From contig LGRX02024691.1 of assembly GCA_001247695.2 (NCBI GenBank), positions 1-64,000 on the forward strand: a stretch of 64,000 nt of DNA. The letters are read 5' to 3'. Below are positions 1 to 64,000 of the stretch, one piece after another. The DNA is from Cymbomonas tetramitiformis. Lineage: Eukaryota > Chlorophyta > Pyramimonadophyceae > Pyramimonadales > Pyramimonadaceae. Made by a program: the position numbers and the translations under genes. Positions within the stretch are counted from its first letter, which is position 1, and every line of letters starts with the position of its first letter. The notes beneath the pieces are model-generated. The model did no database searches. It was not told the origin of the DNA and saw only the letters and a list, made by a program, of their open reading frames with translations.

Positions 1-790
1 GACAATCATAATCATATGGACCCGCTTGATAATCACATGGACCAACGGAGTACTCACTTGGACCCGCTTAATAATCACACGCACCCGCTAAATAATCACA
101 CGGACCTGCTTAATGCCCACATGGACCCGCTGAAGAATCACGCGGACCCGCTTAATGCCCACATGGACCCGCTAAATAATCACATGGACCCGCAAGACAA
201 TCATATGGACCCGCTTAATAATCACATGGACCTGCTGAGTAATCATATGGACCCATCGAGCGAGCGCCCAAACGGGCGGGGTCCATGCTGGGTCCATGTG
301 ATGCATTCCCTACGGGTCCATGCGAGGTCCATGCGTCGCATGGACCCGTAGGAATGTCTGACCATCGGACCCATGTGGTCCTCACCGGTCCATGTGGGGT
401 CCATGTGATGATAACCGAGTGGTCCCCGTGAAGTCCATGCGATTATACCTATTGGTCCATGCGGGGTCCATGTGGGGTCCATGCGTCGCATGGACCCGTA
501 GGAATGTCTGACCATCGGACCCATGTGGCCCTCACCGGTCCATGTCGGGTCCACATGCTACGTACACACTAAGAGGTATCACATGGACCCCACATGGACC
601 CGTAGGGAGGGTCCATGTGAGGTCCATGTGACCGAAAACCGCATGGACCCCACATGGACCTTCAATGGACCCCATATGGACCCCTACTAGGGAGAAATGT
701 CTGACCATTTGGGGCATGCGAGGTCCATTCCAAGTCCACGGGGGTCCACGTGAGGTCCACGTGGAGTCCATGTGATTTGTGAATCACATG
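1..790. repeat. GGACC-word satellite, two sub-arrays
   Basis: Positions 16-250 are tandem 21-bp units of the type GGACCCGCTTAATAATCACA. Read on the plus strand they stay open and encode a degenerate seven-residue repeat (MDPLNNH). From about 243 to 790 the unit changes to words around GGTCCATGTGG in both orientations. Two copies of a roughly 150-bp segment (starting near 320 and 471) contain the palindrome GTCCATGCGTCGCATGGAC. The open frame is probably a by-product of a period divisible by three, so no gene is called. Confidence 0.85.
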
Positions 791-820
791 GACCCGTCCC
801 TATTTGGTAGGGGTGGGTAT

Positions 821-901
821 AACCGTTTCCAGATCGGGCCAGTCCCTCACTGCAGCCACCTTGTCATGTTGGGGTCTGCAGCCATCCGCAGAGATGCAGT
901 G
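821..901 (-). mobile_element. Relic fragment of a Ty3/Gypsy pol (RT region)
   Basis: About 80 bp here nearly match 51851-51932 inside the reverse-transcriptase part of the retrotransposon polyprotein in this same window. The shared stretch includes CACTGCAGCCACCTTGTC and GGGGTCTGCAGCCATCCGC, with only a few substitutions. No other part of the element is seen nearby. It is a short relic of the same family, or a segment picked up by satellite rearrangement. Confidence 0.75.
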
Positions 902-3590
902 GTTTCGGTTGGTCCACTAGTCGGAATTCGGTTTCGTAATTCTTCCTAATATGCTTTTGCTTTCAGTGCATGCTTTCAATACACAATATACAGCAGTTAC
1001 GGCTTTTTACTTTTATGTTACACTTTTCAGTTCAGTTCTCATCTCCGAAACTGGTTACACTTAGAGTTCTTATACATTCATGAACTCTTTCCATAACTCA
1101 ACTGTACTGAGTACTCCGTACAACAGGCTAGGCACCTCACATCAACATCATTCTGATCGGTCCTACTGTACTCCGTACTGAGTACTCTTGCGTTTTGTAC
1201 TTAGCCGTTTTTCTTGCTCTTGCTAGTGCTTGCCTCCTAGCACACTTGCCATGCTGGAGTATGCATTGATTATTACGAACCTATGTGTATGTTGAGACCA
1301 TGCCGGATACATATGTGAACATTGATGTCGCTCGGGACTGTCAGATCAGTATTTGTCCCATCATATGCACCCGTTTGCGACATCTATATTTTCTTTACGG
1401 CCCGCAATCAGCAAATCCACTGGCCCGTTTTCGGCCAATACGACCAACCTCCAAAATTGCCCGCCGCGGGCGCGAAAATTCAATTCTAAGTATGATGATA
1501 TTGTAAAAATCGCATAATTTTGCATAATTTTTGGTATTGTCATATCAAACGTCACGGCCCGCATCCACATATTCCATCGGCCCGCATGCGGCCCGGAGTG
1601 GTGAGCTACGGCCCCGGGCCGGCCCGCCACGGTAAGCAATACACCCTGCGTCGAGAGCTCCAGAAGCGCCATTGCGAATAGCGGTGAGGCAGCCGTCGTA
1701 ATCCTGGATTAGTGGGTCTAGGTCAAGCTTGGGGTCAAAGAAGATGGAGCACAACTCCTCGTAATAATGTCCAAGAGGTCGGACGACCCGCGGGATCAAT
1801 CTCTTGGTGACCTCGAGGAGTGCACGCTTGTCATCGCGTGGCGAACCTCTCCCTGAGGCCTCCACCCAACGACGTGCAGTCGAATTAGGAGAAGTCAACG
1901 ATGGCAAGATAGAGAATAGAATACCATGGTAGATAGATGGCGTTCACCTCTTTGGTCGCGTCAACCATATCAAAAAGAGCGGTATTGGCGGCCTCCTTCT
2001 GCTCGAACGCGGTCTGCATCGACTTCACGATAGATGTCCAGAGCACGTTGCGGTCTTTCTCGTTGCCATGGAACGTGACATCCGTGGAGCCCAAAGCGTC
2101 GCGAGAAGTACGCTTGATGATGTCGACGTCCCAGCCAAGACGAATTTAGGACCGCGGTAGCGCGAGTCCGTTCTGGAACGCTCAGTGTAGCTCCAGGCGA
2201 ATGAGGCCTCGGCCTGTATCTCGAGCCGACGTCTCGTGAAAAATTCGTGTCTAGTCGAATGCGATTAAGGGCCCCCAAGGGAGGCGTCACGTGCGAAGAA
2301 ATGCTCATGATGGAGATCCTATAGGTGGTAGCGTCGGGGTAGAGGGGCGATGTCGGAGAACATAAAAGAGCGCGAAGTCGAGGGCGGAGAATGCAGCGTC
2401 GGAGCGGATAATTATAAGGAAACCGTGACTGTGAAATTGCAAAGGTCGATAACGCGTTGGCCAAGGAGTCCACGACAAAAAATGATCAAGTTTCCGTCAA
2501 ATGAAATCCAGCTCGGACAGTACAAAAATCCAGGTGGGTGCACGCTGCAGCGAGTCCAAAAACCAATCCGCCCGAAGCGAGCCCTCAACCGCAACTTCGA
2601 AACCTGACGACATCAAATTTGGGCCCCCAACGCCCCACCAAGCGGAGTGGCTTAGCCACTCATCGTAAAATAAGCAGTGGAAGGTGCCTGGCGCACCATA
2701 ACCTGTTAGATATACGACACATCGTTTCTACGGCCACTTTTGGGTTCCTGGACACGATTTGGCCAATGGCGAGGCATTGTCATGACACATACGAGGCGAA
2801 TCCCATCGCGTAGTTGAGTGCTCTCACGACATGCAGTCCGTCATTCCTTGAGAGCGCTCGAGATGGGATCTAAATAGCATAATTTTGTTGATCGACGGAG
2901 TACAGCTAAATGTCAGGCCACCTAACGATCTGAGCTTCAAAATGAACATGGTGGCCTGCGTAACACATATCGCGATAATTGCTGAAAGTTAAACAGAATT
3001 TCAGCAGTTCAGAGCAGGCTCACAGGAACGCACGACAGCCCTCAGTAAAGCCCATTTCTACGTTTCCTTGCCTGCCAGTTCGTGTAACAGAATTTCACTG
3101 ATATGTCTTTTAAGTTAGGACAGCCGAGAATGGCGGCAGAATCAGGTCGCGCGTCTCGCTCACCGGCCGCTATGCACGGATTAGGTTGCCCGCACTTTCA
3201 AAGCACAATAAGTGAAACTGCCTGTGGTTGCAGCTCCCTAGAATTAACTTTTTGGTCATCTGTGCTGTGAGCTTATGTGCTTAACTAACCCAGGGCCTAG
3301 TTTAATTATCTCATGAGAACGCTTAGTCAACAGTCTCGCAGAAGTCAACAGTCAGACTTATGGCCTGGAGGACGTTACAACATAATTTGTCGGTGGATTT
3401 ACATGATAGAACCATTTACAAAACTGTTTTACGCTGAGACTACATCCCCGCACACCAAGGGCATTGGATCAACGTTTTGCATTCAGGTACGAGTCTCAAA
3501 GGCTAACGCCTGTTCCCAACGCGCCAACTGCTCGGGGCTGCATAGCGAGTCCTCTGCGCTTTTTGGGGCTGATGAGAGGGATTTCGGTCT
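902..3590. other. Region without a supported gene
   Basis: No gene can be supported here. Minus-strand ORFs between about 1545 and 2473 (120, 69 and 167 residues) look weakly protein-like but lie in different frames, have no recognised domain, and could be remains of a decayed gene or transposon. The segment 1080-1195 repeats words around GTACTCCGTAC and GAGTACTC. The rest is unremarkable mixed-composition DNA. Confidence 0.5.
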
Positions 3591-3599
3591 GGTGGACTC

Positions 3600-6500
3600 T
3601 TGATAGTTAGTGCAAGGTCCTTTTGGCCTCGGCGATTATCGACTGTTTGTTGACCGCCGACGAAGAGTTGCATCTGCAAGAAAACGTGACGAGCAGAGGG
3701 TTTTTAGTATACAACTTTCCTGCCACACCTTTCCAGGTAGGGAATGCGGCAAATAAAAAAAAGAGGGAAACAATGCTGAGAGCGTACCTTGCCTGTGCCA
3801 AGGGGGGCACCGTGCGTCGATATGTGCGCCTCTGTGTGCGATACGTTCAGCACTGTGAGCTGTTGTTGCCGAGTTCCACACATCCAGAGGCATATCACTG
3901 ATCGGGCCTCCACTCCAAAGTTTACTCCCTGAACACGGAAATCATGTCCCGAGATCACCTCCTTGCTCCTGCACACTATTGCTGGCGGTGAATATCTCAC
4001 GGGGATTTCTGTGCTTGCCTTTTGCCCCCCCACTGTCAGGTGTACTGTTGGGAAACTGCCAACACCTGGAGGTACTTTTGCGACGATTTTCCCATGTGTG
4101 CACTCGGACACCATACACGGCGTATCTCCGAAAGCCAAGGTCAGGTTTTCCTCGCTATCTCCGAAATTAGTGCCCTCAATACTGAAAATTCTTCCACCAG
4201 ACGTTTGGCAAGTAATTGGAGAGCTCCTGTTTGCTGGAATATCTTCGACACAAAAACCGGTTATGGCTGGCGGTAGGTAGGATACAATGGAGCTTCGTGC
4301 AGTCGATAATAGCTCTTGTGTATTATGATCCCTGACCTCCACTTGCACTTCACGATTAACACCGCACCCACTACCCAGCACGAATTCCACCTTGTTTTTT
4401 GAAACGGTGAGTAAGGTGCATGTCGTCTCCCCACATTTCACGAAGATATCTTCCCCAGCTGCGGTCGGAAAAACCCCTGTGAGGTGCACTTTTCCACCTG
4501 CGGTGCTGGAACGCTGTGGAGATATTTTTTCTATCCGGAGAGTTGCATATTTCAGGTGGTTTTTGAACTGCGTGAGAGTAATCTCGTGGGGTACGCGGTC
4601 AAGGACGGTGTATTGTTTTGAGGTGCTTGGGAACAGATATTTGCTGTTCTCGTACACCGGCCATTCGGTGTGTGCCCTGATTGAAACATCGACAGGGGTC
4701 CGAGTGGAACTCGGACGTGGGCAAATAAAAGTAAAGGCGTTCCTGTTGTCCTGCATCGATATTTCCAAGATGTTTTGGCCTCCAAAACTTACCGCTATTT
4801 GCAACGCAGGTGGAAAGTTACCCGTCACCATGATGGTATCGCCTTCACTAACGCGTGTGCCCCGAGACCCCATCACGCGTAACTCCGTGGCTTTTGCTGC
4901 TTTCAACGTTGTCAACCATGCACGATAAGCTTTCCATCGAAGTGAGAACAGCAGCTTCTCCAGGTATTGCAGATCCCTCCGTTGAATGTAGACTGTCAGA
5001 GGTGTTAGGTGTCCGAAGGGCTCAGAGCACAACTGAGTGTCTTCACACCATCTCACGGTGATATATTTGTCCGCCCCGCGTTGCGTCTCGCCCACTTTAA
5101 AAACAAACACAGGAAGCCGATGCCATATGCATTGTTCAAACTCCAAAGGGTGTGTCTCTGCATAAGCCTTCTTGTTCGGTGATTTTCTGAAGCCATCAAT
5201 GCAACCCTTGCACAGACAAGGAAACTGTAGGTGAGGGTAGTGCACGGACTCCTTGAAATTGAATTCAGGATTGATGTCTTTGCTGCGCCACTTGCCTTTG
5301 ACCTTCTCAAAATGTGCGAACTTGATGTTGTCAGGAACCTCTGGATACAATCTGGCAACGCGGGCGCGGTACAGAGACAGGTGGATGATAACGAGAGTCG
5401 GGGGAACTCCAACCTCCAAGCCCGCCCCATGTTATTGATGCAGTTGTATAGTCGGCGCTCTCGAAGACAAAGACGCACTCTGCATGAGCTTGCAAGTCCT
5501 CAAGGATAGTCCATAACAAGCGTGTTAGGTTTCTCTCCCATGTGGGTGTGAGGCGGTAGGCACAAGCGTAAATCACTAGGTTTTCGACGACCGACTCTGA
5601 GAATAGCCTGTCACTGTGTCCTCGACTTCGTTGCTCACAACGAAGCCCAGTAGCGTAGTCCATGGCCTGCAAGTCCTTTATCTGCTCGCCAGTGCACATT
5701 GCATCCAATAGGTTTATGTTTCCACTTCTTTTACCAAGCGCCTTGCTTACCATCTGATAATACTCTCCGTCTTCTTCTAGAAAGGGGACGAGGCTTCTGG
5801 TTGGCTTGTGCAGTCGTTCAGGTCGTCGATTCAACTGGTGGAAAAACCTCGCAATATGATCACCGAAGTGATGGAAATGCAGGTTTTGCAGGATACGCTT
5901 GGCCTCAGGCTTTTCCCGGCTGAAAAGATCAAGAAAACCTGCAGCAACACCCCACACGGTATGTATGTTCTCAGCCTCACGAGCTTAGCATCCACGAACT
6001 AGTCTTGCCGAAGGAACGCCTTGGAGTGCGGGAATTGGAGTGTTGAGCGCACACCTGCGAAGCACCAAACTTGGTTGCAGTACACATAAAAGGCTTGTAT
6101 TCTTGAGTCTTGAGTTGCTTGTGCAAGGTCAGCCTTGTCATAAATGAACTTGAGACAAAGGTTCGTCAACTTTAGTAGCTTCAGCCCTCAAGTTGTCCTC
6201 AAACCTACTGCGTTTTGTCGGACTAGCAGGCGTCGAGTCAGCCGAGTTCGTCGAGGGGACTTGAGGTGGTTTCGCAGGCGAGCAACCGATGGTGACTCGG
6301 CCCCGCGAGTTGAACTGCAAAACACAGCATCGAAGCTTTAGCTACCCCACAATGCAATAGGGTAAAAGCGCACGCTGCCTAGCCTTGGGTCGTACCTTTA
6401 CGAAGTCGGTGAACGCACTAGCAGGCAACGTATATTCCTGACAACCGATATACTCGCAAACAGTACTGGCATCAATCGAGTCCTCAGGAGAAAAGTGCAA

Positions 6501-7038
6501 TAGCTGTTCCGTGTTCATGTGATCAGTATTCAGCCTTATTCCGCGAAGGAATGTTTCATGGGACCTAGAATACGTCGCCTTCTGGTCAGACGTTTCTCGG
6601 GTAGGGAAACCGCCAGGAGTAGAGGCTGTGGGGTAAGGGAATAGGCTCCAAAATTTTCGCATAACATTTTGGAAAAAGAGATCGCGCAGCTCTGGTTTCG
6701 TTTCTTTCAATTCAACTTTGAAAAAGTTTACCAAAGACTTCACTACCCCTCGAGCGACATCCAGTTTTTCGTTGGCCTCTGTTTGTGGCCCGAGGTCACG
6801 CTTGAAGCACAAGCGAAATACGGCGGCAACAAAGTTCATGGCATCGCTGCTCTCGTGTTCTTCAAGCTGATAATAAGTTTCTAAATTGCCCCGACGGAGA
6901 GGTGAACTCTGACCTGCGAGATAAAATCAAGTTTCGAAGTTGTGAACTTCGGTGATGTGTAGGGGACAAAGAATGTGCGCGGGACATGCGCCGCACCGTC
7001 AGTGAAATCATCTCCGCCTTGCAAGCCACTATCCCCCA
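3600..7038 (-). CDS. Host multi-exon gene with IPT/TIG domains (partial model)
   Basis: Several minus-strand exons read as one protein. The exon from 6866 to 6396 (157 codons) is bounded by a TTATTATCAG acceptor and an AAG|GTACG donor. A 47-nt intron (6913-6867) precedes it, and upstream coding runs to the provirus edge at 7038. Further coding lies at about 6314-6140, 5938-5331 and 5419-3788, the last ending at a GTACGC donor. Another short exon starts at 3673 (begins MQLFVGGQ). The 3788-5419 part holds about four IPT/TIG-like Ig folds, recognised by phrases such as GGKVHLTGVF, GGRIFSIEGTNFG and GHDFRVQGVNFG. The N-terminal half is helical and not recognised. IPT/TIG folds occur in receptors and transcription factors, so the function is open. 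I could not phase every intron. The 5' end may lie beyond the provirus. Confidence 0.6.
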
Positions 7039-7303
7039 CTACATAAGAGGCGTGTCCAGGGGGCATCACCTCTATATTCACCGGTATCCTCTGTACTCCT
7101 CTTGATATTTCCCGGTATTTCCCAGTATTTGCGGACGCCTCTTATGTAGTGAGCACACCTGGTCATCTCCGGCACGCACCACTGGTCACCTACTGTTATT
7201 CTGCGTTGGTCCTTACTGTGGATTTGCATGGGTCTTGCAGGTGTCATGCAGATGTCCCCTTATAAAAATAACTATTTTTTTGCCCGAAAATGTGACGAAA
7301 ATG

Positions 7304-7378
7304 AAAAAGGTGGCAGATTAGGCCATATTACGGTTATGTATAAGATAATGGGAATATGGCCTAAAGTGCCACCTTTTT
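7304..7378. repeat. Long hairpin H1
   Basis: An inverted repeat with arms AAAAAGGTGGCAGATTAGG and its near complement (CCTAAAGTGCCACCTTTTT), around a loop with TTATGTATAAGATAATGGG. It is one of seven related hairpins in the provirus and lies in the left terminal repeat; its mirror is at 31743-31817. Confidence 0.9.
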
Positions 7379-7532
7379 GATTCATCTGATTTTTCACCGC
7401 GTTCACACGCTGTTTTGTATCAGAATTATCGGAATTATATTTTAGATTTTCTGAATTTGAAATATTTTTGCTTGTTCGCCGCGATGGGCACGCTGTTTTG
7501 TATCATTTATGTATTTTAGATTTTCTGAATTT

Positions 7533-7606
7533 AAAAAGGTGGCAGATTAGGCCATATTCACATTATCTATATATAGTCCGTAATATGGCCTAATCTGCCA
7601 CCTTTT
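7533..7606. repeat. Long hairpin H2
   Basis: The arms are the same as in the other hairpins (GGTGGCAGATTAGGCCATAT and complement), but the loop differs (CACATTATCTATATATAGTC). It lies about 85 bp beyond the PolB stop codon, so it could act as a 3'-end signal for that gene. Its mirror is at 31515-31588. Confidence 0.9.
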
Positions 7607-7691
7607 GATTTCGCTGTTATGAATCGCGGTTCTATCCATGGGGCATCACCCAGGTTATTTACGGGAAATATTTTTTATTGTTCACCGCAAA

Positions 7692-10600
7692 TTATGTAGA
7701 TAACGGCACAACTTCCCACGTTTCCCAATTGATATCGCCCTTGTCATACTTGAAGTTAAATGTCTTTGGCTCGGCCCTTGACTCCATACTCAAGGACCGT
7801 ACACCTTCATGTTTACAAGGATGCCTAATAACCATATTGCTCATCTTGACTGGTGTATGTAGTTTGCGGTTGATGACCATATCTTTCATAACATCGTGAT
7901 TGATATGTTGCAGGTTATCTACGCTCAAAGAGAATCCCTTAATCTTGGTCATGGTGTAACCATCAGCAAACTTCATACTGTATGACTTTGGTCCTGTTGC
8001 CAAGAACTCGATACACTTACCATGGTCCCTTTCTAAATGTTGCAATTCACATTTCAGGAAACCCAACCATGGCTGTCGATATGCATTGCCATGATATATG
8101 TGATAGTTTTCAGGAGTTTCGCTATATATTATTGAGTCGCAATCAAAGTAAAGCACATTGGCGAAGCCTGCTGCCTCTATTAACTGATACAACTTTAATC
8201 TACCGTAACTGGTTATGAATGCAGCCAGAACCTCGTTGGTCGAAAATCTGGTGTCTGAAAATACTTCTGAATTTTCAGTGAAGTTCATCAAGACCATTTC
8301 GTTGTCGTCGCTCCCAACGAACTCATACTTACAATCATACCTTTTATTGCTAATGGTATTGTAGAACTCACCTGGATTTTGGATAACCTTGCTCTTAGAT
8401 TTATTCTGACGCTCTCCCAATTTACCGTAAAGTATATTTTGCATGTCTTTGGAGACCTGTCTCATTCCTGGATTACATTTGATATTTGCCTTGTCCAACT
8501 TGACACCTTCATGCAACTTGAACTGGTCGATAAACTCGTCGATGTCTCCATCAGGAGGTCCGGAGGCTTCTGTTTTTAGTTTCAAAAACTTATCAATGTA
8601 ACCGGCAAACAGGTCATTGGTGGTGTCCTTCCAATGTTTTATCTCGTATATAGCATTAATAATGTATCCTTTTTCGATGGCCTTCTCCAGCTCCACCGTT
8701 GTCCACGTGTCAACCATTTCGTACAGTGGAAATACCAGCTTACCTGTTTTATTATCAACGTGAGGAAGAACGCCAAATTTAAGATGTTTTGGAGGAGCAA
8801 TTTTGCATTTTACCAAACCGAAATAGCCATGAATGTCAACTGTCTTAACGTCTCTTATAACCTCGGGATGACCTTTGGGAAACTTGTTCGTTTTCATGAC
8901 ACTTGGGTACATGGAATTATAGTCGAGGTATCGTATGTGCTCGTTGTGGTTGACCTCGTAGTACAACTTACCCAGGTCTACTCTCCCTCCATGATATACG
9001 TCTCTATCCACGATAGGAGAAGCCAACTTCTGTCGCTCTAAAAAGTCTTTACCAATCTCGGACAATTTCAGCCGATTTACTGTTTCATCCCATGCCGACT
9101 CCCAGATATACTCAAGATTATATCCTGCTGCCTTGATATCATCCAGTCTCTTCATCGTTTGCCGATTGACCTCACCAAACGTCATACCCGATTTACGCCC
9201 TTGTTGATACTGAATATCGTCTTTGTGGTATTTCTTCAGGTCTGCATGAAACCAGCTTCCGAGGAACTCATACACCGTGTTGGTGGTGTCGTCAAAAGCA
9301 TCGACATATATCTGTAAATCTGTGAGTTTATAGTTTCGTTTGCCATCGTAATCGCGTTTGAGCTTGGCTGACGTAGTGTGGACAATGTAATCCAACCACT
9401 GATTCTCTTTGATAGATGCATTCTGCGACTTGACCAATGATTGCAATATAGCCACTGAATCCTTTGGCATGCACTCACTTCTCCATATATTAATCGCCAG
9501 TTGTGCCAACGTCAGATAGCTAAACGGGTCAAACTTGTTGTCGGTTATCTTTAGAAAACATTCCCTGAAAGCGAACACTGCACGGCGTAGGATGGTCACA
9601 TCGTCATGGCAATATCGTGCAATCTCTTTTGGATTTTCAAATATAAAACACTTGCTCTTTTTCTCATGCCACCATTTGTATAATTTTTGATAAGCTTCTG
9701 GTTGAAGTATCTCGGGATTGTAATACTTGATGTCAGGATACAAACCGAGGTATGTCTCATTTTCCAACGTGTTGAAGAGATGTGGGTAATACCCTTTTGA
9801 TATTTCGTTTTCAAAGCCAAACATCTCTGGTAGAGCATGCAATGGACGTGACATGAACATATATGAATCAACGAACCTCACGTTGGCAATCTTAACACAC
9901 AATATATCAGCCCCTGTGTACAATATATCCTTTGGAGGTTTCCTTTGGACGTTGATGACATGCTCCACTATCAATCTAAAGTCGAACTTGGAACCGCAAT
10001 GAGCGATGAATGTGTGGCCAGCATGTTTGTCTAGACAGGCCCATTCAAGAAACTCTCCGATGGTTTTATGAATCACATGTGTACCATCATGGTACTGACT
10101 TTCACAATGATTTACAACCAGCCTACCGTCGTCGTTTCGAGTTTCAAAATCGAAACACACAATTGATTCAGGTGATAGTATGGACTTCGGTTTGACCTGT
10201 GTCATGTAGCATCTGTGTTCATATAGATTACAAACGACCTTACAGTTTGGGCATGCTTTGTATCCACACATGTGTTTCTCCTTAGGATTGAACTTGACAT
10301 TGCACATCTTACATTTGTGAAGCTGATTGCACGTCACCAATTCTTTGTGCAGATTGTAACATTCTTCGTTCATGAATTTACGATTGCAAATATCACAATG
10401 ATGCCATTGCTTGTTTCCTTTTGTCAACCGTACATCCTTGCTGGCAAATATGCATTTTTGAGATTTACACTGGGTGCACGATGGCCGATAAGTTTTCCCT
10501 CTGAAGCAATCAATACGCGTGATAGGTTCATAATGATTGTCGTGCAACAATATATGAAAGCTGTCATTATAACTTGAATACTCATTGTGTTCGTTGAAGT

Positions 10601-11576
10601 ACGGCGGGTAATACATGATTGGTTCACCGCCAAGTCGTTCAGTGATACCCCACACAAATATATTTCTGCTGTAATGCCTCTCTAAAACTGGAAAGTCTTC
10701 GATATTGATTCCTTCGTCAGCATCCTTTTTCGCAAACAATTCCAAACGCAATCGAACGGAAACTGATGTTATGTTGCCCTTGTGACCGCTGGCGTCTCGT
10801 TTCAGTTGTTTCCACTTATTCTCGTATTGATTTTTACATACAAAATTGTCGCTTAGCATTGAATCTAATTTCCGTTTTCTATCAAGCAGTTCCAAAGATT
10901 TGATGCCACAGTTATTGCGGGATTCAATCTTAATGACACACTGCTTCAGTCGTAATTCTACGGTGTTTTTTGGTGCGGCTAAGCATCGAGACCCCTTACC
11001 TTCTGGTGGTTTTGAAGAGTAATATTCAACTTCGATATCTTTGGCAACCTCGACGGACTTTTTGCTGCTATCACCACCCTTCGGACTTTGCAGCATCTCT
11101 TCAAATTTCATCATAACATCTTCACGATTTGAACCTTTGACCCACTTGGATGTAGTCCCATCCTCGAACACCGCTCTAATTGATACTTGCTCAACGCCTT
11201 TTGTCTTCTCCGGTAACCAATAGTTTAAACTGCTACCATCGGGTGCTGCTCTTTCAAGAAACGTTGTAAAGGGAACCTTAAGTTTTTCAACGTCTGTGCT
11301 AAACTTCTTTATATGTCTCTTGGAATCTCCGACGGTATACTTATTGATTTCATCAAGTCTACTTTGTTCTTTGGCAGGCTTTTTACCTATCTTGGTCCAT
11401 TGTCGCCTGGTAACTTTCTCAACCTTCTCTTTCGATTTCCGATAGTTCTTCTTGTAATCACGTATAGCTTTGGCTCTATCATCACCGGTTAGGTTTCTAC
11501 TTTGTAAATTTTCCCAATCTGCAGCAGTGAGCTTATGGCGTGCCTCAGGATTTTGCTTTCTCAATTTAGGGGGCAT
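7692..11576 (-). CDS. polB: Family B DNA polymerase, protein-primed type (PolB)
   Basis: This 1294-residue protein is the replicative DNA polymerase of the element. The 3'-5' exonuclease motifs are visible: CFDFETRN near residue 475, FIAHCGSKFDF near 527 and YCHDDVTIL near 655. Polymerase motif A is DYNSMYPSVM near 885, motif B is YGKLGER near 1050, and motif C is YFDCDSIIY near 1145, a DCDS form of the usual DTDS. A Cys/His-rich stretch with several CxxC pairs (about residues 370-460) precedes the exonuclease and probably binds zinc. The N-terminal 350 residues are basic and unassigned; terminal-protein or other domains may sit there. The ATG lies just after an AT-rich box with TATAGTATAGG. 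The last codons fall inside the left terminal repeat. The reading frame is intact. Confidence 0.93.
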   Translation of the reverse strand: MPPKLRKQNPEARHKLTAADWENLQSRNLTGDDRAKAIRDYKKNYRKSKEKVEKVTRRQWTKIGKKPAKEQSRLDEINKYTVGDSKRHIKKFSTDVEKLKVPFTTFLERAAPDGSSLNYWLPEKTKGVEQVSIRAVFEDGTTSKWVKGSNREDVMMKFEEMLQSPKGGDSSKKSVEVAKDIEVEYYSSKPPEGKGSRCLAAPKNTVELRLKQCVIKIESRNNCGIKSLELLDRKRKLDSMLSDNFVCKNQYENKWKQLKRDASGHKGNITSVSVRLRLELFAKKDADEGINIEDFPVLERHYSRNIFVWGITERLGGEPIMYYPPYFNEHNEYSSYNDSFHILLHDNHYEPITRIDCFRGKTYRPSCTQCKSQKCIFASKDVRLTKGNKQWHHCDICNRKFMNEECYNLHKELVTCNQLHKCKMCNVKFNPKEKHMCGYKACPNCKVVCNLYEHRCYMTQVKPKSILSPESIVCFDFETRNDDGRLVVNHCESQYHDGTHVIHKTIGEFLEWACLDKHAGHTFIAHCGSKFDFRLIVEHVINVQRKPPKDILYTGADILCVKIANVRFVDSYMFMSRPLHALPEMFGFENEISKGYYPHLFNTLENETYLGLYPDIKYYNPEILQPEAYQKLYKWWHEKKSKCFIFENPKEIARYCHDDVTILRRAVFAFRECFLKITDNKFDPFSYLTLAQLAINIWRSECMPKDSVAILQSLVKSQNASIKENQWLDYIVHTTSAKLKRDYDGKRNYKLTDLQIYVDAFDDTTNTVYEFLGSWFHADLKKYHKDDIQYQQGRKSGMTFGEVNRQTMKRLDDIKAAGYNLEYIWESAWDETVNRLKLSEIGKDFLERQKLASPIVDRDVYHGGRVDLGKLYYEVNHNEHIRYLDYNSMYPSVMKTNKFPKGHPEVIRDVKTVDIHGYFGLVKCKIAPPKHLKFGVLPHVDNKTGKLVFPLYEMVDTWTTVELEKAIEKGYIINAIYEIKHWKDTTNDLFAGYIDKFLKLKTEASGPPDGDIDEFIDQFKLHEGVKLDKANIKCNPGMRQVSKDMQNILYGKLGERQNKSKSKVIQNPGEFYNTISNKRYDCKYEFVGSDDNEMVLMNFTENSEVFSDTRFSTNEVLAAFITSYGRLKLYQLIEAAGFANVLYFDCDSIIYSETPENYHIYHGNAYRQPWLGFLKCELQHLERDHGKCIEFLATGPKSYSMKFADGYTMTKIKGFSLSVDNLQHINHDVMKDMVINRKLHTPVKMSNMVIRHPCKHEGVRSLSMESRAEPKTFNFKYDKGDINWETWEVVPLST

Positions 11577-11594
11577 CTTCCTATACTATATAAA

Positions 11595-12053
11595 TTATAT
11601 TTTTGTGGCATCACCGCGACTTTTTTTCATTTGTTTTTTCATTTTTATACGTTTCTCAATATCATCAATGGCTTTTCGATAATTTGAAACACCGGTGTAC
11701 TCTTCGGTAGGTCGTTGAAATACTGAGTCACCCGTTATTGTGCCAATGCTTGTTTGGTCTAAAGGTGCTACCATGATAGGAGCTATCCTACGAGGTGCTT
11801 TGGTCGGCAAAGCAGCATCTTTGACGGGCTGTTGATACACCGGTTGTCCTGATGGAGTACCATGGTCTAAGGCGGTTCTACTTTTGTTAGCAGTTGTCTT
11901 TTTAACAACTGGTCGGCCTCGTAAGCCTTTCAGCTTTTCAGCTTGTGTCATCTTACCCTTCTTTTTAATCCCGTGTTCGGCTCTATGTTCGGCTCCGCAA
12001 GATTTTAACTTTGTTATCCAAGTTTCTCTGGTCATGTATACATTAGGAATCAA
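11595..12053 (-). CDS. Hypothetical basic protein
   Basis: A 152-residue Lys/Arg-rich protein of unknown function directly upstream of PolB on the same strand, with an 18-bp gap. The first ATG (12053) lies inside hairpin H3, so a second ATG at 12035 (MTRETW) is a plausible true start. The middle is Pro/Gln/Thr-rich and probably disordered, and the C-terminus is a basic helix (KRIKMKKQMKK). Its place next to PolB in a compact viral genome suggests a DNA-associated role, but no domain is recognised. Confidence 0.65.
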   Translation of the reverse strand: MIPNVYMTRETWITKLKSCGAEHRAEHGIKKKGKMTQAEKLKGLRGRPVVKKTTANKSRTALDHGTPSGQPVYQQPVKDAALPTKAPRRIAPIMVAPLDQTSIGTITGDSVFQRPTEEYTGVSNYRKAIDDIEKRIKMKKQMKKSRGDATKI

Positions 12054-12128
12054 AAAAGGTGGCAGATTAGGTCATATTATGGTTATGTATAAGATAATGG
12101 GAATATGGCCTAATCTGCCACCTTTTTT
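12052..12128. repeat. Long hairpin H3, in a divergent promoter region
   Basis: The arms AAAAAAGGTGGCAGATTAGG and CCTAATCTGCCACCTTTTTT enclose the loop with GTTATGTATAAGATAATGGG. Unlike most copies it lies between two gene starts pointing away from each other (12053 minus and 12197 plus), which does not fit a simple terminator role. Confidence 0.9.
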
Positions 12129-12196
12129 GATTTCATCGAGAAATCGTAAGTCAAATTCAGAAATATTATTTTCTTAAGGTATCTTATAGTGACCTA

Positions 12197-12664
12197 ATGC
12201 CAGTCAAAGGGCAGAAGATTACCGATAGTGAAACGTTGGAACGTCTCGCCAAAATGAGAGAGAAAGCTTTAGAGACACGTCGGGCGAAGGCAAAAGTCAA
12301 ATCTGATTTGAAAATGGCGGAACAACTTAAGGAAAATGAGAAAGTTGTGGCAGCTCAGGAAACCATTAAGAAAGCTACAACTACGATTAAACCGGAACCG
12401 CAGCCAGAATCGGACCCTGAACCTGAGGTTGAACACGTCGTTGTTAAAAAACCTAGGGCACCTAAAAAGAAACCCAAAAAGCAAGTGGTGATAGTAGAAT
12501 CTGATAGCTCTCAATCGGAAGAAGAACCGGAAGTTATCGTTAGGAAGAGTACTAGACGAAAGCAAAGCCGAGTTGCATCTATATCCCCACCACCTCGTAA
12601 GAAAGACGCGGAAATGGACCCGAGTTATGACAAAGCCTACTCATCTCTATTTTTAAGTCTATAG
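12197..12664 (+). CDS. Hypothetical charged, largely disordered protein
   Basis: A 155-residue protein with a basic, probably coiled-coil N-terminal third (KMREKALETRRAKAKVK), followed by Pro/Glu-rich and Lys-rich segments and Ser-rich acidic patches (ESDSSQSEEEPE). No family is recognised. It ends four bases before the packaging ATPase start and so is probably expressed with it. The balance of basic and acidic tracts resembles viral DNA-binding or scaffold proteins, but this is only inference. Confidence 0.65.
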   Translation: MPVKGQKITDSETLERLAKMREKALETRRAKAKVKSDLKMAEQLKENEKVVAAQETIKKATTTIKPEPQPESDPEPEVEHVVVKKPRAPKKKPKKQVVIVESDSSQSEEEPEVIVRKSTRRKQSRVASISPPPRKKDAEMDPSYDKAYSSLFLSL

Positions 12665-12667
12665 TAT

Positions 12668-13612
12668 ATGAAGTTCCAAAGACTGAAAGATAAGAATTAC
12701 AATATTAAGATTCCGAAGAACAGTTCTGCTTTTCCAATCGAGACTCCGGACGACTTTATTCAATTACCGATGGTAACACTTGCAAATTCCAAACGCGGAG
12801 GTGCTAAAACAACAAGCCTTACTCATTTACTACGACTGATGCAATACAACAATGCATTGGAGAGGATTATATTGGTCTCGCCGACATATGAGAATAACAA
12901 ACACTATTTTGAAGACCTTCCTTTAGACGAGAGCGATGTCCTTCAACCGGAGATAGATGTTATTCCTCAGATTGAAAACATATTAGATGAGGAAGCTCTT
13001 GAATACGAAGAGTATGTTGAAAAAACAAAACGTTATAAAAGACTCATGGACATGTTACACAAAAGCGAGATGAGTGTATACGAAATACCAGCCAACTTAC
13101 TTTTGGAATTTGCCGATGAAAACGATAACATTGCACCACCACAATACAAATACAAGGTTACCAATAGACCACCATCTGTAGCAATATTTTTCGATGATTG
13201 TCTAGACTCACCAGTTTTTAGACCGAAATCTGGATTGGGACGTTTCGTTATAAGTCATCGACACAAAGGAAAAACGAAGAACATCGGCAGTATCGGCTGC
13301 TCACTCCTTTTCGCCACACAAGCATATACGAGCAATGGGGCGGGACTACAACGTGCTATACGGTCAAACCTGACCCACATCCTACTTATGAAGACGAAAA
13401 ATCAAGATGAGCTGAAACAGATTTCTCAAGAGCTTGGCGGTGAGGTTTCCCCGGACCAATTTTATGATGTCTTCAATCAAGCAGTCCAAGATAGATATGA
13501 CTTTCTCTTTATCGATTTGGCAAAGAAGGAGTGTCACCCGAGTATGTTCAGAAAAAACTTCAATGAGTTTATTCTTCCAAGTCAAGTAGCTGAATCTTCT
13601 ATGCAAGTTTGA
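12668..13612 (+). CDS. A32/FtsK-HerA-like genome-packaging ATPase
   Basis: A 314-residue ATPase that should drive viral DNA into capsids. A P-loop-like segment ANSKRGGAKTTSLTHLL is seen near residues 37-53 (a KRGGAKT form instead of GxxGxGKT). SPTYENN follows, and a Walker B strand ends in FFDDC near residue 178. SLLFATQAYTSNG and RSNLTHILLMK fit the sensor and arginine-finger region of this family. The ATG directly follows CTATAGTAT, the promoter-like motif of this element. Its length is normal for PLV and virophage ATPases, and the frame is intact. Confidence 0.88.
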   Translation: MKFQRLKDKNYNIKIPKNSSAFPIETPDDFIQLPMVTLANSKRGGAKTTSLTHLLRLMQYNNALERIILVSPTYENNKHYFEDLPLDESDVLQPEIDVIPQIENILDEEALEYEEYVEKTKRYKRLMDMLHKSEMSVYEIPANLLLEFADENDNIAPPQYKYKVTNRPPSVAIFFDDCLDSPVFRPKSGLGRFVISHRHKGKTKNIGSIGCSLLFATQAYTSNGAGLQRAIRSNLTHILLMKTKNQDELKQISQELGGEVSPDQFYDVFNQAVQDRYDFLFIDLAKKECHPSMFRKNFNEFILPSQVAESSMQV

Positions 13613-13663
13613 TAAGTATAGACTCCGGTATAGTACTTGTTCTCTTCATTATCATAATGGATT

Positions 13664-13740
13664 AAAAAAGGTGGCAGATTAGGTCATATTATGGTTATGT
13701 ATAAGATAATAGGAATATGGCCTAATCTGCCACCTTTTTT
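13664..13740. repeat. Long hairpin H4
   Basis: It has the same arms and loop as H3. It lies 51 bp after the ATPase stop codon and 13 bp before the start of the cytosine-type methyltransferase. It could be the 3'-end signal of the ATPase mRNA and also touch the promoter or leader of the next gene. Confidence 0.9.
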
Positions 13741-13753
13741 GATTCTTCATTGT

Positions 13754-14413
13754 ATGAGATTATTAGAATTGTTTAGTGGAACATGCTCAGTGAGCAAAAT
13801 ATTCAAAGACTTGCATAAAGATGGCGAAGTCGTCTCCCTTGATATTCACCCGAGGTTTAATCCTACTCACAACGTTGACATTCTGATATGGGATTATACA
13901 TTATACCCGCCAAATCATTTCGATATCATATGGGCATCTCCTCCTTGTACCGAGTATTCAAAAGCGAAAAGAATTGGGGTCAGAAACTTTGCATTGGCTG
14001 ATGCAATAGTCAAGAGAACAATCGAGATTATTGAATACTACAAAGCAAGTCATTGGTACATTGAAAATCCCTCAGACGGAGGGCTATTAAAGCATCGAGA
14101 TTTTATGAAACCGCTAGACATATACATGCATACATGTTGTTATTGTATGTATGGATGTATGTATCGCAAAGCGACGAACATATGGACCAATAAACAAGGG
14201 CTAAAACTCAAAATGTGTAATAAACACATAACCCCGTGTCCATCAATGGTGGCATATGGGAGACACCTTATTCAAGCACAGCGAGCTCAAAGCTCACGTT
14301 CCGATGTGGGAACTTCGAAATCCATTACTACATTACACTCAATTCCTAAAAGTCTATTAATATATTTACTCAATTTCAAATGCATTTCCTTTGTAGATGG
14401 GGCTGATGATTAA
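13754..14413 (+). CDS. Cytosine-C5-type DNA methyltransferase-like protein
   Basis: A 219-residue class I SAM-dependent methyltransferase of the C5-cytosine type. Motif I is LELFSGTCSV, motif IV with the catalytic Cys is WASPPCTEYS, and motif VI is HWYIENPS. A Cys-rich segment follows (CCYCMYGCMYRKATNIWTN). I chose the start at 13754 because MRLLELFSG begins right at motif I; an upstream in-frame ATG at 13691 lies inside hairpin H4. It overlaps the primase-helicase gene tail-to-tail by 48 bp. It shares all these motifs with the C-terminal domain of the retrotransposon Pol at 47.6-48.3 kb. It is short for a C5 enzyme with its own target-recognition domain, so activity and specificity are uncertain. 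Confidence 0.8.
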   Translation: MRLLELFSGTCSVSKIFKDLHKDGEVVSLDIHPRFNPTHNVDILIWDYTLYPPNHFDIIWASPPCTEYSKAKRIGVRNFALADAIVKRTIEIIEYYKASHWYIENPSDGGLLKHRDFMKPLDIYMHTCCYCMYGCMYRKATNIWTNKQGLKLKMCNKHITPCPSMVAYGRHLIQAQRAQSSRSDVGTSKSITTLHSIPKSLLIYLLNFKCISFVDGADD

Positions 14414-17335
14414 GAAGTCTTGGAGGGCTGGAACAAAGTGCTCCCACTTCTTTGAATGAATATAGTTGTAAGAGTTTTTATTGGAACCGGGCAGCTTAAT
14501 CGTTATTATCTTCCCTTTGTCATCTCGTTCAGGACCATAGCAATCGGTTTCGAAAAATGCATCAAGAGCCTTGCCAATTGTATATGGGGTCATCTTAGTT
14601 CCCTGAAAATTTATCTTGAACGATTCTTTCAATGTGTTAATGTCTACATCCCAAGTCGGGTTGTTGGGCAGCATCAATGTTTCTTTGGCACCGTTTTGCT
14701 CAAATAGAGTCCACAACATGTGGTTTGGATTGTTTAATAATTGTATAAATTGGTGAACAAAGTTTACAAGTTTTCGATTCCACAAATCTCGGAGGTAATG
14801 TTGAGGTATAGATTCTAAGAATAGATTTTTGAAATTATATTTGGCAATGCATAGTTTATCTTCCATGGTCGCTTCATTGCTCCAAACTTTTGGATTCAGA
14901 TTTTCGTAAATCTCTAAAATTTCTTTATCTTCAATATTATTATACTCAAAGTAAGGAGCCGTCTCATTTTCATTCAATTTAGCCCACACCATTTCCCTAC
15001 TAATTTGAGAAAGTTCGCTATTAATAAAGCCACATTTCCGGAGATACCAATGATATACTCGTTCGTCTCTTGCCCAATACTCACACTCTTGTTGGTTTGC
15101 CAATTTTTGATACAACTCACTTTCAGGTGCATTATATGGAAGACAAAACCCTTTTAGTCTAAACCTGATTTGCTTCATCGTTGCACTTGTTTTGTATAGG
15201 TGAAGCTCATTTGTATGATATTGGCTCACCCTAAACAGATTTTGAAAGAAGTCCCGGTATGACACCATGGCAGGGTCCAAAAATGCATATCGTTTATGAA
15301 AGTGCGGTTTATTGTTTGGTCCGGTATCAAAATTGACTCCCACCGTAATAGCAACATTGGAAATCACAAGTCGTTTAGAGGCCCACATTTCGTCAACATT
15401 AGATAAGGTTGATTTCGTTTCATCATCGCTCATCCCATGATAACAAATGATGTCATCTTGAGTGAGGTCGGTGTTTGCTTTAATCATATCTTTGAATGTG
15501 TCCATGCCATAGCACCAAACACTCTTGCCTTTTTTGAAATCGGTTTTGAAAGGATAAAACAAAGATATGTTTTCCCCATTGTTCAAAGCATCAATCAACG
15601 ATGCTTCCCAAAACTTTTTGTTTTCGTAATTGATTAATTGTTGCGGAGCTGGTGGTAGGTTGTGGCCAAGCGTAATTAAAGGGCAATCTAAATGTCTAAC
15701 CTTCTTAAACCATGTAATGGTGTCTTGATGGGGAAAAGCATCCATAAAGATAATTTTCTTTGCAGATTTTACAATGTGCATAAAGCAATCCCAATTGGCG
15801 GGTAAGTGCTCCCCATGTGTCGTGCGGTTCATGAAAATACTTTTGTAAGTCTCAATCTCATCCAAGATAACAATGTCATAACTATTACGAGTTTCAATTT
15901 CATCTTCGCATAAACCGGCAAACAAGCTTAAACAATTTTCTGTTTTCCATTGTGATTCCATAGACATTATAATTCTATGTGCTGCCGGAATTAATTCTTG
16001 TTTGTTCTTATCAAAGCTTTTGTAATTTTTGAACCGCAAGGATTGCAATCTTGTCGCTACATTTTGTGCATAAGATATCCTTGGGCTGAACCATATAATG
16101 CTACTACCCTTTTCATACTTGTGAAGATAATCAATAGTAGAACCGGTCTTGTTCCCACTCATGAATGCCGTCAAGAACACCATGGATGCATGTCCAAATG
16201 CATTATGAATTTCAATCGGCTTGACCCATCTATCACTCATAAAAATGTCGATTGGTACGTCGCACCCCTTAAGAAACTTTGAACTTTGCTCACAAATCGT
16301 ATCAAATCGTAGGTTGGGATAAAATCTGAGCAAGAGGTTCTTGATAAAGTTGTCGCCCGGAGAAAATTTGTCTTTCGCCCTTTGCCAAAATACCTCATAC
16401 TTTTTAAGCCTTTCTTTATTGTCGTCTTTTTGAGCGGCCCACTTTAAAAAGTCCTTCAAATTAATGTTGCTATGGTATGACCATAACATAATCAGCCAAG
16501 TTACATTGTGTTGAAAGCTACTAGGGTCACCTCTTGGTTTGTTGGGTATCATGCCTAATATTTGTTTGTAACTTGTCGTATTCCAATTAAAATTGGATGG
16601 GGGCACATAGTCACATGGTGTGATGGAACTTAAGTCAATTTTTTGATGAGTCTTTTCATCAAGTTCTACATCCTCAAATTCCCAATGTAATGTCGCGGCA
16701 TCGATTGAATCTTCATCAAAATCCATCAAGATGCAATGCTTGGTGACCGATTGACTTCCTTCGACGATGTCTTGAGTTCGCAATTCATTGGATTTGCTTT
16801 GATTGACACATTTCATATTTCGATTTGTGGTGTACACCGCACAATCCATGCCCAAATCTTTGTACTTCATTAGCCATGTTTTGAAGGGAGCCATAGCACC
16901 AAGATTTTCAAAATAATAATTGGAAAGAGCGATGTGATAGGACCAATTTGGATTTCCCTTTTTTGGTAATGTACTTCCACTAATTTGAAAGATGGCATTT
17001 GGAAATTTGGTCGAAATGATTTCTTTGATTTCATTCAAGTTAATCTCTTTATCACTATCAATATCGAAATATACTTTCCGCTTGACATGGGCTTGTATTA
17101 TTTCATATATGCCATAATGTTTGGTCAATATCTTGCCCATATTGACTTTGTGAATTTTACTCCACATATTGCCCATCTTTTTGGTGTCCGATTTGATTAG
17201 AATTTCGCCTTCTTTCAAAGTTGAAAGCACATAATCTTGTGCTCCACCATCGGTCAAGTTTTTGACCCATTGCATTTTGAGGAATGTTTTTAGTGCAAAC
17301 TTTGAGGTGTCGAAATCTTTGAATTCAATTGGCAT
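14366..17335 (-). CDS. Archaeo-eukaryotic primase fused to UL9-like (origin-binding) SF2 helicase
   Basis: This 989-residue protein probably primes and unwinds viral DNA. The N-terminal part has AEP primase features: VYFDIDSD near residue 90 (metal-binding DxD), SYHIALSN near 135, and NRNMKCVNQSK near 175 (the nucleotide-binding motif shared with UL52-type primases). The second half resembles the herpesvirus origin-binding helicase. It has a P-loop-like MSGNKTGST near 390, DIVILDEIETY near 490 (DEAD-box equivalent), SNVAITVGVNFD near 655, and FRVSQY near 700. The P-loop departs from GxGKT. The upstream sequence TATTATAAGTGTATA fits the element's promoter style. A primase-helicase next to an iteron palindrome (18.07-18.40 kb) suggests it acts at that site. 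Confidence 0.82.
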   Translation of the reverse strand: MPIEFKDFDTSKFALKTFLKMQWVKNLTDGGAQDYVLSTLKEGEILIKSDTKKMGNMWSKIHKVNMGKILTKHYGIYEIIQAHVKRKVYFDIDSDKEINLNEIKEIISTKFPNAIFQISGSTLPKKGNPNWSYHIALSNYYFENLGAMAPFKTWLMKYKDLGMDCAVYTTNRNMKCVNQSKSNELRTQDIVEGSQSVTKHCILMDFDEDSIDAATLHWEFEDVELDEKTHQKIDLSSITPCDYVPPSNFNWNTTSYKQILGMIPNKPRGDPSSFQHNVTWLIMLWSYHSNINLKDFLKWAAQKDDNKERLKKYEVFWQRAKDKFSPGDNFIKNLLLRFYPNLRFDTICEQSSKFLKGCDVPIDIFMSDRWVKPIEIHNAFGHASMVFLTAFMSGNKTGSTIDYLHKYEKGSSIIWFSPRISYAQNVATRLQSLRFKNYKSFDKNKQELIPAAHRIIMSMESQWKTENCLSLFAGLCEDEIETRNSYDIVILDEIETYKSIFMNRTTHGEHLPANWDCFMHIVKSAKKIIFMDAFPHQDTITWFKKVRHLDCPLITLGHNLPPAPQQLINYENKKFWEASLIDALNNGENISLFYPFKTDFKKGKSVWCYGMDTFKDMIKANTDLTQDDIICYHGMSDDETKSTLSNVDEMWASKRLVISNVAITVGVNFDTGPNNKPHFHKRYAFLDPAMVSYRDFFQNLFRVSQYHTNELHLYKTSATMKQIRFRLKGFCLPYNAPESELYQKLANQQECEYWARDERVYHWYLRKCGFINSELSQISREMVWAKLNENETAPYFEYNNIEDKEILEIYENLNPKVWSNEATMEDKLCIAKYNFKNLFLESIPQHYLRDLWNRKLVNFVHQFIQLLNNPNHMLWTLFEQNGAKETLMLPNNPTWDVDINTLKESFKINFQGTKMTPYTIGKALDAFFETDCYGPERDDKGKIITIKLPGSNKNSYNYIHSKKWEHFVPALQDFLIISPIYKGNAFEIE

Positions 17336-17380
17336 TATACACTTATAATATAGAAAATATTTTAATTTTGAACGCGTTTT

Positions 17381-17581
17381 TCACACATTTTCATCCAAGG
17401 GTACATTTTCGACATCTACAAGTTTTTTTCCCAAGTAATATTGTCGCATTTTTTCTTTGTGTTGTTCTTTGTGATTTTCATACCATGTTTTTTGGTGTTT
17501 TCTATTCAAAGCCCTTGTTTCTTCTATGTGGGATTTTCGATATTTCATCTTGGCCCTCTTTTGAGCCTCGCTCAAACCCAT
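17381..17581 (-). CDS. Small basic helical protein
   Basis: A 66-residue protein rich in Lys, Arg, Gln and Tyr (AQKRAKMKYRKSH, NHKEQHKEKMRQYY). It looks like the short basic helical repeats often found beside viral homing-type or DNA-binding proteins, but no catalytic motif is present. It lies 46 bp upstream of the primase-helicase on the same strand and may be co-transcribed. Coding status is likely but unproven. Confidence 0.5.
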   Translation of the reverse strand: MGLSEAQKRAKMKYRKSHIEETRALNRKHQKTWYENHKEQHKEKMRQYYLGKKLVDVENVPLDENV

Positions 17582-18072
17582 ATTGTTCTACTTATAATTT
17601 ATAAATACATTTTTTTATAATTGCCAAACCGCACAAAAATCCACCCTATAATGTTTTTGGGAAATTTCGCCCTAAGATAATTATGGTTTTCAAAAGTTCA
17701 AAAACGTGTGAATTGGTTACTTTCTTAGATTATCTATAAGACTTGTGAATTTGTAACTATTTCACACGCTAAGACATCGTTTGGGACATTCCTAAAGGCC
17801 TTTAAGTCTTGTAATGTATCCCATTTCACTCATGGACAACATAGATAATTGCACAAAATATCGAAAAAATCGATTTTTTCCGCCTTTGATGCCTAAAAAA
17901 TCCCCCAAGATATGCTCACTTGCATTACTTAATATATGCATCAATATTGGGCTTAATTATTTTTTATAATACCCCAAAAATCCCCTCTAAACTGCTGATT
18001 TAATTGTCCCAAAAAATTGCTGTCGAAACCCCCCCCTACTGCTGGGGTATACTGGTCCTTAATTGCGACTCG
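17582..18072. other. AT-rich gene-free stretch with a hairpin
   Basis: No ORF is convincing here. Positions 17706-17769 form an imperfect hairpin with arms CGTGTGAATTGGTTAC and GTAACTATTTCACACG, a second hairpin family that recurs at 20968-21043 and, weakly, at 20174-20215. The remainder is AT-rich leader-type DNA leading into the iteron palindrome. Confidence 0.6.
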
Positions 18073-18394
18073 ATTAGTGGTCGGTCATCACCGCGATTGG
18101 CGTTCGATTGGCGTTCGATTGGCGTTCGATTGGCGTTCGATTGCCGAGCGATTGCCGAGCGATTCCCGTTCGATTAACCAATAGGAAAATTCAGTATATA
18201 AAAATATAATTATATAAAATTTCACCCTATAATATAATCGTATAAATATTTTTCTAAAATATAACGTGAATTTTTTTAATTGGTTAATCGAGCAGAAATC
18301 GCTCGTCAATCGCTCGGCAATCGCTCGGCAATCGAACGCCAATCGAACGCCAATCGAACGCCAATCGCGATGATGACCGACCACCCGATTAACC
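18073..18394. other. Iteron palindrome around an AT-rich core: candidate replication origin
   Basis: The left arm (about 18073-18182) is built of 11-bp units: CGATTGGCGTT four times, CGATTGCCGAG twice, CGATTCCCGTT once, then CGATTAACCA. The right arm (about 18282-18394) is the inverted equivalent, with three, two and two diverged units. Both outer ends carry GTCGGTCATCA. The roughly 100-bp core is almost pure A/T with TATAAAAATATAATTATATAA. Inverted binding-site arrays around an AT-rich spacer are the plan of herpesvirus oriS/oriL, where UL9 binds boxes containing CGTTCGCAC; the units here contain GGCGTTCGA. A UL9-like helicase gene lies 0.7 kb away. A foldback/MITE-like insertion is the main alternative. 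Confidence 0.65.
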
Positions 18395-18468
18395 TAAAAC
18401 CTCAACTGTTTGCAACAGTTTAAACTGTTTTTAACGTTCAGAAGTTCAAGACATTTTACTGCGACAGA

Positions 18469-19476
18469 ATGGCTGGATATATTGATGATATGGCGGCAGT
18501 CGGTCCCGAAATTCCCGAAGAGGTTCCCGCTGAGTCTGAGAAGTATCTCGAAGAAATGCGAATTTTGGGTAAAGTCAAGATTATCTCTTCGTGCGGTACG
18601 AAGACCGCATGGATAAATCCGCAGTTCGAACGTGCACCGTTTGACATTGTACCGGTTCCGGTGGGAGACGCTCTATGCCCTGGGTTGCTTGACCAACCCG
18701 ATAAGAACGGGAAGCCGCGGCGGTGTGGGAACAAGGCGTGTCTTGATGGCATGTTTTGCAATCCGAAAGCGAAGCACCAGGAGAAGTGTGGTATGTTACT
18801 CGACTATGGGTATATGGTGCACGTGTACACGACCGCCATCCCGTCGCTCATTACGTCTACTAAGTACGCGAATCTGTGTGATCAAGCTCACGGTCTTGTG
18901 TTGAGTGGCAAGAGTGTCGTGGTTACCGCCATGGAGAACGCTGTGGACGACTATGACGTCGACTCTGTGTACGCAGCACGTCAAGAAGTTCTCCAACAAC
19001 AACTCCAACTTAAAACGAAACGTGAGAAGAAGGAGAAAGAAGCCGCGGAGAAACGTGCTAAAGATGCGAATGACACGGCGAATCGGGTGTATGGGTCCGC
19101 CGAAAAGAAAGTGACCGCCACTCCTCGTCAAGCTGCTATGACTGCAGCTGCGAGTATTTTGTCTCCCGCCGGATCCTCCGCGGGCTCCAAGGTCGACAAG
19201 AACGAATCCGAGCGTATCGCCCAACTGGTCAAGCAGTCCGAAGCTGACCAAGCTCGCATCGTGGACCTTGAGTCTAAACTGGGAGCGGAGACCGAGAAGA
19301 ACTTGGAGCTCAAGTCTCGCATCGACACCTTGGAGCTTGGTATGGCGACTATGCAGGTGAGCGAGCTACCTGTCGCAGGAGAAGAGGCTGAGGTTTCTTC
19401 TGCGGATTCGCCAAACCCAACCGAAGTTGCAGCTGGTGCTGGCCGAGGTCGTGGTCGTGGACGAAAAAGTGGCTGA
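18469..19476 (+). CDS. Coiled-coil protein of unknown function, GC-richer than its neighbours
   Basis: A 335-residue protein. The N-terminal 130 residues form a compact domain with a Cys pattern (CGNKACLDGMFC, then KCGMLLDYG) that may bind metal. Residues about 165-205 and 235-290 are charged coiled coils (KTKREKKEKEAAEKRAK). The tail is GRGRGRGRKSG, an RG-rich nucleic-acid-binding type. Base composition and codon use are clearly GC-richer than in the flanking viral genes, suggesting recent acquisition from the host or another element. It sits between the origin-like palindrome and the 24-bp repeat array, outside the usual core order. No family is recognised. Confidence 0.75.
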   Translation: MAGYIDDMAAVGPEIPEEVPAESEKYLEEMRILGKVKIISSCGTKTAWINPQFERAPFDIVPVPVGDALCPGLLDQPDKNGKPRRCGNKACLDGMFCNPKAKHQEKCGMLLDYGYMVHVYTTAIPSLITSTKYANLCDQAHGLVLSGKSVVVTAMENAVDDYDVDSVYAARQEVLQQQLQLKTKREKKEKEAAEKRAKDANDTANRVYGSAEKKVTATPRQAAMTAAASILSPAGSSAGSKVDKNESERIAQLVKQSEADQARIVDLESKLGAETEKNLELKSRIDTLELGMATMQVSELPVAGEEAEVSSADSPNPTEVAAGAGRGRGRGRKSG

Positions 19477-19946
19477 GTGTAAGATGCGAGATAGGGTACC
19501 CGCACAGAGTGTGCAGGACGCCGTCGCTTGATGCGACTTCAAACCCTTGTAATTTGTTAGGAAATACCCGGAATAGACTTGGGGTATTTCGCGCACTTGA
19601 TAACGTGCCTTCATAAACTTTTGGGACGTTGTAATTTGTTGTAATTTGTCTTTCCGGATGACGCATGGGCACCACGTGCACTCTTACAAAGGCATACCTA
19701 TTGCATAGGATTGTCTTAGCAAATAGCACGCACGCATAATCTGCCTTGATAAACTAGTTAGGAGTATTCATTTGTTTACCTTTTGTTTCCAATTCAAATT
19801 CGTACAATAGACTGCAGCGGTGTGCACATAGGGTTTAGGGTTAGAATGTTTTCGTGCGTTAGAAAGCGGTAAATAAGTTACAATATGTATATATCTAATG
19901 ACAATATCTATATGTAATCTGAAATCGTAAGAGTGCCTGTCCTGCG
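19477..19946. other. Gene-free spacer
   Basis: This 470-bp spacer has no ORF of note. It holds a short telomere-like pair of repeats (GGGTTTAGGGTTAG near 19832), and CGTGCGTTAGAAAG near 19853, which resembles the core of the 24-bp repeats that follow. Confidence 0.5.
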
Positions 19947-20165
19947 GTGAACGCACGAAAGATATCTGCAGTGAACGCACGAAAGATATCTGCAGTGAAC
20001 GCACGAAAGATATCTGCAGTGAACGCACGAAAGATATCTGCAGTGAACGCACGAAAGATATCTGCAGTGAACGCACGAAAGATATCTGCAGTGAACGCAC
20101 GAAAGATATCTGCAGTGAACGCACGAAAGATATCTGCAGTGAACGCACGAAAGATATTTGTGGTT
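19947..20165. repeat. 24-bp direct repeats, nine copies
   Basis: The unit GTGAACGCACGAAAGATATC plus TGCA is repeated nine times in perfect register, the last copy slightly diverged. Reading frames through it are open in several phases only because the period is a multiple of three. The reverse strand contains GTGCGTTC, sharing GCGTTC with the iterons at 18.1-18.4 kb. The repeats may be protein-binding iterons upstream of the adenine methyltransferase gene, or a simple minisatellite. Confidence 0.92.
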
Positions 20166-20256
20166 CTGCCAGTGTGAATTATTTTTATGATATACCAAAA
20201 GGTAACTATTTCACACGTTTTGACAACGTCTAGTCGTTTTTTTCTCACATATTGCA

Positions 20257-20979
20257 ATGCATTCACCGATAACATGTACAACATTTAACACCAATTGCTT
20301 TGAGGTTCTCCCAAATATTGTCGCAGACAGTATAGACTTAGTCATATTAGATTTACCATATAACCAGACCGCGTGTAAGTTTGATAAAGATAAGTTTGAC
20401 CTCACCAAATTGTGGACACATTTAAAACGGGTCGGAAAGCCTCGGACAGCTTACATATTCTTTTGTACCGCTCGATTTGGACACGAACTAATCTCAAGTA
20501 ACAAACGATGGTTTCGATATGATTTAGTGTGGGAAAAGACGGTCTCCGCAGGTTTTTACCACGCTAATCAGATGCCACTACGTAGTCACGAAATGATATA
20601 TGTATTTTATGATAAGCTACCGACGTATAACCCGCAGAAAACACAAGGGCTTCCATACACCCGTCACCCTGGGAGACGCACAGAGTTATATACCGGACAG
20701 TGCCCCCGAGTGAAAACAATATCTGATGGCAAACGATTCCCGAAATCGGTGATTAAAATTCCCAACGGTAATTACAAATCAAAGCATCCAACCGGAAAAC
20801 CGTCCGGAATTATTCAGTATCTAGTTCGTACATATTCAAACGCAGGAGACACCGTGCTCGACCCGACGATGGGAATCGGGACCACGGGGTACGTGTGTCG
20901 AAACGAACATCGCAGCTTTATTGGGATGGAAGTAGACAAACATTATTTTGATTGTGCGGAATTAAATAAAAGCGTGTGA
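20257..20979 (+). CDS. N6-adenine/N4-cytosine-type DNA methyltransferase
   Basis: A 240-residue class-beta amino-methyltransferase. The catalytic motif IV appears early as LDLPYNQ (a DLPY form of DPPY), and the SAM-binding motif I comes late as VLDPTMGIGTTG. This order is typical of the N6_N4_Mtase family used by phages and restriction systems. HPTGKPSGI before motif I is also characteristic. No endonuclease gene lies nearby, so it is probably a solitary enzyme that marks viral DNA. The stop codon falls inside a hairpin (20968-21043). Composition matches the AT-rich viral genes, unlike the GC-richer gene upstream. Confidence 0.88.
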   Translation: MHSPITCTTFNTNCFEVLPNIVADSIDLVILDLPYNQTACKFDKDKFDLTKLWTHLKRVGKPRTAYIFFCTARFGHELISSNKRWFRYDLVWEKTVSAGFYHANQMPLRSHEMIYVFYDKLPTYNPQKTQGLPYTRHPGRRTELYTGQCPRVKTISDGKRFPKSVIKIPNGNYKSKHPTGKPSGIIQYLVRTYSNAGDTVLDPTMGIGTTGYVCRNEHRSFIGMEVDKHYFDCAELNKSV

Positions 20980-21043
20980 AATTGTTACTTTTTCACATTA
21001 TCTATATGAAATCTGAAATCGTAACAAATCCACACGCTTTTTT
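20968..21043. terminator. Hairpin at the 3' end of the methyltransferase gene
   Basis: The arms AAAAGCGTGTGAAATTGTTAC and GTAACAAATCCACACGCTTTT surround a loop with CACATTATCTATAT, which is also the loop of hairpin H2. The stem starts within the last codons, and the right arm ends in TTTTTTGATT like the other hairpins. A role in mRNA 3'-end formation is likely by analogy with the palindrome signals of giant viruses and virophages. Confidence 0.6.
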
Positions 21044-21053
21044 GATTTATAGG

Positions 21054-21335
21054 TCACCACAACAATCTATCTGCGTAATAACCATTGCTACCGACGACAT
21101 TCCGGTCTTTCTTGTGTCTGATTTTGTACAGCCGACGTCTTTCATCGGCATACTCTTTACCCTTAGTGGCCATGTATGTTGGATAATCAGAAGCACCACG
21201 CTGACCCACTTGAGCGACCAGTTTACCATCCTTGAAAACATCAATCTTTTTGCTATGATTATTTGATGGGCTAATCTTCACACCGAGTTTCCGTGCTTGA
21301 CTTTTGTGTAAGCTTTGATTTGATAAGTCATTGTA
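21054..21335 (-). CDS. DUF5754-like viral protein, possibly with a broken start
   Basis: The C-terminal 85 residues carry the signature of a small conserved family found in large DNA viruses and related elements: KKIDVFKDGKLVAQVG, DYPTYMATKGKEYADERRRL, YKIRHKKD and a final GYYADRLLW. The function is unknown. The open frame runs upstream to 21416 but only through promoter sequence. The expected start, an ATG right after the TATAGTATAC motif at about 21330, is one frame out relative to the conserved coding. A one-base loss near the start, or a non-ATG start, would explain this. The gene diverges from the integrase gene across a shared promoter region. Confidence 0.72.
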   Translation of the reverse strand, partial: YNDLSNQSLHKSQARKLGVKISPSNNHSKKIDVFKDGKLVAQVGQRGASDYPTYMATKGKEYADERRRLYKIRHKKDRNVVGSNGYYADRLLW

Positions 21336-21361
21336 TACTATATGTAACACTATTATATAGT
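21336..21361. promoter_or_regulatory. Bidirectional promoter with TATAGTAT motifs
   Basis: Between the divergent DUF5754-like and integrase genes the sequence holds TATATAGT immediately before the integrase ATG, and ATATAGTATAC on the other strand immediately before the expected start. The same motif precedes most genes of the element. Confidence 0.6.
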
Positions 21362-22675
21362 ATGACAAGTAAACCAATATCTGAGAGTAGACTTCAAGAG
21401 TTATTTTTAGACCCAAAGTTTGGTCAATCTAGTGCCAATGCATTTACTAAGAAGCTTAAAGCACAAGGTTACAAGGTCACAGAATCTCAGGTCAAGGCTG
21501 CTATTTCCAAGACTGAGACATCACAAGTTTTATCACAACCCAAACGTGTAACCCGTAAAGATTACTTTCCGACCTATGGGCCAGTCGATAAGGTCTCTAT
21601 ACAAGCCGACCTTGCCTTCATACCGAAAGATAAGTCGGTGAACAAAGGATATGCCGTTCTTCTGACTGCGGTTAACGTTAATACTAACAAAGCGTATGCA
21701 ATCGCTTTGAAATCCAAAACCGTCAGAGATAAGAACAATAAAAGACAAGAGGATGTGGAGGGCATCGTTCCTGCCATGAAACGATTGATAAGCGAAACCA
21801 AAATGGACACTCTTAGTACAGACTTAGGCAGCGAGTTCACGAACAAACCAGTTCAAGCATTGTTGAAAGAGAAGGGTATCGAACATTACACGTCTCAAAA
21901 AGAGGACCACACTCGTCAAGGGAAATTCGAGCGGTTTAACAAAACTTTGAAACGAAGATTTAATTTCAACGAGGCGAGAACCGGTAAAAATAATTGGGTT
22001 GACTATTTGGACTCTATCGTCGAGAACTATAATGAAACGGTAAACCAAGGTAATATCAATGATACCCCTCCCGATGACATGAATAAGAATCGTGTTATTA
22101 GAAGTGTCTTGTTGAAACGCAATCAAACTGCCAAACTCTTACAAAAGTTAGACATTAAACCAGGCGACAAGGTACGCCTTCGCGTTACTAAAAAGACATT
22201 TGATAAGGAAAGCCGCACATGGAGTACCGAAATATACAAGGTCCGAAGTAGAAAGGGTTTGTCTTTCGTGATAGAGGACGGCGACGGTGATACCTTACGC
22301 CGACAATACAAGCCGCGAGAACTGAAAGAGGTTCAAGGACCTGTTTCCAAACCATCCAAAGAGACCCGAGGTAGTAAGACTGATAGTGAAAGTAAACAGG
22401 CTGCAAAATCTGAGCGTGCGTTGAAGAAAGAGGGTATAGAAGGAAATACCGCTTCCAAGACATCTAGAAACTACGACAACTACGAGGTCAATGTGTTTAT
22501 CAGCGACAAGAAATCCCCTAATTATCAAAAGACATTGAAAGGTTACCTCAAGCTCAATCGGTCTGGGAAAAGCAAGCGTAAATATCAATTGATATTCTAT
22601 GAGAAGTCTGAAGAGAATGAGTTTGTTGATATTCCAGACCCGGAAATCAAGTTGTTGAAAAAAAGAAACCGTTAA
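21362..22675 (+). CDS. rve-family (retroviral-type) integrase
   Basis: A 437-residue DDE integrase that would join the element ends to host DNA. Catalytic acidic residues are visible in SIQADLAFI, STDLGSEFTNK and GKFERFNKTLKR, in the usual D,D-35-E arrangement. The N-terminal 80 residues form a helical DNA-binding region. The C-terminal part (KPGDKVRLRV, RSRKGLSFVIEDGDGD) resembles the SH3-like domain of Polinton integrases, followed by a charged tail. I chose the ATG at 21362, directly after TATATAGT, over the longer frame from 21293. It accounts for the terminal inverted repeats and the short target duplication. Confidence 0.92.
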   Translation: MTSKPISESRLQELFLDPKFGQSSANAFTKKLKAQGYKVTESQVKAAISKTETSQVLSQPKRVTRKDYFPTYGPVDKVSIQADLAFIPKDKSVNKGYAVLLTAVNVNTNKAYAIALKSKTVRDKNNKRQEDVEGIVPAMKRLISETKMDTLSTDLGSEFTNKPVQALLKEKGIEHYTSQKEDHTRQGKFERFNKTLKRRFNFNEARTGKNNWVDYLDSIVENYNETVNQGNINDTPPDDMNKNRVIRSVLLKRNQTAKLLQKLDIKPGDKVRLRVTKKTFDKESRTWSTEIYKVRSRKGLSFVIEDGDGDTLRRQYKPRELKEVQGPVSKPSKETRGSKTDSESKQAAKSERALKKEGIEGNTASKTSRNYDNYEVNVFISDKKSPNYQKTLKGYLKLNRSGKSKRKYQLIFYEKSEENEFVDIPDPEIKLLKKRNR

Positions 22676-22681
22676 TATATA

Positions 22682-23290
22682 ATGAGAACATTATTGACCG
22701 ATGAGGTCGGAAGACGCAATTGTATGAAAATGATGGGAATTGCCAACGGCTCAAGTTCAGACACTCTGTTCCGAGGATATGGTAAACTCGCTAAAAACAA
22801 CTACGTGATAACGATGCCGAGTCAAAACAGTGCGGTATTCTACAATAGTTTGAGAGATTCAATCATAAGAACGGAGCCATTAGTGAGAGACATTCAGGAC
22901 TATAGCAGTGATATTGATACAACCATACCCAATTCTATGATGACAATGTTAAATCCAATGATGACAATGACACAAGACGATATCGATAATCAAGCGTTAA
23001 GGCGTATTGAGGAAGACGCTCAAGAACGAAACGCCATTCTCGCACAAGCAGCCAAACAACTACCACCAGACACTCCTGAAGCAACTAGACCGTCACGCGA
23101 TACTGGACCGGGTGCAAATCTGCGAAAGGAAGCAACAGCATTGTTACAAGGCGATATAATGGCTTCTCCAACCAGGTTTGGAACGTTTGCATCTGATAGA
23201 GTAATGACAAGAAGTCAAACGGCGGCTCCTGCAAGTCCTCTGCAAAGAGTTGTTAGTTACATAGCCGGAGGCGATTTAACACCCAAATAA
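22682..23290 (+). CDS. Hypothetical protein, probably virion-associated
   Basis: A 202-residue protein whose ATG follows GTTAATATATA, the promoter-like motif. A compact N-terminal domain of about 80 residues (RNCMKMMGIANGSS, YNSLRDSIIRTE) is followed by a Met/Thr-rich linker and a Pro/Ala-rich tail. No family is recognised. It starts the run of plus-strand structural genes after integrase. Confidence 0.7.
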   Translation: MRTLLTDEVGRRNCMKMMGIANGSSSDTLFRGYGKLAKNNYVITMPSQNSAVFYNSLRDSIIRTEPLVRDIQDYSSDIDTTIPNSMMTMLNPMMTMTQDDIDNQALRRIEEDAQERNAILAQAAKQLPPDTPEATRPSRDTGPGANLRKEATALLQGDIMASPTRFGTFASDRVMTRSQTAAPASPLQRVVSYIAGGDLTPK

Positions 23291-23307
23291 AAAACTCGTT
23301 AATAGTA

Positions 23308-24678
23308 ATGCAAGTTCCTTGTAATCAAAGCTATCAATCCAATGCTTACTGTCGTCCATCTAGTAGTTATTTTAGTAATTTTGTTGATGCCGATAAAGAT
23401 GAGAAACAAATACATAGTCCGGTTTCGCGTAACAGGTCTGACAACAGCAGTAAACCTTTCAAAACTATGGTAACAATCAAGAGCAAACCAATCATGAAAC
23501 CTAACGATGTTGACAAGTATACACAAAGGGACACCTCTAATTTGCTGAATGCCTTAAGTCAAGACGCCGTAAAAGTTCCAAGAACCGCCCTGAACAAAGT
23601 CTTTGGTGCTAATATCACGTCTAGGGACAATCCTACACAAACAAGGTATGCACGGGCATCAGATGTCGCTTATGCTTATAGTTATGGTGACCGAGGTCGG
23701 TTGAAAAGTATTATGAAAGGACTTCCGGGTTATTACGTAGACCGAAGTTTGTCGGGTAGAAACTCTACAACGTTGGTCAATCCTAAAAGCCAAGACGTTA
23801 TTATTGCATATCGAGGCTCTGATACAGAATTTGGAAGTCTGAACACTCTTGCCCAGGACATCTCACGTGGACAAAATGTAGAAGATTGGTATGTAAATCT
23901 TTTGACATTGATGAAACAACAACGTAGTACATCAAGATATCAAGAAGCACAACAACGATTTGACGATGTCAAAAGTAAATACGGTGGGTATAAGTTATCT
24001 GTGACTGGTCACTCTAATGGAGGTGGTCAAAGCAATTATATAGCCGAAGTTAACAACGTAGAAGGGCATCATTTCAACCCAGCAATCAATCCTATGCAAG
24101 AACCGATGAACACTCCTACGGAAAAGCAGGTGTTGTACTCAACAGAAGGCGATTTAGTGTCATTACCAGCCCGGTTGAGACCACATGCTAAAAGCAATTA
24201 CGATATCGTGCACGTCAATCCAAAGGTAGGTACGGAAAACGATTTGACAAAATTACATAGCGTGGAACAGATGTACTCAGATGCACCGGAGTCTACGCGA
24301 GTCAGTACAGCAAGGTCTCGTTACGGCTTCGCCAACGCCATGACAGGCTCGGCTGTGGGAGGGTACCTTGGATATTACACACCGACTGACACCAACGACG
24401 AACGTATCTTTAGGACCACTCAAGGTTTATTGGAACCAATCTTACTATCAGAAACTCCCAATGTGAATTTCACAGATTTCATGAATGTTATGGGTGTCAA
24501 AGAAAGCTTAGGTGAGAAGAATTATATACGTGGAAAATTGGGACTGAATCCTATAGAACAAAAACCGTTAACGGAAGTGCCGGTCTATGACCCAATCACG
24601 GAGATGATACGTCAAGCCACGGGTCGTGCTGACCAAGACAAGGAGTTGTTTGAAGAATCAAAAAAGGTGGCACTTTAG
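23308..24678 (+). CDS. Lipase class 3-like alpha/beta hydrolase
   Basis: A 456-residue protein with a class 3 lipase fold. AYRGSDTEF marks the oxyanion-side strand, and VTGHSNGGGQSNY holds the nucleophile elbow GHSNG with the catalytic Ser. Asp and His candidates follow (STEGDLVSLPAR, DIVHVNPK). The N-terminal 60 residues look disordered. The ATG follows GTTAATAGTA. Similar hydrolases occur in virions of Polinton-like and giant viruses and may help cross membranes; that role is inference here. The stop codon lies within hairpin H5, so the last residues are encoded by hairpin sequence, perhaps an insertion that truncated the original end. Confidence 0.8.
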   Translation: MQVPCNQSYQSNAYCRPSSSYFSNFVDADKDEKQIHSPVSRNRSDNSSKPFKTMVTIKSKPIMKPNDVDKYTQRDTSNLLNALSQDAVKVPRTALNKVFGANITSRDNPTQTRYARASDVAYAYSYGDRGRLKSIMKGLPGYYVDRSLSGRNSTTLVNPKSQDVIIAYRGSDTEFGSLNTLAQDISRGQNVEDWYVNLLTLMKQQRSTSRYQEAQQRFDDVKSKYGGYKLSVTGHSNGGGQSNYIAEVNNVEGHHFNPAINPMQEPMNTPTEKQVLYSTEGDLVSLPARLRPHAKSNYDIVHVNPKVGTENDLTKLHSVEQMYSDAPESTRVSTARSRYGFANAMTGSAVGGYLGYYTPTDTNDERIFRTTQGLLEPILLSETPNVNFTDFMNVMGVKESLGEKNYIRGKLGLNPIEQKPLTEVPVYDPITEMIRQATGRADQDKELFEESKKVAL

Positions 24679-24736
24679 GTCATATTCCCATTATCTTATA
24701 CATAACCATAATATGACCCAATCTGCCACCTTTTTT
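24660..24736. repeat. Long hairpin H5
   Basis: The hairpin is in reverse orientation relative to H3/H4 (the loop reads CCCATTATCTTATACATAAC). Its arms are slightly diverged (GGTGGCACTTTAGGTC and GACCCAATCTGCCACC). It overlaps the last codons and stop of the lipase-like gene and precedes the next gene by 18 bp. Confidence 0.9.
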
Positions 24737-24754
24737 GATTTATATGATAATAAG

Positions 24755-24967
24755 ATGGACCGTCAAGAATTGATACGCTTAGCCAAACTTCAATACCCCG
24801 ATATTAAAGAAGCTCATGTAGAATTGCTTGTAGATGATTATATCAAACGTCCAGAATTTTACGATGACCTTTGTACTGGAAACATTGAAGAACCAATTCC
24901 TTTAGAGCGGGATACTGTTGATTCTATAAAAGATAATTGTTATATTAATATAGATGAGCGTAATTAG
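24755..24967 (+). CDS. Small acidic hypothetical protein
   Basis: A 70-residue protein (begins MDRQELIRLAKLQYPDIKEA), acidic and helical. It overlaps the start of the minor capsid gene by 14 bp, which suggests translational coupling or simple compaction. I start it at 24755, after hairpin H5, and not in the longer frame that reads through the hairpin. No domain is recognised. Confidence 0.68.
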   Translation: MDRQELIRLAKLQYPDIKEAHVELLVDDYIKRPEFYDDLCTGNIEEPIPLERDTVDSIKDNCYINIDERN

Positions 24968-25954
24968 CACAAGAACGCTATTCTTGTCTTCCGAAGACAA
25001 TAGCAATGGAGACGCACGTGTTTTGCAAATGAACATACCCACTCAACTGATAAATTACCGAGCACAAACCAAATTGAGATTAACTTTGAATACTTTCTCT
25101 TGTGCAAAGACATGGTATAGTATCAACGAGACCAATGGCATCTTCTATGTGGGTGATACGGTAAATAATACTTTAACGGAAGTTCAAATACCTTATGCAA
25201 ATTATACTGATTTAGACCAACTAACAAGATTATTACAAACAAGCATAAAGACGCTGCCATTGTTGGATACACCGGTGATGTAAGTGTGTTATACAATAAT
25301 AGCGGCGATGGACTTGATTATAAGAATAAATTTCGTATAACGTTGAATCCTGCAGCACCCAATATTAAGTTTGTATCATTCAGCGTGAGTGGGGACTTTT
25401 TTGCTTTACCGGGAAGTAATTTACAAAATGCCCTAATTTCAGTTTCCACAGCTGGAAAATACAATGACTCAGATCAAGTACTCGGAGGTCGTGTTAATAG
25501 AAGCACAGCTGGTTTACGTGAGATATCTGAACTTATAGACTTGTTTGGCAGCACTACACCCAACTCCGTGTTTCAATCTGTTTATCCATGTAACATTCAA
25601 ACCAACGACGCCTTGTACCTTAGGGTCACATCGTTACCAACACACAATATTGAATCAACAAATCTTTCTACTTTTACAAACACTAACGAAATGATAAGTT
25701 CTGATATCTGGGCGAAAATACTATTGCCTAGTGACACAACGACAGACTTCATAAGATATATAGACCCAAACGACAACTTTGTTATTGAAGTGTCTGGGTC
25801 TCAATTTACTTCATTTAGAATCACACTTACAGATTCTAAAGCAAGATTAATCACATTGGCATCTCCGACTCAAGCGTCAGACGGTTCTATCAATTATTCA
25901 TTGAGCATCAAAGTTGAAGAATTGGCACCTGCTGGTCTATCAGATATTTTATAA
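24954..25954 (+). pseudogene. Minor capsid (penton-type) protein, frame-broken
   Basis: Two adjoining frames make one protein of about 330 residues. The first runs from 24954 to 25283 (109 residues). The second is open from 25211 and continues to 25954 as beta-rich sequence (AAIVGYTGDVSVLYNN onward). The frame must move by -1 between 25211 and 25280, most naturally at the short A run in CATAAAGACG near 25247. The second part has no promoter-like motif of its own. Position directly before the major capsid gene and the beta-rich, Asn/Thr-rich composition fit a single jelly-roll penton protein. The break may be real decay, a sequencing indel or recoding; no canonical slippery heptamer is present here. 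Confidence 0.68.
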
Positions 25955-25976
25955 TCTTTATAATATATATACAAAA

Positions 25977-27313
25977 ATGAGTCTGCCAATGAGTCTTGCT
26001 TACGGCTTATCGAAAATGAATTCATATTCAACTAATTACTTCAGATTAGAGACTACTAATCTTACCGAAGCATCAAGGTATAGTACTATTACACTAAATT
26101 TACCCGTTAATTCAATTGTAAACATGAAGAGTTTAGCCATGCATTGTTTAGGTTCCTGTACAACGCCTTCAGCATTTCAAAACGACGAAGATGTTGCTGA
26201 TGAATTACATACGACGCTCCCCAATGGCATCGAGAAACTGATTCAAAGAATGGAAATTTTCGCCGGAGGGCAGCAGTTGACCACTGGTTTTCAATCCTAC
26301 AACACGGTCAGTTGCGTACTTGATACTATCAAAACCACTCTTAGCAAAGAAATGACTTATCAAAGGGTTCTTAAGAATCAAGAAATCTCTGTAGCCGAGA
26401 ACTTTTACAGCACACCTCGTCCATACATTTTGAATCAATGGCTAACGTTTTTGGGTGAAGCTGAACCGTCCTACATTGATACTTCACTTTTGCCACCGAT
26501 TCAGATAAGGCTGTACCTTGCAGGTCCAGAAGTCCTCGGGTGTTGGCAAAAAACAAAAACGCCTGGTGCAGCAATTGACACGAAAGCTCAAGAAGAATTA
26601 GTATCGAAAGGCAATTTTAAATTGGACAAACTTTACTTTACCGTAGAGACGATTACATTCAGTTCTGGAGTATATGATGCTGCCGTTGAGAGCAAACTGC
26701 GTGATGGATTCTTGGAGATTCCGTATTGCAATTACTTTACCTTTTTCGAAGGAGCTGGTGGTATGGCCAAATCGACAAGGTTCTCTTTGAGTTCACAATG
26801 CATTAATAACATATATGCTGTGCAAAGGCCTAGTGATTATAGAGAAAAAAACAAAGGACTTATCAAATTGGCAAATACATGTGGAACCGAGCCTACCTAC
26901 CCTTATACTTTCAGTTTTCAGCAGGTGGATTGGGTGCTCTGCAATTTAACATTAATAACCTGTTCGTTCCTAACTATCGAGTCGACCCTCTTGCAGCATT
27001 CAATCTGCTGACTATCAGTAAAGCTGACAATTATGGAACGCTATCGGGATGTAAAATTAATTCATATGAAGATTGGCTGAACAACCAATTCATTCCCATG
27101 GTACGTTTGAATCTTCCCTCAGAAATGGGTGTAAGAAATTTAACTGGTTTGGATTCTCGGGGTTTAAACAGTCCCTTCTACTATCAAACTTCTATTGCAT
27201 CACCAGCAGACCCGCTACAAACGGTACTTACAACAAACGAAACCATGATTATTTGCGAAACGACAGCCGTGCTTCGTATCGGTCAAAACCGTGTGATTGA
27301 AACTGTATTTTAA
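25977..27313 (+). CDS. Major capsid protein (double jelly-roll type), -1 frame switch
   Basis: This gene encodes the hexon-type major capsid protein, about 445 residues over two frames. The first frame runs from the ATG at 25977, just after TATAATATATATAC, to 27011. The second frame is open after a TAG at about 26838 and ends at 27313, with typical C-terminal capsid sequence (YLPLYFQFSAGGLG, NYRVDPLAAFN). The switch needed is -1. In the overlap, at 26845-26851, lies GAA AAA AAC, a canonical A_AAA_AAC slippery heptamer in the correct phase. Either the protein is made by programmed frameshifting, or one A was lost from a run of eight. The size fits PLV capsid proteins. The order penton-hexon is common in the group. 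Confidence 0.8.
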
Positions 27314-27336
27314 AACGCTGTTAATAGTATACAAAT

Positions 27337-27657
27337 ATGGCTCAACAGCCAGGATTAAGCAGTTACAACATGAAAAAAGATGTAGGACCGAACGTGGACA
27401 AACAAATTCACACCGCGACGATGTTTCAAATGTCAGGTTTTAGACCGGTTATGATGCAACACCTACCATGTAAAACAATCAATGACATCACATATCCACC
27501 ATTCAGGATTAGCAACGTTCATCCTCTGGCTGGATACAAATCTTATACTTTAGGGCACAATCAAAAAGTGTCAAAAGAAATGGAAATGTTCCATTTCCCG
27601 ATGGAGCATCCATTGAATAGTCGATTGTTGCAACCTGTACCTTTGTTTTTTTCATAA
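27337..27657 (+). CDS. Small hypothetical virion-type protein
   Basis: A 106-residue protein whose ATG follows GTTAATAGTATAC. It is rich in Met, His and Pro (FRPVMMQHLPC, FHFPMEHPLNSR). No family is recognised. Position between the major capsid protein and the fiber genes suggests a minor structural or cement protein. Confidence 0.68.
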   Translation: MAQQPGLSSYNMKKDVGPNVDKQIHTATMFQMSGFRPVMMQHLPCKTINDITYPPFRISNVHPLAGYKSYTLGHNQKVSKEMEMFHFPMEHPLNSRLLQPVPLFFS

Positions 27658-27673
27658 GTTAATATATATTAAC

Positions 27674-28048
27674 ATGTCTTCATTTGGAAATGAATTGAAT
27701 GCAAAAAAAGTGGTGGCCGATGATTTGGTCGGTCGAGGAATGACCATCGGTCGTGATGGTAAAAATGGGGCTGTACCGGAAGCAAGAACTCAAATTAATT
27801 TGTTAGGAACTGAAGCTATATTTAATCTTGATGCAAGCCAAAGCGGGGACCCCGGTATTGCAGATTTCAACATGGCGGGAAAGCTAAGCAAATTTAGATT
27901 AGGTGGGTTGCCAATTGTCACAGGTCCAACAAATACACCTCCATTTGACGCCGAAGTTCCGGTTAATGGATTGTATGGTTATCGGACTACAAATACTTTA
28001 CCTGCCCAAATCTTTATGAAACTTGTCTCAAGACGTCCTCCACTGTAA
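27674..28048 (+). CDS. Short fiber-like protein with MSSFG anchor
   Basis: A 124-residue protein with the N-terminus MSSFGNELNAKKVVADDL. The same pattern, MS(S/A)FG followed by a Leu and a repeat-like strand, begins the two larger fiber genes at 28074 and 30561. This suggests a common anchor to the capsid. The rest is short and Gly/Asn-rich, without recognisable domains. The ATG follows TTAATATATATTAAC. It may be a trimmed fiber or an adaptor between vertex and fiber. Confidence 0.68.
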   Translation: MSSFGNELNAKKVVADDLVGRGMTIGRDGKNGAVPEARTQINLLGTEAIFNLDASQSGDPGIADFNMAGKLSKFRLGGLPIVTGPTNTPPFDAEVPVNGLYGYRTTNTLPAQIFMKLVSRRPPL

Positions 28049-28073
28049 ATTATTAAATCGTTTATAGTATATA

Positions 28074-29996
28074 ATGTCAGCTTTCGGTTCAAATCTAATA
28101 GTTGAAAAAATTAACGGCAAAGACTATGTAGCAGCCCCAGGGACAACCGATACACTAACGTGCGATACAGTTGTGTGCCAAACTATAGGCAGCGTAGACT
28201 CGCCGTTAGAGACGATGCATATCGGTTCGGACATACGCTATCAGAACGATATCAAATTCATAGATACTCAAGACCCATTGAATGAACGAGAACAGATGTC
28301 CTTGTTGACAGATGGGTCGCTAAAGGTACACACTTCAATAAAATTCAACGACTTCGTATTAAACAATCCAGTGTCGAAATCACGATTCTCAGCAGGCCTT
28401 GATGACCTCGATGCATCGTTTGAGATTAAAAGTTTGGACCCTGTGGAACAAACACGAGTTAAGATAGGCGAAACAGGCATCAACGAGGTAACCTGCTTGC
28501 AGACAACAATCAATATAGAGCCTTTCGGCAATGGGGTATTGATAAACGACGGCCCACTCGTACTCAATACCGGCGATTTAACATTGACAAGCGGTAAGTA
28601 TCGAGGAGATGGCTCATTGTTAACTAACTTACCTTCTGGTGCAAATCAGAATCTACAATCGGTCACCGACCAAGGTAGCACGACGACAAATAGTATTAGT
28701 GCATCTGCATTTGTCGGTGATGGTTCAGGATTGACAAACTTACCGGCACAACCTGAAACCTCTACACTTCAAGATGTGACCACCCGAGGGGCTGCAAGCA
28801 GTGTCGCCGATGTTTCATACACCGGAACGGGTACCATGGTAGTCAATCAAGAGAAACTTAGTGGGAATAATCTTAGAATTGAGAGTGGCGCTCTCGGTCT
28901 AGGTAAGGTATCGATAGGAGAGCAGACACAAGGATACACAAACGCCGACCACATTGGAGACCGTTCTATCGCAATCGGCCGCAATGCATTATCTATTAAC
29001 AATACAACAAGTAATGATACGATTGCAATTGGTTCTGGTTCATGTAATAACAATTGCGGTTCTTATGTCGTGTCTATTGGGGACGACTGTGGGCAGAACA
29101 ATTGCAAAGATGCAGCCGTGAACATCGGGAAATATGCAGGTGAATTTACAGCAGGTGAAAATGCAATCAACATAGGTGCTCTCGCAGGACAGAACTCTGC
29201 TCAAAGTGCGGTAAACACCGATAATACAATCGTTTTGAATGCAAGCGGGGTTGAATTAAACGCCGGTGTCGCAAGTAGTTGTTATATCAGGCCTATAAGA
29301 TTGTCTCCCGACCCAGCAAGCGAGTCACAAATGTTGCATTATGACACAGCATCCAATGAGGTCCGATATGGTCCTGTTTCTGGTGGCGGCGGTGTTCCAA
29401 GTTTATCACAAGTTCTTGCTGTCGGAAATACCGGTGGTTCAATCAACCTCACTTCAGATTTGGATACGACGGCCATAAGAATCACGAACAGCATTGATTG
29501 GGCTTACACAACACCAGACACATCTTCAATAACGACTGATGGTATTCCATTAACCCAACTCACAAGTGCTTATAGGAAGACTACATCACCAAACACATTC
29601 ACAGGTCAAGTGTATACGATGGTAAACACAACAGCTTCTACAATAACATCAGGAACTGTTCTTTCTTTTGACGATGTAAGCACTAACATCAATGGTATCA
29701 AACCCTATGCAGCAACAAACACAGCTACTAATACCAATGTCGGTGTTATAGGTGTATGTGTCCAAGATAGTCTTACAGGTAATTCTTGTTTTGTACTTAT
29801 TAGCGGTTTCTGTTCTGTTAACTGTATTGATGGTTCGTACACCAAGGGCCAGCTTTTAGGAGCTCAAGCAAACGGTGTTGTAAATTCAGCAGCAGTTGCG
29901 GCGACTAATGGTGTAATCGGGTGTTGTATGGAAACCGTAACTCATGCATCGCCAAATGCAGTTATATGTTATTTACAACCGTCATTTAAATTGTAA
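28074..29996 (+). CDS. Fiber / adhesin protein with YadA-like head repeats
   Basis: A 640-residue fiber. The N-terminal anchor begins MSAFGSNL. Residues about 165-235 contain two copies of a phage tail-fiber motif (GDGSLLTNLP and GDGSGLTNLP). Residues about 300-385 contain trimeric-autotransporter head motifs (RSIAIGRNAL, NDTIAIGSG, YVVSIGDD, NAINIGALAG), with many Cys and Asn. A distinct C-terminal domain of about 190 residues follows and probably binds the host surface. By analogy it is the trimeric receptor-binding spike of the virion. The ATG follows TTTATAGTATATA. Confidence 0.82.
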   Translation: MSAFGSNLIVEKINGKDYVAAPGTTDTLTCDTVVCQTIGSVDSPLETMHIGSDIRYQNDIKFIDTQDPLNEREQMSLLTDGSLKVHTSIKFNDFVLNNPVSKSRFSAGLDDLDASFEIKSLDPVEQTRVKIGETGINEVTCLQTTINIEPFGNGVLINDGPLVLNTGDLTLTSGKYRGDGSLLTNLPSGANQNLQSVTDQGSTTTNSISASAFVGDGSGLTNLPAQPETSTLQDVTTRGAASSVADVSYTGTGTMVVNQEKLSGNNLRIESGALGLGKVSIGEQTQGYTNADHIGDRSIAIGRNALSINNTTSNDTIAIGSGSCNNNCGSYVVSIGDDCGQNNCKDAAVNIGKYAGEFTAGENAINIGALAGQNSAQSAVNTDNTIVLNASGVELNAGVASSCYIRPIRLSPDPASESQMLHYDTASNEVRYGPVSGGGGVPSLSQVLAVGNTGGSINLTSDLDTTAIRITNSIDWAYTTPDTSSITTDGIPLTQLTSAYRKTTSPNTFTGQVYTMVNTTASTITSGTVLSFDDVSTNINGIKPYAATNTATNTNVGVIGVCVQDSLTGNSCFVLISGFCSVNCIDGSYTKGQLLGAQANGVVNSAAVAATNGVIGCCMETVTHASPNAVICYLQPSFKL

Positions 29997-30007
29997 ATAT
30001 ATTGTAA

Positions 30008-30547
30008 ATGCCTGTAAAGCGAAATAATCCTAATTTACCAAGTTGTGAAACCGTCGTTCAAGATGGTGTCGGTATGAGAATAAAAGGTATTATAAATGGT
30101 AGACTTGCAAATACTCGATGCAAGGTAAGAAATATTGCTGACGCCCAAGGAAACGTAGTTAGATATAATAAACAGAACTTACCAAAAACAAAAGCAAAAA
30201 CAAATCAACGTCAATCTAGGGTGAACGTATCATTAGAGGGTGGGACCGGTGCAAACGCCATTTTAATATATGATACAGGGGCAACGTCCACCCAAATGAG
30301 CACAGCAGATGCCAGACTTATAGGAATAATTAAACCAGACGGTACGTCCGATTATCATAATCAACCACAACGTGCTACCGGTATAGGCGGTTCGGTTGCC
30401 ACAACACAATATTCCGACGTTCCTTAAATATTACCAGCGACCGGTGAAGTCACAGAAGGCTCGGTATTGGTTTATCCTAACGCTATAGGATTGTTAGGTA
30501 TATCACATATAAAACACTTTAAACGATACCGCGTGAAATTTAAATAG
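30008..30547 (+). pseudogene. Retropepsin-like aspartyl protease with an in-frame stop
   Basis: The first 139 residues include ILIYDTGATSTQMS, a retropepsin active-site strand with DTGA. At 30425-30427 an in-frame TAA interrupts the gene. The same frame then continues for 39 codons, including GLLGISHIKHF, the hydrophobic-hydrophobic-Gly motif expected at the C-terminal side of a retropepsin, before a TAG at 30545. The break therefore falls between the two halves of the fold. The basic N-terminal region (PKTKAKTNQRQSR) may be a pro-region or nucleic-acid-binding arm. Polinton-type viruses usually use an adenovirus-like cysteine protease; none is visible here. Alternatives are a true short product or stop-codon readthrough. 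Confidence 0.75.
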
Positions 30548-30560
30548 GTACATATGATAT

Positions 30561-31364
30561 ATGTCAAGTTTTGGACAAAGTTTAGTTTGTAAGAATTTAA
30601 CATGTGATACCGTTAATGGTCAAACATACAATCCTGTACAAAGTTCAAAATGGACCGAAACAAATAATGTTTTGGAACCGGCAACCGCTGGAGCAAGTGT
30701 AAAAATTTCCGGTTTAGAAGTAGATGGAAATGCAAGAATCAATGGTGGAATTGTCAACGTTGTACAATTAGGTTCCAAGACAAATTTAGAATTACAAGGG
30801 TCAAAATCTACTGATTCAACATTTATAGATTTGAATACATCACTGGTTGAATTATCAGAAGTTGATTCAGTGTATGCTTTGGAGTTTCGTAAACGACCTA
30901 TTATACCATCAAATCAATTTTTTAGAATTAACATGTTAGGTGATATCATAGGTTGTAATGATATAGATTGCAATAAGTTAACAACAAAAACTTTACAATA
31001 TAATTTTCCTAGAATACAACCTATAGCTGGTCAAGGTACTCGAATATTGAAATTCCCTTCAAATACTTTTGGTGTATTTTGTGAATTTCAGTTGGCAGGT
31101 GCTGAAACCGGTTCTCCAGTAGCTAATTTCAAAATTCAACACGCTGATACAGCTGTGAATGAGAACATTGCAGACAACTATGTTTTGATTTGTGAAGGTT
31201 TAGGTTTCTTTACAATAGCAGCGGCGAGAGATACATTAGTTGCATCTACAAATTTAATTGGAGAGAATAATTTGGAGCTTAGTATTTCTTCTTTGTATCA
31301 AAATTTTCCAAACAATGTTATTAGATTTTTCTTGAAGTTAATTCCTGTTTCTCCAAGCCCGTAA
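30561..31364 (+). CDS. Fiber-like protein with MSSFG anchor
   Basis: A 267-residue protein that begins MSSFGQSLVCKNLTCDTVNG. LTCDTV also occurs near the start of the 640-residue fiber, so the two share an anchor. A beta-rich shaft follows (KISGLEVDGNARINGG). The C-terminal domain of about 120 residues differs from that of the larger fiber (GVFCEFQLAGAETGSP, LICEGLGFFTIAAA). It is probably a second, alternative receptor-binding protein. It ends 20 bp before the right terminal repeat. Confidence 0.75.
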   Translation: MSSFGQSLVCKNLTCDTVNGQTYNPVQSSKWTETNNVLEPATAGASVKISGLEVDGNARINGGIVNVVQLGSKTNLELQGSKSTDSTFIDLNTSLVELSEVDSVYALEFRKRPIIPSNQFFRINMLGDIIGCNDIDCNKLTTKTLQYNFPRIQPIAGQGTRILKFPSNTFGVFCEFQLAGAETGSPVANFKIQHADTAVNENIADNYVLICEGLGFFTIAAARDTLVASTNLIGENNLELSISSLYQNFPNNVIRFFLKLIPVSPSP

Positions 31365-31514
31365 TTTCTTCGGGGGATTTTTTAGATATCAATTGGGAAA
31401 CGTGGGAAGTTGTGCCGTTATCTACATAATTTGCGGTGAACAATAAAAAATATTTCCCGTAAATAACCTGGGTGATGCCCCATGGATAGAACCGCGATTC
31501 ATAACAGCGAAATC

Positions 31515-31588
31515 AAAAGGTGGCAGATTAGGCCATATTACGGACTATATATAGATAATGTGAATATGGCCTAATCTGCCACCTTTTT
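31515..31588. repeat. Long hairpin H6
   Basis: The mirror copy of H2 in the right terminal repeat, with the loop GGACTATATATAGATAATGTG. It lies 150 bp after the last fiber gene and could serve as its 3'-end signal. Confidence 0.9.
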
Positions 31589-31742
31589 AAATTCAGAAAA
31601 TCTAAAATACATAAATGATACAAAACAGCGTGCCCATCGCGGCGAACAAGCAAAAATATTTCAAATTCAGAAAATCTAAAATATAATTCCGATAATTCTG
31701 ATACAAAACAGCGTGTGAACGCGGTGAAAAATCAGATGAATC

Positions 31743-31817
31743 AAAAAGGTGGCACTTTAGGCCATATTCCCATTATCTTATACATAACCGTAATATGGCC
31801 TAATCTGCCACCTTTTT
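31743..31817. repeat. Long hairpin H7
   Basis: The mirror copy of H1 in the right terminal repeat, with GGTGGCACTTTAGGCC in the left arm and the common loop in reverse orientation. Confidence 0.9.
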
Positions 31818-32082
31818 CATTTTCGTCACATTTTCGGGCAAAAAAATAGTTATTTTTATAAGGGGACATCTGCATGACACCTGCAAGACCCATGCAAATC
31901 CACAGTAAGGACCAACGCGGAATAACAGTAGGTGACCAGTGGTGCGTGCCGGAGATGACCAGGTGTGCTCACTACATAAGAGGCGTCCGCAAATACTGGG
32001 AAATACCGGGAAATATCAAGAGGAGTACAGAGGATACCGGTGAATATAGAGGTGATGCCCCCTGGACACGCCTCTTATGTAG

Positions 32083-33494
32083 TTCCCCCCCACTACCGCC
32101 TACCGAACGCTGTGTGCTTCCTGGAGTCGGCGTTGATTGTGGAGTGCTGCGGGCACCCGGCAGACTCGCTTGCCGTGCGGATGGAGTCCGCAAGCGTCCA
32201 TCCGGTCTTCCTCGTCCCCTGCCGCTACCGCTACCATGCATATTTTCCAAATTCTTAAGTGAACTTTACATATAATACCGTCCAAACCACGTTTTATCTA
32301 TATATCTAATCCCAAGGAATGTTTCTGTATGTTCAGATATCTCCAGTGTGATCTTAGGCAACATCGCGATGTCTCATGGACATTCTAACGATGGGGCCAT
32401 GGTTTCCAGCCTGGGCCTCATCTTGGAAACCGTCGATTAAGTATCTTGAGGAGTATTACGATGAATCCTACGATCAGATCTAGGAATGAACTGAACCAAC
32501 GTTAAACTAAGGTCGTTCAGCGCTCGATGGATGGCATGAACATGAACATCGACCGGCATCACAGACGTTTCACGAGACATCGCGACATGTCGCGATAATA
32601 TAAGTGGCCCTAGGAATGATGTGGAGTTCGGAATATATCTATATATATAGACTCAGAATGCTTTCGCTTACTTTACTTGTGTCAAACTGATAATAAGTTA
32701 ACTCTCGGCATAAGCCGAAACCCTACGGACTCGTGTCGCCCTGTACTATAGGAGTACACATTACAGATTACGGAGGTGACACACAATGTGTCATATTCAA
32801 CAGCTCTGACCAATCTCCGAATGAACCGGCGCCGGCGGATGCCTCTCTAGCTGAAAAAGGCTCCTTAGGGTTCAGGATGTAGGAGGACCGGCAGGCCTAA
32901 CCCGGGGGTTTTACCGAGGAAAGCTCCTCTGTAATGTACTGTCGTTTTGTCTGCACTGCACTGTCTCTGTACCGCGTTCGTGACGACATGTCAATTTCCG
33001 CGTCTCTGGTTGGAGGTCCACCGTTTTTCGTCGACGACATTACAATACAGACGAAAAGGACGACAGTATAGAAGCAGAGTCGGGGATGTTGCCAAAATGG
33101 CATTTCTCAAAATTAAGTATGGGGCAGTAAAGCCGACGGTACATACGATGGCACCGACAGTACAGACGACAATACAGACGACAATATCAAATCTTGGCAA
33201 ATACAATACAGAAAAATGACAGTACAATACAGAGGAGGTTTCGTCGCTGAAACACCGGGTAAGGACATTGTTTTCGTGTTCCACCTCTCTCCTTTGGGCG
33301 GAGGTGGTGTCAAGGGAATATATATCTCTCCCTCTCTCTCTCTCTCTCTTCACCACACCGTGATTTCACACTTTCCATCACTTCAGTCATGTGTCTCGTA
33401 CGCAATCCGGTTAGATCTCGTGTGACATGCTGACTGATGACACGGGTTGCCTTATTTTCAGGATTCCGATCGATGATTCCGGCTTCCGTATTCG
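32083..33494. other. Right flank of the provirus, no supported gene
   Basis: The first 170 bp are GC-rich and open on both strands, and may hold part of the host gene split by the provirus. From 32280 to 33490 the sequence looks like repeat DNA (AT-rich TATATATA stretches, clusters of ACAGTACAGACGACAATAC near 33040-33200, and a CT microsatellite at about 33325-33351). I see no exon that can be supported. Confidence 0.5.
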
Positions 33495-35296
33495 TCACGG
33501 GGAAGCCGATTTCCCCCCCACTGTATGGGGGGCCTGCTTCTCCTTTGCGTCACCCCTCACTGTGTGTGGCATGTGTCACACGTGACCGTGTCTCCGTCAC
33601 TTTAGCCTGCTCTAGTTAGACAGTCAGTCCGTATGTCTTCCCAGTTTATGCTATTCCGTTTCCGAGCACCCGGCACTGTGTTTTCTGTGACATATCGTGC
33701 ATATATATATCTTATATATATATACCCTCAGTTCTCCCTTTCTGTCAGGTTATCGACCCACTTCACGCTAAGTGGTGTTTCGGTAGGCATCAACTCGCTT
33801 TGGTTTTTTGCCAATTCTAGAGTTCCCTCAAAAGTCCCTTGCGGTTACGGCGCCATTCACCGCAACCAAATTTCCTTGAATCAACACGTGGGCTGCCTAC
33901 CGTCAGCGAGAAAGGTTTCCTACGTTTTCCCTGGGCCAGAATTCCCTGTTTCCCTCTTATTCCTTCACCCTGGCCACTTATTTCCTTCCAAGTCCCTTAC
34001 GGTTACGGCGCCATTCACCGCAACCGAATTTCCTTGAATCAACACGTGGGCTGCCTACCGTCAACGAGAAAGGTTTCCTACGTTTTCCCTCGGCCGAAAT
34101 TCCCTCTTTCCCTCTTATTCCTTCACCTTGGCCGGCTACTTCCTTTGGCGTCCTTCAACGCTCTGGCCAGCAGCGCCTCTGCTGCCGGAAAACTGCCTTA
34201 CCTTACGGCATTTTTGACGTGACCACCGTGTTCCCCGTCGAAAACTGGCCCAATTTGACTTCTCCATCGCTTGATTTGGTTAATTTTTCGAAAAGTTACC
34301 TTTAGGCCTCGAAACCCTATCAAAGCGCCTTCCAGATTTTACAGCCGCGGGGATCATGGCCTCGCTGCACCAACGTGCGCGTATGGCCGCGGTTCGGTCT
34401 GCCCTGGACTCGCTTCGACGAGAACATCTCCCCTTTGGTTGTGGTCTGGTGGTGCTTGGTGGTGCTTACGCGCCAAGCACCAAACTCGAGTCCATCGCGT
34501 TCGCCATCGACAACGAGTGCTTTGACTCCTTCGACTTCGTCCCTCCACTCCCTTCGCCCTCGCCTTGCACCCCACCTATTCACCATCTAGTGGTGTGTGG
34601 TGATGTTGCCACGCCCACTTCGCCCCTCACCATCGTTCCTTTCGAGCCATTCCCAATGCGCTCGATCGCGCCCCCTTACCGCATTTTTCACCTTCCACCT
34701 CCCCAACCCCTTCTCATCGACGCATTCGCTCTGGTGGTGCCAGGCTGCTTTTGGCTCTGGCACCGCACAGGGGTTGGTTAATTCGTCCCCTGGATGCCCC
34801 TCGACATCTTCGAGAACACCGCCGCCACCACTCAGTGAGAGCACGATCACATCGCAACCGACTGCAACCAACTAGCTTTAACCTTAGCCACAATTAGCTT
34901 CGTGCAGAGTTTACCCGCATCTTGCTAGCTGTAAGCTGGCCGCAATGGGCCCTTTGTTGAACCCTGACATAAAGTAACATTGGGTTTAGGTTTTAGGGTT
35001 TGCTTGCTCTGGGTTTGCCACTCACACCTTCGGGGTGAGGTGGTGTCACGGGGAAGCCGATTTCCCCCCCACTGTATGGGGGCCTGCTTCTCCTTGCGTC
35101 ACCCCTCACTGTGTGTGGCATGTGTCACACGTGACCGTGTCTCCGTCACTTTAGCCTGCTCTAGTTAGACAGTCAGTCCGTATGTCTTCCCAGTTTATGC
35201 TATTCCGTTTCCGAGCACCCGGCACTGTGTTTTCTGTGACATATCGTGCATATATATATCTTATATATATATACCCTCAGTTCTCCCTTTCTGTCA
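33495..35296. mobile_element. Small non-autonomous LTR-type element
   Basis: Two direct repeats of about 250 bp, 33495-33747 and 35046-35296, are nearly identical with only small indels. Each includes GGGGAAGCCGATTTCC at the start and a TATATATATA box before the end. The element is flanked by ATTCG on both sides (33490-33494 and 35297-35301), a 5-bp target duplication; a 4-bp ATTC reading is equally possible. The 1.3-kb interior has no reverse transcriptase. It contains a 158-bp tandem duplication (33832 and 33990) and a Pro-rich open frame at 34356-34781 of unknown meaning. It resembles TRIM/LARD-type elements that depend on enzymes of others. Confidence 0.75.
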
Positions 35297-35893
35297 ATTC
35301 GCGCCTTCGCGAGGGCGCCAGAGATTATAGTGTCGTGACTCCCAGATTCGTGGTTGGCTGGGTGTTGCGTTCTGGGCACCCCACCATCAACCCCCCGCAT
35401 CTGACAGGCCCCCTATCAACCCCTCCCATCCTGCAGCTGTAGCCCCTCATCATGGCCCTCCCCTATGCTGCAGACGCTCATCACCCCCTTCATCCGACAG
35501 CCCCCAGTGCAAAGCGGCATGCAGGAACAGTAGTGCTTGTAACAGCTTTTGTACATCGTGAGATTTTACTTTTGATCCTTCGGCCATTATTGGGTTTTCC
35601 AACAGGAAGCTAAGATTTTCACACGTAATGAATACGAGAAGAGCACAAGTGGCTGGTACGTTTGTCGAGTTTTAGCCACAAAAGGTGGATATGCTTTCTG
35701 CAGGTATGCACAGTGGCCCTCAAGAAGATATGGTGGTATGAGATTTACGCTATCACTCTCAAAGGAAACTGGAACAATCTGTAACCTAGCTCTGCGGGCC
35801 GCTTACATCAAGCGATACTCGTCAACAAAGTTGAGGCCTCGCCTGGGTGACCTCAGAAGGAAGAAGCCGCGAACATTCACGCTCAGCGCACAG
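35297..35893. other. Upstream region of the photolyase gene
   Basis: No separate gene is supported. An open frame in phase with the first coding exon extends upstream of the chosen ATG at 35894 (from 35738), so a longer N-terminus is possible. The pattern of the protein family starts only at LLWFRK, so this stretch is treated as 5' leader or promoter. Confidence 0.5.
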
Positions 35894-38800
35894 ATGTCGG
35901 CAGAATCCACTTTACTGTGGTTTCGTAAGGTAAATACTTTATTATTTTCGCAAAGCCTAACGGCCTGACGGGACACTATGTTATGGGCACTCGCCAACAA
36001 ATGCGAACTTTGAACGGAGTGGCGTTCGTGCGACCCGCAGGGGTTGCGGCTTCACGACAATCCGGCCCTAGAAGCCGCCTGCAAAAACGCAAAACACGTA
36101 CATCCAGTTTTCATCATCGACCCCTGGTTTATGAATCCCGACAAGTACGAGCTCAGAGCACCTTGCAAGTGCACCTACAACTGTTTTAAATCTGTTTTGA
36201 AACAGTTTTGATATTCACAAAGCTCATTGCTTATATACAGGATTAGCGGCGTGCGAATCAAGTTTTTATTAGAAAGTCTGGAAGATCTGGACTCCAGGTA
36301 GCACCTTAAGGCATTATCACACTCGCGAAATAGATGTATGTTTCAGGGCGGGGAAGGTGTCCTCATGAGCCAAGATTGTGAGCCACTGGTAGGTCTACCG
36401 CACAGTCCTTTTTTAACATAGTCGACGGTTCTGTCCATAATGGGTGAAAGAAGATCACGGTTATTAGAACAAGCGTTTGCCATACTAAACTTGACGCTTC
36501 ATTCTACCTGCCGTCGCTCAAGTGAGAAGACTGTGATTCTGCAGCACACCCTAATTCTCTTTCCGTGGTTGGAGGGCAGCTTACGTGGACTGAACTCAAA
36601 GTTGCATGTTATGCTTGGAAAGCCGGACGAAGTGCTCCCGAAATTATTCGAACAGGTATCGGGCCTCTGCAATCAAACTAGTGTCTGCGCCGTACCTCCG
36701 AAGCCGCGCCGCAACTTGGCGCAGCGTCGAAGCGTGTTTTCAGTTTGGGAATGAACTCAGGAGAAACGCTGCAGGCTTCTTCGCTTTATAAACATCTGTA
36801 TGCTTGAAAACGCTTTCCCACCAACGGGGATAGAAGACAAGTGCAAAATCATCTCAAACCTGGTCACCGAGGTTACTTGATTTCAAATTTGAGATCATGG
36901 GCCGGTTAATTTACTCGACACTGAGACGTTCTCGACGAAGCCATTGCGCGAGGGCTCAGTGTGGTGCGGCTTCTTGGCTGCAGTGGAATGTGAAGCGCAT
37001 ATGCTACGAGTACGACACCGAGCCCTATGCCGTCTCCCGAGACGAGCGCATCAAGGAGGTAAGAAACCCAACCCGCGGTCTCCCGAGACGCGCGCAATAA
37101 GGAGGTCCTACACATCTGCTTGTTGTTTTTCTCCAGGCCTGGTTAGCAACGAGAAACGGCAACAGGATCAGGCTTTCATCCGGCCTGCGCCTCGTCACCC
37201 TGACCGCAGTAATGCGATTCCTTCTCTCTTCTCGACCTCTTTTCCGCAAGCTTGCATCCCCGCTGAGGCCAGTGCGGTACACTGCCTCGCAGTTGGCGGC
37301 AGAAGCCGGCGTGGAAGTCATCTCGCCTGTCAGCCACACTCTCTACGATATTGATTGGTGTGTTTTCTTTTCGCTATCTAGCTGTCAAAGGTTTCACAGT
37401 GCTTGCGGCCAGGTCCCCGTGTAGGCCCTGGGATGCACGCGGTGTTCGTGGCGGGCTCTCTCTACAGGCACTGGGGTGCTCGCAGTGCTCACACCCAAGT
37501 TCTTATACAAGCGCTAGGGCTTTTCGCTCTCAAGGCTGGTATTCCCTGCGGGCTCTGCACCAGAATGCTCGCGGTACTCACCACCAGGTCCCGTGCAGGA
37601 GCTAAGCTGCTCACAGCATTTGCTGCTGGGTTCTTGTGTAGCGCTCGGGTGCTTGCAGTACTCACGATGCACGTGCAGACGCTGGGGTGTTTGAACTGCT
37701 TGCAACCACGACACTGCATCGCACCATAACTCGTGAGTCTCCGTGCTGTGACAGTGCTTGGACTGTCATCACCTGAACCAGCACGTGAATTGCTCCCAGG
37801 TTGATTCAGAAGGCGGGCGGAAAAGCGCCGCTCACTTATCAGTCCTTTACCAAGCTTGTGGATCAAGTCGGCCCGCCGCCTGCCGCCCTCCCCCCGCCAA
37901 CAGCTTTGCCGCCGCCCAAATCGGATGCCCTCCGGCTGGCCGCGGAGGCAGGGCTTCCCGGGGACGGCTGCGTACCCTCCCTCACCACTCTCGGCTACTC
38001 CGAGCTGGCAGATGGGATCGGGTTTCCGTTTACTGGCGGCGAGACCACCGGTCTGCAGCAGATGCACAAGCACCTCAGCAGAAAGGTGCTTTCCTCAGAG
38101 TACCAACCCTCCCATTGGAATGCTTATGAAGATGCCGCGCCATTGCGGTGCCACAAATAAATTGCGCCAAGTGGCCCCGCTGTCTCTTTGGCCCTCTGCG
38201 TCACGCCTCTCGGCATCACGAAGACTTTGTTTTATGGCCCTGAGGCCTCGCTCCCTCGATACACAAGGGATTCTTCAATGCAAGGTCCAAAGTCGGCAAC
38301 AGTATTACCCATGATCCTGCATCATGTCTTTCACAGCTTCTGAAGTAGCATGGCTCCAGGACTCGAGGCGCAAGGCATGCATGCGCTTCTCCCTGGTGTT
38401 CAGATGTTCTGGGTGCAGTTTACGAAAAGGGGAAACAGGGGCATTCCTAAGCGCATGTGCTGCATTACCGGCCGCCCTCACATTCATCTTGAACACGCAT
38501 ATCCTCGCTTTATGACTGTATAGACTGTACTGTAAACATTCCACGATCGCATACTGCAGATTGACGCCCTTTTCAGACGGAATGGGGTTTTAAGTGATAC
38601 CCTTAGTTTCGCCGCTATCATGTGGAAAGGCATACGGGCCCTCGGAGCCTGCTACAAAGCCCTACGAAACTAGAGCAAAGGCCAGGCATCTCATAGGATG
38701 GTGGATACACGGCTTGAGCAACATTAGTGAGGTCAAATTAACAGTTGAGCATGCTAGCGACAACAGCTATCAGGGTCATGCTGCAACGTGCTTTCAGGGC

Positions 38801-41800
38801 TCAGCGAATGCAGCCTGTTGCGTACTCAATGCTGACACGGGTTGTTCATATCCGCCCCTTTCTCGCCTCTCACCCTCCCAGGCGTGGGTGGCAAAGTTTG
38901 AGAAGCCGATGACAGCACCCACAGACTTCGATCCAGCCGCTACCACCCAGCTCTCGCCCTACCTGAAGTTTGGGTAAGAGTTATGACACTCGTCACGTCG
39001 ACTGCATCTCCCCGCGGCTGTGCGACCAGCAAGGACCCACCCCCCAGTGACCGCGGGTGCATCTCCCCGCGGCTGTGCGACCAGCGAGGACCCACCCCCA
39101 ATCGACCGCGGGTACATCTCTCTGCGGCTGTGCGACCAGCGAGGGACCCACCCCATTGACCGCGGGTTGCACTCCCTCCGCGGCTGTGCGACCTGCGCGA
39201 GGACCCACCCCAATCGGCCGCGGGTGCATCTGCCGCGGCTGTGCAACCACCGAGAACCCACCCCCAATCGACCGCGGTTGCATCTCCCGCGGCTGTGCGA
39301 CCACCAAGGACCCACCCGCAATTGACTTCGCCCCGGTGCATCTCCCCGCGGGTGTGCGACCACCGAGCCGACCCCCAATGGGCTGCGGGTGCATCTCTCT
39401 GCGGCTGTGCGGACCAGCGAGGACCCACTAATGGCCATGGGTGCATCTCCCCGCGGAGTGTGCGGCTCCACCGAGCCGACCCCATGCGACCGCGGTGCAT
39501 GCTCCCCGCGGCTATTGCAACGCCACCGAGGACCCACCCCCAATCGACATGAGGTGCATCTCTCCCGCGGCTGTGCAGCTTCACCGAACCCACCCCGTGG
39601 CCGCGGGTGCGTCTCCCCACAGCTGTGCGACCACAGGACCCACCCCATATTGACCGCCGGTGCATCTCCCCACGGCTGTGCGACCACCGAGAAACCACCC
39701 CCAATCGACGGCGGGTGCATCTGCCCTGCGGCTGTGCGACCAACGAGGACCCACCCCAATCGACCGCGGGTTGCATCTCCCCGCGGCCTGTGCAACTCAC
39801 GAAAGGACCCACCCTCAATGGGCGGTGCATCTCCCGCGGCTGCGCAGCCACCGGGAGGCCCACCCCAATCGACCGCGGGTGGCATCTCAGCGGCTGTGCA
39901 ACCACCGAACCCACCCCCAATCAGGCCGCGGGTGCATCTCTCCGCGGCTGTGCGACCACCAGGCCCACCCCCAATGTCGACAACGGGTGCATCTCCCCAC
40001 GGCCGTGCGACCACCGAGGACCCACCCCCCTTTGTCTGCAGGTGCATCTCCCCGCGGCTGTTCCACTCGGAGCTCGTCAGTATTTACCGAAGCACCCCAG
40101 GGTCAAGCAAGCCTCCTGTGTCTCTGGAGGTGACGCCTGTACCCTTTCTCGGTCCCCAGTATATGAGCCTTCTGCAAGCCGCCTGCCCTCCAATTATGGG
40201 GATCTCCTCTTTGTTCAATTTTCGACTGTGTGATGTGGGCGTCTGCTTAGCAGTTTCCACGTCCTTTCCAAGTCCAAGAAATATCATAGGATCCTGGCAA
40301 TGAATTTCTGACCACCTCTGGCGGCCAAATGATTGTCCAAAGTCAGCGGCGCGGTAGCGTGGACGGAGGCATGAGGGGTGTGGAGGCGGTGGCACGTCAG
40401 GGCCAACTGCTGTGGAGAGAATTCTTTTATACCACCTCAGTGGGCACGCCGAATTTCGACAAGATGGTGGGAAACCCGATCTGCAAACAGATACCGTGGG
40501 ACAACAGCCCCGAGCTTCTCACAGCATGGGAAGGTATGACACCTCTGCGGCTCTGCTTTTGTCCATCCGCAGCATGTCAGCTTGGCGTTTGCTCCAGGGC
40601 AAATTGATCTTTCCGAGGGATTTCTTCACGGATAGACCATCGCGACTCGAGCTGCACAGCCCTAATGCCTGAGCTCTGCAACGTTGCTTCCAGCACCGTG
40701 TGGATTTGAGAAAGCGGTGAAGTCACCCGACCTGAGCGTGTATGGGGTAGGAGGGCTGTGGGCGCACCATGGCAGAGGGCCGCACTGGCTTTCCATGGAT
40801 TGACGCGGCGATGACTCAGCTCGTGACCCAAGGCTGGCTGCACCATCTGGTACCGTCTTCTCGCTCCATGCATGTGTGACCCCCGTGCCCCCTCCGGAGG
40901 CGGTGCAGCGCAGTCGTCATCGCGCAGAGATTGCTCGTGCCAAGGCACAGCGTGTGTTAAAGATGTGCGCGTGTCAGTCGAGACTTGATGATGCACACCG
41001 GTTTCTCTTCATTTATAGATGTATGGATAAATGCTGGCTTTCAATCTTCCAGATATGGAAGATTGTATTATCTATATCTGAATGCCTCCGGCACTGCAGG
41101 GATTTATCCCAAAACATTTCGAGTCTCTCTTTGCACATGCAGGTGAGTATGTCCCTGATTCAAAAGGGTTGCACCATCAAGGCGTCAGTGGGGCTTTTTT
41201 GCGATGATTCAAAAGGGTTGCCCCATCAAGGCGTCGGTGGGGCTTTTTTGCGGTGATTCAAAAGGGTTGCCCCATCAAGGCGTCGGTGGGGCTTTTTTGC
41301 GGTGATTCAAAAGGGTTGCCCCATCAAGGCGTCGGTGGGGCTTTTTTGCGATGATTCAAAAGGGTTGCCCCATCAAGGCGTCGGTGGGGCTTTTTTGCGG
41401 TGATTCAAAAGGGTTGCCCCATCAAGGCGTCGGTGGGGCTTTTTTGCGGTGATTCAAAAGGGTTGCCCCATCAAGGCGTCGGTGGGGCTTTTTTGCGATC
41501 ATTCTTGGTGGAGAGACCCTTGGTGGACCTGGATGTGGTATATTTGCACCTTGCGTTTTCGGGGGCGACCGCAGTTTGAATATGGTTGGAGGGATGTGGC
41601 TGTCCCTGTGGCATCCTTTTGGGGGTACTGCCTCTTCAAGGGCATCGCGGATCAGTCTGCTTCTTGCTCTCTCTTGTGCAGTGCCTCGCGGCTGTTCACT
41701 TGCTGGGGGACTCGTGTTCATTAACCTGGATGTGAGGCTCTCGCACCTCGTTGTCAACGGGGCGGCCGCCGTTTAGAAATGTGTGATTAGATGCATTCTG

Positions 41801-44800
41801 GGAAAACACAAGCTTGCCCACCCCTGCTTCCTTTCCTCTGTTGTCTCTCCCCTACCCCTGATATTCAAGGAACCGCCAGTTTATTGACTAAGGGTTCCAG
41901 CTTTGCCATAAAGATAGCCGTCACCTCCTGTTGTCCCCCTCCCACACCCTTGTCAGATCGCCCACGTCCACCACCACCGGCATACGCCCTGTGCAGACAT
42001 GACACCATGACACATGTTGTCCCTCTGTCCCCCGTAAGGGCCACCATCCTCGGCCCAGCGGCCTAAGGTGGACTGGAGAGACTTTTTGGAGGCCTAGGCC
42101 AGCGGGTAGTTCCACCTCCCAGGTGACGTGGCAAAATGTCCGCCGCCTCAGCCACCCTTGCCCCTCTCTGGAGGAAACTGTGCTATCGAGACCCGTACGC
42201 AAAGACGGGAATGGTCCCCATAGACTAGTCTTCCTCTCCGAGCCCCCGCCAGAGCACATCATGAGTGAGTGCCCAGCAAATGGGAAGCACTCACTCATGA
42301 TGTGCTCGACTCAGTAGAACTCGCCATAGTGTATGCCGCTTCACGATGAGCACTCACGGGCCACAGGCGGATAATCATACCCTGTATGATTACGCACAGG
42401 CCATGCTTAGTGCCCCGACTTGCTCATTCGGCCTTCCCTGCTCTGGCCCCGGGAGTGCGCGTGCGGACACCCAGCGGACACCCACCCAGCCTAACAGCAG
42501 TGCATACCCCTCTTCTCACCCATATCCCAAGCACCTACTGTTCCCAAACCTTCCCCTGAGAGCAAAGCCGAGCCCGTGCTCAAGGTATCAGGTAGAGGTG
42601 TCCTGTGAAACGTGCACGCCTATAGGATATCTGAGTCCTGCCAGGCTCTCCTTGGTCATCGGTTTAGGAAAGGCGGCGGATTGGCTCCGATGACAGTCAG
42701 CCCGAGTCACATGTTTGTGTCCAGGTATCTTGTGGGCAGTAGCTCTCCTTTGCCCCGGTGACAGTCAGCCCGAGTCACATGTTTGTGTCCAGGTATCTTG
42801 TGGGCAGTAGCTCTCCTTTGCCCCGGTGACAGTCAGCCCGAGTCACATGTTTGTGTCCAGGTATCTTGTGGGCAGTAGCTCTCCTTTGCCCCGATGACAG
42901 TCAGCCCGAGTCACATGTTTGTGTCCAGGTATCTTGTGGGCAGTAGCTCTCCTTTGCCCGGTGACAGTCAGCCGAGTCACATGTTTGTGTCCAGGTATCT
43001 TGTGGGCAGTAGCTCTCCTTTGCCCCGGTGACAGTCAGCCCGAGTCACATGTTTGTGTCCAGGTATCTTGTGGGCAGTAGCTCTCCTTTGCTCCCTCCCT
43101 TTCTTCCCGTACTCACCCCCTCCCTTCCCACCAGTCTCTCCCTCGGCTCTCCCCCCTTGACCTAGATGGTAGTTCCGATAGGCACTCCCCGTGCGGCCCG
43201 TGGGAGTGTGCACAAAAAGTAGATTCCGTCTGTGGATAAGCACTGCTGTCATCCCCGTGGTATCTTTCTGGCGGGTACTGCCTCTTGAAGAATGAAGCAG
43301 ACTAGTCTGCTTTTATTGCAAGGAGAGGCAGGGTGGGCTGATGGCGACACTCCGCGTCCTCCCTTGTTCCTTGCGGGGAGCGCCTAGGTTCTCGCTTTTG
43401 GTTGCTGCTTTCATGAATCTTCCACTGTCTGTCCATCGGTTCATTGCAACCATCGACCAACGAGTCCCATCCATCGACCGTGAGCAACCGGGGGGCATGC
43501 CAGCAGAGTTCGCTTACCCCGCTACCTGGGGACTTAACCCGCCATATCGCATGTCGGGCAGTGACCAGCACATGCTATCAGTCATACTGCTTTGCATTCG
43601 GTTTGAGATGCGTCGAAGGGGGTGGCATCTTGTCACGGCCGCGCCCTTTTCCTGAGTGCTGCTCACATCCACTGGGAGGATGGTGGGCCGGCTTTTGCCG
43701 GTGGGCCTCACGACGTTCAGCGTGTTAGGCGAGAACCGGCACTCAGATCCAGGGCGCCGTCGGATGGACAGAGTCAAGATCGGAAGATGCGTAGCCATGA
43801 GATTGTATTTTTCGAGGCCCCAGGATGCGCGACCTGAATTCATATAGCGGCGGCAGCTTGGTAGCTGAAATTATTCATCAGAGTGTGCAGCCTTCCACGC
43901 ACAAGCCGGCGGGCAGAGCATAAGCACCTGCTGGCGCAGCGCGCCCGGCTCGATGGGCTGATCCCAGCTTGGAGTAGCAAGCACCTGGAGATGGGGATCT
44001 GATGCAGGGTGCTGTGAGAGCCCCTTGCAGGCGCGGCACGCTGTCGCATGCTTCCTCACCCGTGGGGATCTCTTCTGCCACTGGGAACGCGGGCGGGACA
44101 TTTTCGACAAGCATCTCGTCGACTCTGATTGGGCGCTCAACAATGCCAACTGGATGTGGCTCTCTGCAAGCGCTTTCTTCGCGCAGTACTTCCGGGTGTA
44201 CTCGCCGGTGTGCTCTCGCTGCCCCTCCTCCCAGCAGCCGGGCGCCCCAGAAGCCATCCATACGCCTTGCTGCCCAATCATTGCCTCCACTACTACGTGT
44301 GTGCTAGCGTTCCTCCCATTTCATAAACACTGCCCCTGTGGTTGTTGCAATTGGCCTTCGGGCCGTCCGGCTTCTTGTGGCCAGGTGGCGCATCATCTCC
44401 CTGTTCCAGAGTGCTGCTGCTTGTGGCCAGGTGGCGCATCATCTCCCTGTTCCAGAGTGCTGCTGCTTGTGGCCAGGTGGCGCATCATCTCCCTGTTCCA
44501 GAGTGCTGCTGCTTGTTCCTTCGGGATGGCCTCGGAAGACACGCCTAGCACAACAATCCAGAGGAGTGCGGAGTCTGGCCATGCGCGAGCGCCCCGCCCC
44601 TTCCTCCTTTGTCGCTCACCGGAGCTCCCGGTTGCCGCCCAGTGATCTGCCCATCGCTCCGCTCGTTGAGATGCTGCTGACCACTTAATCACCGCCTGTG
44701 AGCAGTGTGTTGCACCTCATGCCTCGGGCATCTTCAGTTCACACCTCTTTGGGTGTGGTCAGACCTCGGGCATCTTCAGTTCACACCTCTTTGGGTGTGG

Positions 44801-45458
44801 TCAGACCTCGGGCATCTTCAGTTCACACCTCTTTGGGTGTGGTCAGACCTCGGGCATCTTCAGTTCACACCTCTTTGAGCCTTGGATGAAATGCGCAGAT
44901 AGCCTTTCCCAAGAAAACTGACCCCGATGGGAAGTATGTCAAGCACTTCCTTCCGGTGCTGAAAGATATGCCTTCCAAATACATCTATGAGCCTTGGACA
45001 GCCCCGATTGAGGTCAGTGCAGTGCCCCCTCGTCACTGCAGCCTCTCTTTCGCCTTGCAGAGGCGCCTTGCGGAACTCGCGTTGCTATTATCTGGTCTTG
45101 GCACACTGAGATTTGTTCGTGCTTCCTTACACAGTTCTTGGCATTCCGAGGTTGCTACACCGGCTGAAAACACTTTTGGTGCACACAGGTCCAGAAGAAG
45201 GCGAAGTGCATCATTGGAAAAGACTATCCAAAGCCAATAGTTGACCACGCTATGATTCACAAAGAGAACATCAGCCGGATGGCTGCAGCATACAACGCTG
45301 CTAAAGCCTTGGCTGGAGGTAGTGGAGGGGGAGGAGGGAAAGGAGCAAGCAAAACGGGATCTGGTAAAGCTGCAGGTGGTGACAAGAAAAGTAAGCAGGG
45401 GAGTGGAACGACCACCTCTAATAAGCGTCAGAAGACATTGAAAGATTTCTCTAAGTAA
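35894..45458 (+). CDS. (6-4)-photolyase / animal-type cryptochrome, 14 exons
   Basis: The exons join in phase to a 548-residue flavoprotein: 35894-35929, 36041-36144, 36241-36297, 36580-36655, 36984-37058, 37293-37357, 37800-38085, 38882-38973, 40042-40129, 40401-40533, 40776-40849, 44031-44207, 44899-45012 and 45189-45458. All introns are GT-AG. Family motifs appear in order: [98 protein letters not shown] and [10 protein letters not shown]. The HHLARH segment has the two His positions used by (6-4) photolyases, and the FAD-binding and Trp-rich regions are complete. An insert rich in Pro/Ala follows TYQSF in exon 7, and the tail is Gly/Lys/Ser-rich, ending QKTLKDFSK. It repairs UV (6-4) lesions or acts as a blue-light sensor; sequence alone does not decide. 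Confidence 0.93.
37031..37106 (+). repeat. Duplicated exon 5 end and splice donor
   Basis: CTCCCGAGACGAGCGCATCA plus AGGAGGT at the end of exon 5 is repeated 46 bp later, in the intron, as CTCCCGAGACGCGCGCAATA plus AGGAGGT. The true donor reads GAG|GTAAGA; the copy has GTCCTA, a weaker donor. Confidence 0.75.
39003..40060 (+). repeat. Intron 8 minisatellite, about 55-bp units
   Basis: About 19 diverged units of roughly 50-60 bp fill intron 8 of the photolyase gene. The unit core is GGTGCATCTCCCCGCGGCTG followed by TGCGACCACCGAGGACCCAC. The last unit runs into exon 9, whose first bases are GTGCATCTCCCCGCGGCTGT. The repeat unit therefore contains the start of the exon. Confidence 0.9.
41157..41499 (+). 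repeat. 49-bp minisatellite in intron 11
   Basis: Seven nearly identical 49-bp units containing GATTCAAAAGGGTTGCCCCA and GGTGGGGCTTTTTTGCGGT, with starts at 41157, 41206, 41255, 41304, 41353, 41402 and 41451. It lies in the 3.2-kb intron 11 of the photolyase gene. Confidence 0.93.
42252..42307. repeat. Perfect 21-bp inverted repeat in intron 11
   Basis: GAGCACATCATGAGTGAGTGC and its exact complement are separated by 14 bases. The stem would be strong in RNA, but no sign of a wider precursor structure or a mobile element was found. Confidence 0.75.
42691..43091 (+). repeat. 68-bp minisatellite in intron 11
   Basis: Six units of 67-68 bp containing TGACAGTCAGCCCGAGTCAC and CAGGTATCTTGTGGGCAGTA. 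Units start at 42691, 42759, 42827, 42895, 42962 and 43029. The copies are almost identical, pointing to recent expansion. Confidence 0.93.
44379..44516 (+). repeat. 46-bp repeat, three copies, intron 12
   Basis: Three identical 46-bp units with GGCCAGGTGGCGCATCATCT and AGAGTGCTGCTGCTTGT, in intron 12 of the photolyase gene. Confidence 0.92.
44722..44878 (+). repeat. 42-bp repeat, four copies, intron 12
   Basis: Four units of 42 bp with CCTCGGGCATCTTCAGTTCA and CACCTCTTTGGGTGTGGTCA. The last unit ends 20 bp before the exon 13 acceptor. Confidence 0.92.
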
Positions 45459-46784
45459 TTTGTTGGTTTCGATCATACGTATAACAGACTCATTATACCT
45501 CTCAATATCTCATCAATTATGATGGCTTACTGATGGACAGCTCCTCAATTTTTGATTTCTTTGTAATTTCAGATGTCAAAATTTGAAATACTTCTCAAAC
45601 AATCGGGTAATTAGCTCCTCAAATTATTGGCACCATACTCCTTTTGATATTATCGCACACTCCGAAATCTGGTGTAAGCAACTAGAAAACAGTAAGAATT
45701 AGTATGTGTTCGAGTACAGTACCAGCCTTCGAAGCTACCGGAGTCCTATGAGATACAAGGGCGCACAAAACGTCAATTGCTGTTTTCAGGTGAGCAAAGT
45801 ATCATAGCGTGTGTATGTTACACATATGTTCCAGCGTATTGCCAATTACTTATGTATGCATAAATATGTGTGGGTGGGTAGGGGTGGGTGGTGGGGGGGG
45901 GGTTAAATTTAGATTGGGGGTAGACTTTTGATTATAATCCACATCGGGGTAGACGTTTCGATTGAGTCCACATCGGGGGTAGGCACTTCATTTTAATCCA
46001 CATCGGGGTAGATATATTTTATTTTGATAGTCGTAGATCGGGGGTAGGCAAGACTGAACGTCGTAGATCGGGAGTAGACACTTCATTTTAATCCACGCCG
46101 GGGGTAGGCATTTCATTTAAATGTACATTGAGGGTAGACTTATTGGGCAGACACTTCATTTCAATCCACATCGGGGGTACACATTTCAGTTTAATGCACA
46201 TCGGGGGTAGATATTTTATTTTAATCTTAGATTGGGAATGGTGACATCGGCATCGTCGTGCATGATGATGCCAATGATAATATCGCCATCGATGACAATG
46301 CTGGCATCGCCATCGATGATGGCAATAATGGCATCGCCATCGATTACGACAATGGAGGCATTGCCATAAATGTACTAGGGTGTATCGCGAGTCAAACGAG
46401 AGACAGTCGTGTCTGAATGACGAGTGACAGCACCAATGACAGTCACCAGTATGACCGCGAGGTATGACAAGGGTGACTGACAGCTTGTGACTTTTTGAAC
46501 ATCTGCAACCACAGCAGATCAGGTTGAGAGAATTGGTGGGAAACCATTCCAGAAATGGGGGGAAACCATTTTATATTCAAACAGCCACACAGATCTGGAG
46601 GGAAACCAGGAGAGCCCCAGATCTTGCCACATCATCAGATCTATGACTATTCAGTAATTCAGGGCAGAGATCATTGTATGACTGGCAGCTGCAGCCCAAA
46701 GGCCAAATGACAAGACCTGTCATAGGAGATGTGAACATGAAGTGACTGAGCACTGTGACTGTCGAATTCGGATGAGATCTGAGG
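45459..46784. other. Intergenic repeats between photolyase and retrotransposon
   Basis: No gene is seen. Positions 45872-45902 are a G-rich run with four or more GGG tracts. About 45905-46235 repeats words of the type CACATCGGGGGTAGAC followed by ATTTCATTTTAATC. Positions 46240-46375 repeat GCATCGCCATCGATGA-type words. The remainder up to 46784 is unassigned. Confidence 0.6.
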
Positions 46785-46789
46785 GAATT

Positions 46790-47475
46790 TGTGCCAGGGG
46801 CACGACGACAGATGCTCGGAGATATGTTTTTGATTGAACGTGCAAAGGTACACAATTCGGGTTTTATAATATACTGGATCAGGGCCAGATTGAGGTACAA
46901 ACGATAATTCGGTTCCGAGTTCTGAAGGCTAAACACTTCTCAAGTGCTCCACTTATTCACTCGTCACTCAGGTTGCAAGGTCAACCTCTTGACGGCCGAT
47001 GTCACACTTCGGCTCAACGTTCAATTCCCGATCCGATCTCATTTCTAATTCCGATTCGTCATTCTTGATTCAGATGTTATGCTGACAGACTGGCACGATG
47101 ACTGTCCCACAGTACTGTCATACTGCTGTACTGTCATACTGTCATACTGTCATAGCGTCATACTGTCATACTGTCATAACCTTGATATCTGATATTCAAT
47201 CTCATTGTCTCTTCAACCCCGATGCGAATCCAACCATTCTTCGAGGGTCTGACTGAGTGCCACGATGACACCCCCCACAGTACTGTCATACTACTATAGT
47301 GTCATACTGTCATACTGTGTCATAGTGTCATACTGTCATACCCCGGACATCTGGTACTCATTCTCATCGTGATTTCAAGCCCAATTTCACTGTCATCGTG
47401 CCAATCCCAGATTACCCCCGATGACACACATACGGACGCATAGGCATATCGGCTCACGCTGTGCCTCCGGGCACA
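46790..47475 (-). repeat. 3' LTR
   Basis: Read on the minus strand it starts TGTGCCCGGAGGCAC and ends GTGCCCCTGGCACA. It includes tandem CATACTGT words (47110-47175 and 47285-47342). It is nearly identical to 59577-60260. Confidence 0.95.
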
Positions 47476-47489
47476 ACTCTCCCCCCCTT
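47476..47489 (-). promoter_or_regulatory. Polypurine tract (plus-strand primer)
   Basis: On the minus strand AAGGGGGGGAGAGT lies immediately before the 3' LTR, the expected place and composition of a retrotransposon polypurine tract. Confidence 0.85.
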
Positions 47490-47578
47490 AGGAGTGGTCT
47501 ACCTCCTGGGATCACTCCGCTAAGGTACCATCTAAGTTCCAGTTCTTAGGTTCTCTGGTTCCTTTCTGTTTCCAGTTC

Positions 47579-50500
47579 TTAGGTTCTCTGGTTCCTTTTC
47601 GGGCATAGCTTGCCTGCCGCTACCAGGGCACCACTTTCACGAAGAAGGGTGCCACTTGGAATCCAAAGCGGGTCTTCAGTTTTGTGGAGGCGTAAATGTC
47701 GGAAAAGTTGTCGCAGCAGAAGTGCTGGCACGGGATATACGCTCGCGGATTGGCCTGCTCCAGTCTGCTGCGGGTGAGGTCCAAGCTGAGCGGTTTCTGG
47801 GTGAGCACCGGTCGCCCATCTGCACGCACACGGTGTTGAAGCAGTACAGCGTAGCAGGGGCGTGGGTGGCGCTGAGTTCGTCCATATGCAAGTGGGCTTC
47901 ATGTACTGCGTACCATACATGCAGTAGGTACACACCAGCGGAGGGGGAAGTTGGCGCATCATAGGGCGAAGCCGCAGCGCGTTAGGGAAGCGACCTCTAG
48001 GGTTTTCCATGAACCAATGTTTCGGCTCCAAGTAGTCAATGATCTGCAATGCTCGTCGTACAATCTTGTCAGCCTGGGGAAGGTCAGGGGGTCCACCAGT
48101 GGTGCGCGCTTGACTGTACTGCCTGCAGGGGGGACTTGCCCATACAACATCGAAGAATCCAGGCGGGTATTGTTTGTAGTCCCATTGCAGGATGTCACAC
48201 ACATGAGTGGGTTGCCAGATATGCCCGGAGTCGAGGGTCACTACTGAAGCGGAGGGGAAGCAATTTAGGAATTCCCTTTCTACTGAGCCAGTACCGCTGA
48301 AAAGTACGAGAATCCTGGGCGTGCGGGTTGCTTTTGTCTGTATCGCCAGCAGCTCTGTCACCAGTGCCAACGACCCATCTTCCGCGCGCTCCTGGCGTTC
48401 CCACGGCAGGGGGGCATCATCTTCCATCTGTTCGAGCTGGTCCAGTTCATCGCAGGGGTTAGTGATGAGGTGGGCCAGTGTCATTCCGGCTTGAGTGGAG
48501 TGACGGCCACGCTGCTCGCGTCGCCGAGTGGCTTCGTCGCGAACTTGCGCTTCCATGTGCAGTCTTGCTTGCTCGAATTCACGAAGTTGTTGAAGTGGAC
48601 TTCCGCGTTCAAGTTTGTCACGCGTCCTCCATTGGTCGTGAGCTTTGGAGTAGCCAGTCCAGCGAACCTTCCACTCTTCCACCTCCTTTCCTCGAACAGA
48701 CCGCACTCGACGTGCAAGGATGCGCTCAACGTGTGCTTCCTTCTGACCGTCCACTACCACCTCTTCAGGTACTGCTAGGTGATCGCGTGCGGCAAAAGCA
48801 TCTTGACCGCTGGTGTACGGTTTGAGGCGATGTTGAGCGAACACGTCGTGAATCCGCCAGTGAGGAGGGAGGCGTAGGCGGTAGGCTACTGGAGCTCCTC
48901 TGTCGGCCTCGGGCATGGTCATCTGTATATCGCTGAAGAAGCGTTCGGTCACAGGAACTGGTCCATGCCAGCGCTTGGTCAGTTTCCTACAGATGGAGCG
49001 ATCCATCACCTTCTCCGTAAGGTGTTTCGCCTCTATCCAGACCAGATCTCCAACAGCATACTCCCGCTGCCCGTGTCTGCGATCAAACTGTTCGCGCTGT
49101 CGCTGTTGAGCCAGCTCTAACCGCTGTCTGGCGTCCCGCAGCTGCGACGAAAATTTCACAGCCACTTCGTGTGCGGTGCCTACTCCCCCAGTTCGTCGTC
49201 CAGCGGTGGACTGTGCGGCCTCCAGGAAAAGGTCCAACTGCGACAGCGGCGAGAACCCGAACACCAGTTCAAACGGCGTGAAGCCAGTAGATTCACTCCT
49301 GGAGTCATTGATCGCGAACTCCACGTTAGTGGTGAACAGATCCCAGTCTTCCACATTGGCGTCTACAAAGGACCTGAGCATGTCTTCAATAACCCTGTTG
49401 CTGTGTTCTGCCTGGCCGTCAGATCGAGGGTTGTACGGTGTGGTACGAGCCACTTTCACACCCATTAGTCTCATGAGTTCCTGCCAGAAAGCATCCTGAA
49501 ACCGTGGGTCACGATCAGAGACAATCTTCATAGGCGCGCCATGTAAGCGCCACACCGAGTCAAAGTAGATTCTGGCCACCACAGCTGCGGAGCTGTCGCC
49601 GAAGTTCATCGGCACAACGTGGACCATCTTAGTCAACTTGCAAGTGAAGGCTACGAAAGCGTCATTGCCTCTCTCTGATACCGGTAGCCCGGTGACGAAG
49701 TCCACCGCGACATCCTGCCATGGCCTGTTCGGGATGCTGTGAGGGTTCAGCAACCCATCCGGGTAGGTTCCCCGCGGCCTCACTGATTGGCACACTGCGC
49801 AGGATGCAACCCAGGTGCCCACATCTTCTGCGGCTCCACGCCAATAGAAGCGTCGCAGCACCCTCTCCAGAGTCTTGTCTCGCCCAGTGTGACCCGAGGA
49901 CAATGACTCATGAGCATGACGAATCACCACTTCTCGAAGTGGAGAGTCCTCCCCCAGCACCAACTGATATCTCCCTGCTGCGGTCCTCCAAACCACTTCA
50001 CCCACTAGTCTGAAGTCCTGTAGGCATTGGTGTGGTGCCGCCTTTACTTTCTCTCTTAGTGAACGAAGTGTCCCCTCTCGGGTGTACTCCGCTTTTAACG
50101 CACGCAGGAACTTTGAGTCTGACTGCTGGGAGGCTGCGTCTCTGAAGTCTGCCGCCTCACCTGTCCTTATCACAGCGGGGGCTGTTCGCGGATGTCTCAC
50201 GCGTGCTGGTTGTGGTTTGGCGGGAGGGGCGTGTACTATCAGAACAGGCCAGCGAAGGTCGAAGGCCTTCCCATCTGGGTTCTCGAAGAACTGATTGGGC
50301 TCTCCCTTGTCATCGTGAGTAGGGATGACCTCCACAATCTGCATATTGGCCTTTCTGAAAAGTTTGCGCCACGCGGGGAGCTTGGACTGGTGATCTGGTA
50401 GAACAAAGACTGCTGAGGTGTTCTCTGGGTCTGCCTTCCATTCTGCGATATACTTGTTCAAGATCGCCTCCACAGTAATGTGCTTGGAGTTGTATGGAGG

Positions 50501-53500
50501 GTTACACCAAACCCGAAGGCCCCTCCATTTCTCTGAAAGGCAGTCTGTCCAGAATCTATCCGCCTGTCTGTTGCGGCCGCCAAAGTCACAACAGGCGTCC
50601 ACATCGAAGGGTCCAAATTTCTCGGCGTACTTCGAGGAGTACTCTGCTCGGACACGCCAATTCTGTGAGTCCTCTGGGGGAGCCTGCCGTTTTTGTGGGT
50701 GAAGGACCGGGGATGGAGTTGACTGTTGGGGCGCCTGCTGCGGGGTTGGCGAGCCCGCTGGCACCTTCTCAGTGGGCGCCTCCGATGCGTCAGCTCGTGA
50801 CGTAGGCGTTCGCGTTTTCGGTGACGCCAACTGCGGGGGCGCTGGGGTCGCAGAGGCCTTCCCAGCGCGTGACATACTCCTCGTTATCCTTATCTGGGGT
50901 GGAGCTCTGTCAGGGGGTTCGTGTGGAGCTTCTACCGGCTTCGCGCTATCAACTGCAGGCCAGTCAGGCATGTCGAAGTCGAGGTGATCCTCCTTCATTC
51001 CCTTATAGAGCTTCGGGTTAACGAGGGCGATGGTCTCCCCCACGTCCATGGCCTGTTCCGCCACGTAGAGGGTCTCCACTGCTGAGAGCCAACAGTCAAC
51101 AGTCTGGGCCCAGTGGGGATGTGCTGCGGGTGGTGAGCTGGAGAAGCATTCAGACTCCAGCGTTGCCAGGGGGTCTTTCGGCAGATCTGAGGTGGGGTCG
51201 ATCACCCCTGCCTCCTTCAACCCCTCACGCACGTCCTTGTCTTTGAAGTCGGGTCTTCTGGACAGGGCGTCCGGTACCAGCAGCAGCGCTCCTTTGATGT
51301 ACTCCATTCTCGGGACTCCCACCTCCACCAGATCCATGTACCAGCGTGCCTGTCTGCGGCTAAGCTCTCTGCCAGGTTCCATCAGCCATTCAAGGGGGCG
51401 GTGATCACCCTGGATGCGGAAGTTGGTGAAGATGAGGTAATGCCGCCAGGTAACGGTGGTACAGTGGTGTAGAGCACCTAGCTCACGCTCACCGGTGTGA
51501 TAATTCTGCTCGGCGGCTGAGAACTGGCGGCTCTCGTATGCTATCACGCGCAGTCCAAGACCATCTCCATTGTCTTGCATCAGTACTCCCCCAAGAGCGA
51601 TGCCGCTAGCATCCGTCTGCACCACGAAAGGTGCTGTGCCGTCTGCGGCACCCTTAATGTTGGGCAAGGCGAGCACTGGCGCTGAGGTGAGGGCCTTCTT
51701 CAGCTCCTCGAAGGCCCACTGCTGCATGGGACCCCACTCCCAGGGTACGTCCGACTTGGTCAACCGGGTGAGGGGCTGAGCGATCTCGGAGAAGCAGTGG
51801 ATGAACCTGCGGTAATACCCCGCCAGGCCCAAGAACTGCCTGACGTGGGTAACCGTTTCCAGCTCGGGCCAGTCCCTCACTGCAGCCACCTTGTCGTGTT
51901 GGGGTCTGCAGCCATCCGCGGAGATACAGTGGCCAAGGAACCGCAAGGATTTCTTCAACAGTTGGCACTTGGACCTCTTGAGGAAGACGCCCTTCTCCCT
52001 GCATGTCAGGAGCAGTTGCTTGACGTGTTCGTAGTGCTCTGCAGCGGTGTTGCTGAAGACGACCACATCATCGATGAAGATCCGGACAAATGGGAGATGG
52101 CCCAAGGCCCGCTGCATCCGTCGCTGGTACTGAGATGGTGAATTTTGCAGCCCCTGCGGCATGACCAACCACTCATATGACCCCATCTGGGTGGTGAAGG
52201 CGGTCTTCTCGACATCTCCTGGTGCCATCGGTACTTGCCAGAAGCCATCCACCGCGTCGAACGAAGAGAAGAACTTCGCACCCTGCATCTCGTCGAACAT
52301 CATCTGGATGTCTGGGAGAGGATACTTGTCCTTAACTGTCTGGCGGTTGAGGAGCCGGTAATCGATCACCAGTCGCAGCTCCTTGGGGTTCCCCGGTTTG
52401 GGGACCATCAGACAGGGAGCTGCATAAGGGCTGGAAGAGGGTCGGATGTAGCCCTTGGACATCAGAGTCTCCACGCGTTCTCGAAGTTGGCGGAGCTCCT
52501 CTGCAGACTTCTTGTAGATGCGCTGGCAGGGCGGCCCCTTCTTGCTCAGCTCAGGGTCCAGGTTAATGTTGGCTTCATCTTGAGGGTCATGTCTGAGTCC
52601 ATCGATGTTCGGTAGTGCAGTCGTCATCTCCTTTTTGTACTCCTCACCCCAGAAGTCCTGAAACTTGAGGGTCCACTCAGGGCTCACTTCTGCATCTTCA
52701 GTATCCGCAGCGGGTTCGGCGTTCTCAGAGTCGATAGCCGTGGCTGCAAAGGCAGAAGCAGTATCATCGGGGGACTTCTCGGCCACCATGAGCCAGGCGG
52801 GTTGTATCTCCGGGTCGTCATTGCCGCGTAGCTTCTGCGTCTCCGCGTACACCAGGTACTTCTTCAGCTGGGTAGGGGTTAGGAACACCTCATCCACCAA
52901 TCCCGCGCAGGCCGTGCCCTTCGGAGACCTGTCCCCAGATGCTTTCCCAGGAGAACAGCCTGTGATGGTGACGCGATCCCCAATCTTACCACCGCGGGAC
53001 TTCCTGAGGAAGGAGACGGAGCCATTCCCTTCATAGCCCAGAGTGACAGGAGAGTGACTGCGCAGCCACCTTCCGCCAAGGATAACATCCACCTGTATGC
53101 CCAGTGGTAGGATCCGGAGGGCAAGGGCGTTCTCCGTATAGGTGCCCGTGGTGGTGTGCGTGTTAAACTTGGCGTACGCGGTGGCGCCAGTAATCTTCAC
53201 AGATCCATCCGCCAGGGTGACTCTCATCTCGGAGCCGGCTCGTGTCGTGAGGCCACATCGCTTAGCGCTCTGCTCCGAGATGAAGTTGTCAGAGGCCCCC
53301 GAGTCGATCAGCACCTTGACCGTGTGCCCTCTGAGGGTTGCATAGAATACCAGCAGTAGCGGTCCTTCTTCGTCATGTGCCGCTGCGAGGGTACCTTCGA
53401 TGTCGGTCTTCCACTGAACTCCCCCATCTGTGCGTATGCTTTTGCACTTGAGGTTGGGGAGGAGGTTGTCCGAGGCCTCGCGGCATTCTTCCAACGTTTG

Positions 53501-53632
53501 CCTACACGCGGCGTAGAACTCCTCATCCAGCAAATCAACATCTTCAGTCGGATGACTGACGAGGTTGTCTACACTCGCCGTCAGCAGCGAGGGTGCCCGC
53601 TGAGGTGCATTCGCTCGAGGTGGGGCTGACAT
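47579..53632 (-). CDS. pol: Pol polyprotein: PR-RT-RNaseH-N6A MTase-IN-chromodomain-C5-type MTase
   Basis: A 2017-residue polyprotein without internal stops. Protease: LIDSGASDNF at about 108-117. RT: KGYIRPSSSPYAAP, DAVDGFWQVPM and the catalytic FIDDVVVFS. RNase H: VVQTDASGIALGGV and GDHRPLEW. Then, at about 985-1135, a Dam-like adenine methyltransferase: FDVDACCDFGGRN and the catalytic WCNPPYNS near 1042. Integrase: HHCC-type zinc finger (HAHESLSSGHTG, CAVCQ), then DVAVDFVTG, SDRDPRF and DGQAEHSNRVIE (DDE). Chromodomain at about 1630-1690: EEWKVRWTGYSKAHDQW. C-terminal C5-type methyltransferase from about 1770: LVLFSGTGSV, WASPPCRQYSQ, HWFMENPRG and CTYCMYGTQYMKPT. The ATG at 53632 overlaps the upstream ORF. 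Two methyltransferase domains in one Pol are exceptional. Confidence 0.92.
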   Translation of the reverse strand: MSAPPRANAPQRAPSLLTASVDNLVSHPTEDVDLLDEEFYAACRQTLEECREASDNLLPNLKCKSIRTDGGVQWKTDIEGTLAAAHDEEGPLLLVFYATLRGHTVKVLIDSGASDNFISEQSAKRCGLTTRAGSEMRVTLADGSVKITGATAYAKFNTHTTTGTYTENALALRILPLGIQVDVILGGRWLRSHSPVTLGYEGNGSVSFLRKSRGGKIGDRVTITGCSPGKASGDRSPKGTACAGLVDEVFLTPTQLKKYLVYAETQKLRGNDDPEIQPAWLMVAEKSPDDTASAFAATAIDSENAEPAADTEDAEVSPEWTLKFQDFWGEEYKKEMTTALPNIDGLRHDPQDEANINLDPELSKKGPPCQRIYKKSAEELRQLRERVETLMSKGYIRPSSSPYAAPCLMVPKPGNPKELRLVIDYRLLNRQTVKDKYPLPDIQMMFDEMQGAKFFSSFDAVDGFWQVPMAPGDVEKTAFTTQMGSYEWLVMPQGLQNSPSQYQRRMQRALGHLPFVRIFIDDVVVFSNTAAEHYEHVKQLLLTCREKGVFLKRSKCQLLKKSLRFLGHCISADGCRPQHDKVAAVRDWPELETVTHVRQFLGLAGYYRRFIHCFSEIAQPLTRLTKSDVPWEWGPMQQWAFEELKKALTSAPVLALPNIKGAADGTAPFVVQTDASGIALGGVLMQDNGDGLGLRVIAYESRQFSAAEQNYHTGERELGALHHCTTVTWRHYLIFTNFRIQGDHRPLEWLMEPGRELSRRQARWYMDLVEVGVPRMEYIKGALLLVPDALSRRPDFKDKDVREGLKEAGVIDPTSDLPKDPLATLESECFSSSPPAAHPHWAQTVDCWLSAVETLYVAEQAMDVGETIALVNPKLYKGMKEDHLDFDMPDWPAVDSAKPVEAPHEPPDRAPPQIRITRSMSRAGKASATPAPPQLASPKTRTPTSRADASEAPTEKVPAGSPTPQQAPQQSTPSPVLHPQKRQAPPEDSQNWRVRAEYSSKYAEKFGPFDVDACCDFGGRNRQADRFWTDCLSEKWRGLRVWCNPPYNSKHITVEAILNKYIAEWKADPENTSAVFVLPDHQSKLPAWRKLFRKANMQIVEVIPTHDDKGEPNQFFENPDGKAFDLRWPVLIVHAPPAKPQPARVRHPRTAPAVIRTGEAADFRDAASQQSDSKFLRALKAEYTREGTLRSLREKVKAAPHQCLQDFRLVGEVVWRTAAGRYQLVLGEDSPLREVVIRHAHESLSSGHTGRDKTLERVLRRFYWRGAAEDVGTWVASCAVCQSVRPRGTYPDGLLNPHSIPNRPWQDVAVDFVTGLPVSERGNDAFVAFTCKLTKMVHVVPMNFGDSSAAVVARIYFDSVWRLHGAPMKIVSDRDPRFQDAFWQELMRLMGVKVARTTPYNPRSDGQAEHSNRVIEDMLRSFVDANVEDWDLFTTNVEFAINDSRSESTGFTPFELVFGFSPLSQLDLFLEAAQSTAGRRTGGVGTAHEVAVKFSSQLRDARQRLELAQQRQREQFDRRHGQREYAVGDLVWIEAKHLTEKVMDRSICRKLTKRWHGPVPVTERFFSDIQMTMPEADRGAPVAYRLRLPPHWRIHDVFAQHRLKPYTSGQDAFAARDHLAVPEEVVVDGQKEAHVERILARRVRSVRGKEVEEWKVRWTGYSKAHDQWRTRDKLERGSPLQQLREFEQARLHMEAQVRDEATRRREQRGRHSTQAGMTLAHLITNPCDELDQLEQMEDDAPLPWERQERAEDGSLALVTELLAIQTKATRTPRILVLFSGTGSVEREFLNCFPSASVVTLDSGHIWQPTHVCDILQWDYKQYPPGFFDVVWASPPCRQYSQARTTGGPPDLPQADKIVRRALQIIDYLEPKHWFMENPRGRFPNALRLRPMMRQLPPPLVCTYCMYGTQYMKPTCIWTNSAPPTPLLRCTASTPCACRWATGAHPETAQLGPHPQQTGAGQSASVYPVPALLLRQLFRHLRLHKTEDPLWIPSGTLLRESGALVAAGKLCPKRNQRT

Positions 53633-55277
53633 GAGTTGTGTCGCTGGTGGTAGGGCTCACATGGGTGGTGTCACTGGTAGTAGGGCTCACATGAGTAGTG
53701 CCACTGGTGGTGGGGCTTACATGGGTAGTGCCACTTACTGTGGGGCTCACGTGGGTAGTGCCGCTTGTTGTGGGGCTCGTATGGGTAGCGACACTATTGA
53801 TGAGACTGCCATGGGTGAGGGAATCCTCGTCATGCTGAGGGCTGCCAGTAGGGGAGTTGTGGGCGAGATGGTGGGAGCTCTGGTGACCAGTTCTCGCCTC
53901 AGGGGTCCCAGCTGCTGCCATCTGCTGGGTGAAGCAGAGCGAATTGACCGAGGACTCCTCTTCCATCACCTCAGGGTCTTCAGCGATTGGGTGGCTGTCG
54001 AGACAGGGCGGCGCTTCACCTGCTTCATGCGTTCTGACGGTGGTCATCTGCTGGGTGAAGCAAAGCGAACTGGGTGTGGAGGTCTCCTCTACCTCTGAGC
54101 AGTAGGATGAACCTTCGGGGTTTCCTCCCGGAGTGGCCGGCGCATTATCATGGTGCGAAGATGTAGTCTCTGTTGTGGGCTCGGCCAGCGAGGATGATGG
54201 AGGGGATGCTCCCAAGGGGCTGGGACCCAGCTTCCTCATCTTGTACTGGTGTACTGCGTGCAGACTGCACCAGGCGCCAGGTAGACCCACATCTCCCGCT
54301 GTCCCAGGTATCGTACCCACTTCAGTGTCCAGGATGCAGAGGGATGTCGAAGATCTCGCTGCTGCTCTTCGTGCTCCCTCCTTTTCCCACAGCCTGCTAC
54401 CTGGGGAAGAGTCTGGGCTCGAAGTGGCGATTGCCTTTTGCTGCTCGGCGGGCGACAGCTCTCTCCAAGCCGCGTAGAGGTCGTGGGAGCTGGCGTTAGA
54501 GGGTTCGGGGACTTGCTGGCGACCGTCGTGTGAGAGGAGGTGCCACAATGCTATGCGCTGATGGCCCTCCTTGCGATCTTGAGGTTCGCGGGCAATGCGT
54601 ATCCTCTCTGCCAGTTGGTTGGCGTGGTTCACGCGCTCCTTTGGCGATCGACTCCCAGGGTGTATGCGGCTGCGGGCGCGCTCCGACATCTTATCCACCA
54701 GGTCCTTGGCAGCCTCTGGGGATTTGCGCAGAGCTCTGCGGACCTTTTGCATGGCGACCTCGAGGGGGAGGGAGTACAGATCTCTCTTCCAGTGCCACGC
54801 AGCTAGCCTTTTCCGTGGGTCTGCGAGGTTGGACTGATAGATGGGCAGTGGTAAGACAACACGCGGTCGGGGGCGAAGATCGCGGGGCTCTCCGCGGTTG
54901 CTGCCCATAATGGGGGGTCTGTGCCGGGGGACTCGCCGTCCCCTCCGACCCTCGATCCTCGCTTGAGTATAAGCAGGGCCGTCATCAAGAGGTAGTGATG
55001 GCTCATCGAAGGGGGTGCTTCCTGCAAGAGGGTGGCTAGACAAGTCATCCCTCGACGGCGATGGGGCACCAGCTGAGCGGTAGGTGCGTCGCAAGCGGGT
55101 CCCAGAGGTGAAGGCCACGCTCTTGGGATGGGGACGTTGGCCCCAAGGATCTCTGCGTCCTCGGGCGCGTCGGGGTTCCACTGGTTCTGGCCGCTTCTCC
55201 AGGGCGGAGAGGGTCTGATCATCAGGGAAAGACCTCACTTCCTCGAAAGGCAGGGTCTGGGGCTGGCCGCCGGCCAG
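53544..55277 (-). CDS. Middle ORF of the retrotransposon (possible Gag extension)
   Basis: This open frame is in the same phase as gag and begins right after the single gag TGA stop. There is no other stop between them, and no ATG at its head (the first start-like codon is a GTG at 55238). It may therefore be reached by UGA readthrough; the context is TGA CTG. It encodes about 577 residues: an Arg/Pro-rich N-terminus, a helical middle (ALRKSPEAAKDLVDKMSERA) and a Ser/Thr/His-rich end. The duplicated motif SLCFTQQM appears twice, and the last 80 residues are tandem HVSPTTSGTT units. It overlaps pol by 89 bp in a different phase (+1 needed). No family is recognised; a processed linker or envelope-like role is not supported by any signal peptide or membrane segment. 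Confidence 0.65.
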   Translation of the reverse strand: MAGGQPQTLPFEEVRSFPDDQTLSALEKRPEPVEPRRARGRRDPWGQRPHPKSVAFTSGTRLRRTYRSAGAPSPSRDDLSSHPLAGSTPFDEPSLPLDDGPAYTQARIEGRRGRRVPRHRPPIMGSNRGEPRDLRPRPRVVLPLPIYQSNLADPRKRLAAWHWKRDLYSLPLEVAMQKVRRALRKSPEAAKDLVDKMSERARSRIHPGSRSPKERVNHANQLAERIRIAREPQDRKEGHQRIALWHLLSHDGRQQVPEPSNASSHDLYAAWRELSPAEQQKAIATSSPDSSPGSRLWEKEGARRAAARSSTSLCILDTEVGTIPGTAGDVGLPGAWCSLHAVHQYKMRKLGPSPLGASPPSSSLAEPTTETTSSHHDNAPATPGGNPEGSSYCSEVEETSTPSSLCFTQQMTTVRTHEAGEAPPCLDSHPIAEDPEVMEEESSVNSLCFTQQMAAAGTPEARTGHQSSHHLAHNSPTGSPQHDEDSLTHGSLINSVATHTSPTTSGTTHVSPTVSGTTHVSPTTSGTTHVSPTTSDTTHVSPTTSDTTHVSPTSSECTSAGTLAADGECRQPRQSSD

Positions 55278-58200
55278 TCATTCATCGCTCTCCACCGATG
55301 GGAGGCCGTCACCTTCCACGAGCTCGATACCCGCAAGGGCCGCCAGGGTCTGGTAGCTCTGCTCGTCCTCACAGGTGGCAAGAGCCAAGACCTCCTCGGA
55401 GAACTCCTCTGGGACGCCATCCACCGAGGAGATGTCCTCCTGCTGCTCGATGGCCCAAACGACGGCGGCTACAAACCCAGGGGAGTTCGCCAGTCGAGCG
55501 GGTGCATTGGCCCTCCACTCCTTGAGTTTAGCCTCGTCCGTACAGTTACGGACGATGTGCTCCGCAGAGCCGCAGGCGAAGCACCGGCGGACTTTCGGAG
55601 CGTCGGGGCGAGAGAGGCCAGGTGGTGGTGGCAATGGGGTCACTGCCGCGGCGACGGTGGTGGCAGGCCCATTCTCCAGCATGGCGAGCGCTGGGCGGTT
55701 CGAAGATGGGGTACGCCTGAAGAAGGGGGTGCGAGGTGATGGATTGGCGAAGGAGACAGTACGGGGAGGACGGTCTTGAGAGCGCCTCTGAGCCGCCTCC
55801 GTGTCGATGTCACTCTCCACCTCCTCAGCAACTTCCCAAATCTTCAGCAAGGCGTTGTGGGTGCCTGGGATATCGCCAGCAACGGCCTTCCTTTCCCACT
55901 CTTCTGGCTTGGAGACATCCAAGTGGATGGCTCTCAAGCGTCGCATCACCTTGGGTGCATATTTCAACCCTCGGCGGTACGTGGAGAGCATCGACAGGTT
56001 GGTCATCTCCACGCAATTGGGGACTCTGCCAGCCAGGAAGTTGACGGAGGCCATGCGGGTCTCCAATCGCGAGAAGTACTCCGCCGCGGTCTCGCTCGTC
56101 GCCTGCTTCAGGGCAATGGCCTCGCCATGTGCGTTCTCCAGGTAGGCCTGCGTCAGGGAGCACACTGCCAGGTCGCTGAAGAACACATCCAACTCCCCGT
56201 AGCGTTGGTGCCAGGCCTGCTCGGACCCGAAGGTCCCTGCCGCGCGCTCCAAGAACTTCCTCTGCTGGTCTTGAAGAGTGTGCTCCTTGAAACTCCAAAG
56301 AAGGCTTGACACACTCGCCTGGTACGCTGATACAGACGGCGTACAGCTGGGAGTGGTCAGTGCCTCGATCACGATGGCCTCTTGGAATACCTTCCGCACC
56401 ATGTTGGAGTAGTTCTCCAGCTGCGTCAGGAGGCTCTCCTTGTCGGCCGATTTAGTGTCGGACGCGGAGCGGGGGAACCTGGTCACGCTCTTGACCAGCT
56501 TTAGCACCATCTCCTTGGTCTTGTGCTCCAGACGGACCTCATCTGAGGATGCTCGCAGATCAGTGCCCTGCGGCAACCGAACGATGCCTGGTACAAAGGG
56601 GGTGGCGCTGGGAGAGAGCACGGGGTTCGCAGCGGCGGCAGGGTGAACGGGGTTCGCGGCAGAGTGAACGGGGTTTGCGGCGGTGGAGTGGGGAAAACGG
56701 GCTGGAGGTGGTGGTCCCGGGGCATGCGTGGGCGGGAGCGCAGGCGCGGGATTTGTGGGGACTGCGGTCGGAGTGGGCGGTAATGCAGGGGCTGATGGTG
56801 GTGCGGGGAGTGGAAGAGGTGTATGAAAGGGCAGGGGTGTGGATGGTTGTGCGGCCACCACGCTCATGCTCCGGTACCAATCGGAGTTGCTGACCTCCGA
56901 CCACGCGGCGAGCCCGTCCTGATCGAAGTTCTGCATCTCCGACTCCCGCGCAGTGGCAGGGATCCACTCCCACACTGGTTGCCCCATGCTCGTAGACCGC
57001 ACATTGGCCGCGGCTGGGTCCCCCATTGCCATATCCATGACCTCGCGATCAACCATGAGAACCCAGGTCTCCACACGAGGGTTGGTAAGTGGTAGGGGTG
57101 CATGGTGTAGGCGGCCTCCCATACGCGCATATGCGGTCAGCAGCGCTCCCAGCAGGTGCATGATCCTGAACAAGATGGCGTCGCCCTGCACCCCAGCCCG
57201 GCGGCGTTCATCCCATGGCAGGGAGACGGTTGCCGCGCCTCGCACCCCCGCTGACTGGTGCACCCACAATGAGCCACCATCGTGGGTGACGAAGAGGGCT
57301 CTGACCTCTGGGTACTGAGGGTAGGAGGGCTCTGGTGCGGGGTCGTCAGGGGGATCTTGAGGTGGATCACTGGGGGGCCCTGGTGACGAATCGCTTGAAC
57401 TGGAGTCTCTGGGCTCTGAGTCGGGGTCGCCACCGCCGTGTACCACCGTCTCCATCGACTGCCGCCGGCGGGCCACCATCATGTTGTGGGGATTTGGCCG
57501 ACCCTGAATGGGGGGTTCGGCGGGAGCGGCCTCAGCGACGGTCTGAGGCACTGGGGGGGTTACGCTGGCGGCGACGTCTGCCTCGCGTGGATGGTCCGCC
57601 GTCAATCCCCCCTGTGCGCTGCTCTGAGGGTCGCCTGGTGGAGAGGCTCCTGCAGATGTCGTCGCGCCAGGCAGGGCGAGTCCTCTCGAAAGCACCGCGG
57701 GGATGTCCAGGGCTTGTACTGCCGCTAAGACTTCTCTGCGAATGTGCTCGCTTCGGCTGCTCGCGTCCGAGTCGGAGCCGGACCTATGGGCGGCCCTCCG
57801 CCTGCGCTCAGCCCGTGCCTGCGTGCTGCGGCTGCCTCTGGTCCCCGTGCTGGTGCGGCTGATGTCCGTGCCGGAGTCGGGGTCAGAGTGGTCAGGTGCG
57901 TGGCTTAGACCTGGGAGATGCTTGCCATGTGTCGCAGGGCCCGAGGATACTCTTCGGGAACGCCGACGCCGGCGGTTCTCTGAGGTTGCTGCCACCGCAG
58001 GAAGGTGACGCACCAAAAGCTGGGTCCCGCCCGAGACGCTCTGCTGAGCTCCACTGTCAAGGGGTATCTGCAGAGGGTCCGGCAGGGGTGCGGCACCGAT
58101 GCTGACGAAGTGTTGCAGCGATGAGAGGTCCGCGCCTGAGTCATGAAGCGCGGAGGTGGCTGGTGCCAGATGGTGGGGCTGCTGTAGTCGATGCTGCGGC

Positions 58201-58700
58201 AGTTGCGGCGGCTGAGGCTGCTGTTGCTGCTGTTGCTGCTGCTGTTGCTGCTGTAACTGCTGTTGCTGGAACTGCTGCTGCTGTAACTGCTGCTGCATCG
58301 GTTCCAGTGGCTGCTGCTGAAGCCACTGCTGTTGTTGCTGCTGGTACGCGAGCCACTGTTGCTGCTGCTGCAGCTGTTGTTGGAACGGTGTGGGATATGC
58401 GCCCACGGGGTGATGGGTTCCCAGTGTGAACGGTACTGGTGACACTCCCCCAGCGAGGGGCGCTGATTGGGGCAATACCCAATTGACACCGTTCCATACA
58501 GCCTGTGCGGGGGTGCCATCCGGCATAGTATAAGGGCGGGGCATCGCTGTGTAAGGCATGGTGGTGCCTGGATGTGGAATGGGGTGAGCGGAAGCGTATG
58601 CGGTGGGCGATGGGAAGGTCATGGGGGAGAACAGTGTGTGGTGTAGCTGCTCTGCGCTGATACCCATGCTGGAAAATGCTTCTGATGTCTGCTGTGACAT
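55278..58700 (-). CDS. gag: Gag polyprotein with CCHC zinc knuckle
   Basis: A 1140-residue Gag. I start at the ATG at 58700 (MSQQTSEAF) and not at the longer non-ATG frame. The N-terminal 200 residues hold a Gln-rich tract (CTG/CAG repeats on the opposite strand at 58200-58380). A disordered Ser/Pro-rich region and a mid domain with WVHQSAGVRGAATVSL follow. The retrotransposon capsid-like helical domain comes next (QATSETAAEYFSRLETRMAS, NLSMLSTYRRGLKYAP). A CCHC knuckle, CFACGSAEHIVRNC, sits near the C-terminus. The protein packages element RNA into particles. It ends with TGA, after which the frame remains open. Confidence 0.88.
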   Translation of the reverse strand: MSQQTSEAFSSMGISAEQLHHTLFSPMTFPSPTAYASAHPIPHPGTTMPYTAMPRPYTMPDGTPAQAVWNGVNWVLPQSAPLAGGVSPVPFTLGTHHPVGAYPTPFQQQLQQQQQWLAYQQQQQQWLQQQPLEPMQQQLQQQQFQQQQLQQQQQQQQQQQQPQPPQLPQHRLQQPHHLAPATSALHDSGADLSSLQHFVSIGAAPLPDPLQIPLDSGAQQSVSGGTQLLVRHLPAVAATSENRRRRRSRRVSSGPATHGKHLPGLSHAPDHSDPDSGTDISRTSTGTRGSRSTQARAERRRRAAHRSGSDSDASSRSEHIRREVLAAVQALDIPAVLSRGLALPGATTSAGASPPGDPQSSAQGGLTADHPREADVAASVTPPVPQTVAEAAPAEPPIQGRPNPHNMMVARRRQSMETVVHGGGDPDSEPRDSSSSDSSPGPPSDPPQDPPDDPAPEPSYPQYPEVRALFVTHDGGSLWVHQSAGVRGAATVSLPWDERRRAGVQGDAILFRIMHLLGALLTAYARMGGRLHHAPLPLTNPRVETWVLMVDREVMDMAMGDPAAANVRSTSMGQPVWEWIPATARESEMQNFDQDGLAAWSEVSNSDWYRSMSVVAAQPSTPLPFHTPLPLPAPPSAPALPPTPTAVPTNPAPALPPTHAPGPPPPARFPHSTAANPVHSAANPVHPAAAANPVLSPSATPFVPGIVRLPQGTDLRASSDEVRLEHKTKEMVLKLVKSVTRFPRSASDTKSADKESLLTQLENYSNMVRKVFQEAIVIEALTTPSCTPSVSAYQASVSSLLWSFKEHTLQDQQRKFLERAAGTFGSEQAWHQRYGELDVFFSDLAVCSLTQAYLENAHGEAIALKQATSETAAEYFSRLETRMASVNFLAGRVPNCVEMTNLSMLSTYRRGLKYAPKVMRRLRAIHLDVSKPEEWERKAVAGDIPGTHNALLKIWEVAEEVESDIDTEAAQRRSQDRPPRTVSFANPSPRTPFFRRTPSSNRPALAMLENGPATTVAAAVTPLPPPPGLSRPDAPKVRRCFACGSAEHIVRNCTDEAKLKEWRANAPARLANSPGFVAAVVWAIEQQEDISSVDGVPEEFSEEVLALATCEDEQSYQTLAALAGIELVEGDGLPSVESDE

Positions 58701-59559
58701 TCTGACTGCTGAGCTGGTTGGGTTCAAAGACTGGTTGTGGCAATAGCCACAGGTGAGCAAAAGTAGTGAGTGCTCGCCTTTTTATTTAATCAGTCTCGTC
58801 CTCGTCGATGTCACTCGCTGGAGGCGAAGGAGCGGGGCTTCCAGGTGGAGATGGGGGAACCCAGTCAGCGCCAAGGAGGACCCAAGGGGGGGCGTCGATC
58901 ACTCGTATTGCCTGGAGATGCCACACGTGGTCGTAATGTACTGGTGGTGTGGCCAGCGTGACTTTGCCCAGGCGTTCGAGGGCCGCTCCAAGGACCGCTC
59001 TGTCAGAAACGTCCAAGAACTGCTGAAAGCGCTTTTGGGTGGAGCTTTCCCCGCTGCTGATGGCCGTGAGGGCGGTATCAGGGGTTTCTAGGCTGATCTA
59101 TGGGGTCTAAGGAAGGGGTTTTTGGTGGTGGGGGCTACTGGGAGAGGTTTTGGGGTAAGCTGGAAACTGTCAAAAACGGCTATTTTGGGCTGTTTTGAGC
59201 GGTTTTTCGCCATTTTGGGGCTCTGAAAGGTAAGCTATGTGGTTTTCCTGGCTACTATAAACCGGGGAAACCCTTTAGGGTGCTCTCTGACGGTTGTTTG
59301 TAGCCTGGGGCAGACTTGGAACTTAAGATCGGAAAACCAATCTTGACGAACGAGAGCCTGGTTGGCCCCCCAGTGTTAAGGAGACGTTATGCTGATATTT
59401 GGTAACTTTTGGAAGCAGAATACGAGTTCCTTCTTTGAAAAAAAATAGTATTTCTGACGTAAAAAGTGCGCATAGTTTCCCAAAAGTACGGCTCTCCCCC
59501 TTCAGTATAACGCAAGTTACAGTGTGGCCGTGGCTGAACGCGCGGAGGTGTTCAGGTAA
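58701..59559 (-). other. 5' leader of the retrotransposon
   Basis: About 860 bp between the primer-binding site and the gag ATG, without a convincing ORF. It probably carries RNA packaging and dimerisation signals. Confidence 0.5.
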
Positions 59560-59574
59560 CGCTCATTGATACCA
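59560..59574 (-). promoter_or_regulatory. Primer-binding site, Met-tRNA-like
   Basis: On the minus strand, two bases after the 5' LTR, the sequence is TGGTATCAATGAGCG. TGGTATCA matches the complement of the 3' end of initiator Met tRNA, the usual primer of many Ty3/Gypsy elements. Only the first eight bases fit well. Confidence 0.75.
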
Positions 59575-59576
59575 AT

Positions 59577-60260
59577 TGTGCCAGGGGCACGACGACAGAT
59601 GCTCGGAGATATGTTTTTGATTGAACGTGCAAAGGTACACAATTCGGGTTTTATAATATACTGGATCAGGGCCAGATTGAGGTACAAACGATAATTCGGT
59701 TCCGAGTTCTGAAGGCTAAACACTTCTCAAGTGCTCCACTTATTCACTCGTCACTCAGGTTGCAAGGTCAACCTCTTGACGGCCGATGTCACACTTCGGC
59801 TCAACGTTCAATTCCCGATCCGATCTCATTTCTAATTCCGATTCGTCATTCTTGATTCAGATGTTATGCTGACAGACTGGCACGATGACTGTCCCACAGT
59901 ACTGTCATACTGTTGTACTGTCATACTGTCATACTGTCATAGCGTCATACTGTCATACTGTCATAACCTTGATATCTGATATTCAATCTCATTGTCTCTT
60001 CAACCCCGATGCGAATCCAACCATTCTTCGAGGGTCTGACTGAGTGCCACGATGACACCCCCCACAGTACTGTCATACTACTATAGTGTCATACTGTCAT
60101 ACTGTCATAGTGTCATACTGTCATACCCCGGACATCTGGTACTCATTCTCATCGTGATTTCAAGCCCAATTTCACTGTCATCGTGCCAATCCCAGATTAC
60201 CCCCGATGACACACATACAGACGCATAGGCATATCGGCTCACGCTGTGCCTCCGGGCACA
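59577..60260 (-). repeat. 5' LTR
   Basis: Nearly identical to 46790-47475. It carries the promoter for the minus-strand transcript. The outer end is followed by GAATT, the target duplication. Confidence 0.95.
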
Positions 60261-60265
60261 GAATT

Positions 60266-61427
60266 CGAGTCGACATGTTACTACTTAAAGAGCTGAACAA
60301 GCTCTCATGTCAGTTTTTGAATTAGTTACACATTGGCACTGAGCTCTGGTGTCTTGTAACTTCAAACAGTGAAAGTTCACCTAAGTTAAATGAAATATCC
60401 GACAGTATACAAAGCATTCCAATATCACCCTATGGTCCCAAGACCATATTCTCTGTAACTGAAGCTGAACGAGCGCATGAAGGAGGAGAGCGCGCTCGCG
60501 GTAATGAACCTCATCTCGACGCTGACAGCGAGGACTGACACGTGCGAGTTTCAAGATACCGAGGCTGGTCAGCCACGGGGCGCAATGGCCGCAGAAGACC
60601 CGTGATCTGGTAGTGCTGAGGTTGCCAAACCTGATGAGCGTTGGCAGCGTGAGACGGTGAAGCGCCTTGGCGAACCCGGATTGCGGAAGGGGACCCAGAC
60701 CCAAGGCCTGGGGGGCACGGACCCAAGAACCGTAAGGGGGACCCGGACCCGAGGACTGGGGGGCACGGACCCAAGAACCGTATGGGGGACCCGGACCCAA
60801 GGACTGGGGGGCACGGACCCGAGAACCGAGGGCTTAGCAGCCCGATCTTGTCGCAAAGTGTATGCTGCTGGAAGTGACGCCCCGACTGTCATTCATATAG
60901 TTAGGGTGTATGACTGTCACCGGTCCCGGAACCCTAGACCCCGAACATATAGCGGGAAGACTCGGTATTCCGTTTTTCTTATCTGTTCTTATACCCTCAC
61001 TCGTATGAATATACAGTCAAGCTGATATATTCAGCAGGTTTGGTACCACGCACGCTTAATTTTACACTGCGACTTTGGCCATGATTGGCTAAACACCGGC
61101 GCTTGAGATGGGGTGAGGGACCCGCGTTAGAGAGACTTTCGGTACGGGCGGTATGGCTCAGTTACGGACACGCGGTTGATTGGACATGATTAGGTGGCGC
61201 TGACGGCAGTTTATTTTCCGTGAAGTATCGTTGGACTGGATTTTGTTGTTTCTGGTCTCCGGAACACCGTACAACATTGATCACGTCCTTTCGTCCCACA
61301 CGACCGCGCACAATTTGCTGTTTCCCTGATTATCCTCGACGACCCGCCGCGACTCGCTGGCCGTCGCCCACGCCGTTGGTCTCGCATCACATTTTCCACC
61401 TCACTCTATCTCTACAGTCATTTCACT
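60266..61427. other. Region with a GC-rich 49-bp repeat, no gene seen
   Basis: Positions about 60700-60830 contain three imperfect copies of a unit with GGGGGGCACGGACCCAAGAA and GGGGGACCCGGACCC. Near 61030 the sequence TTCAGCAGGTTTGGTACCAC could be an LTR end followed by a primer-binding site (TGGTACCAC) of the element that encodes the gag-like ORFs downstream. This cannot be proved because no second LTR is in the window. Confidence 0.4.
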
Positions 61428-62693
61428 ATGGGCACTTCTACGAGATCTCACGCCGCGGCCGCACGCCGCTCGCTAGTTACAATTTTCGACGATGCCGCAG
61501 CTCGACATGCGACCACTCCAGCCACCCCTACGGTTACGGCTACCCCGGCTGCCCAGTCAGCAGGGGCACTGTTCCTAGACGCTGTCAAGCGTCTGGCGAA
61601 AGAATCCTTCGACGAGCGTGCCGCTAAACTCGTCATCAAGAAGGTGTACGACGACAAACATGGCCGTTTTGACGGTACGGAGTCGAACGTCAGCTCCGTT
61701 TTCGCCCGTCTGGTACTGGCATTACGGGACATTTTCGTCACTGAGGAGTCCGCGTTTTCTTCTCTGTTCGACCTGGAGGATGCCACGTTGCCCGTTCGCC
61801 CCGAGGCGAACAAACTGCTGTTTTCGACACTGGAATTCATCATCGCTCCGGTGTCGCCCGCGGCAGACTGGATGGAGTCTTCAGCGGAGAGACACCCGTT
61901 TGATGGGAAGCGGGTGTTGCTGGAGATCGCCAGGATGCTCCTGGATTCCGGCGGGCCCTTCCAGGGCACCGCGGACCTTCTGGCCATCAAGATCAACCGG
62001 TTCGACCCGTCGCGGGCAATCGCCGCCTTCAACGCCGCTCTCCGGTCCGCTCGACGGAAGAGCACTCTCGACGACATGGAGGTCAAGTCCCTTTTCATCA
62101 AGTCCCTCGACCCGGTCTTCTACGCCCCGGTGGTCAACCGTCTGTTGCTACACGACCAACGTGCGGCGGAGTCCCTTGCCACCATTCAGCAATGGACCCG
62201 TGAGTGCCACGCACAACACGGGACGGATTCGCACGTCCCGCCTGCTACGCGCACGTTCTCCGCCCTCACCCTGGCTGGGCAGAGCGACGACGAGGACTAC
62301 AAGACCGTCTTCAGCGAGCTCCGCGACCAACTCTACGACATGAAGAAGGAGATCAAGGCGCTCCACAACCGTCTCGACGACACGAAGGGCTACACGCCCC
62401 GCAACGACAAGAAGAACGCCATTGGACGCGGTGGACACGGTGACGGCGTCCGCTTCGCGGCGAAGCCCCTCCCTGAGCACGGGAACTTCCCGCAGAACTT
62501 CCGTGGGAAGTCTTCGGGTAAGGTGGCTTTCCACAAGCCCACCGGTACGTTCGTCCCGTTGTGCCGGCACCCGACATGCTCCGCTACGGCGGAGAAGCAT
62601 TGGCATCGTGACTGCCCGCACGGCGGGCCACGCGGACGTGTTGGGGCACACGGTTTCGTGTTGCGGACAGCGAGAACGACATGCTCGCCGTGA
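61428..62693 (+). CDS. Gag-like protein of a second LTR element
   Basis: A 421-residue protein with a helical Gag-type core (KSTLDDMEVKSLFIKSLDP, MKKEIKALHNRLDD) and a Cys/His cluster (CRHPTCSATAEKHWHRDC) that resembles an atypical zinc knuckle. A basic Gly-rich stretch precedes the cluster. GC-rich codon use matches host DNA. No reverse transcriptase is seen within the window, so the element may be non-autonomous or continue beyond the end. The upstream sequence at about 61030 may be its primer-binding site. Confidence 0.55.
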   Translation: MGTSTRSHAAAARRSLVTIFDDAAARHATTPATPTVTATPAAQSAGALFLDAVKRLAKESFDERAAKLVIKKVYDDKHGRFDGTESNVSSVFARLVLALRDIFVTEESAFSSLFDLEDATLPVRPEANKLLFSTLEFIIAPVSPAADWMESSAERHPFDGKRVLLEIARMLLDSGGPFQGTADLLAIKINRFDPSRAIAAFNAALRSARRKSTLDDMEVKSLFIKSLDPVFYAPVVNRLLLHDQRAAESLATIQQWTRECHAQHGTDSHVPPATRTFSALTLAGQSDDEDYKTVFSELRDQLYDMKKEIKALHNRLDDTKGYTPRNDKKNAIGRGGHGDGVRFAAKPLPEHGNFPQNFRGKSSGKVAFHKPTGTFVPLCRHPTCSATAEKHWHRDCPHGGPRGRVGAHGFVLRTARTTCSP

Positions 62694-63763
62694 TGTTCCA
62701 GAACGCCGTAGACGAAGACGACGCCGTCAGTTTCGACGCCCTCTGCTGCATTGCAGACGGCAAACCTGATCTCTACGACACCGCCTCCGCGTTCTCCTTC
62801 GCTGTCGCCGAAGAGCGGGTGCCCGACACCATCGACGAGTACCTGGGGTACCGCCAGCCCGCTGACACCCATCTCGGGGTTTGCGCGGTTGGTGGTGCTA
62901 CGAACATCCACAACTTCAAGATTCACGAAGAAGTCCGTGCCGACACTCTGGACGCGCCACCACCGCCGGCACCGCCCTCCGCTCCGCAGTCGGTGGTGTC
63001 CGACGAGGGGATGTACCCCATCAGCGCGCTACACGCGCACGAAGCGCACACAACCTTCATGGACAAGTTCGCGCTGAACTTCGACGCCGCGGGAACGGAG
63101 CCGACCCTTGCCATGCACCACATGACCGCCGTCGCGCCCGTGGACTCCGTCTCCGTGACAGCGGAAGGCTGTCCCCCGCCACCAGCACGAGCCCTGGGGT
63201 GCGGCAGACCAACGATGGGTTTCGGGTTCCCTGCCCTCTCGTCTCTCGCGGTCTGCCTGATGTTTGTTGTTTGTGCAACTGCCGCGCCTTCGCGTGATTG
63301 CTCCGCGTCAACATCTTCAACGACGGGGCGCATCGGCGACGAGGTCGGTGGTGCTGGTGTGCTGGCGCCCACAGCCATCCCGCCGGACCTCTACTGGCAG
63401 CCGGAGGGCTGGTACCACAGCTGGTACCGTGCTGCGTACGGGTACGGGTGGACGTGGCTCCCGGGCCCCCCGCGGCCGCCACAGGCAGCTCCGATTATTG
63501 CTGCGCCGCCCTCACCGGGTGGTGCTCCGCCATCGCCGGACTACGAGCCACCCGCCTGGGGCGGTGGAACCGGGGATGCACTTTCTCCTTCAATTCAGCA
63601 CCGGGCCGGACAAATTGCACCCGGTGCGACTGCCTGCGGCGACATCGGCACATCTTCAATTCTCTCAATTTGCTCTACGCATGATTTGGCAGACAGTGGT
63701 ACCAGCTCTCCTGGGCGCTGTGACAGTGGCACCGGCTCTCCCGGGCACTTTCAAAGTGGCTAG
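62681..63763 (+). CDS. Overlapping ORF downstream of the gag-like gene
   Basis: A 360-residue open frame in the -1 phase relative to the gag-like ORF, with which it overlaps. The first 200 residues are acidic (NAVDEDDAVSFDALCC). Then come a Pro-rich linker and a hydrophobic segment (LSSLAVCLMFVVCATAAPS) that could be a membrane or signal-type helix. The rest is Pro/Gly-rich. It may be expressed by frameshifting from the gag-like ORF, or be a decayed pol start. No enzyme motif is visible. Confidence 0.4.
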   Translation: MLAVMFQNAVDEDDAVSFDALCCIADGKPDLYDTASAFSFAVAEERVPDTIDEYLGYRQPADTHLGVCAVGGATNIHNFKIHEEVRADTLDAPPPPAPPSAPQSVVSDEGMYPISALHAHEAHTTFMDKFALNFDAAGTEPTLAMHHMTAVAPVDSVSVTAEGCPPPPARALGCGRPTMGFGFPALSSLAVCLMFVVCATAAPSRDCSASTSSTTGRIGDEVGGAGVLAPTAIPPDLYWQPEGWYHSWYRAAYGYGWTWLPGPPRPPQAAPIIAAPPSPGGAPPSPDYEPPAWGGGTGDALSPSIQHRAGQIAPGATACGDIGTSSILSICSTHDLADSGTSSPGRCDSGTGSPGHFQSG

Positions 63764-64000
63764 AGTTACAATTGAAAATTAGCCTGCCTCCAGACTGTTA
63801 TGCTGTTGGTTCAGGTTGCCCCAAGACGGGCTTGGTTTAGGGCTTTAACTGTATCCGTATTCTGCACTGTGCCTCACTAACTGCTAGTTTCGGGGGTTAC
63901 CCTGCCAGAAAGGACAGGTTCCCCTGTAGGATGCTTATTTCCACCGAAGCTGAGTAGGTGTTTGTTTCGGTTCCGTGACCACCTAGTTTGCCAATCACCA
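63764..64000. other. Window end, nothing recognised
   Basis: These 237 bp are non-coding as far as can be seen. They could be part of the element to which the preceding ORFs belong. Confidence 0.4.

Follow-up and report, generated by a model that had tools for sequence, protein, structure and literature searches.

In a 64,000-nucleotide stretch of Cymbomonas tetramitiformis DNA (the window), an intact and young Ty3/Gypsy LTR retrotransposon was found whose Pol carries two domains of methyltransferase families, one of the Dam (N6-adenine) type and one of the C5 (cytosine) type. Each type alone is already known, from retrotransposons with a cytosine methyltransferase (PMC5890265) and from DIRS elements with a Dam-type adenine methyltransferase (PF05869; PMC3783388), both papers being cited here from excerpts. 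An earlier note on this DNA knew of no Pol with both types; our literature search likewise found no such report. Our best explanation as a whole, at a probability of roughly 0.5, is that a recent element of chromovirus type gained the two domains and modifies its own cDNA with them, most likely for protection.

Structure and Age of the Element

The two LTRs share 99.4% identity, differing by two substitutions and one gap, have TG..CA ends, and are flanked on both sides by GAATT, in agreement with the earlier description of the element as young (Table 1). The uninterrupted frame of 2017 codons, previously given without a strand, lies on the minus strand and has one stop, at its end. Upstream of Pol, the Gag-like ORF has a zinc-knuckle-like match that remains under the cut-off (PF00098, 17.1 bits against 20.8), and it is in frame with the middle ORF, with one TGA (TGA CTG) between them. 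The putative primer-binding site is proposed because of its place beside the 5' LTR and not from the pattern count, since TGGTATCA, a form known for Met-tRNA primers, has two matches in the window, a chance level. No tRNA (ARAGORN) or Rfam family (gathering score) was detected in the window.

Table 1. Coordinates of the retroelement, its domains and the Polinton in the window.
Feature	Position	Strand	Remarks
Whole Ty3/Gypsy element	46790-60260	-	paired LTRs, target duplication, Pol
Target-site duplication	46785..46789 and 60261..60265		GAATT, 5 bp; read from sequence
3' LTR	46790..47475	-	686 bp; TGTGCC...GGCACA
Putative polypurine tract	47476..47492	-	AAGGGGGGGAGAGT, adjoining 3' LTR; read from sequence
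Pol	47579..53632	-	2017 aa; +1 frame relative to middle ORF, 89 nt overlap
C5-type DNA methyltransferase domain	47753..48370	-	Pol residues 1755-1960; FSGTGS, SPPC, ENPRG, KPTCIW
Chromodomain	48572..48733	-	residues 1634-1687; PF00385, 29.0 bits (cut-off 25.1)
Integrase zinc domain and catalytic core	49397..49945	-	residues 1230-1412
Dam-type N6-adenine methyltransferase domain	50258..50710	-	residues 975-1125; FDVDACCD, WCNPPYN
RNase H domain	51326..51736	-	residues 633-769; Pfam
Reverse transcriptase (RT) domain	51929..52405	-	residues 410-568; FIDD; Pfam, 1.4e-31
Aspartic protease (PR) domain	53072..53341	-	residues 98-187; DSGA at 110; Pfam
Middle ORF	53544..55238	-	564 aa; no Pfam match
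Gag-like ORF	55278..58760	-	1160 aa; zinc-knuckle-like match near C-terminus
Putative primer-binding site	59560..59576	-	adjoining 5' LTR; TGGTATCA at 59567-59574
5' LTR	59577..60260	-	684 bp; TG..CA ends
Maverick/Polinton	7038..32083		25 kb; identical 699-nt terminal inverted repeats; not part of the retroelement
Polinton C5 methyltransferase ORF	13691..14413	+	stand-alone gene; methyltransferase homology from 13754
Second Polinton methyltransferase	20257..20979	+	N6_N4_Mtase, PF01555, 93.2 bits

The order PR-RT-RNase H-integrase is that of Ty3/Gypsy (Metaviridae-type) elements. The integrase shows a DD35E arrangement, with Asp-1373 and Glu-1409 separated by 35 residues, and an H2C2 zinc domain (PF17921, 62.2 bits, residues 1230-1287); the rve match (PF00665, residues 1303-1402) scored 23.9 bits, under the cut-off of 32.6. 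A match to SH3_Tf2-1 covers residues 1580-1606. Ty3 Gag-Pol is the name of one of the two best solved relatives of residues 1-1125, both of which are RT-RNase H proteins. With its LTR pair, target duplication, Pol order, DD35E motif and H2C2 domain, the element is a Ty3/Gypsy LTR retrotransposon, and the chromodomain downstream of the integrase points to the chromovirus type. The tyrosine recombinase PF00589 is absent from the Pfam matches of all three ORFs, and this, together with the DD35E integrase, speaks against a DIRS identity.

A single full copy was seen, and the window holds one other trace of the element, a 90-nt RT fragment at 813-902 with 93% identity. It is very probable that the whole arrangement, both methyltransferase domains included, has gone through one or more cycles of retrotransposition, because the LTRs are nearly identical, the target duplication is present, and it is implausible that two domains were added in frame once the element had inserted. 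Such a passage counts against a one-off chimera. An assembly artefact or chimera, for which the single full copy might be cited, appears extremely improbable in view of the unbroken Pol frame, the LTR pair, the target duplication and an ordinary Ty3/Gypsy order around the two additions.

The Dam-Type Domain

As the earlier note had proposed, a Dam-like domain sits between RNase H and integrase; the motifs it named are present, and its residue ranges for both methyltransferase domains were correct. PF05869 (cut-off 28.1 bits) matched residues 985-1056 in a scan of the whole Pol (30.1 bits, 4.5e-7) and scored higher on the separate Dam piece (36.0 bits, 7.1e-9), over which phrog_111 of PHROGs also matched (49.7 bits, 8.3e-13). 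The score against TIGR01712, an equivalog of phage N6A methyltransferases, was 18.9 bits, far under its cut-off of 97.05. In an alignment of 22 rows, Asp-38 and VWCNPPY are invariant and Phe-35 is nearly so, the two residues forming the upstream F-x-x-D motif. The Pol domain has LPDHQ at a place where many relatives carry PAR or PAN.

The Polinton in the window was rejected as a source of this domain, as its second methyltransferase belongs to a different family (PF01555) and the Dam piece matches nothing but itself in the window. A sequence search for solved relatives returned three rows (E 0.023-0.6), with no methyltransferase among them. With Foldseek, the predicted model of the domain had a single match at E up to 0.001, and protein and small-molecule methyltransferases are also among the entries listed for it. 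Because the fold is common to methyltransferases, it does not tell the substrate, and one or both domains could act on the RNA of the element instead of DNA. We consider this very unlikely, given that the matched sequence families are named DNA methyltransferases.

The C5-Type Domain

The C5-type domain lies after the integrase and, as the earlier note had it, after the chromodomain. On the separate piece, PF00145 exceeded its cut-off of 22.0 (24.5 bits, 2.2e-5) and phrog_757, a DNA methyltransferase family of PHROGs, scored 62.9 bits (4.5e-17), whereas in the whole-Pol scan the PF00145 match (residues 1807-1879, 4.5e-4) remained at 20.2 bits, below it. The SAM motif I FSGTGS, the SPPC motif with the catalytic Cys-1836 and the ENP of motif VI are kept. 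The usual C5 motif VIII is QxRxR; it is absent here, and each of the 15 rows of the family alignment shows K-x-T instead, probably as the equivalent of motif VIII. Since it is common to all these rows, K-x-T marks the family and not decay. A truncation of the domain was rejected, as IWTN and the late-proline region align with the relatives in the same rows.

Up to an E value of 1, phmmer with the C5 piece found no chain of DNMT3; three chains named DNA (cytosine-5)-methyltransferase 1 appeared at 0.34-0.36. The predicted model matched the fold of DNMT3A at about 14-16% identity. Judged by sequence, the domain is phage/Polinton-like and appears to differ from those of the reported Dnmt3-carrying Gypsy elements. 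Both domains of Pol belong, by profile matches and modelling, to methyltransferase families, with the main motifs kept and methyltransferase folds predicted.

The two domains could nevertheless be passengers, captured and still folding, inactive, and carried along by a successful element. The K-x-T departure from the usual motif VIII, the absence from the Dam domain of the PAR/PAN stretch that its relatives carry and the one full copy known here would fit such a history, as would the KnitGypsy-Dnmt3 domain, which gave no methylation in yeast, a result that the excerpts of PMC5890265 call inconclusive. We regard it as unlikely, as two separate in-frame domains keep their main motifs in a recently transposed element, and K-x-T is a family mark.

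Kinship with the Polinton Enzyme

Among the sequences compared, the Polinton C5 ORF is the nearest relative of the Pol C5 domain (42.7% identity over 178 aa), and the two have a short spacer in common. Their pairing was supported at 98/99 against 28 phage/viral rows in a tree whose eukaryotic sequences are only the two from the window, both on long branches. In a second tree, row L016 is marginally nearer to the Polinton row than the Pol row is (path lengths 3.28 and 3.34). At least 562 IMG/VR stretches were confirmed as relatives of the C5 family alignment, and phage short C5 relatives show 31-41% identity among the 80 rows listed. The 177 loci that were fetched contained no match to the RT, integrase, protease, chromodomain or Gag stretch of the element at E 0.01. 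The proximity of the Pol C5 domain to the Polinton enzyme suggests that parasites of this sort share DNA-marking tools.

Because the scans of viral and prokaryote sequences are seeded with a handful of short peptide patterns, a blank result is weak evidence. With the whole Pol, nothing was obtained from IMG/VR, and 84,980 prokaryote species (one genome each) gave six pattern matches, none confirmed; the C5 piece gave eight among viral contigs, again with none confirmed. A two-row C5 alignment recovered three distant viral loci, and its 44 pattern matches in prokaryote genomes yielded no confirmed relative. Neither the Polinton C5 alone as a query nor the Polinton ORF at 12668-13612 (a presumed packaging ATPase, scanned against viral contigs) produced a confirmed match.

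Restriction Sites and CpG Content

The Polinton contains 3 GATC sites where 88 are expected and 2 GCGC sites where 25 are expected, a near-absence that looks as if restriction had been avoided. A strong depletion of either site in the retroelement was rejected: GATC occurs 49 times for 62 expected (0.79; flanks 0.77) and GCGC 61 times for 85 (0.72; flanks 0.82). These counts are much like those of the flanks, and the retroelement therefore bears no restriction scar. For CpG, the observed/expected ratio of the element (0.76) compares with 0.99 for the Polinton, 0.92 for the left part of the window, 1.08 for the right flank and 0.79 for the flank at 32100-46780; it does not decide between the readings of purpose.

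Possible Purpose of the Two Domains

In the mechanism we propose, Pol would have gained two unrelated domains, a Dam-type N6-adenine and a short phage/Polinton-type C5-cytosine methyltransferase. Once Pol is cleaved, the adenine enzyme could remain attached to either the RT/RNase H or the integrase product, and the integrase-chromodomain product would retain the cytosine enzyme. Inside the particle or the pre-integration complex, both would then come into contact with the double-stranded cDNA and methylate it. As the likeliest benefit we favour protection of this cDNA against nucleases, whether sequence-specific or directed at foreign DNA, in a host that Polintons and perhaps large DNA viruses also occupy. 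A close second would be control over the chromatin fate that a new copy takes on.

Excerpts of PMC5890265 call the role of retrotransposon methyltransferases unclear. An epigenetic purpose, in which the element would put 5mC and 6mA on its cDNA or insertion site, guided by the chromodomain, and so mimic host DNA or set its own silencing, is a distinct though lesser possibility. The position of the C5 domain after integrase and chromodomain is consistent with it, as are the proposal of de Mendoza et al. that retrotransposon DNMTs methylate cDNA and their finding that SymbioDIRS-Dnmt3 domains methylate CG de novo (PMC5890265, excerpts), and the element has a lower CpG ratio than the left and right parts, though not far from that of the near flank. 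Against it stand the phage/Polinton type of the C5 domain and the absence of DNMT3 chains from its sequence matches at E up to 1. Because of this type, and because a nearby Polinton has an analogous enzyme pair and site avoidance, we rate nuclease protection as no less probable than the epigenetic purpose.

A bolder form of the protective explanation, which we hold to be rather doubtful, is that the two enzymes are a built-in, modification-only counterpart of restriction-modification, protecting the cDNA against co-infecting viruses or other mobile elements that cut at GATC- or GCGC-like sites. The C5 enzyme shared with the Polinton would then place the retroelements, Polintons and giant viruses of a single eukaryotic host in a phage-style restriction war within its cells. 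A Pol with both types, its C5 domain nearest to a virus-type and not a host-type lineage, offers a testable choice between chromatin marking and nuclease shielding, for which the Polinton, with its enzyme pair and scarce GATC and GCGC, provides concrete candidate sites.

Comparison with Known Systems

The phage short C5 methyltransferases of PHROG 757 belong to the same domain family as the Pol C5 domain, but their fetched loci lack RT, integrase or Gag like those of the element. The Polinton C5 enzyme is a stand-alone gene in a virus-like DNA element, whereas that of Pol is a domain. SymbioDIRS-Dnmt3 and SymbioLINE-Dnmt of Symbiodinium are also retrotransposons bearing a cytosine methyltransferase, and the SymbioDIRS domains methylate CG in yeast; they represent other element classes and enzyme lineages, with no adenine domain described in the excerpts (PMC5890265). 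DIRS elements with Dam resemble the present one in a Dam-type domain beside RT and RNase H in Pol, matched by the same profile, PF05869. They have a tyrosine recombinase and, in the excerpts of PMC3783388, are without aspartic protease and DDE integrase; the present element has PR and a DD35E integrase, and its Pfam matches include no tyrosine recombinase. KnitGypsy-Dnmt3 of Klebsormidium nitens is likewise an algal Gypsy-type Pol with a cytosine-C5 methyltransferase domain. The excerpts of PMC5890265 describe it with a eukaryotic Dnmt3 domain and with repeats in a DIRS arrangement, whereas the element reported here has a C5 domain of phage/Polinton type, ordinary LTRs and a Dam-type domain as well.

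Domain Organization and Structure of the Retroelement

Pfam searches of the 2017-codon Pol frame recovered, in order, an aspartic protease, reverse transcriptase (RT), RNase H, a Dam-type N6-adenine methyltransferase (Dam), H2C2, the integrase core, SH3_Tf2-1, a chromodomain, and a cytosine-C5 DNA methyltransferase (C5), confirming the earlier note's claim that a Gypsy Pol carries adenine-type and cytosine-type enzymes in one frame. The two methyltransferase domains are distinct, keep their main motifs, and have predicted methyltransferase folds. The integrase residues Asp-1373 and Glu-1409 are spaced by 35 residues, and the best solved relatives of Pol residues 1 to 1125 are RT-RNase H proteins, the second of which is named Ty3 Gag-Pol. 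The element is assigned to Ty3/Gypsy, chromovirus type.

Pol belongs to an LTR retrotransposon that is complete and spans 13,471 bases. Alignment of the two LTRs disclosed two substitutions and one gap across 687 columns; both have TG..CA termini, and a 5-base target duplication, GAATT, lies on either side of the element, in agreement with the young age proposed earlier. Because the LTRs are near-identical and the target duplication is present, the whole Pol arrangement was very probably already in the RNA that produced this copy. A primer-binding-site-like stretch 3' of the 5' LTR and a putative polypurine tract just ahead of the 3' LTR were read from the sequence.

The internal region holds three ORFs. 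The Gag-like and middle ORFs share one frame, split by a single TGA with C as the next base, and Pol lies in the +1 frame relative to them, with an 89-nt overlap. TGA read-through plus a +1 frameshift is a possible expression route. Elsewhere, a fragment of 90 nt that matches the RT region of the element at 93% identity is the trace of an older relative. Two long ORFs near the window end lack Pfam matches and do not significantly resemble the element's Gag; they may represent the beginning of a further retroelement that the window end truncates.

Features of the retroelement, the Polinton-like element, and their surroundings
Feature	Position	Strand	Remarks
Retroelement	46790-60260	minus	
5' LTR	59577-60260	minus	
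3' LTR	46790-47475	minus	
Gag-like ORF		minus	1160 aa; weak zinc-knuckle match (Pfam)
Middle ORF			564 aa; zero Pfam matches
TGA	55278-55280		
Pol ORF	47579-53632	minus	Dam (PF05869), residues 975-1125; C5 (PF00145; PHROG 757), residues 1755-1960
RT-like fragment	813-902		
Two long ORFs	61428-63763	plus	
Polinton	7038-32083		
Terminal inverted repeats	7038-7736, 31385-32083		699 nt, 100% identical
Polinton C5 ORF	13691-14413	plus	
Polinton N6/N4 ORF	20257-20979		PF01555, 93.2 bits
GC-richer ORF	18469-19476		GC 0.53; no Pfam match
ORFs starting MSSFG or MSAFG	27674-28048, 28074-29996, 30561-31364		first one shorter
92-nt repeat, seven copies	7292-7383, 7521-7612, 12041-12132, 13653-13744, 24649-24740, 31502-31593, 31731-31822		palindrome-like

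A Polinton in the Same Window

The window also contains a 25-kb, apparently complete Maverick/Polinton-like element (Polinton), recognized from its terminal inverted repeats and from Pfam matches to a type-B DNA polymerase (136 bits), an origin-binding-type helicase (40.2 bits), and an rve-type integrase (29.7 bits, under the cut-off of 32.6). Profile search confirmed no capsid or packaging genes. GC is about 0.40 in the Polinton vs 0.51-0.59 in the flanks, and a lipase-like ORF is present. The 92-nt repeat is a possible regulatory or replication signal. Three further ORFs have similar starts; one of them, scanned against Pfam, gave zero matches. The Polinton encodes one N6/N4-type and one C5 methyltransferase, a pair whose chemistry resembles that of the two retroelement domains.

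Kinship of the C5 Domain

The Polinton enzyme, the second C5-family member within the window, shares 42.7% identity with Pol C5 across 178 residues, and the two are reciprocal best matches among 91 other extracted proteins (139 vs 104 bits). They paired with support of 98/99 in a 30-row tree, and of 99/98 once three long rows were dropped, in trees where they were the only eukaryotic rows, both from this window. Grouping Pol C5 with the next best row instead was disfavoured (p-AU 0.011, for a group chosen after the tree was seen). The spacer from P-x-C to ENP is shortest in this pair (39 residues in Pol, 38 in the Polinton) and spans 43-62 residues in 27 of the 28 other rows, the remaining row not being scorable. 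The two rows sit on long branches, that of Pol deviates in residue composition, and path length in the second tree places a phage/viral row, L016, slightly closer to the Polinton row than Pol is (3.28 vs 3.34). An identity of just 42.7% argues against a recent local copy; the relationship suggests a single pool on which both kinds of element draw. In IMG/VR, a 12.4-kb stretch of one viral contig was matched by Dam as well as by C5 in tblastn (E up to 0.01).

Site Avoidance and Possible Role

With one inverted repeat omitted (7038-31384), the Polinton contains 3 GATC sites vs 88 expected and 2 GCGC sites vs 25 expected, and no other tetramer among the 256 is as depleted as these two; the minimum counts in 200 second-order Markov simulations were 64 and 12, respectively. 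The GC-richer ORF contains two of the three GATC sites (18880 and 19172), and one of the two GCGC sites (19591) falls directly after it; region 18469-19591 is perhaps a later insertion. Nucleases that cut at GATC and GCGC would be expected to produce such scarcity in elements exposed to them, and the Polinton suggests pressure on one adenine-bearing and one cytosine-type site in this host's elements. GATC nucleases are known in chloroviruses and predicted in marseilleviruses (PMC7253447).

The retroelement displayed no strong depletion (GATC, 49 of 62 expected; GCGC, 61 of 85), which fits a modified genome and zero exposure equally and is not decisive. Its CpG observed/expected ratio is 0.76; three flanking stretches give 0.79, 0.92, and 1.08, and the Polinton gives 0.99, values that neither demonstrate nor exclude past CpG methylation.

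Inside the particle or the pre-integration complex, Dam and C5 would both encounter the element's double-stranded cDNA and methylate it. The earlier note had proposed that the element may use such marks to escape or set silencing. That interpretation is supported in part: both domains keep their main motifs and have predicted methyltransferase folds. As to purpose, we rate protection against nucleases as slightly likelier than an epigenetic role, since the C5 enzyme is virus-type and the neighbouring Polinton suggests pressure on such sites. Protection from nucleases offers a testable alternative.

Comparison with Known Systems

Among the open-licence papers listed, no title or abstract start reported a Pol with both methyltransferase types, and the passages covered of PMC12695648 mention no retrotransposon with such enzymes. 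Dnmt3 is described in SymbioDIRS and KnitGypsy and an orphan-type cytosine methyltransferase in SymbioLINE (PMC5890265), DNMT3 inside LTR and DIRS retrotransposons (PMC12344493), and Dam or Dam-like enzymes in DIRS elements (PMC3783388, PMC5890265). Ty3/Gypsy elements are frequent near integrated viruses, in which a methyltransferase label also occurs (PMC10120064). Dam-like enzymes of cryptophyte Polinton-like viruses have been proposed as a guard against giant-virus or host nucleases, and retrotransposons are nested within these viruses (PMC12220804); such nesting is a plausible route for exchange. The two-methyltransferase Pol described here extends the known retrotransposons carrying such enzymes.
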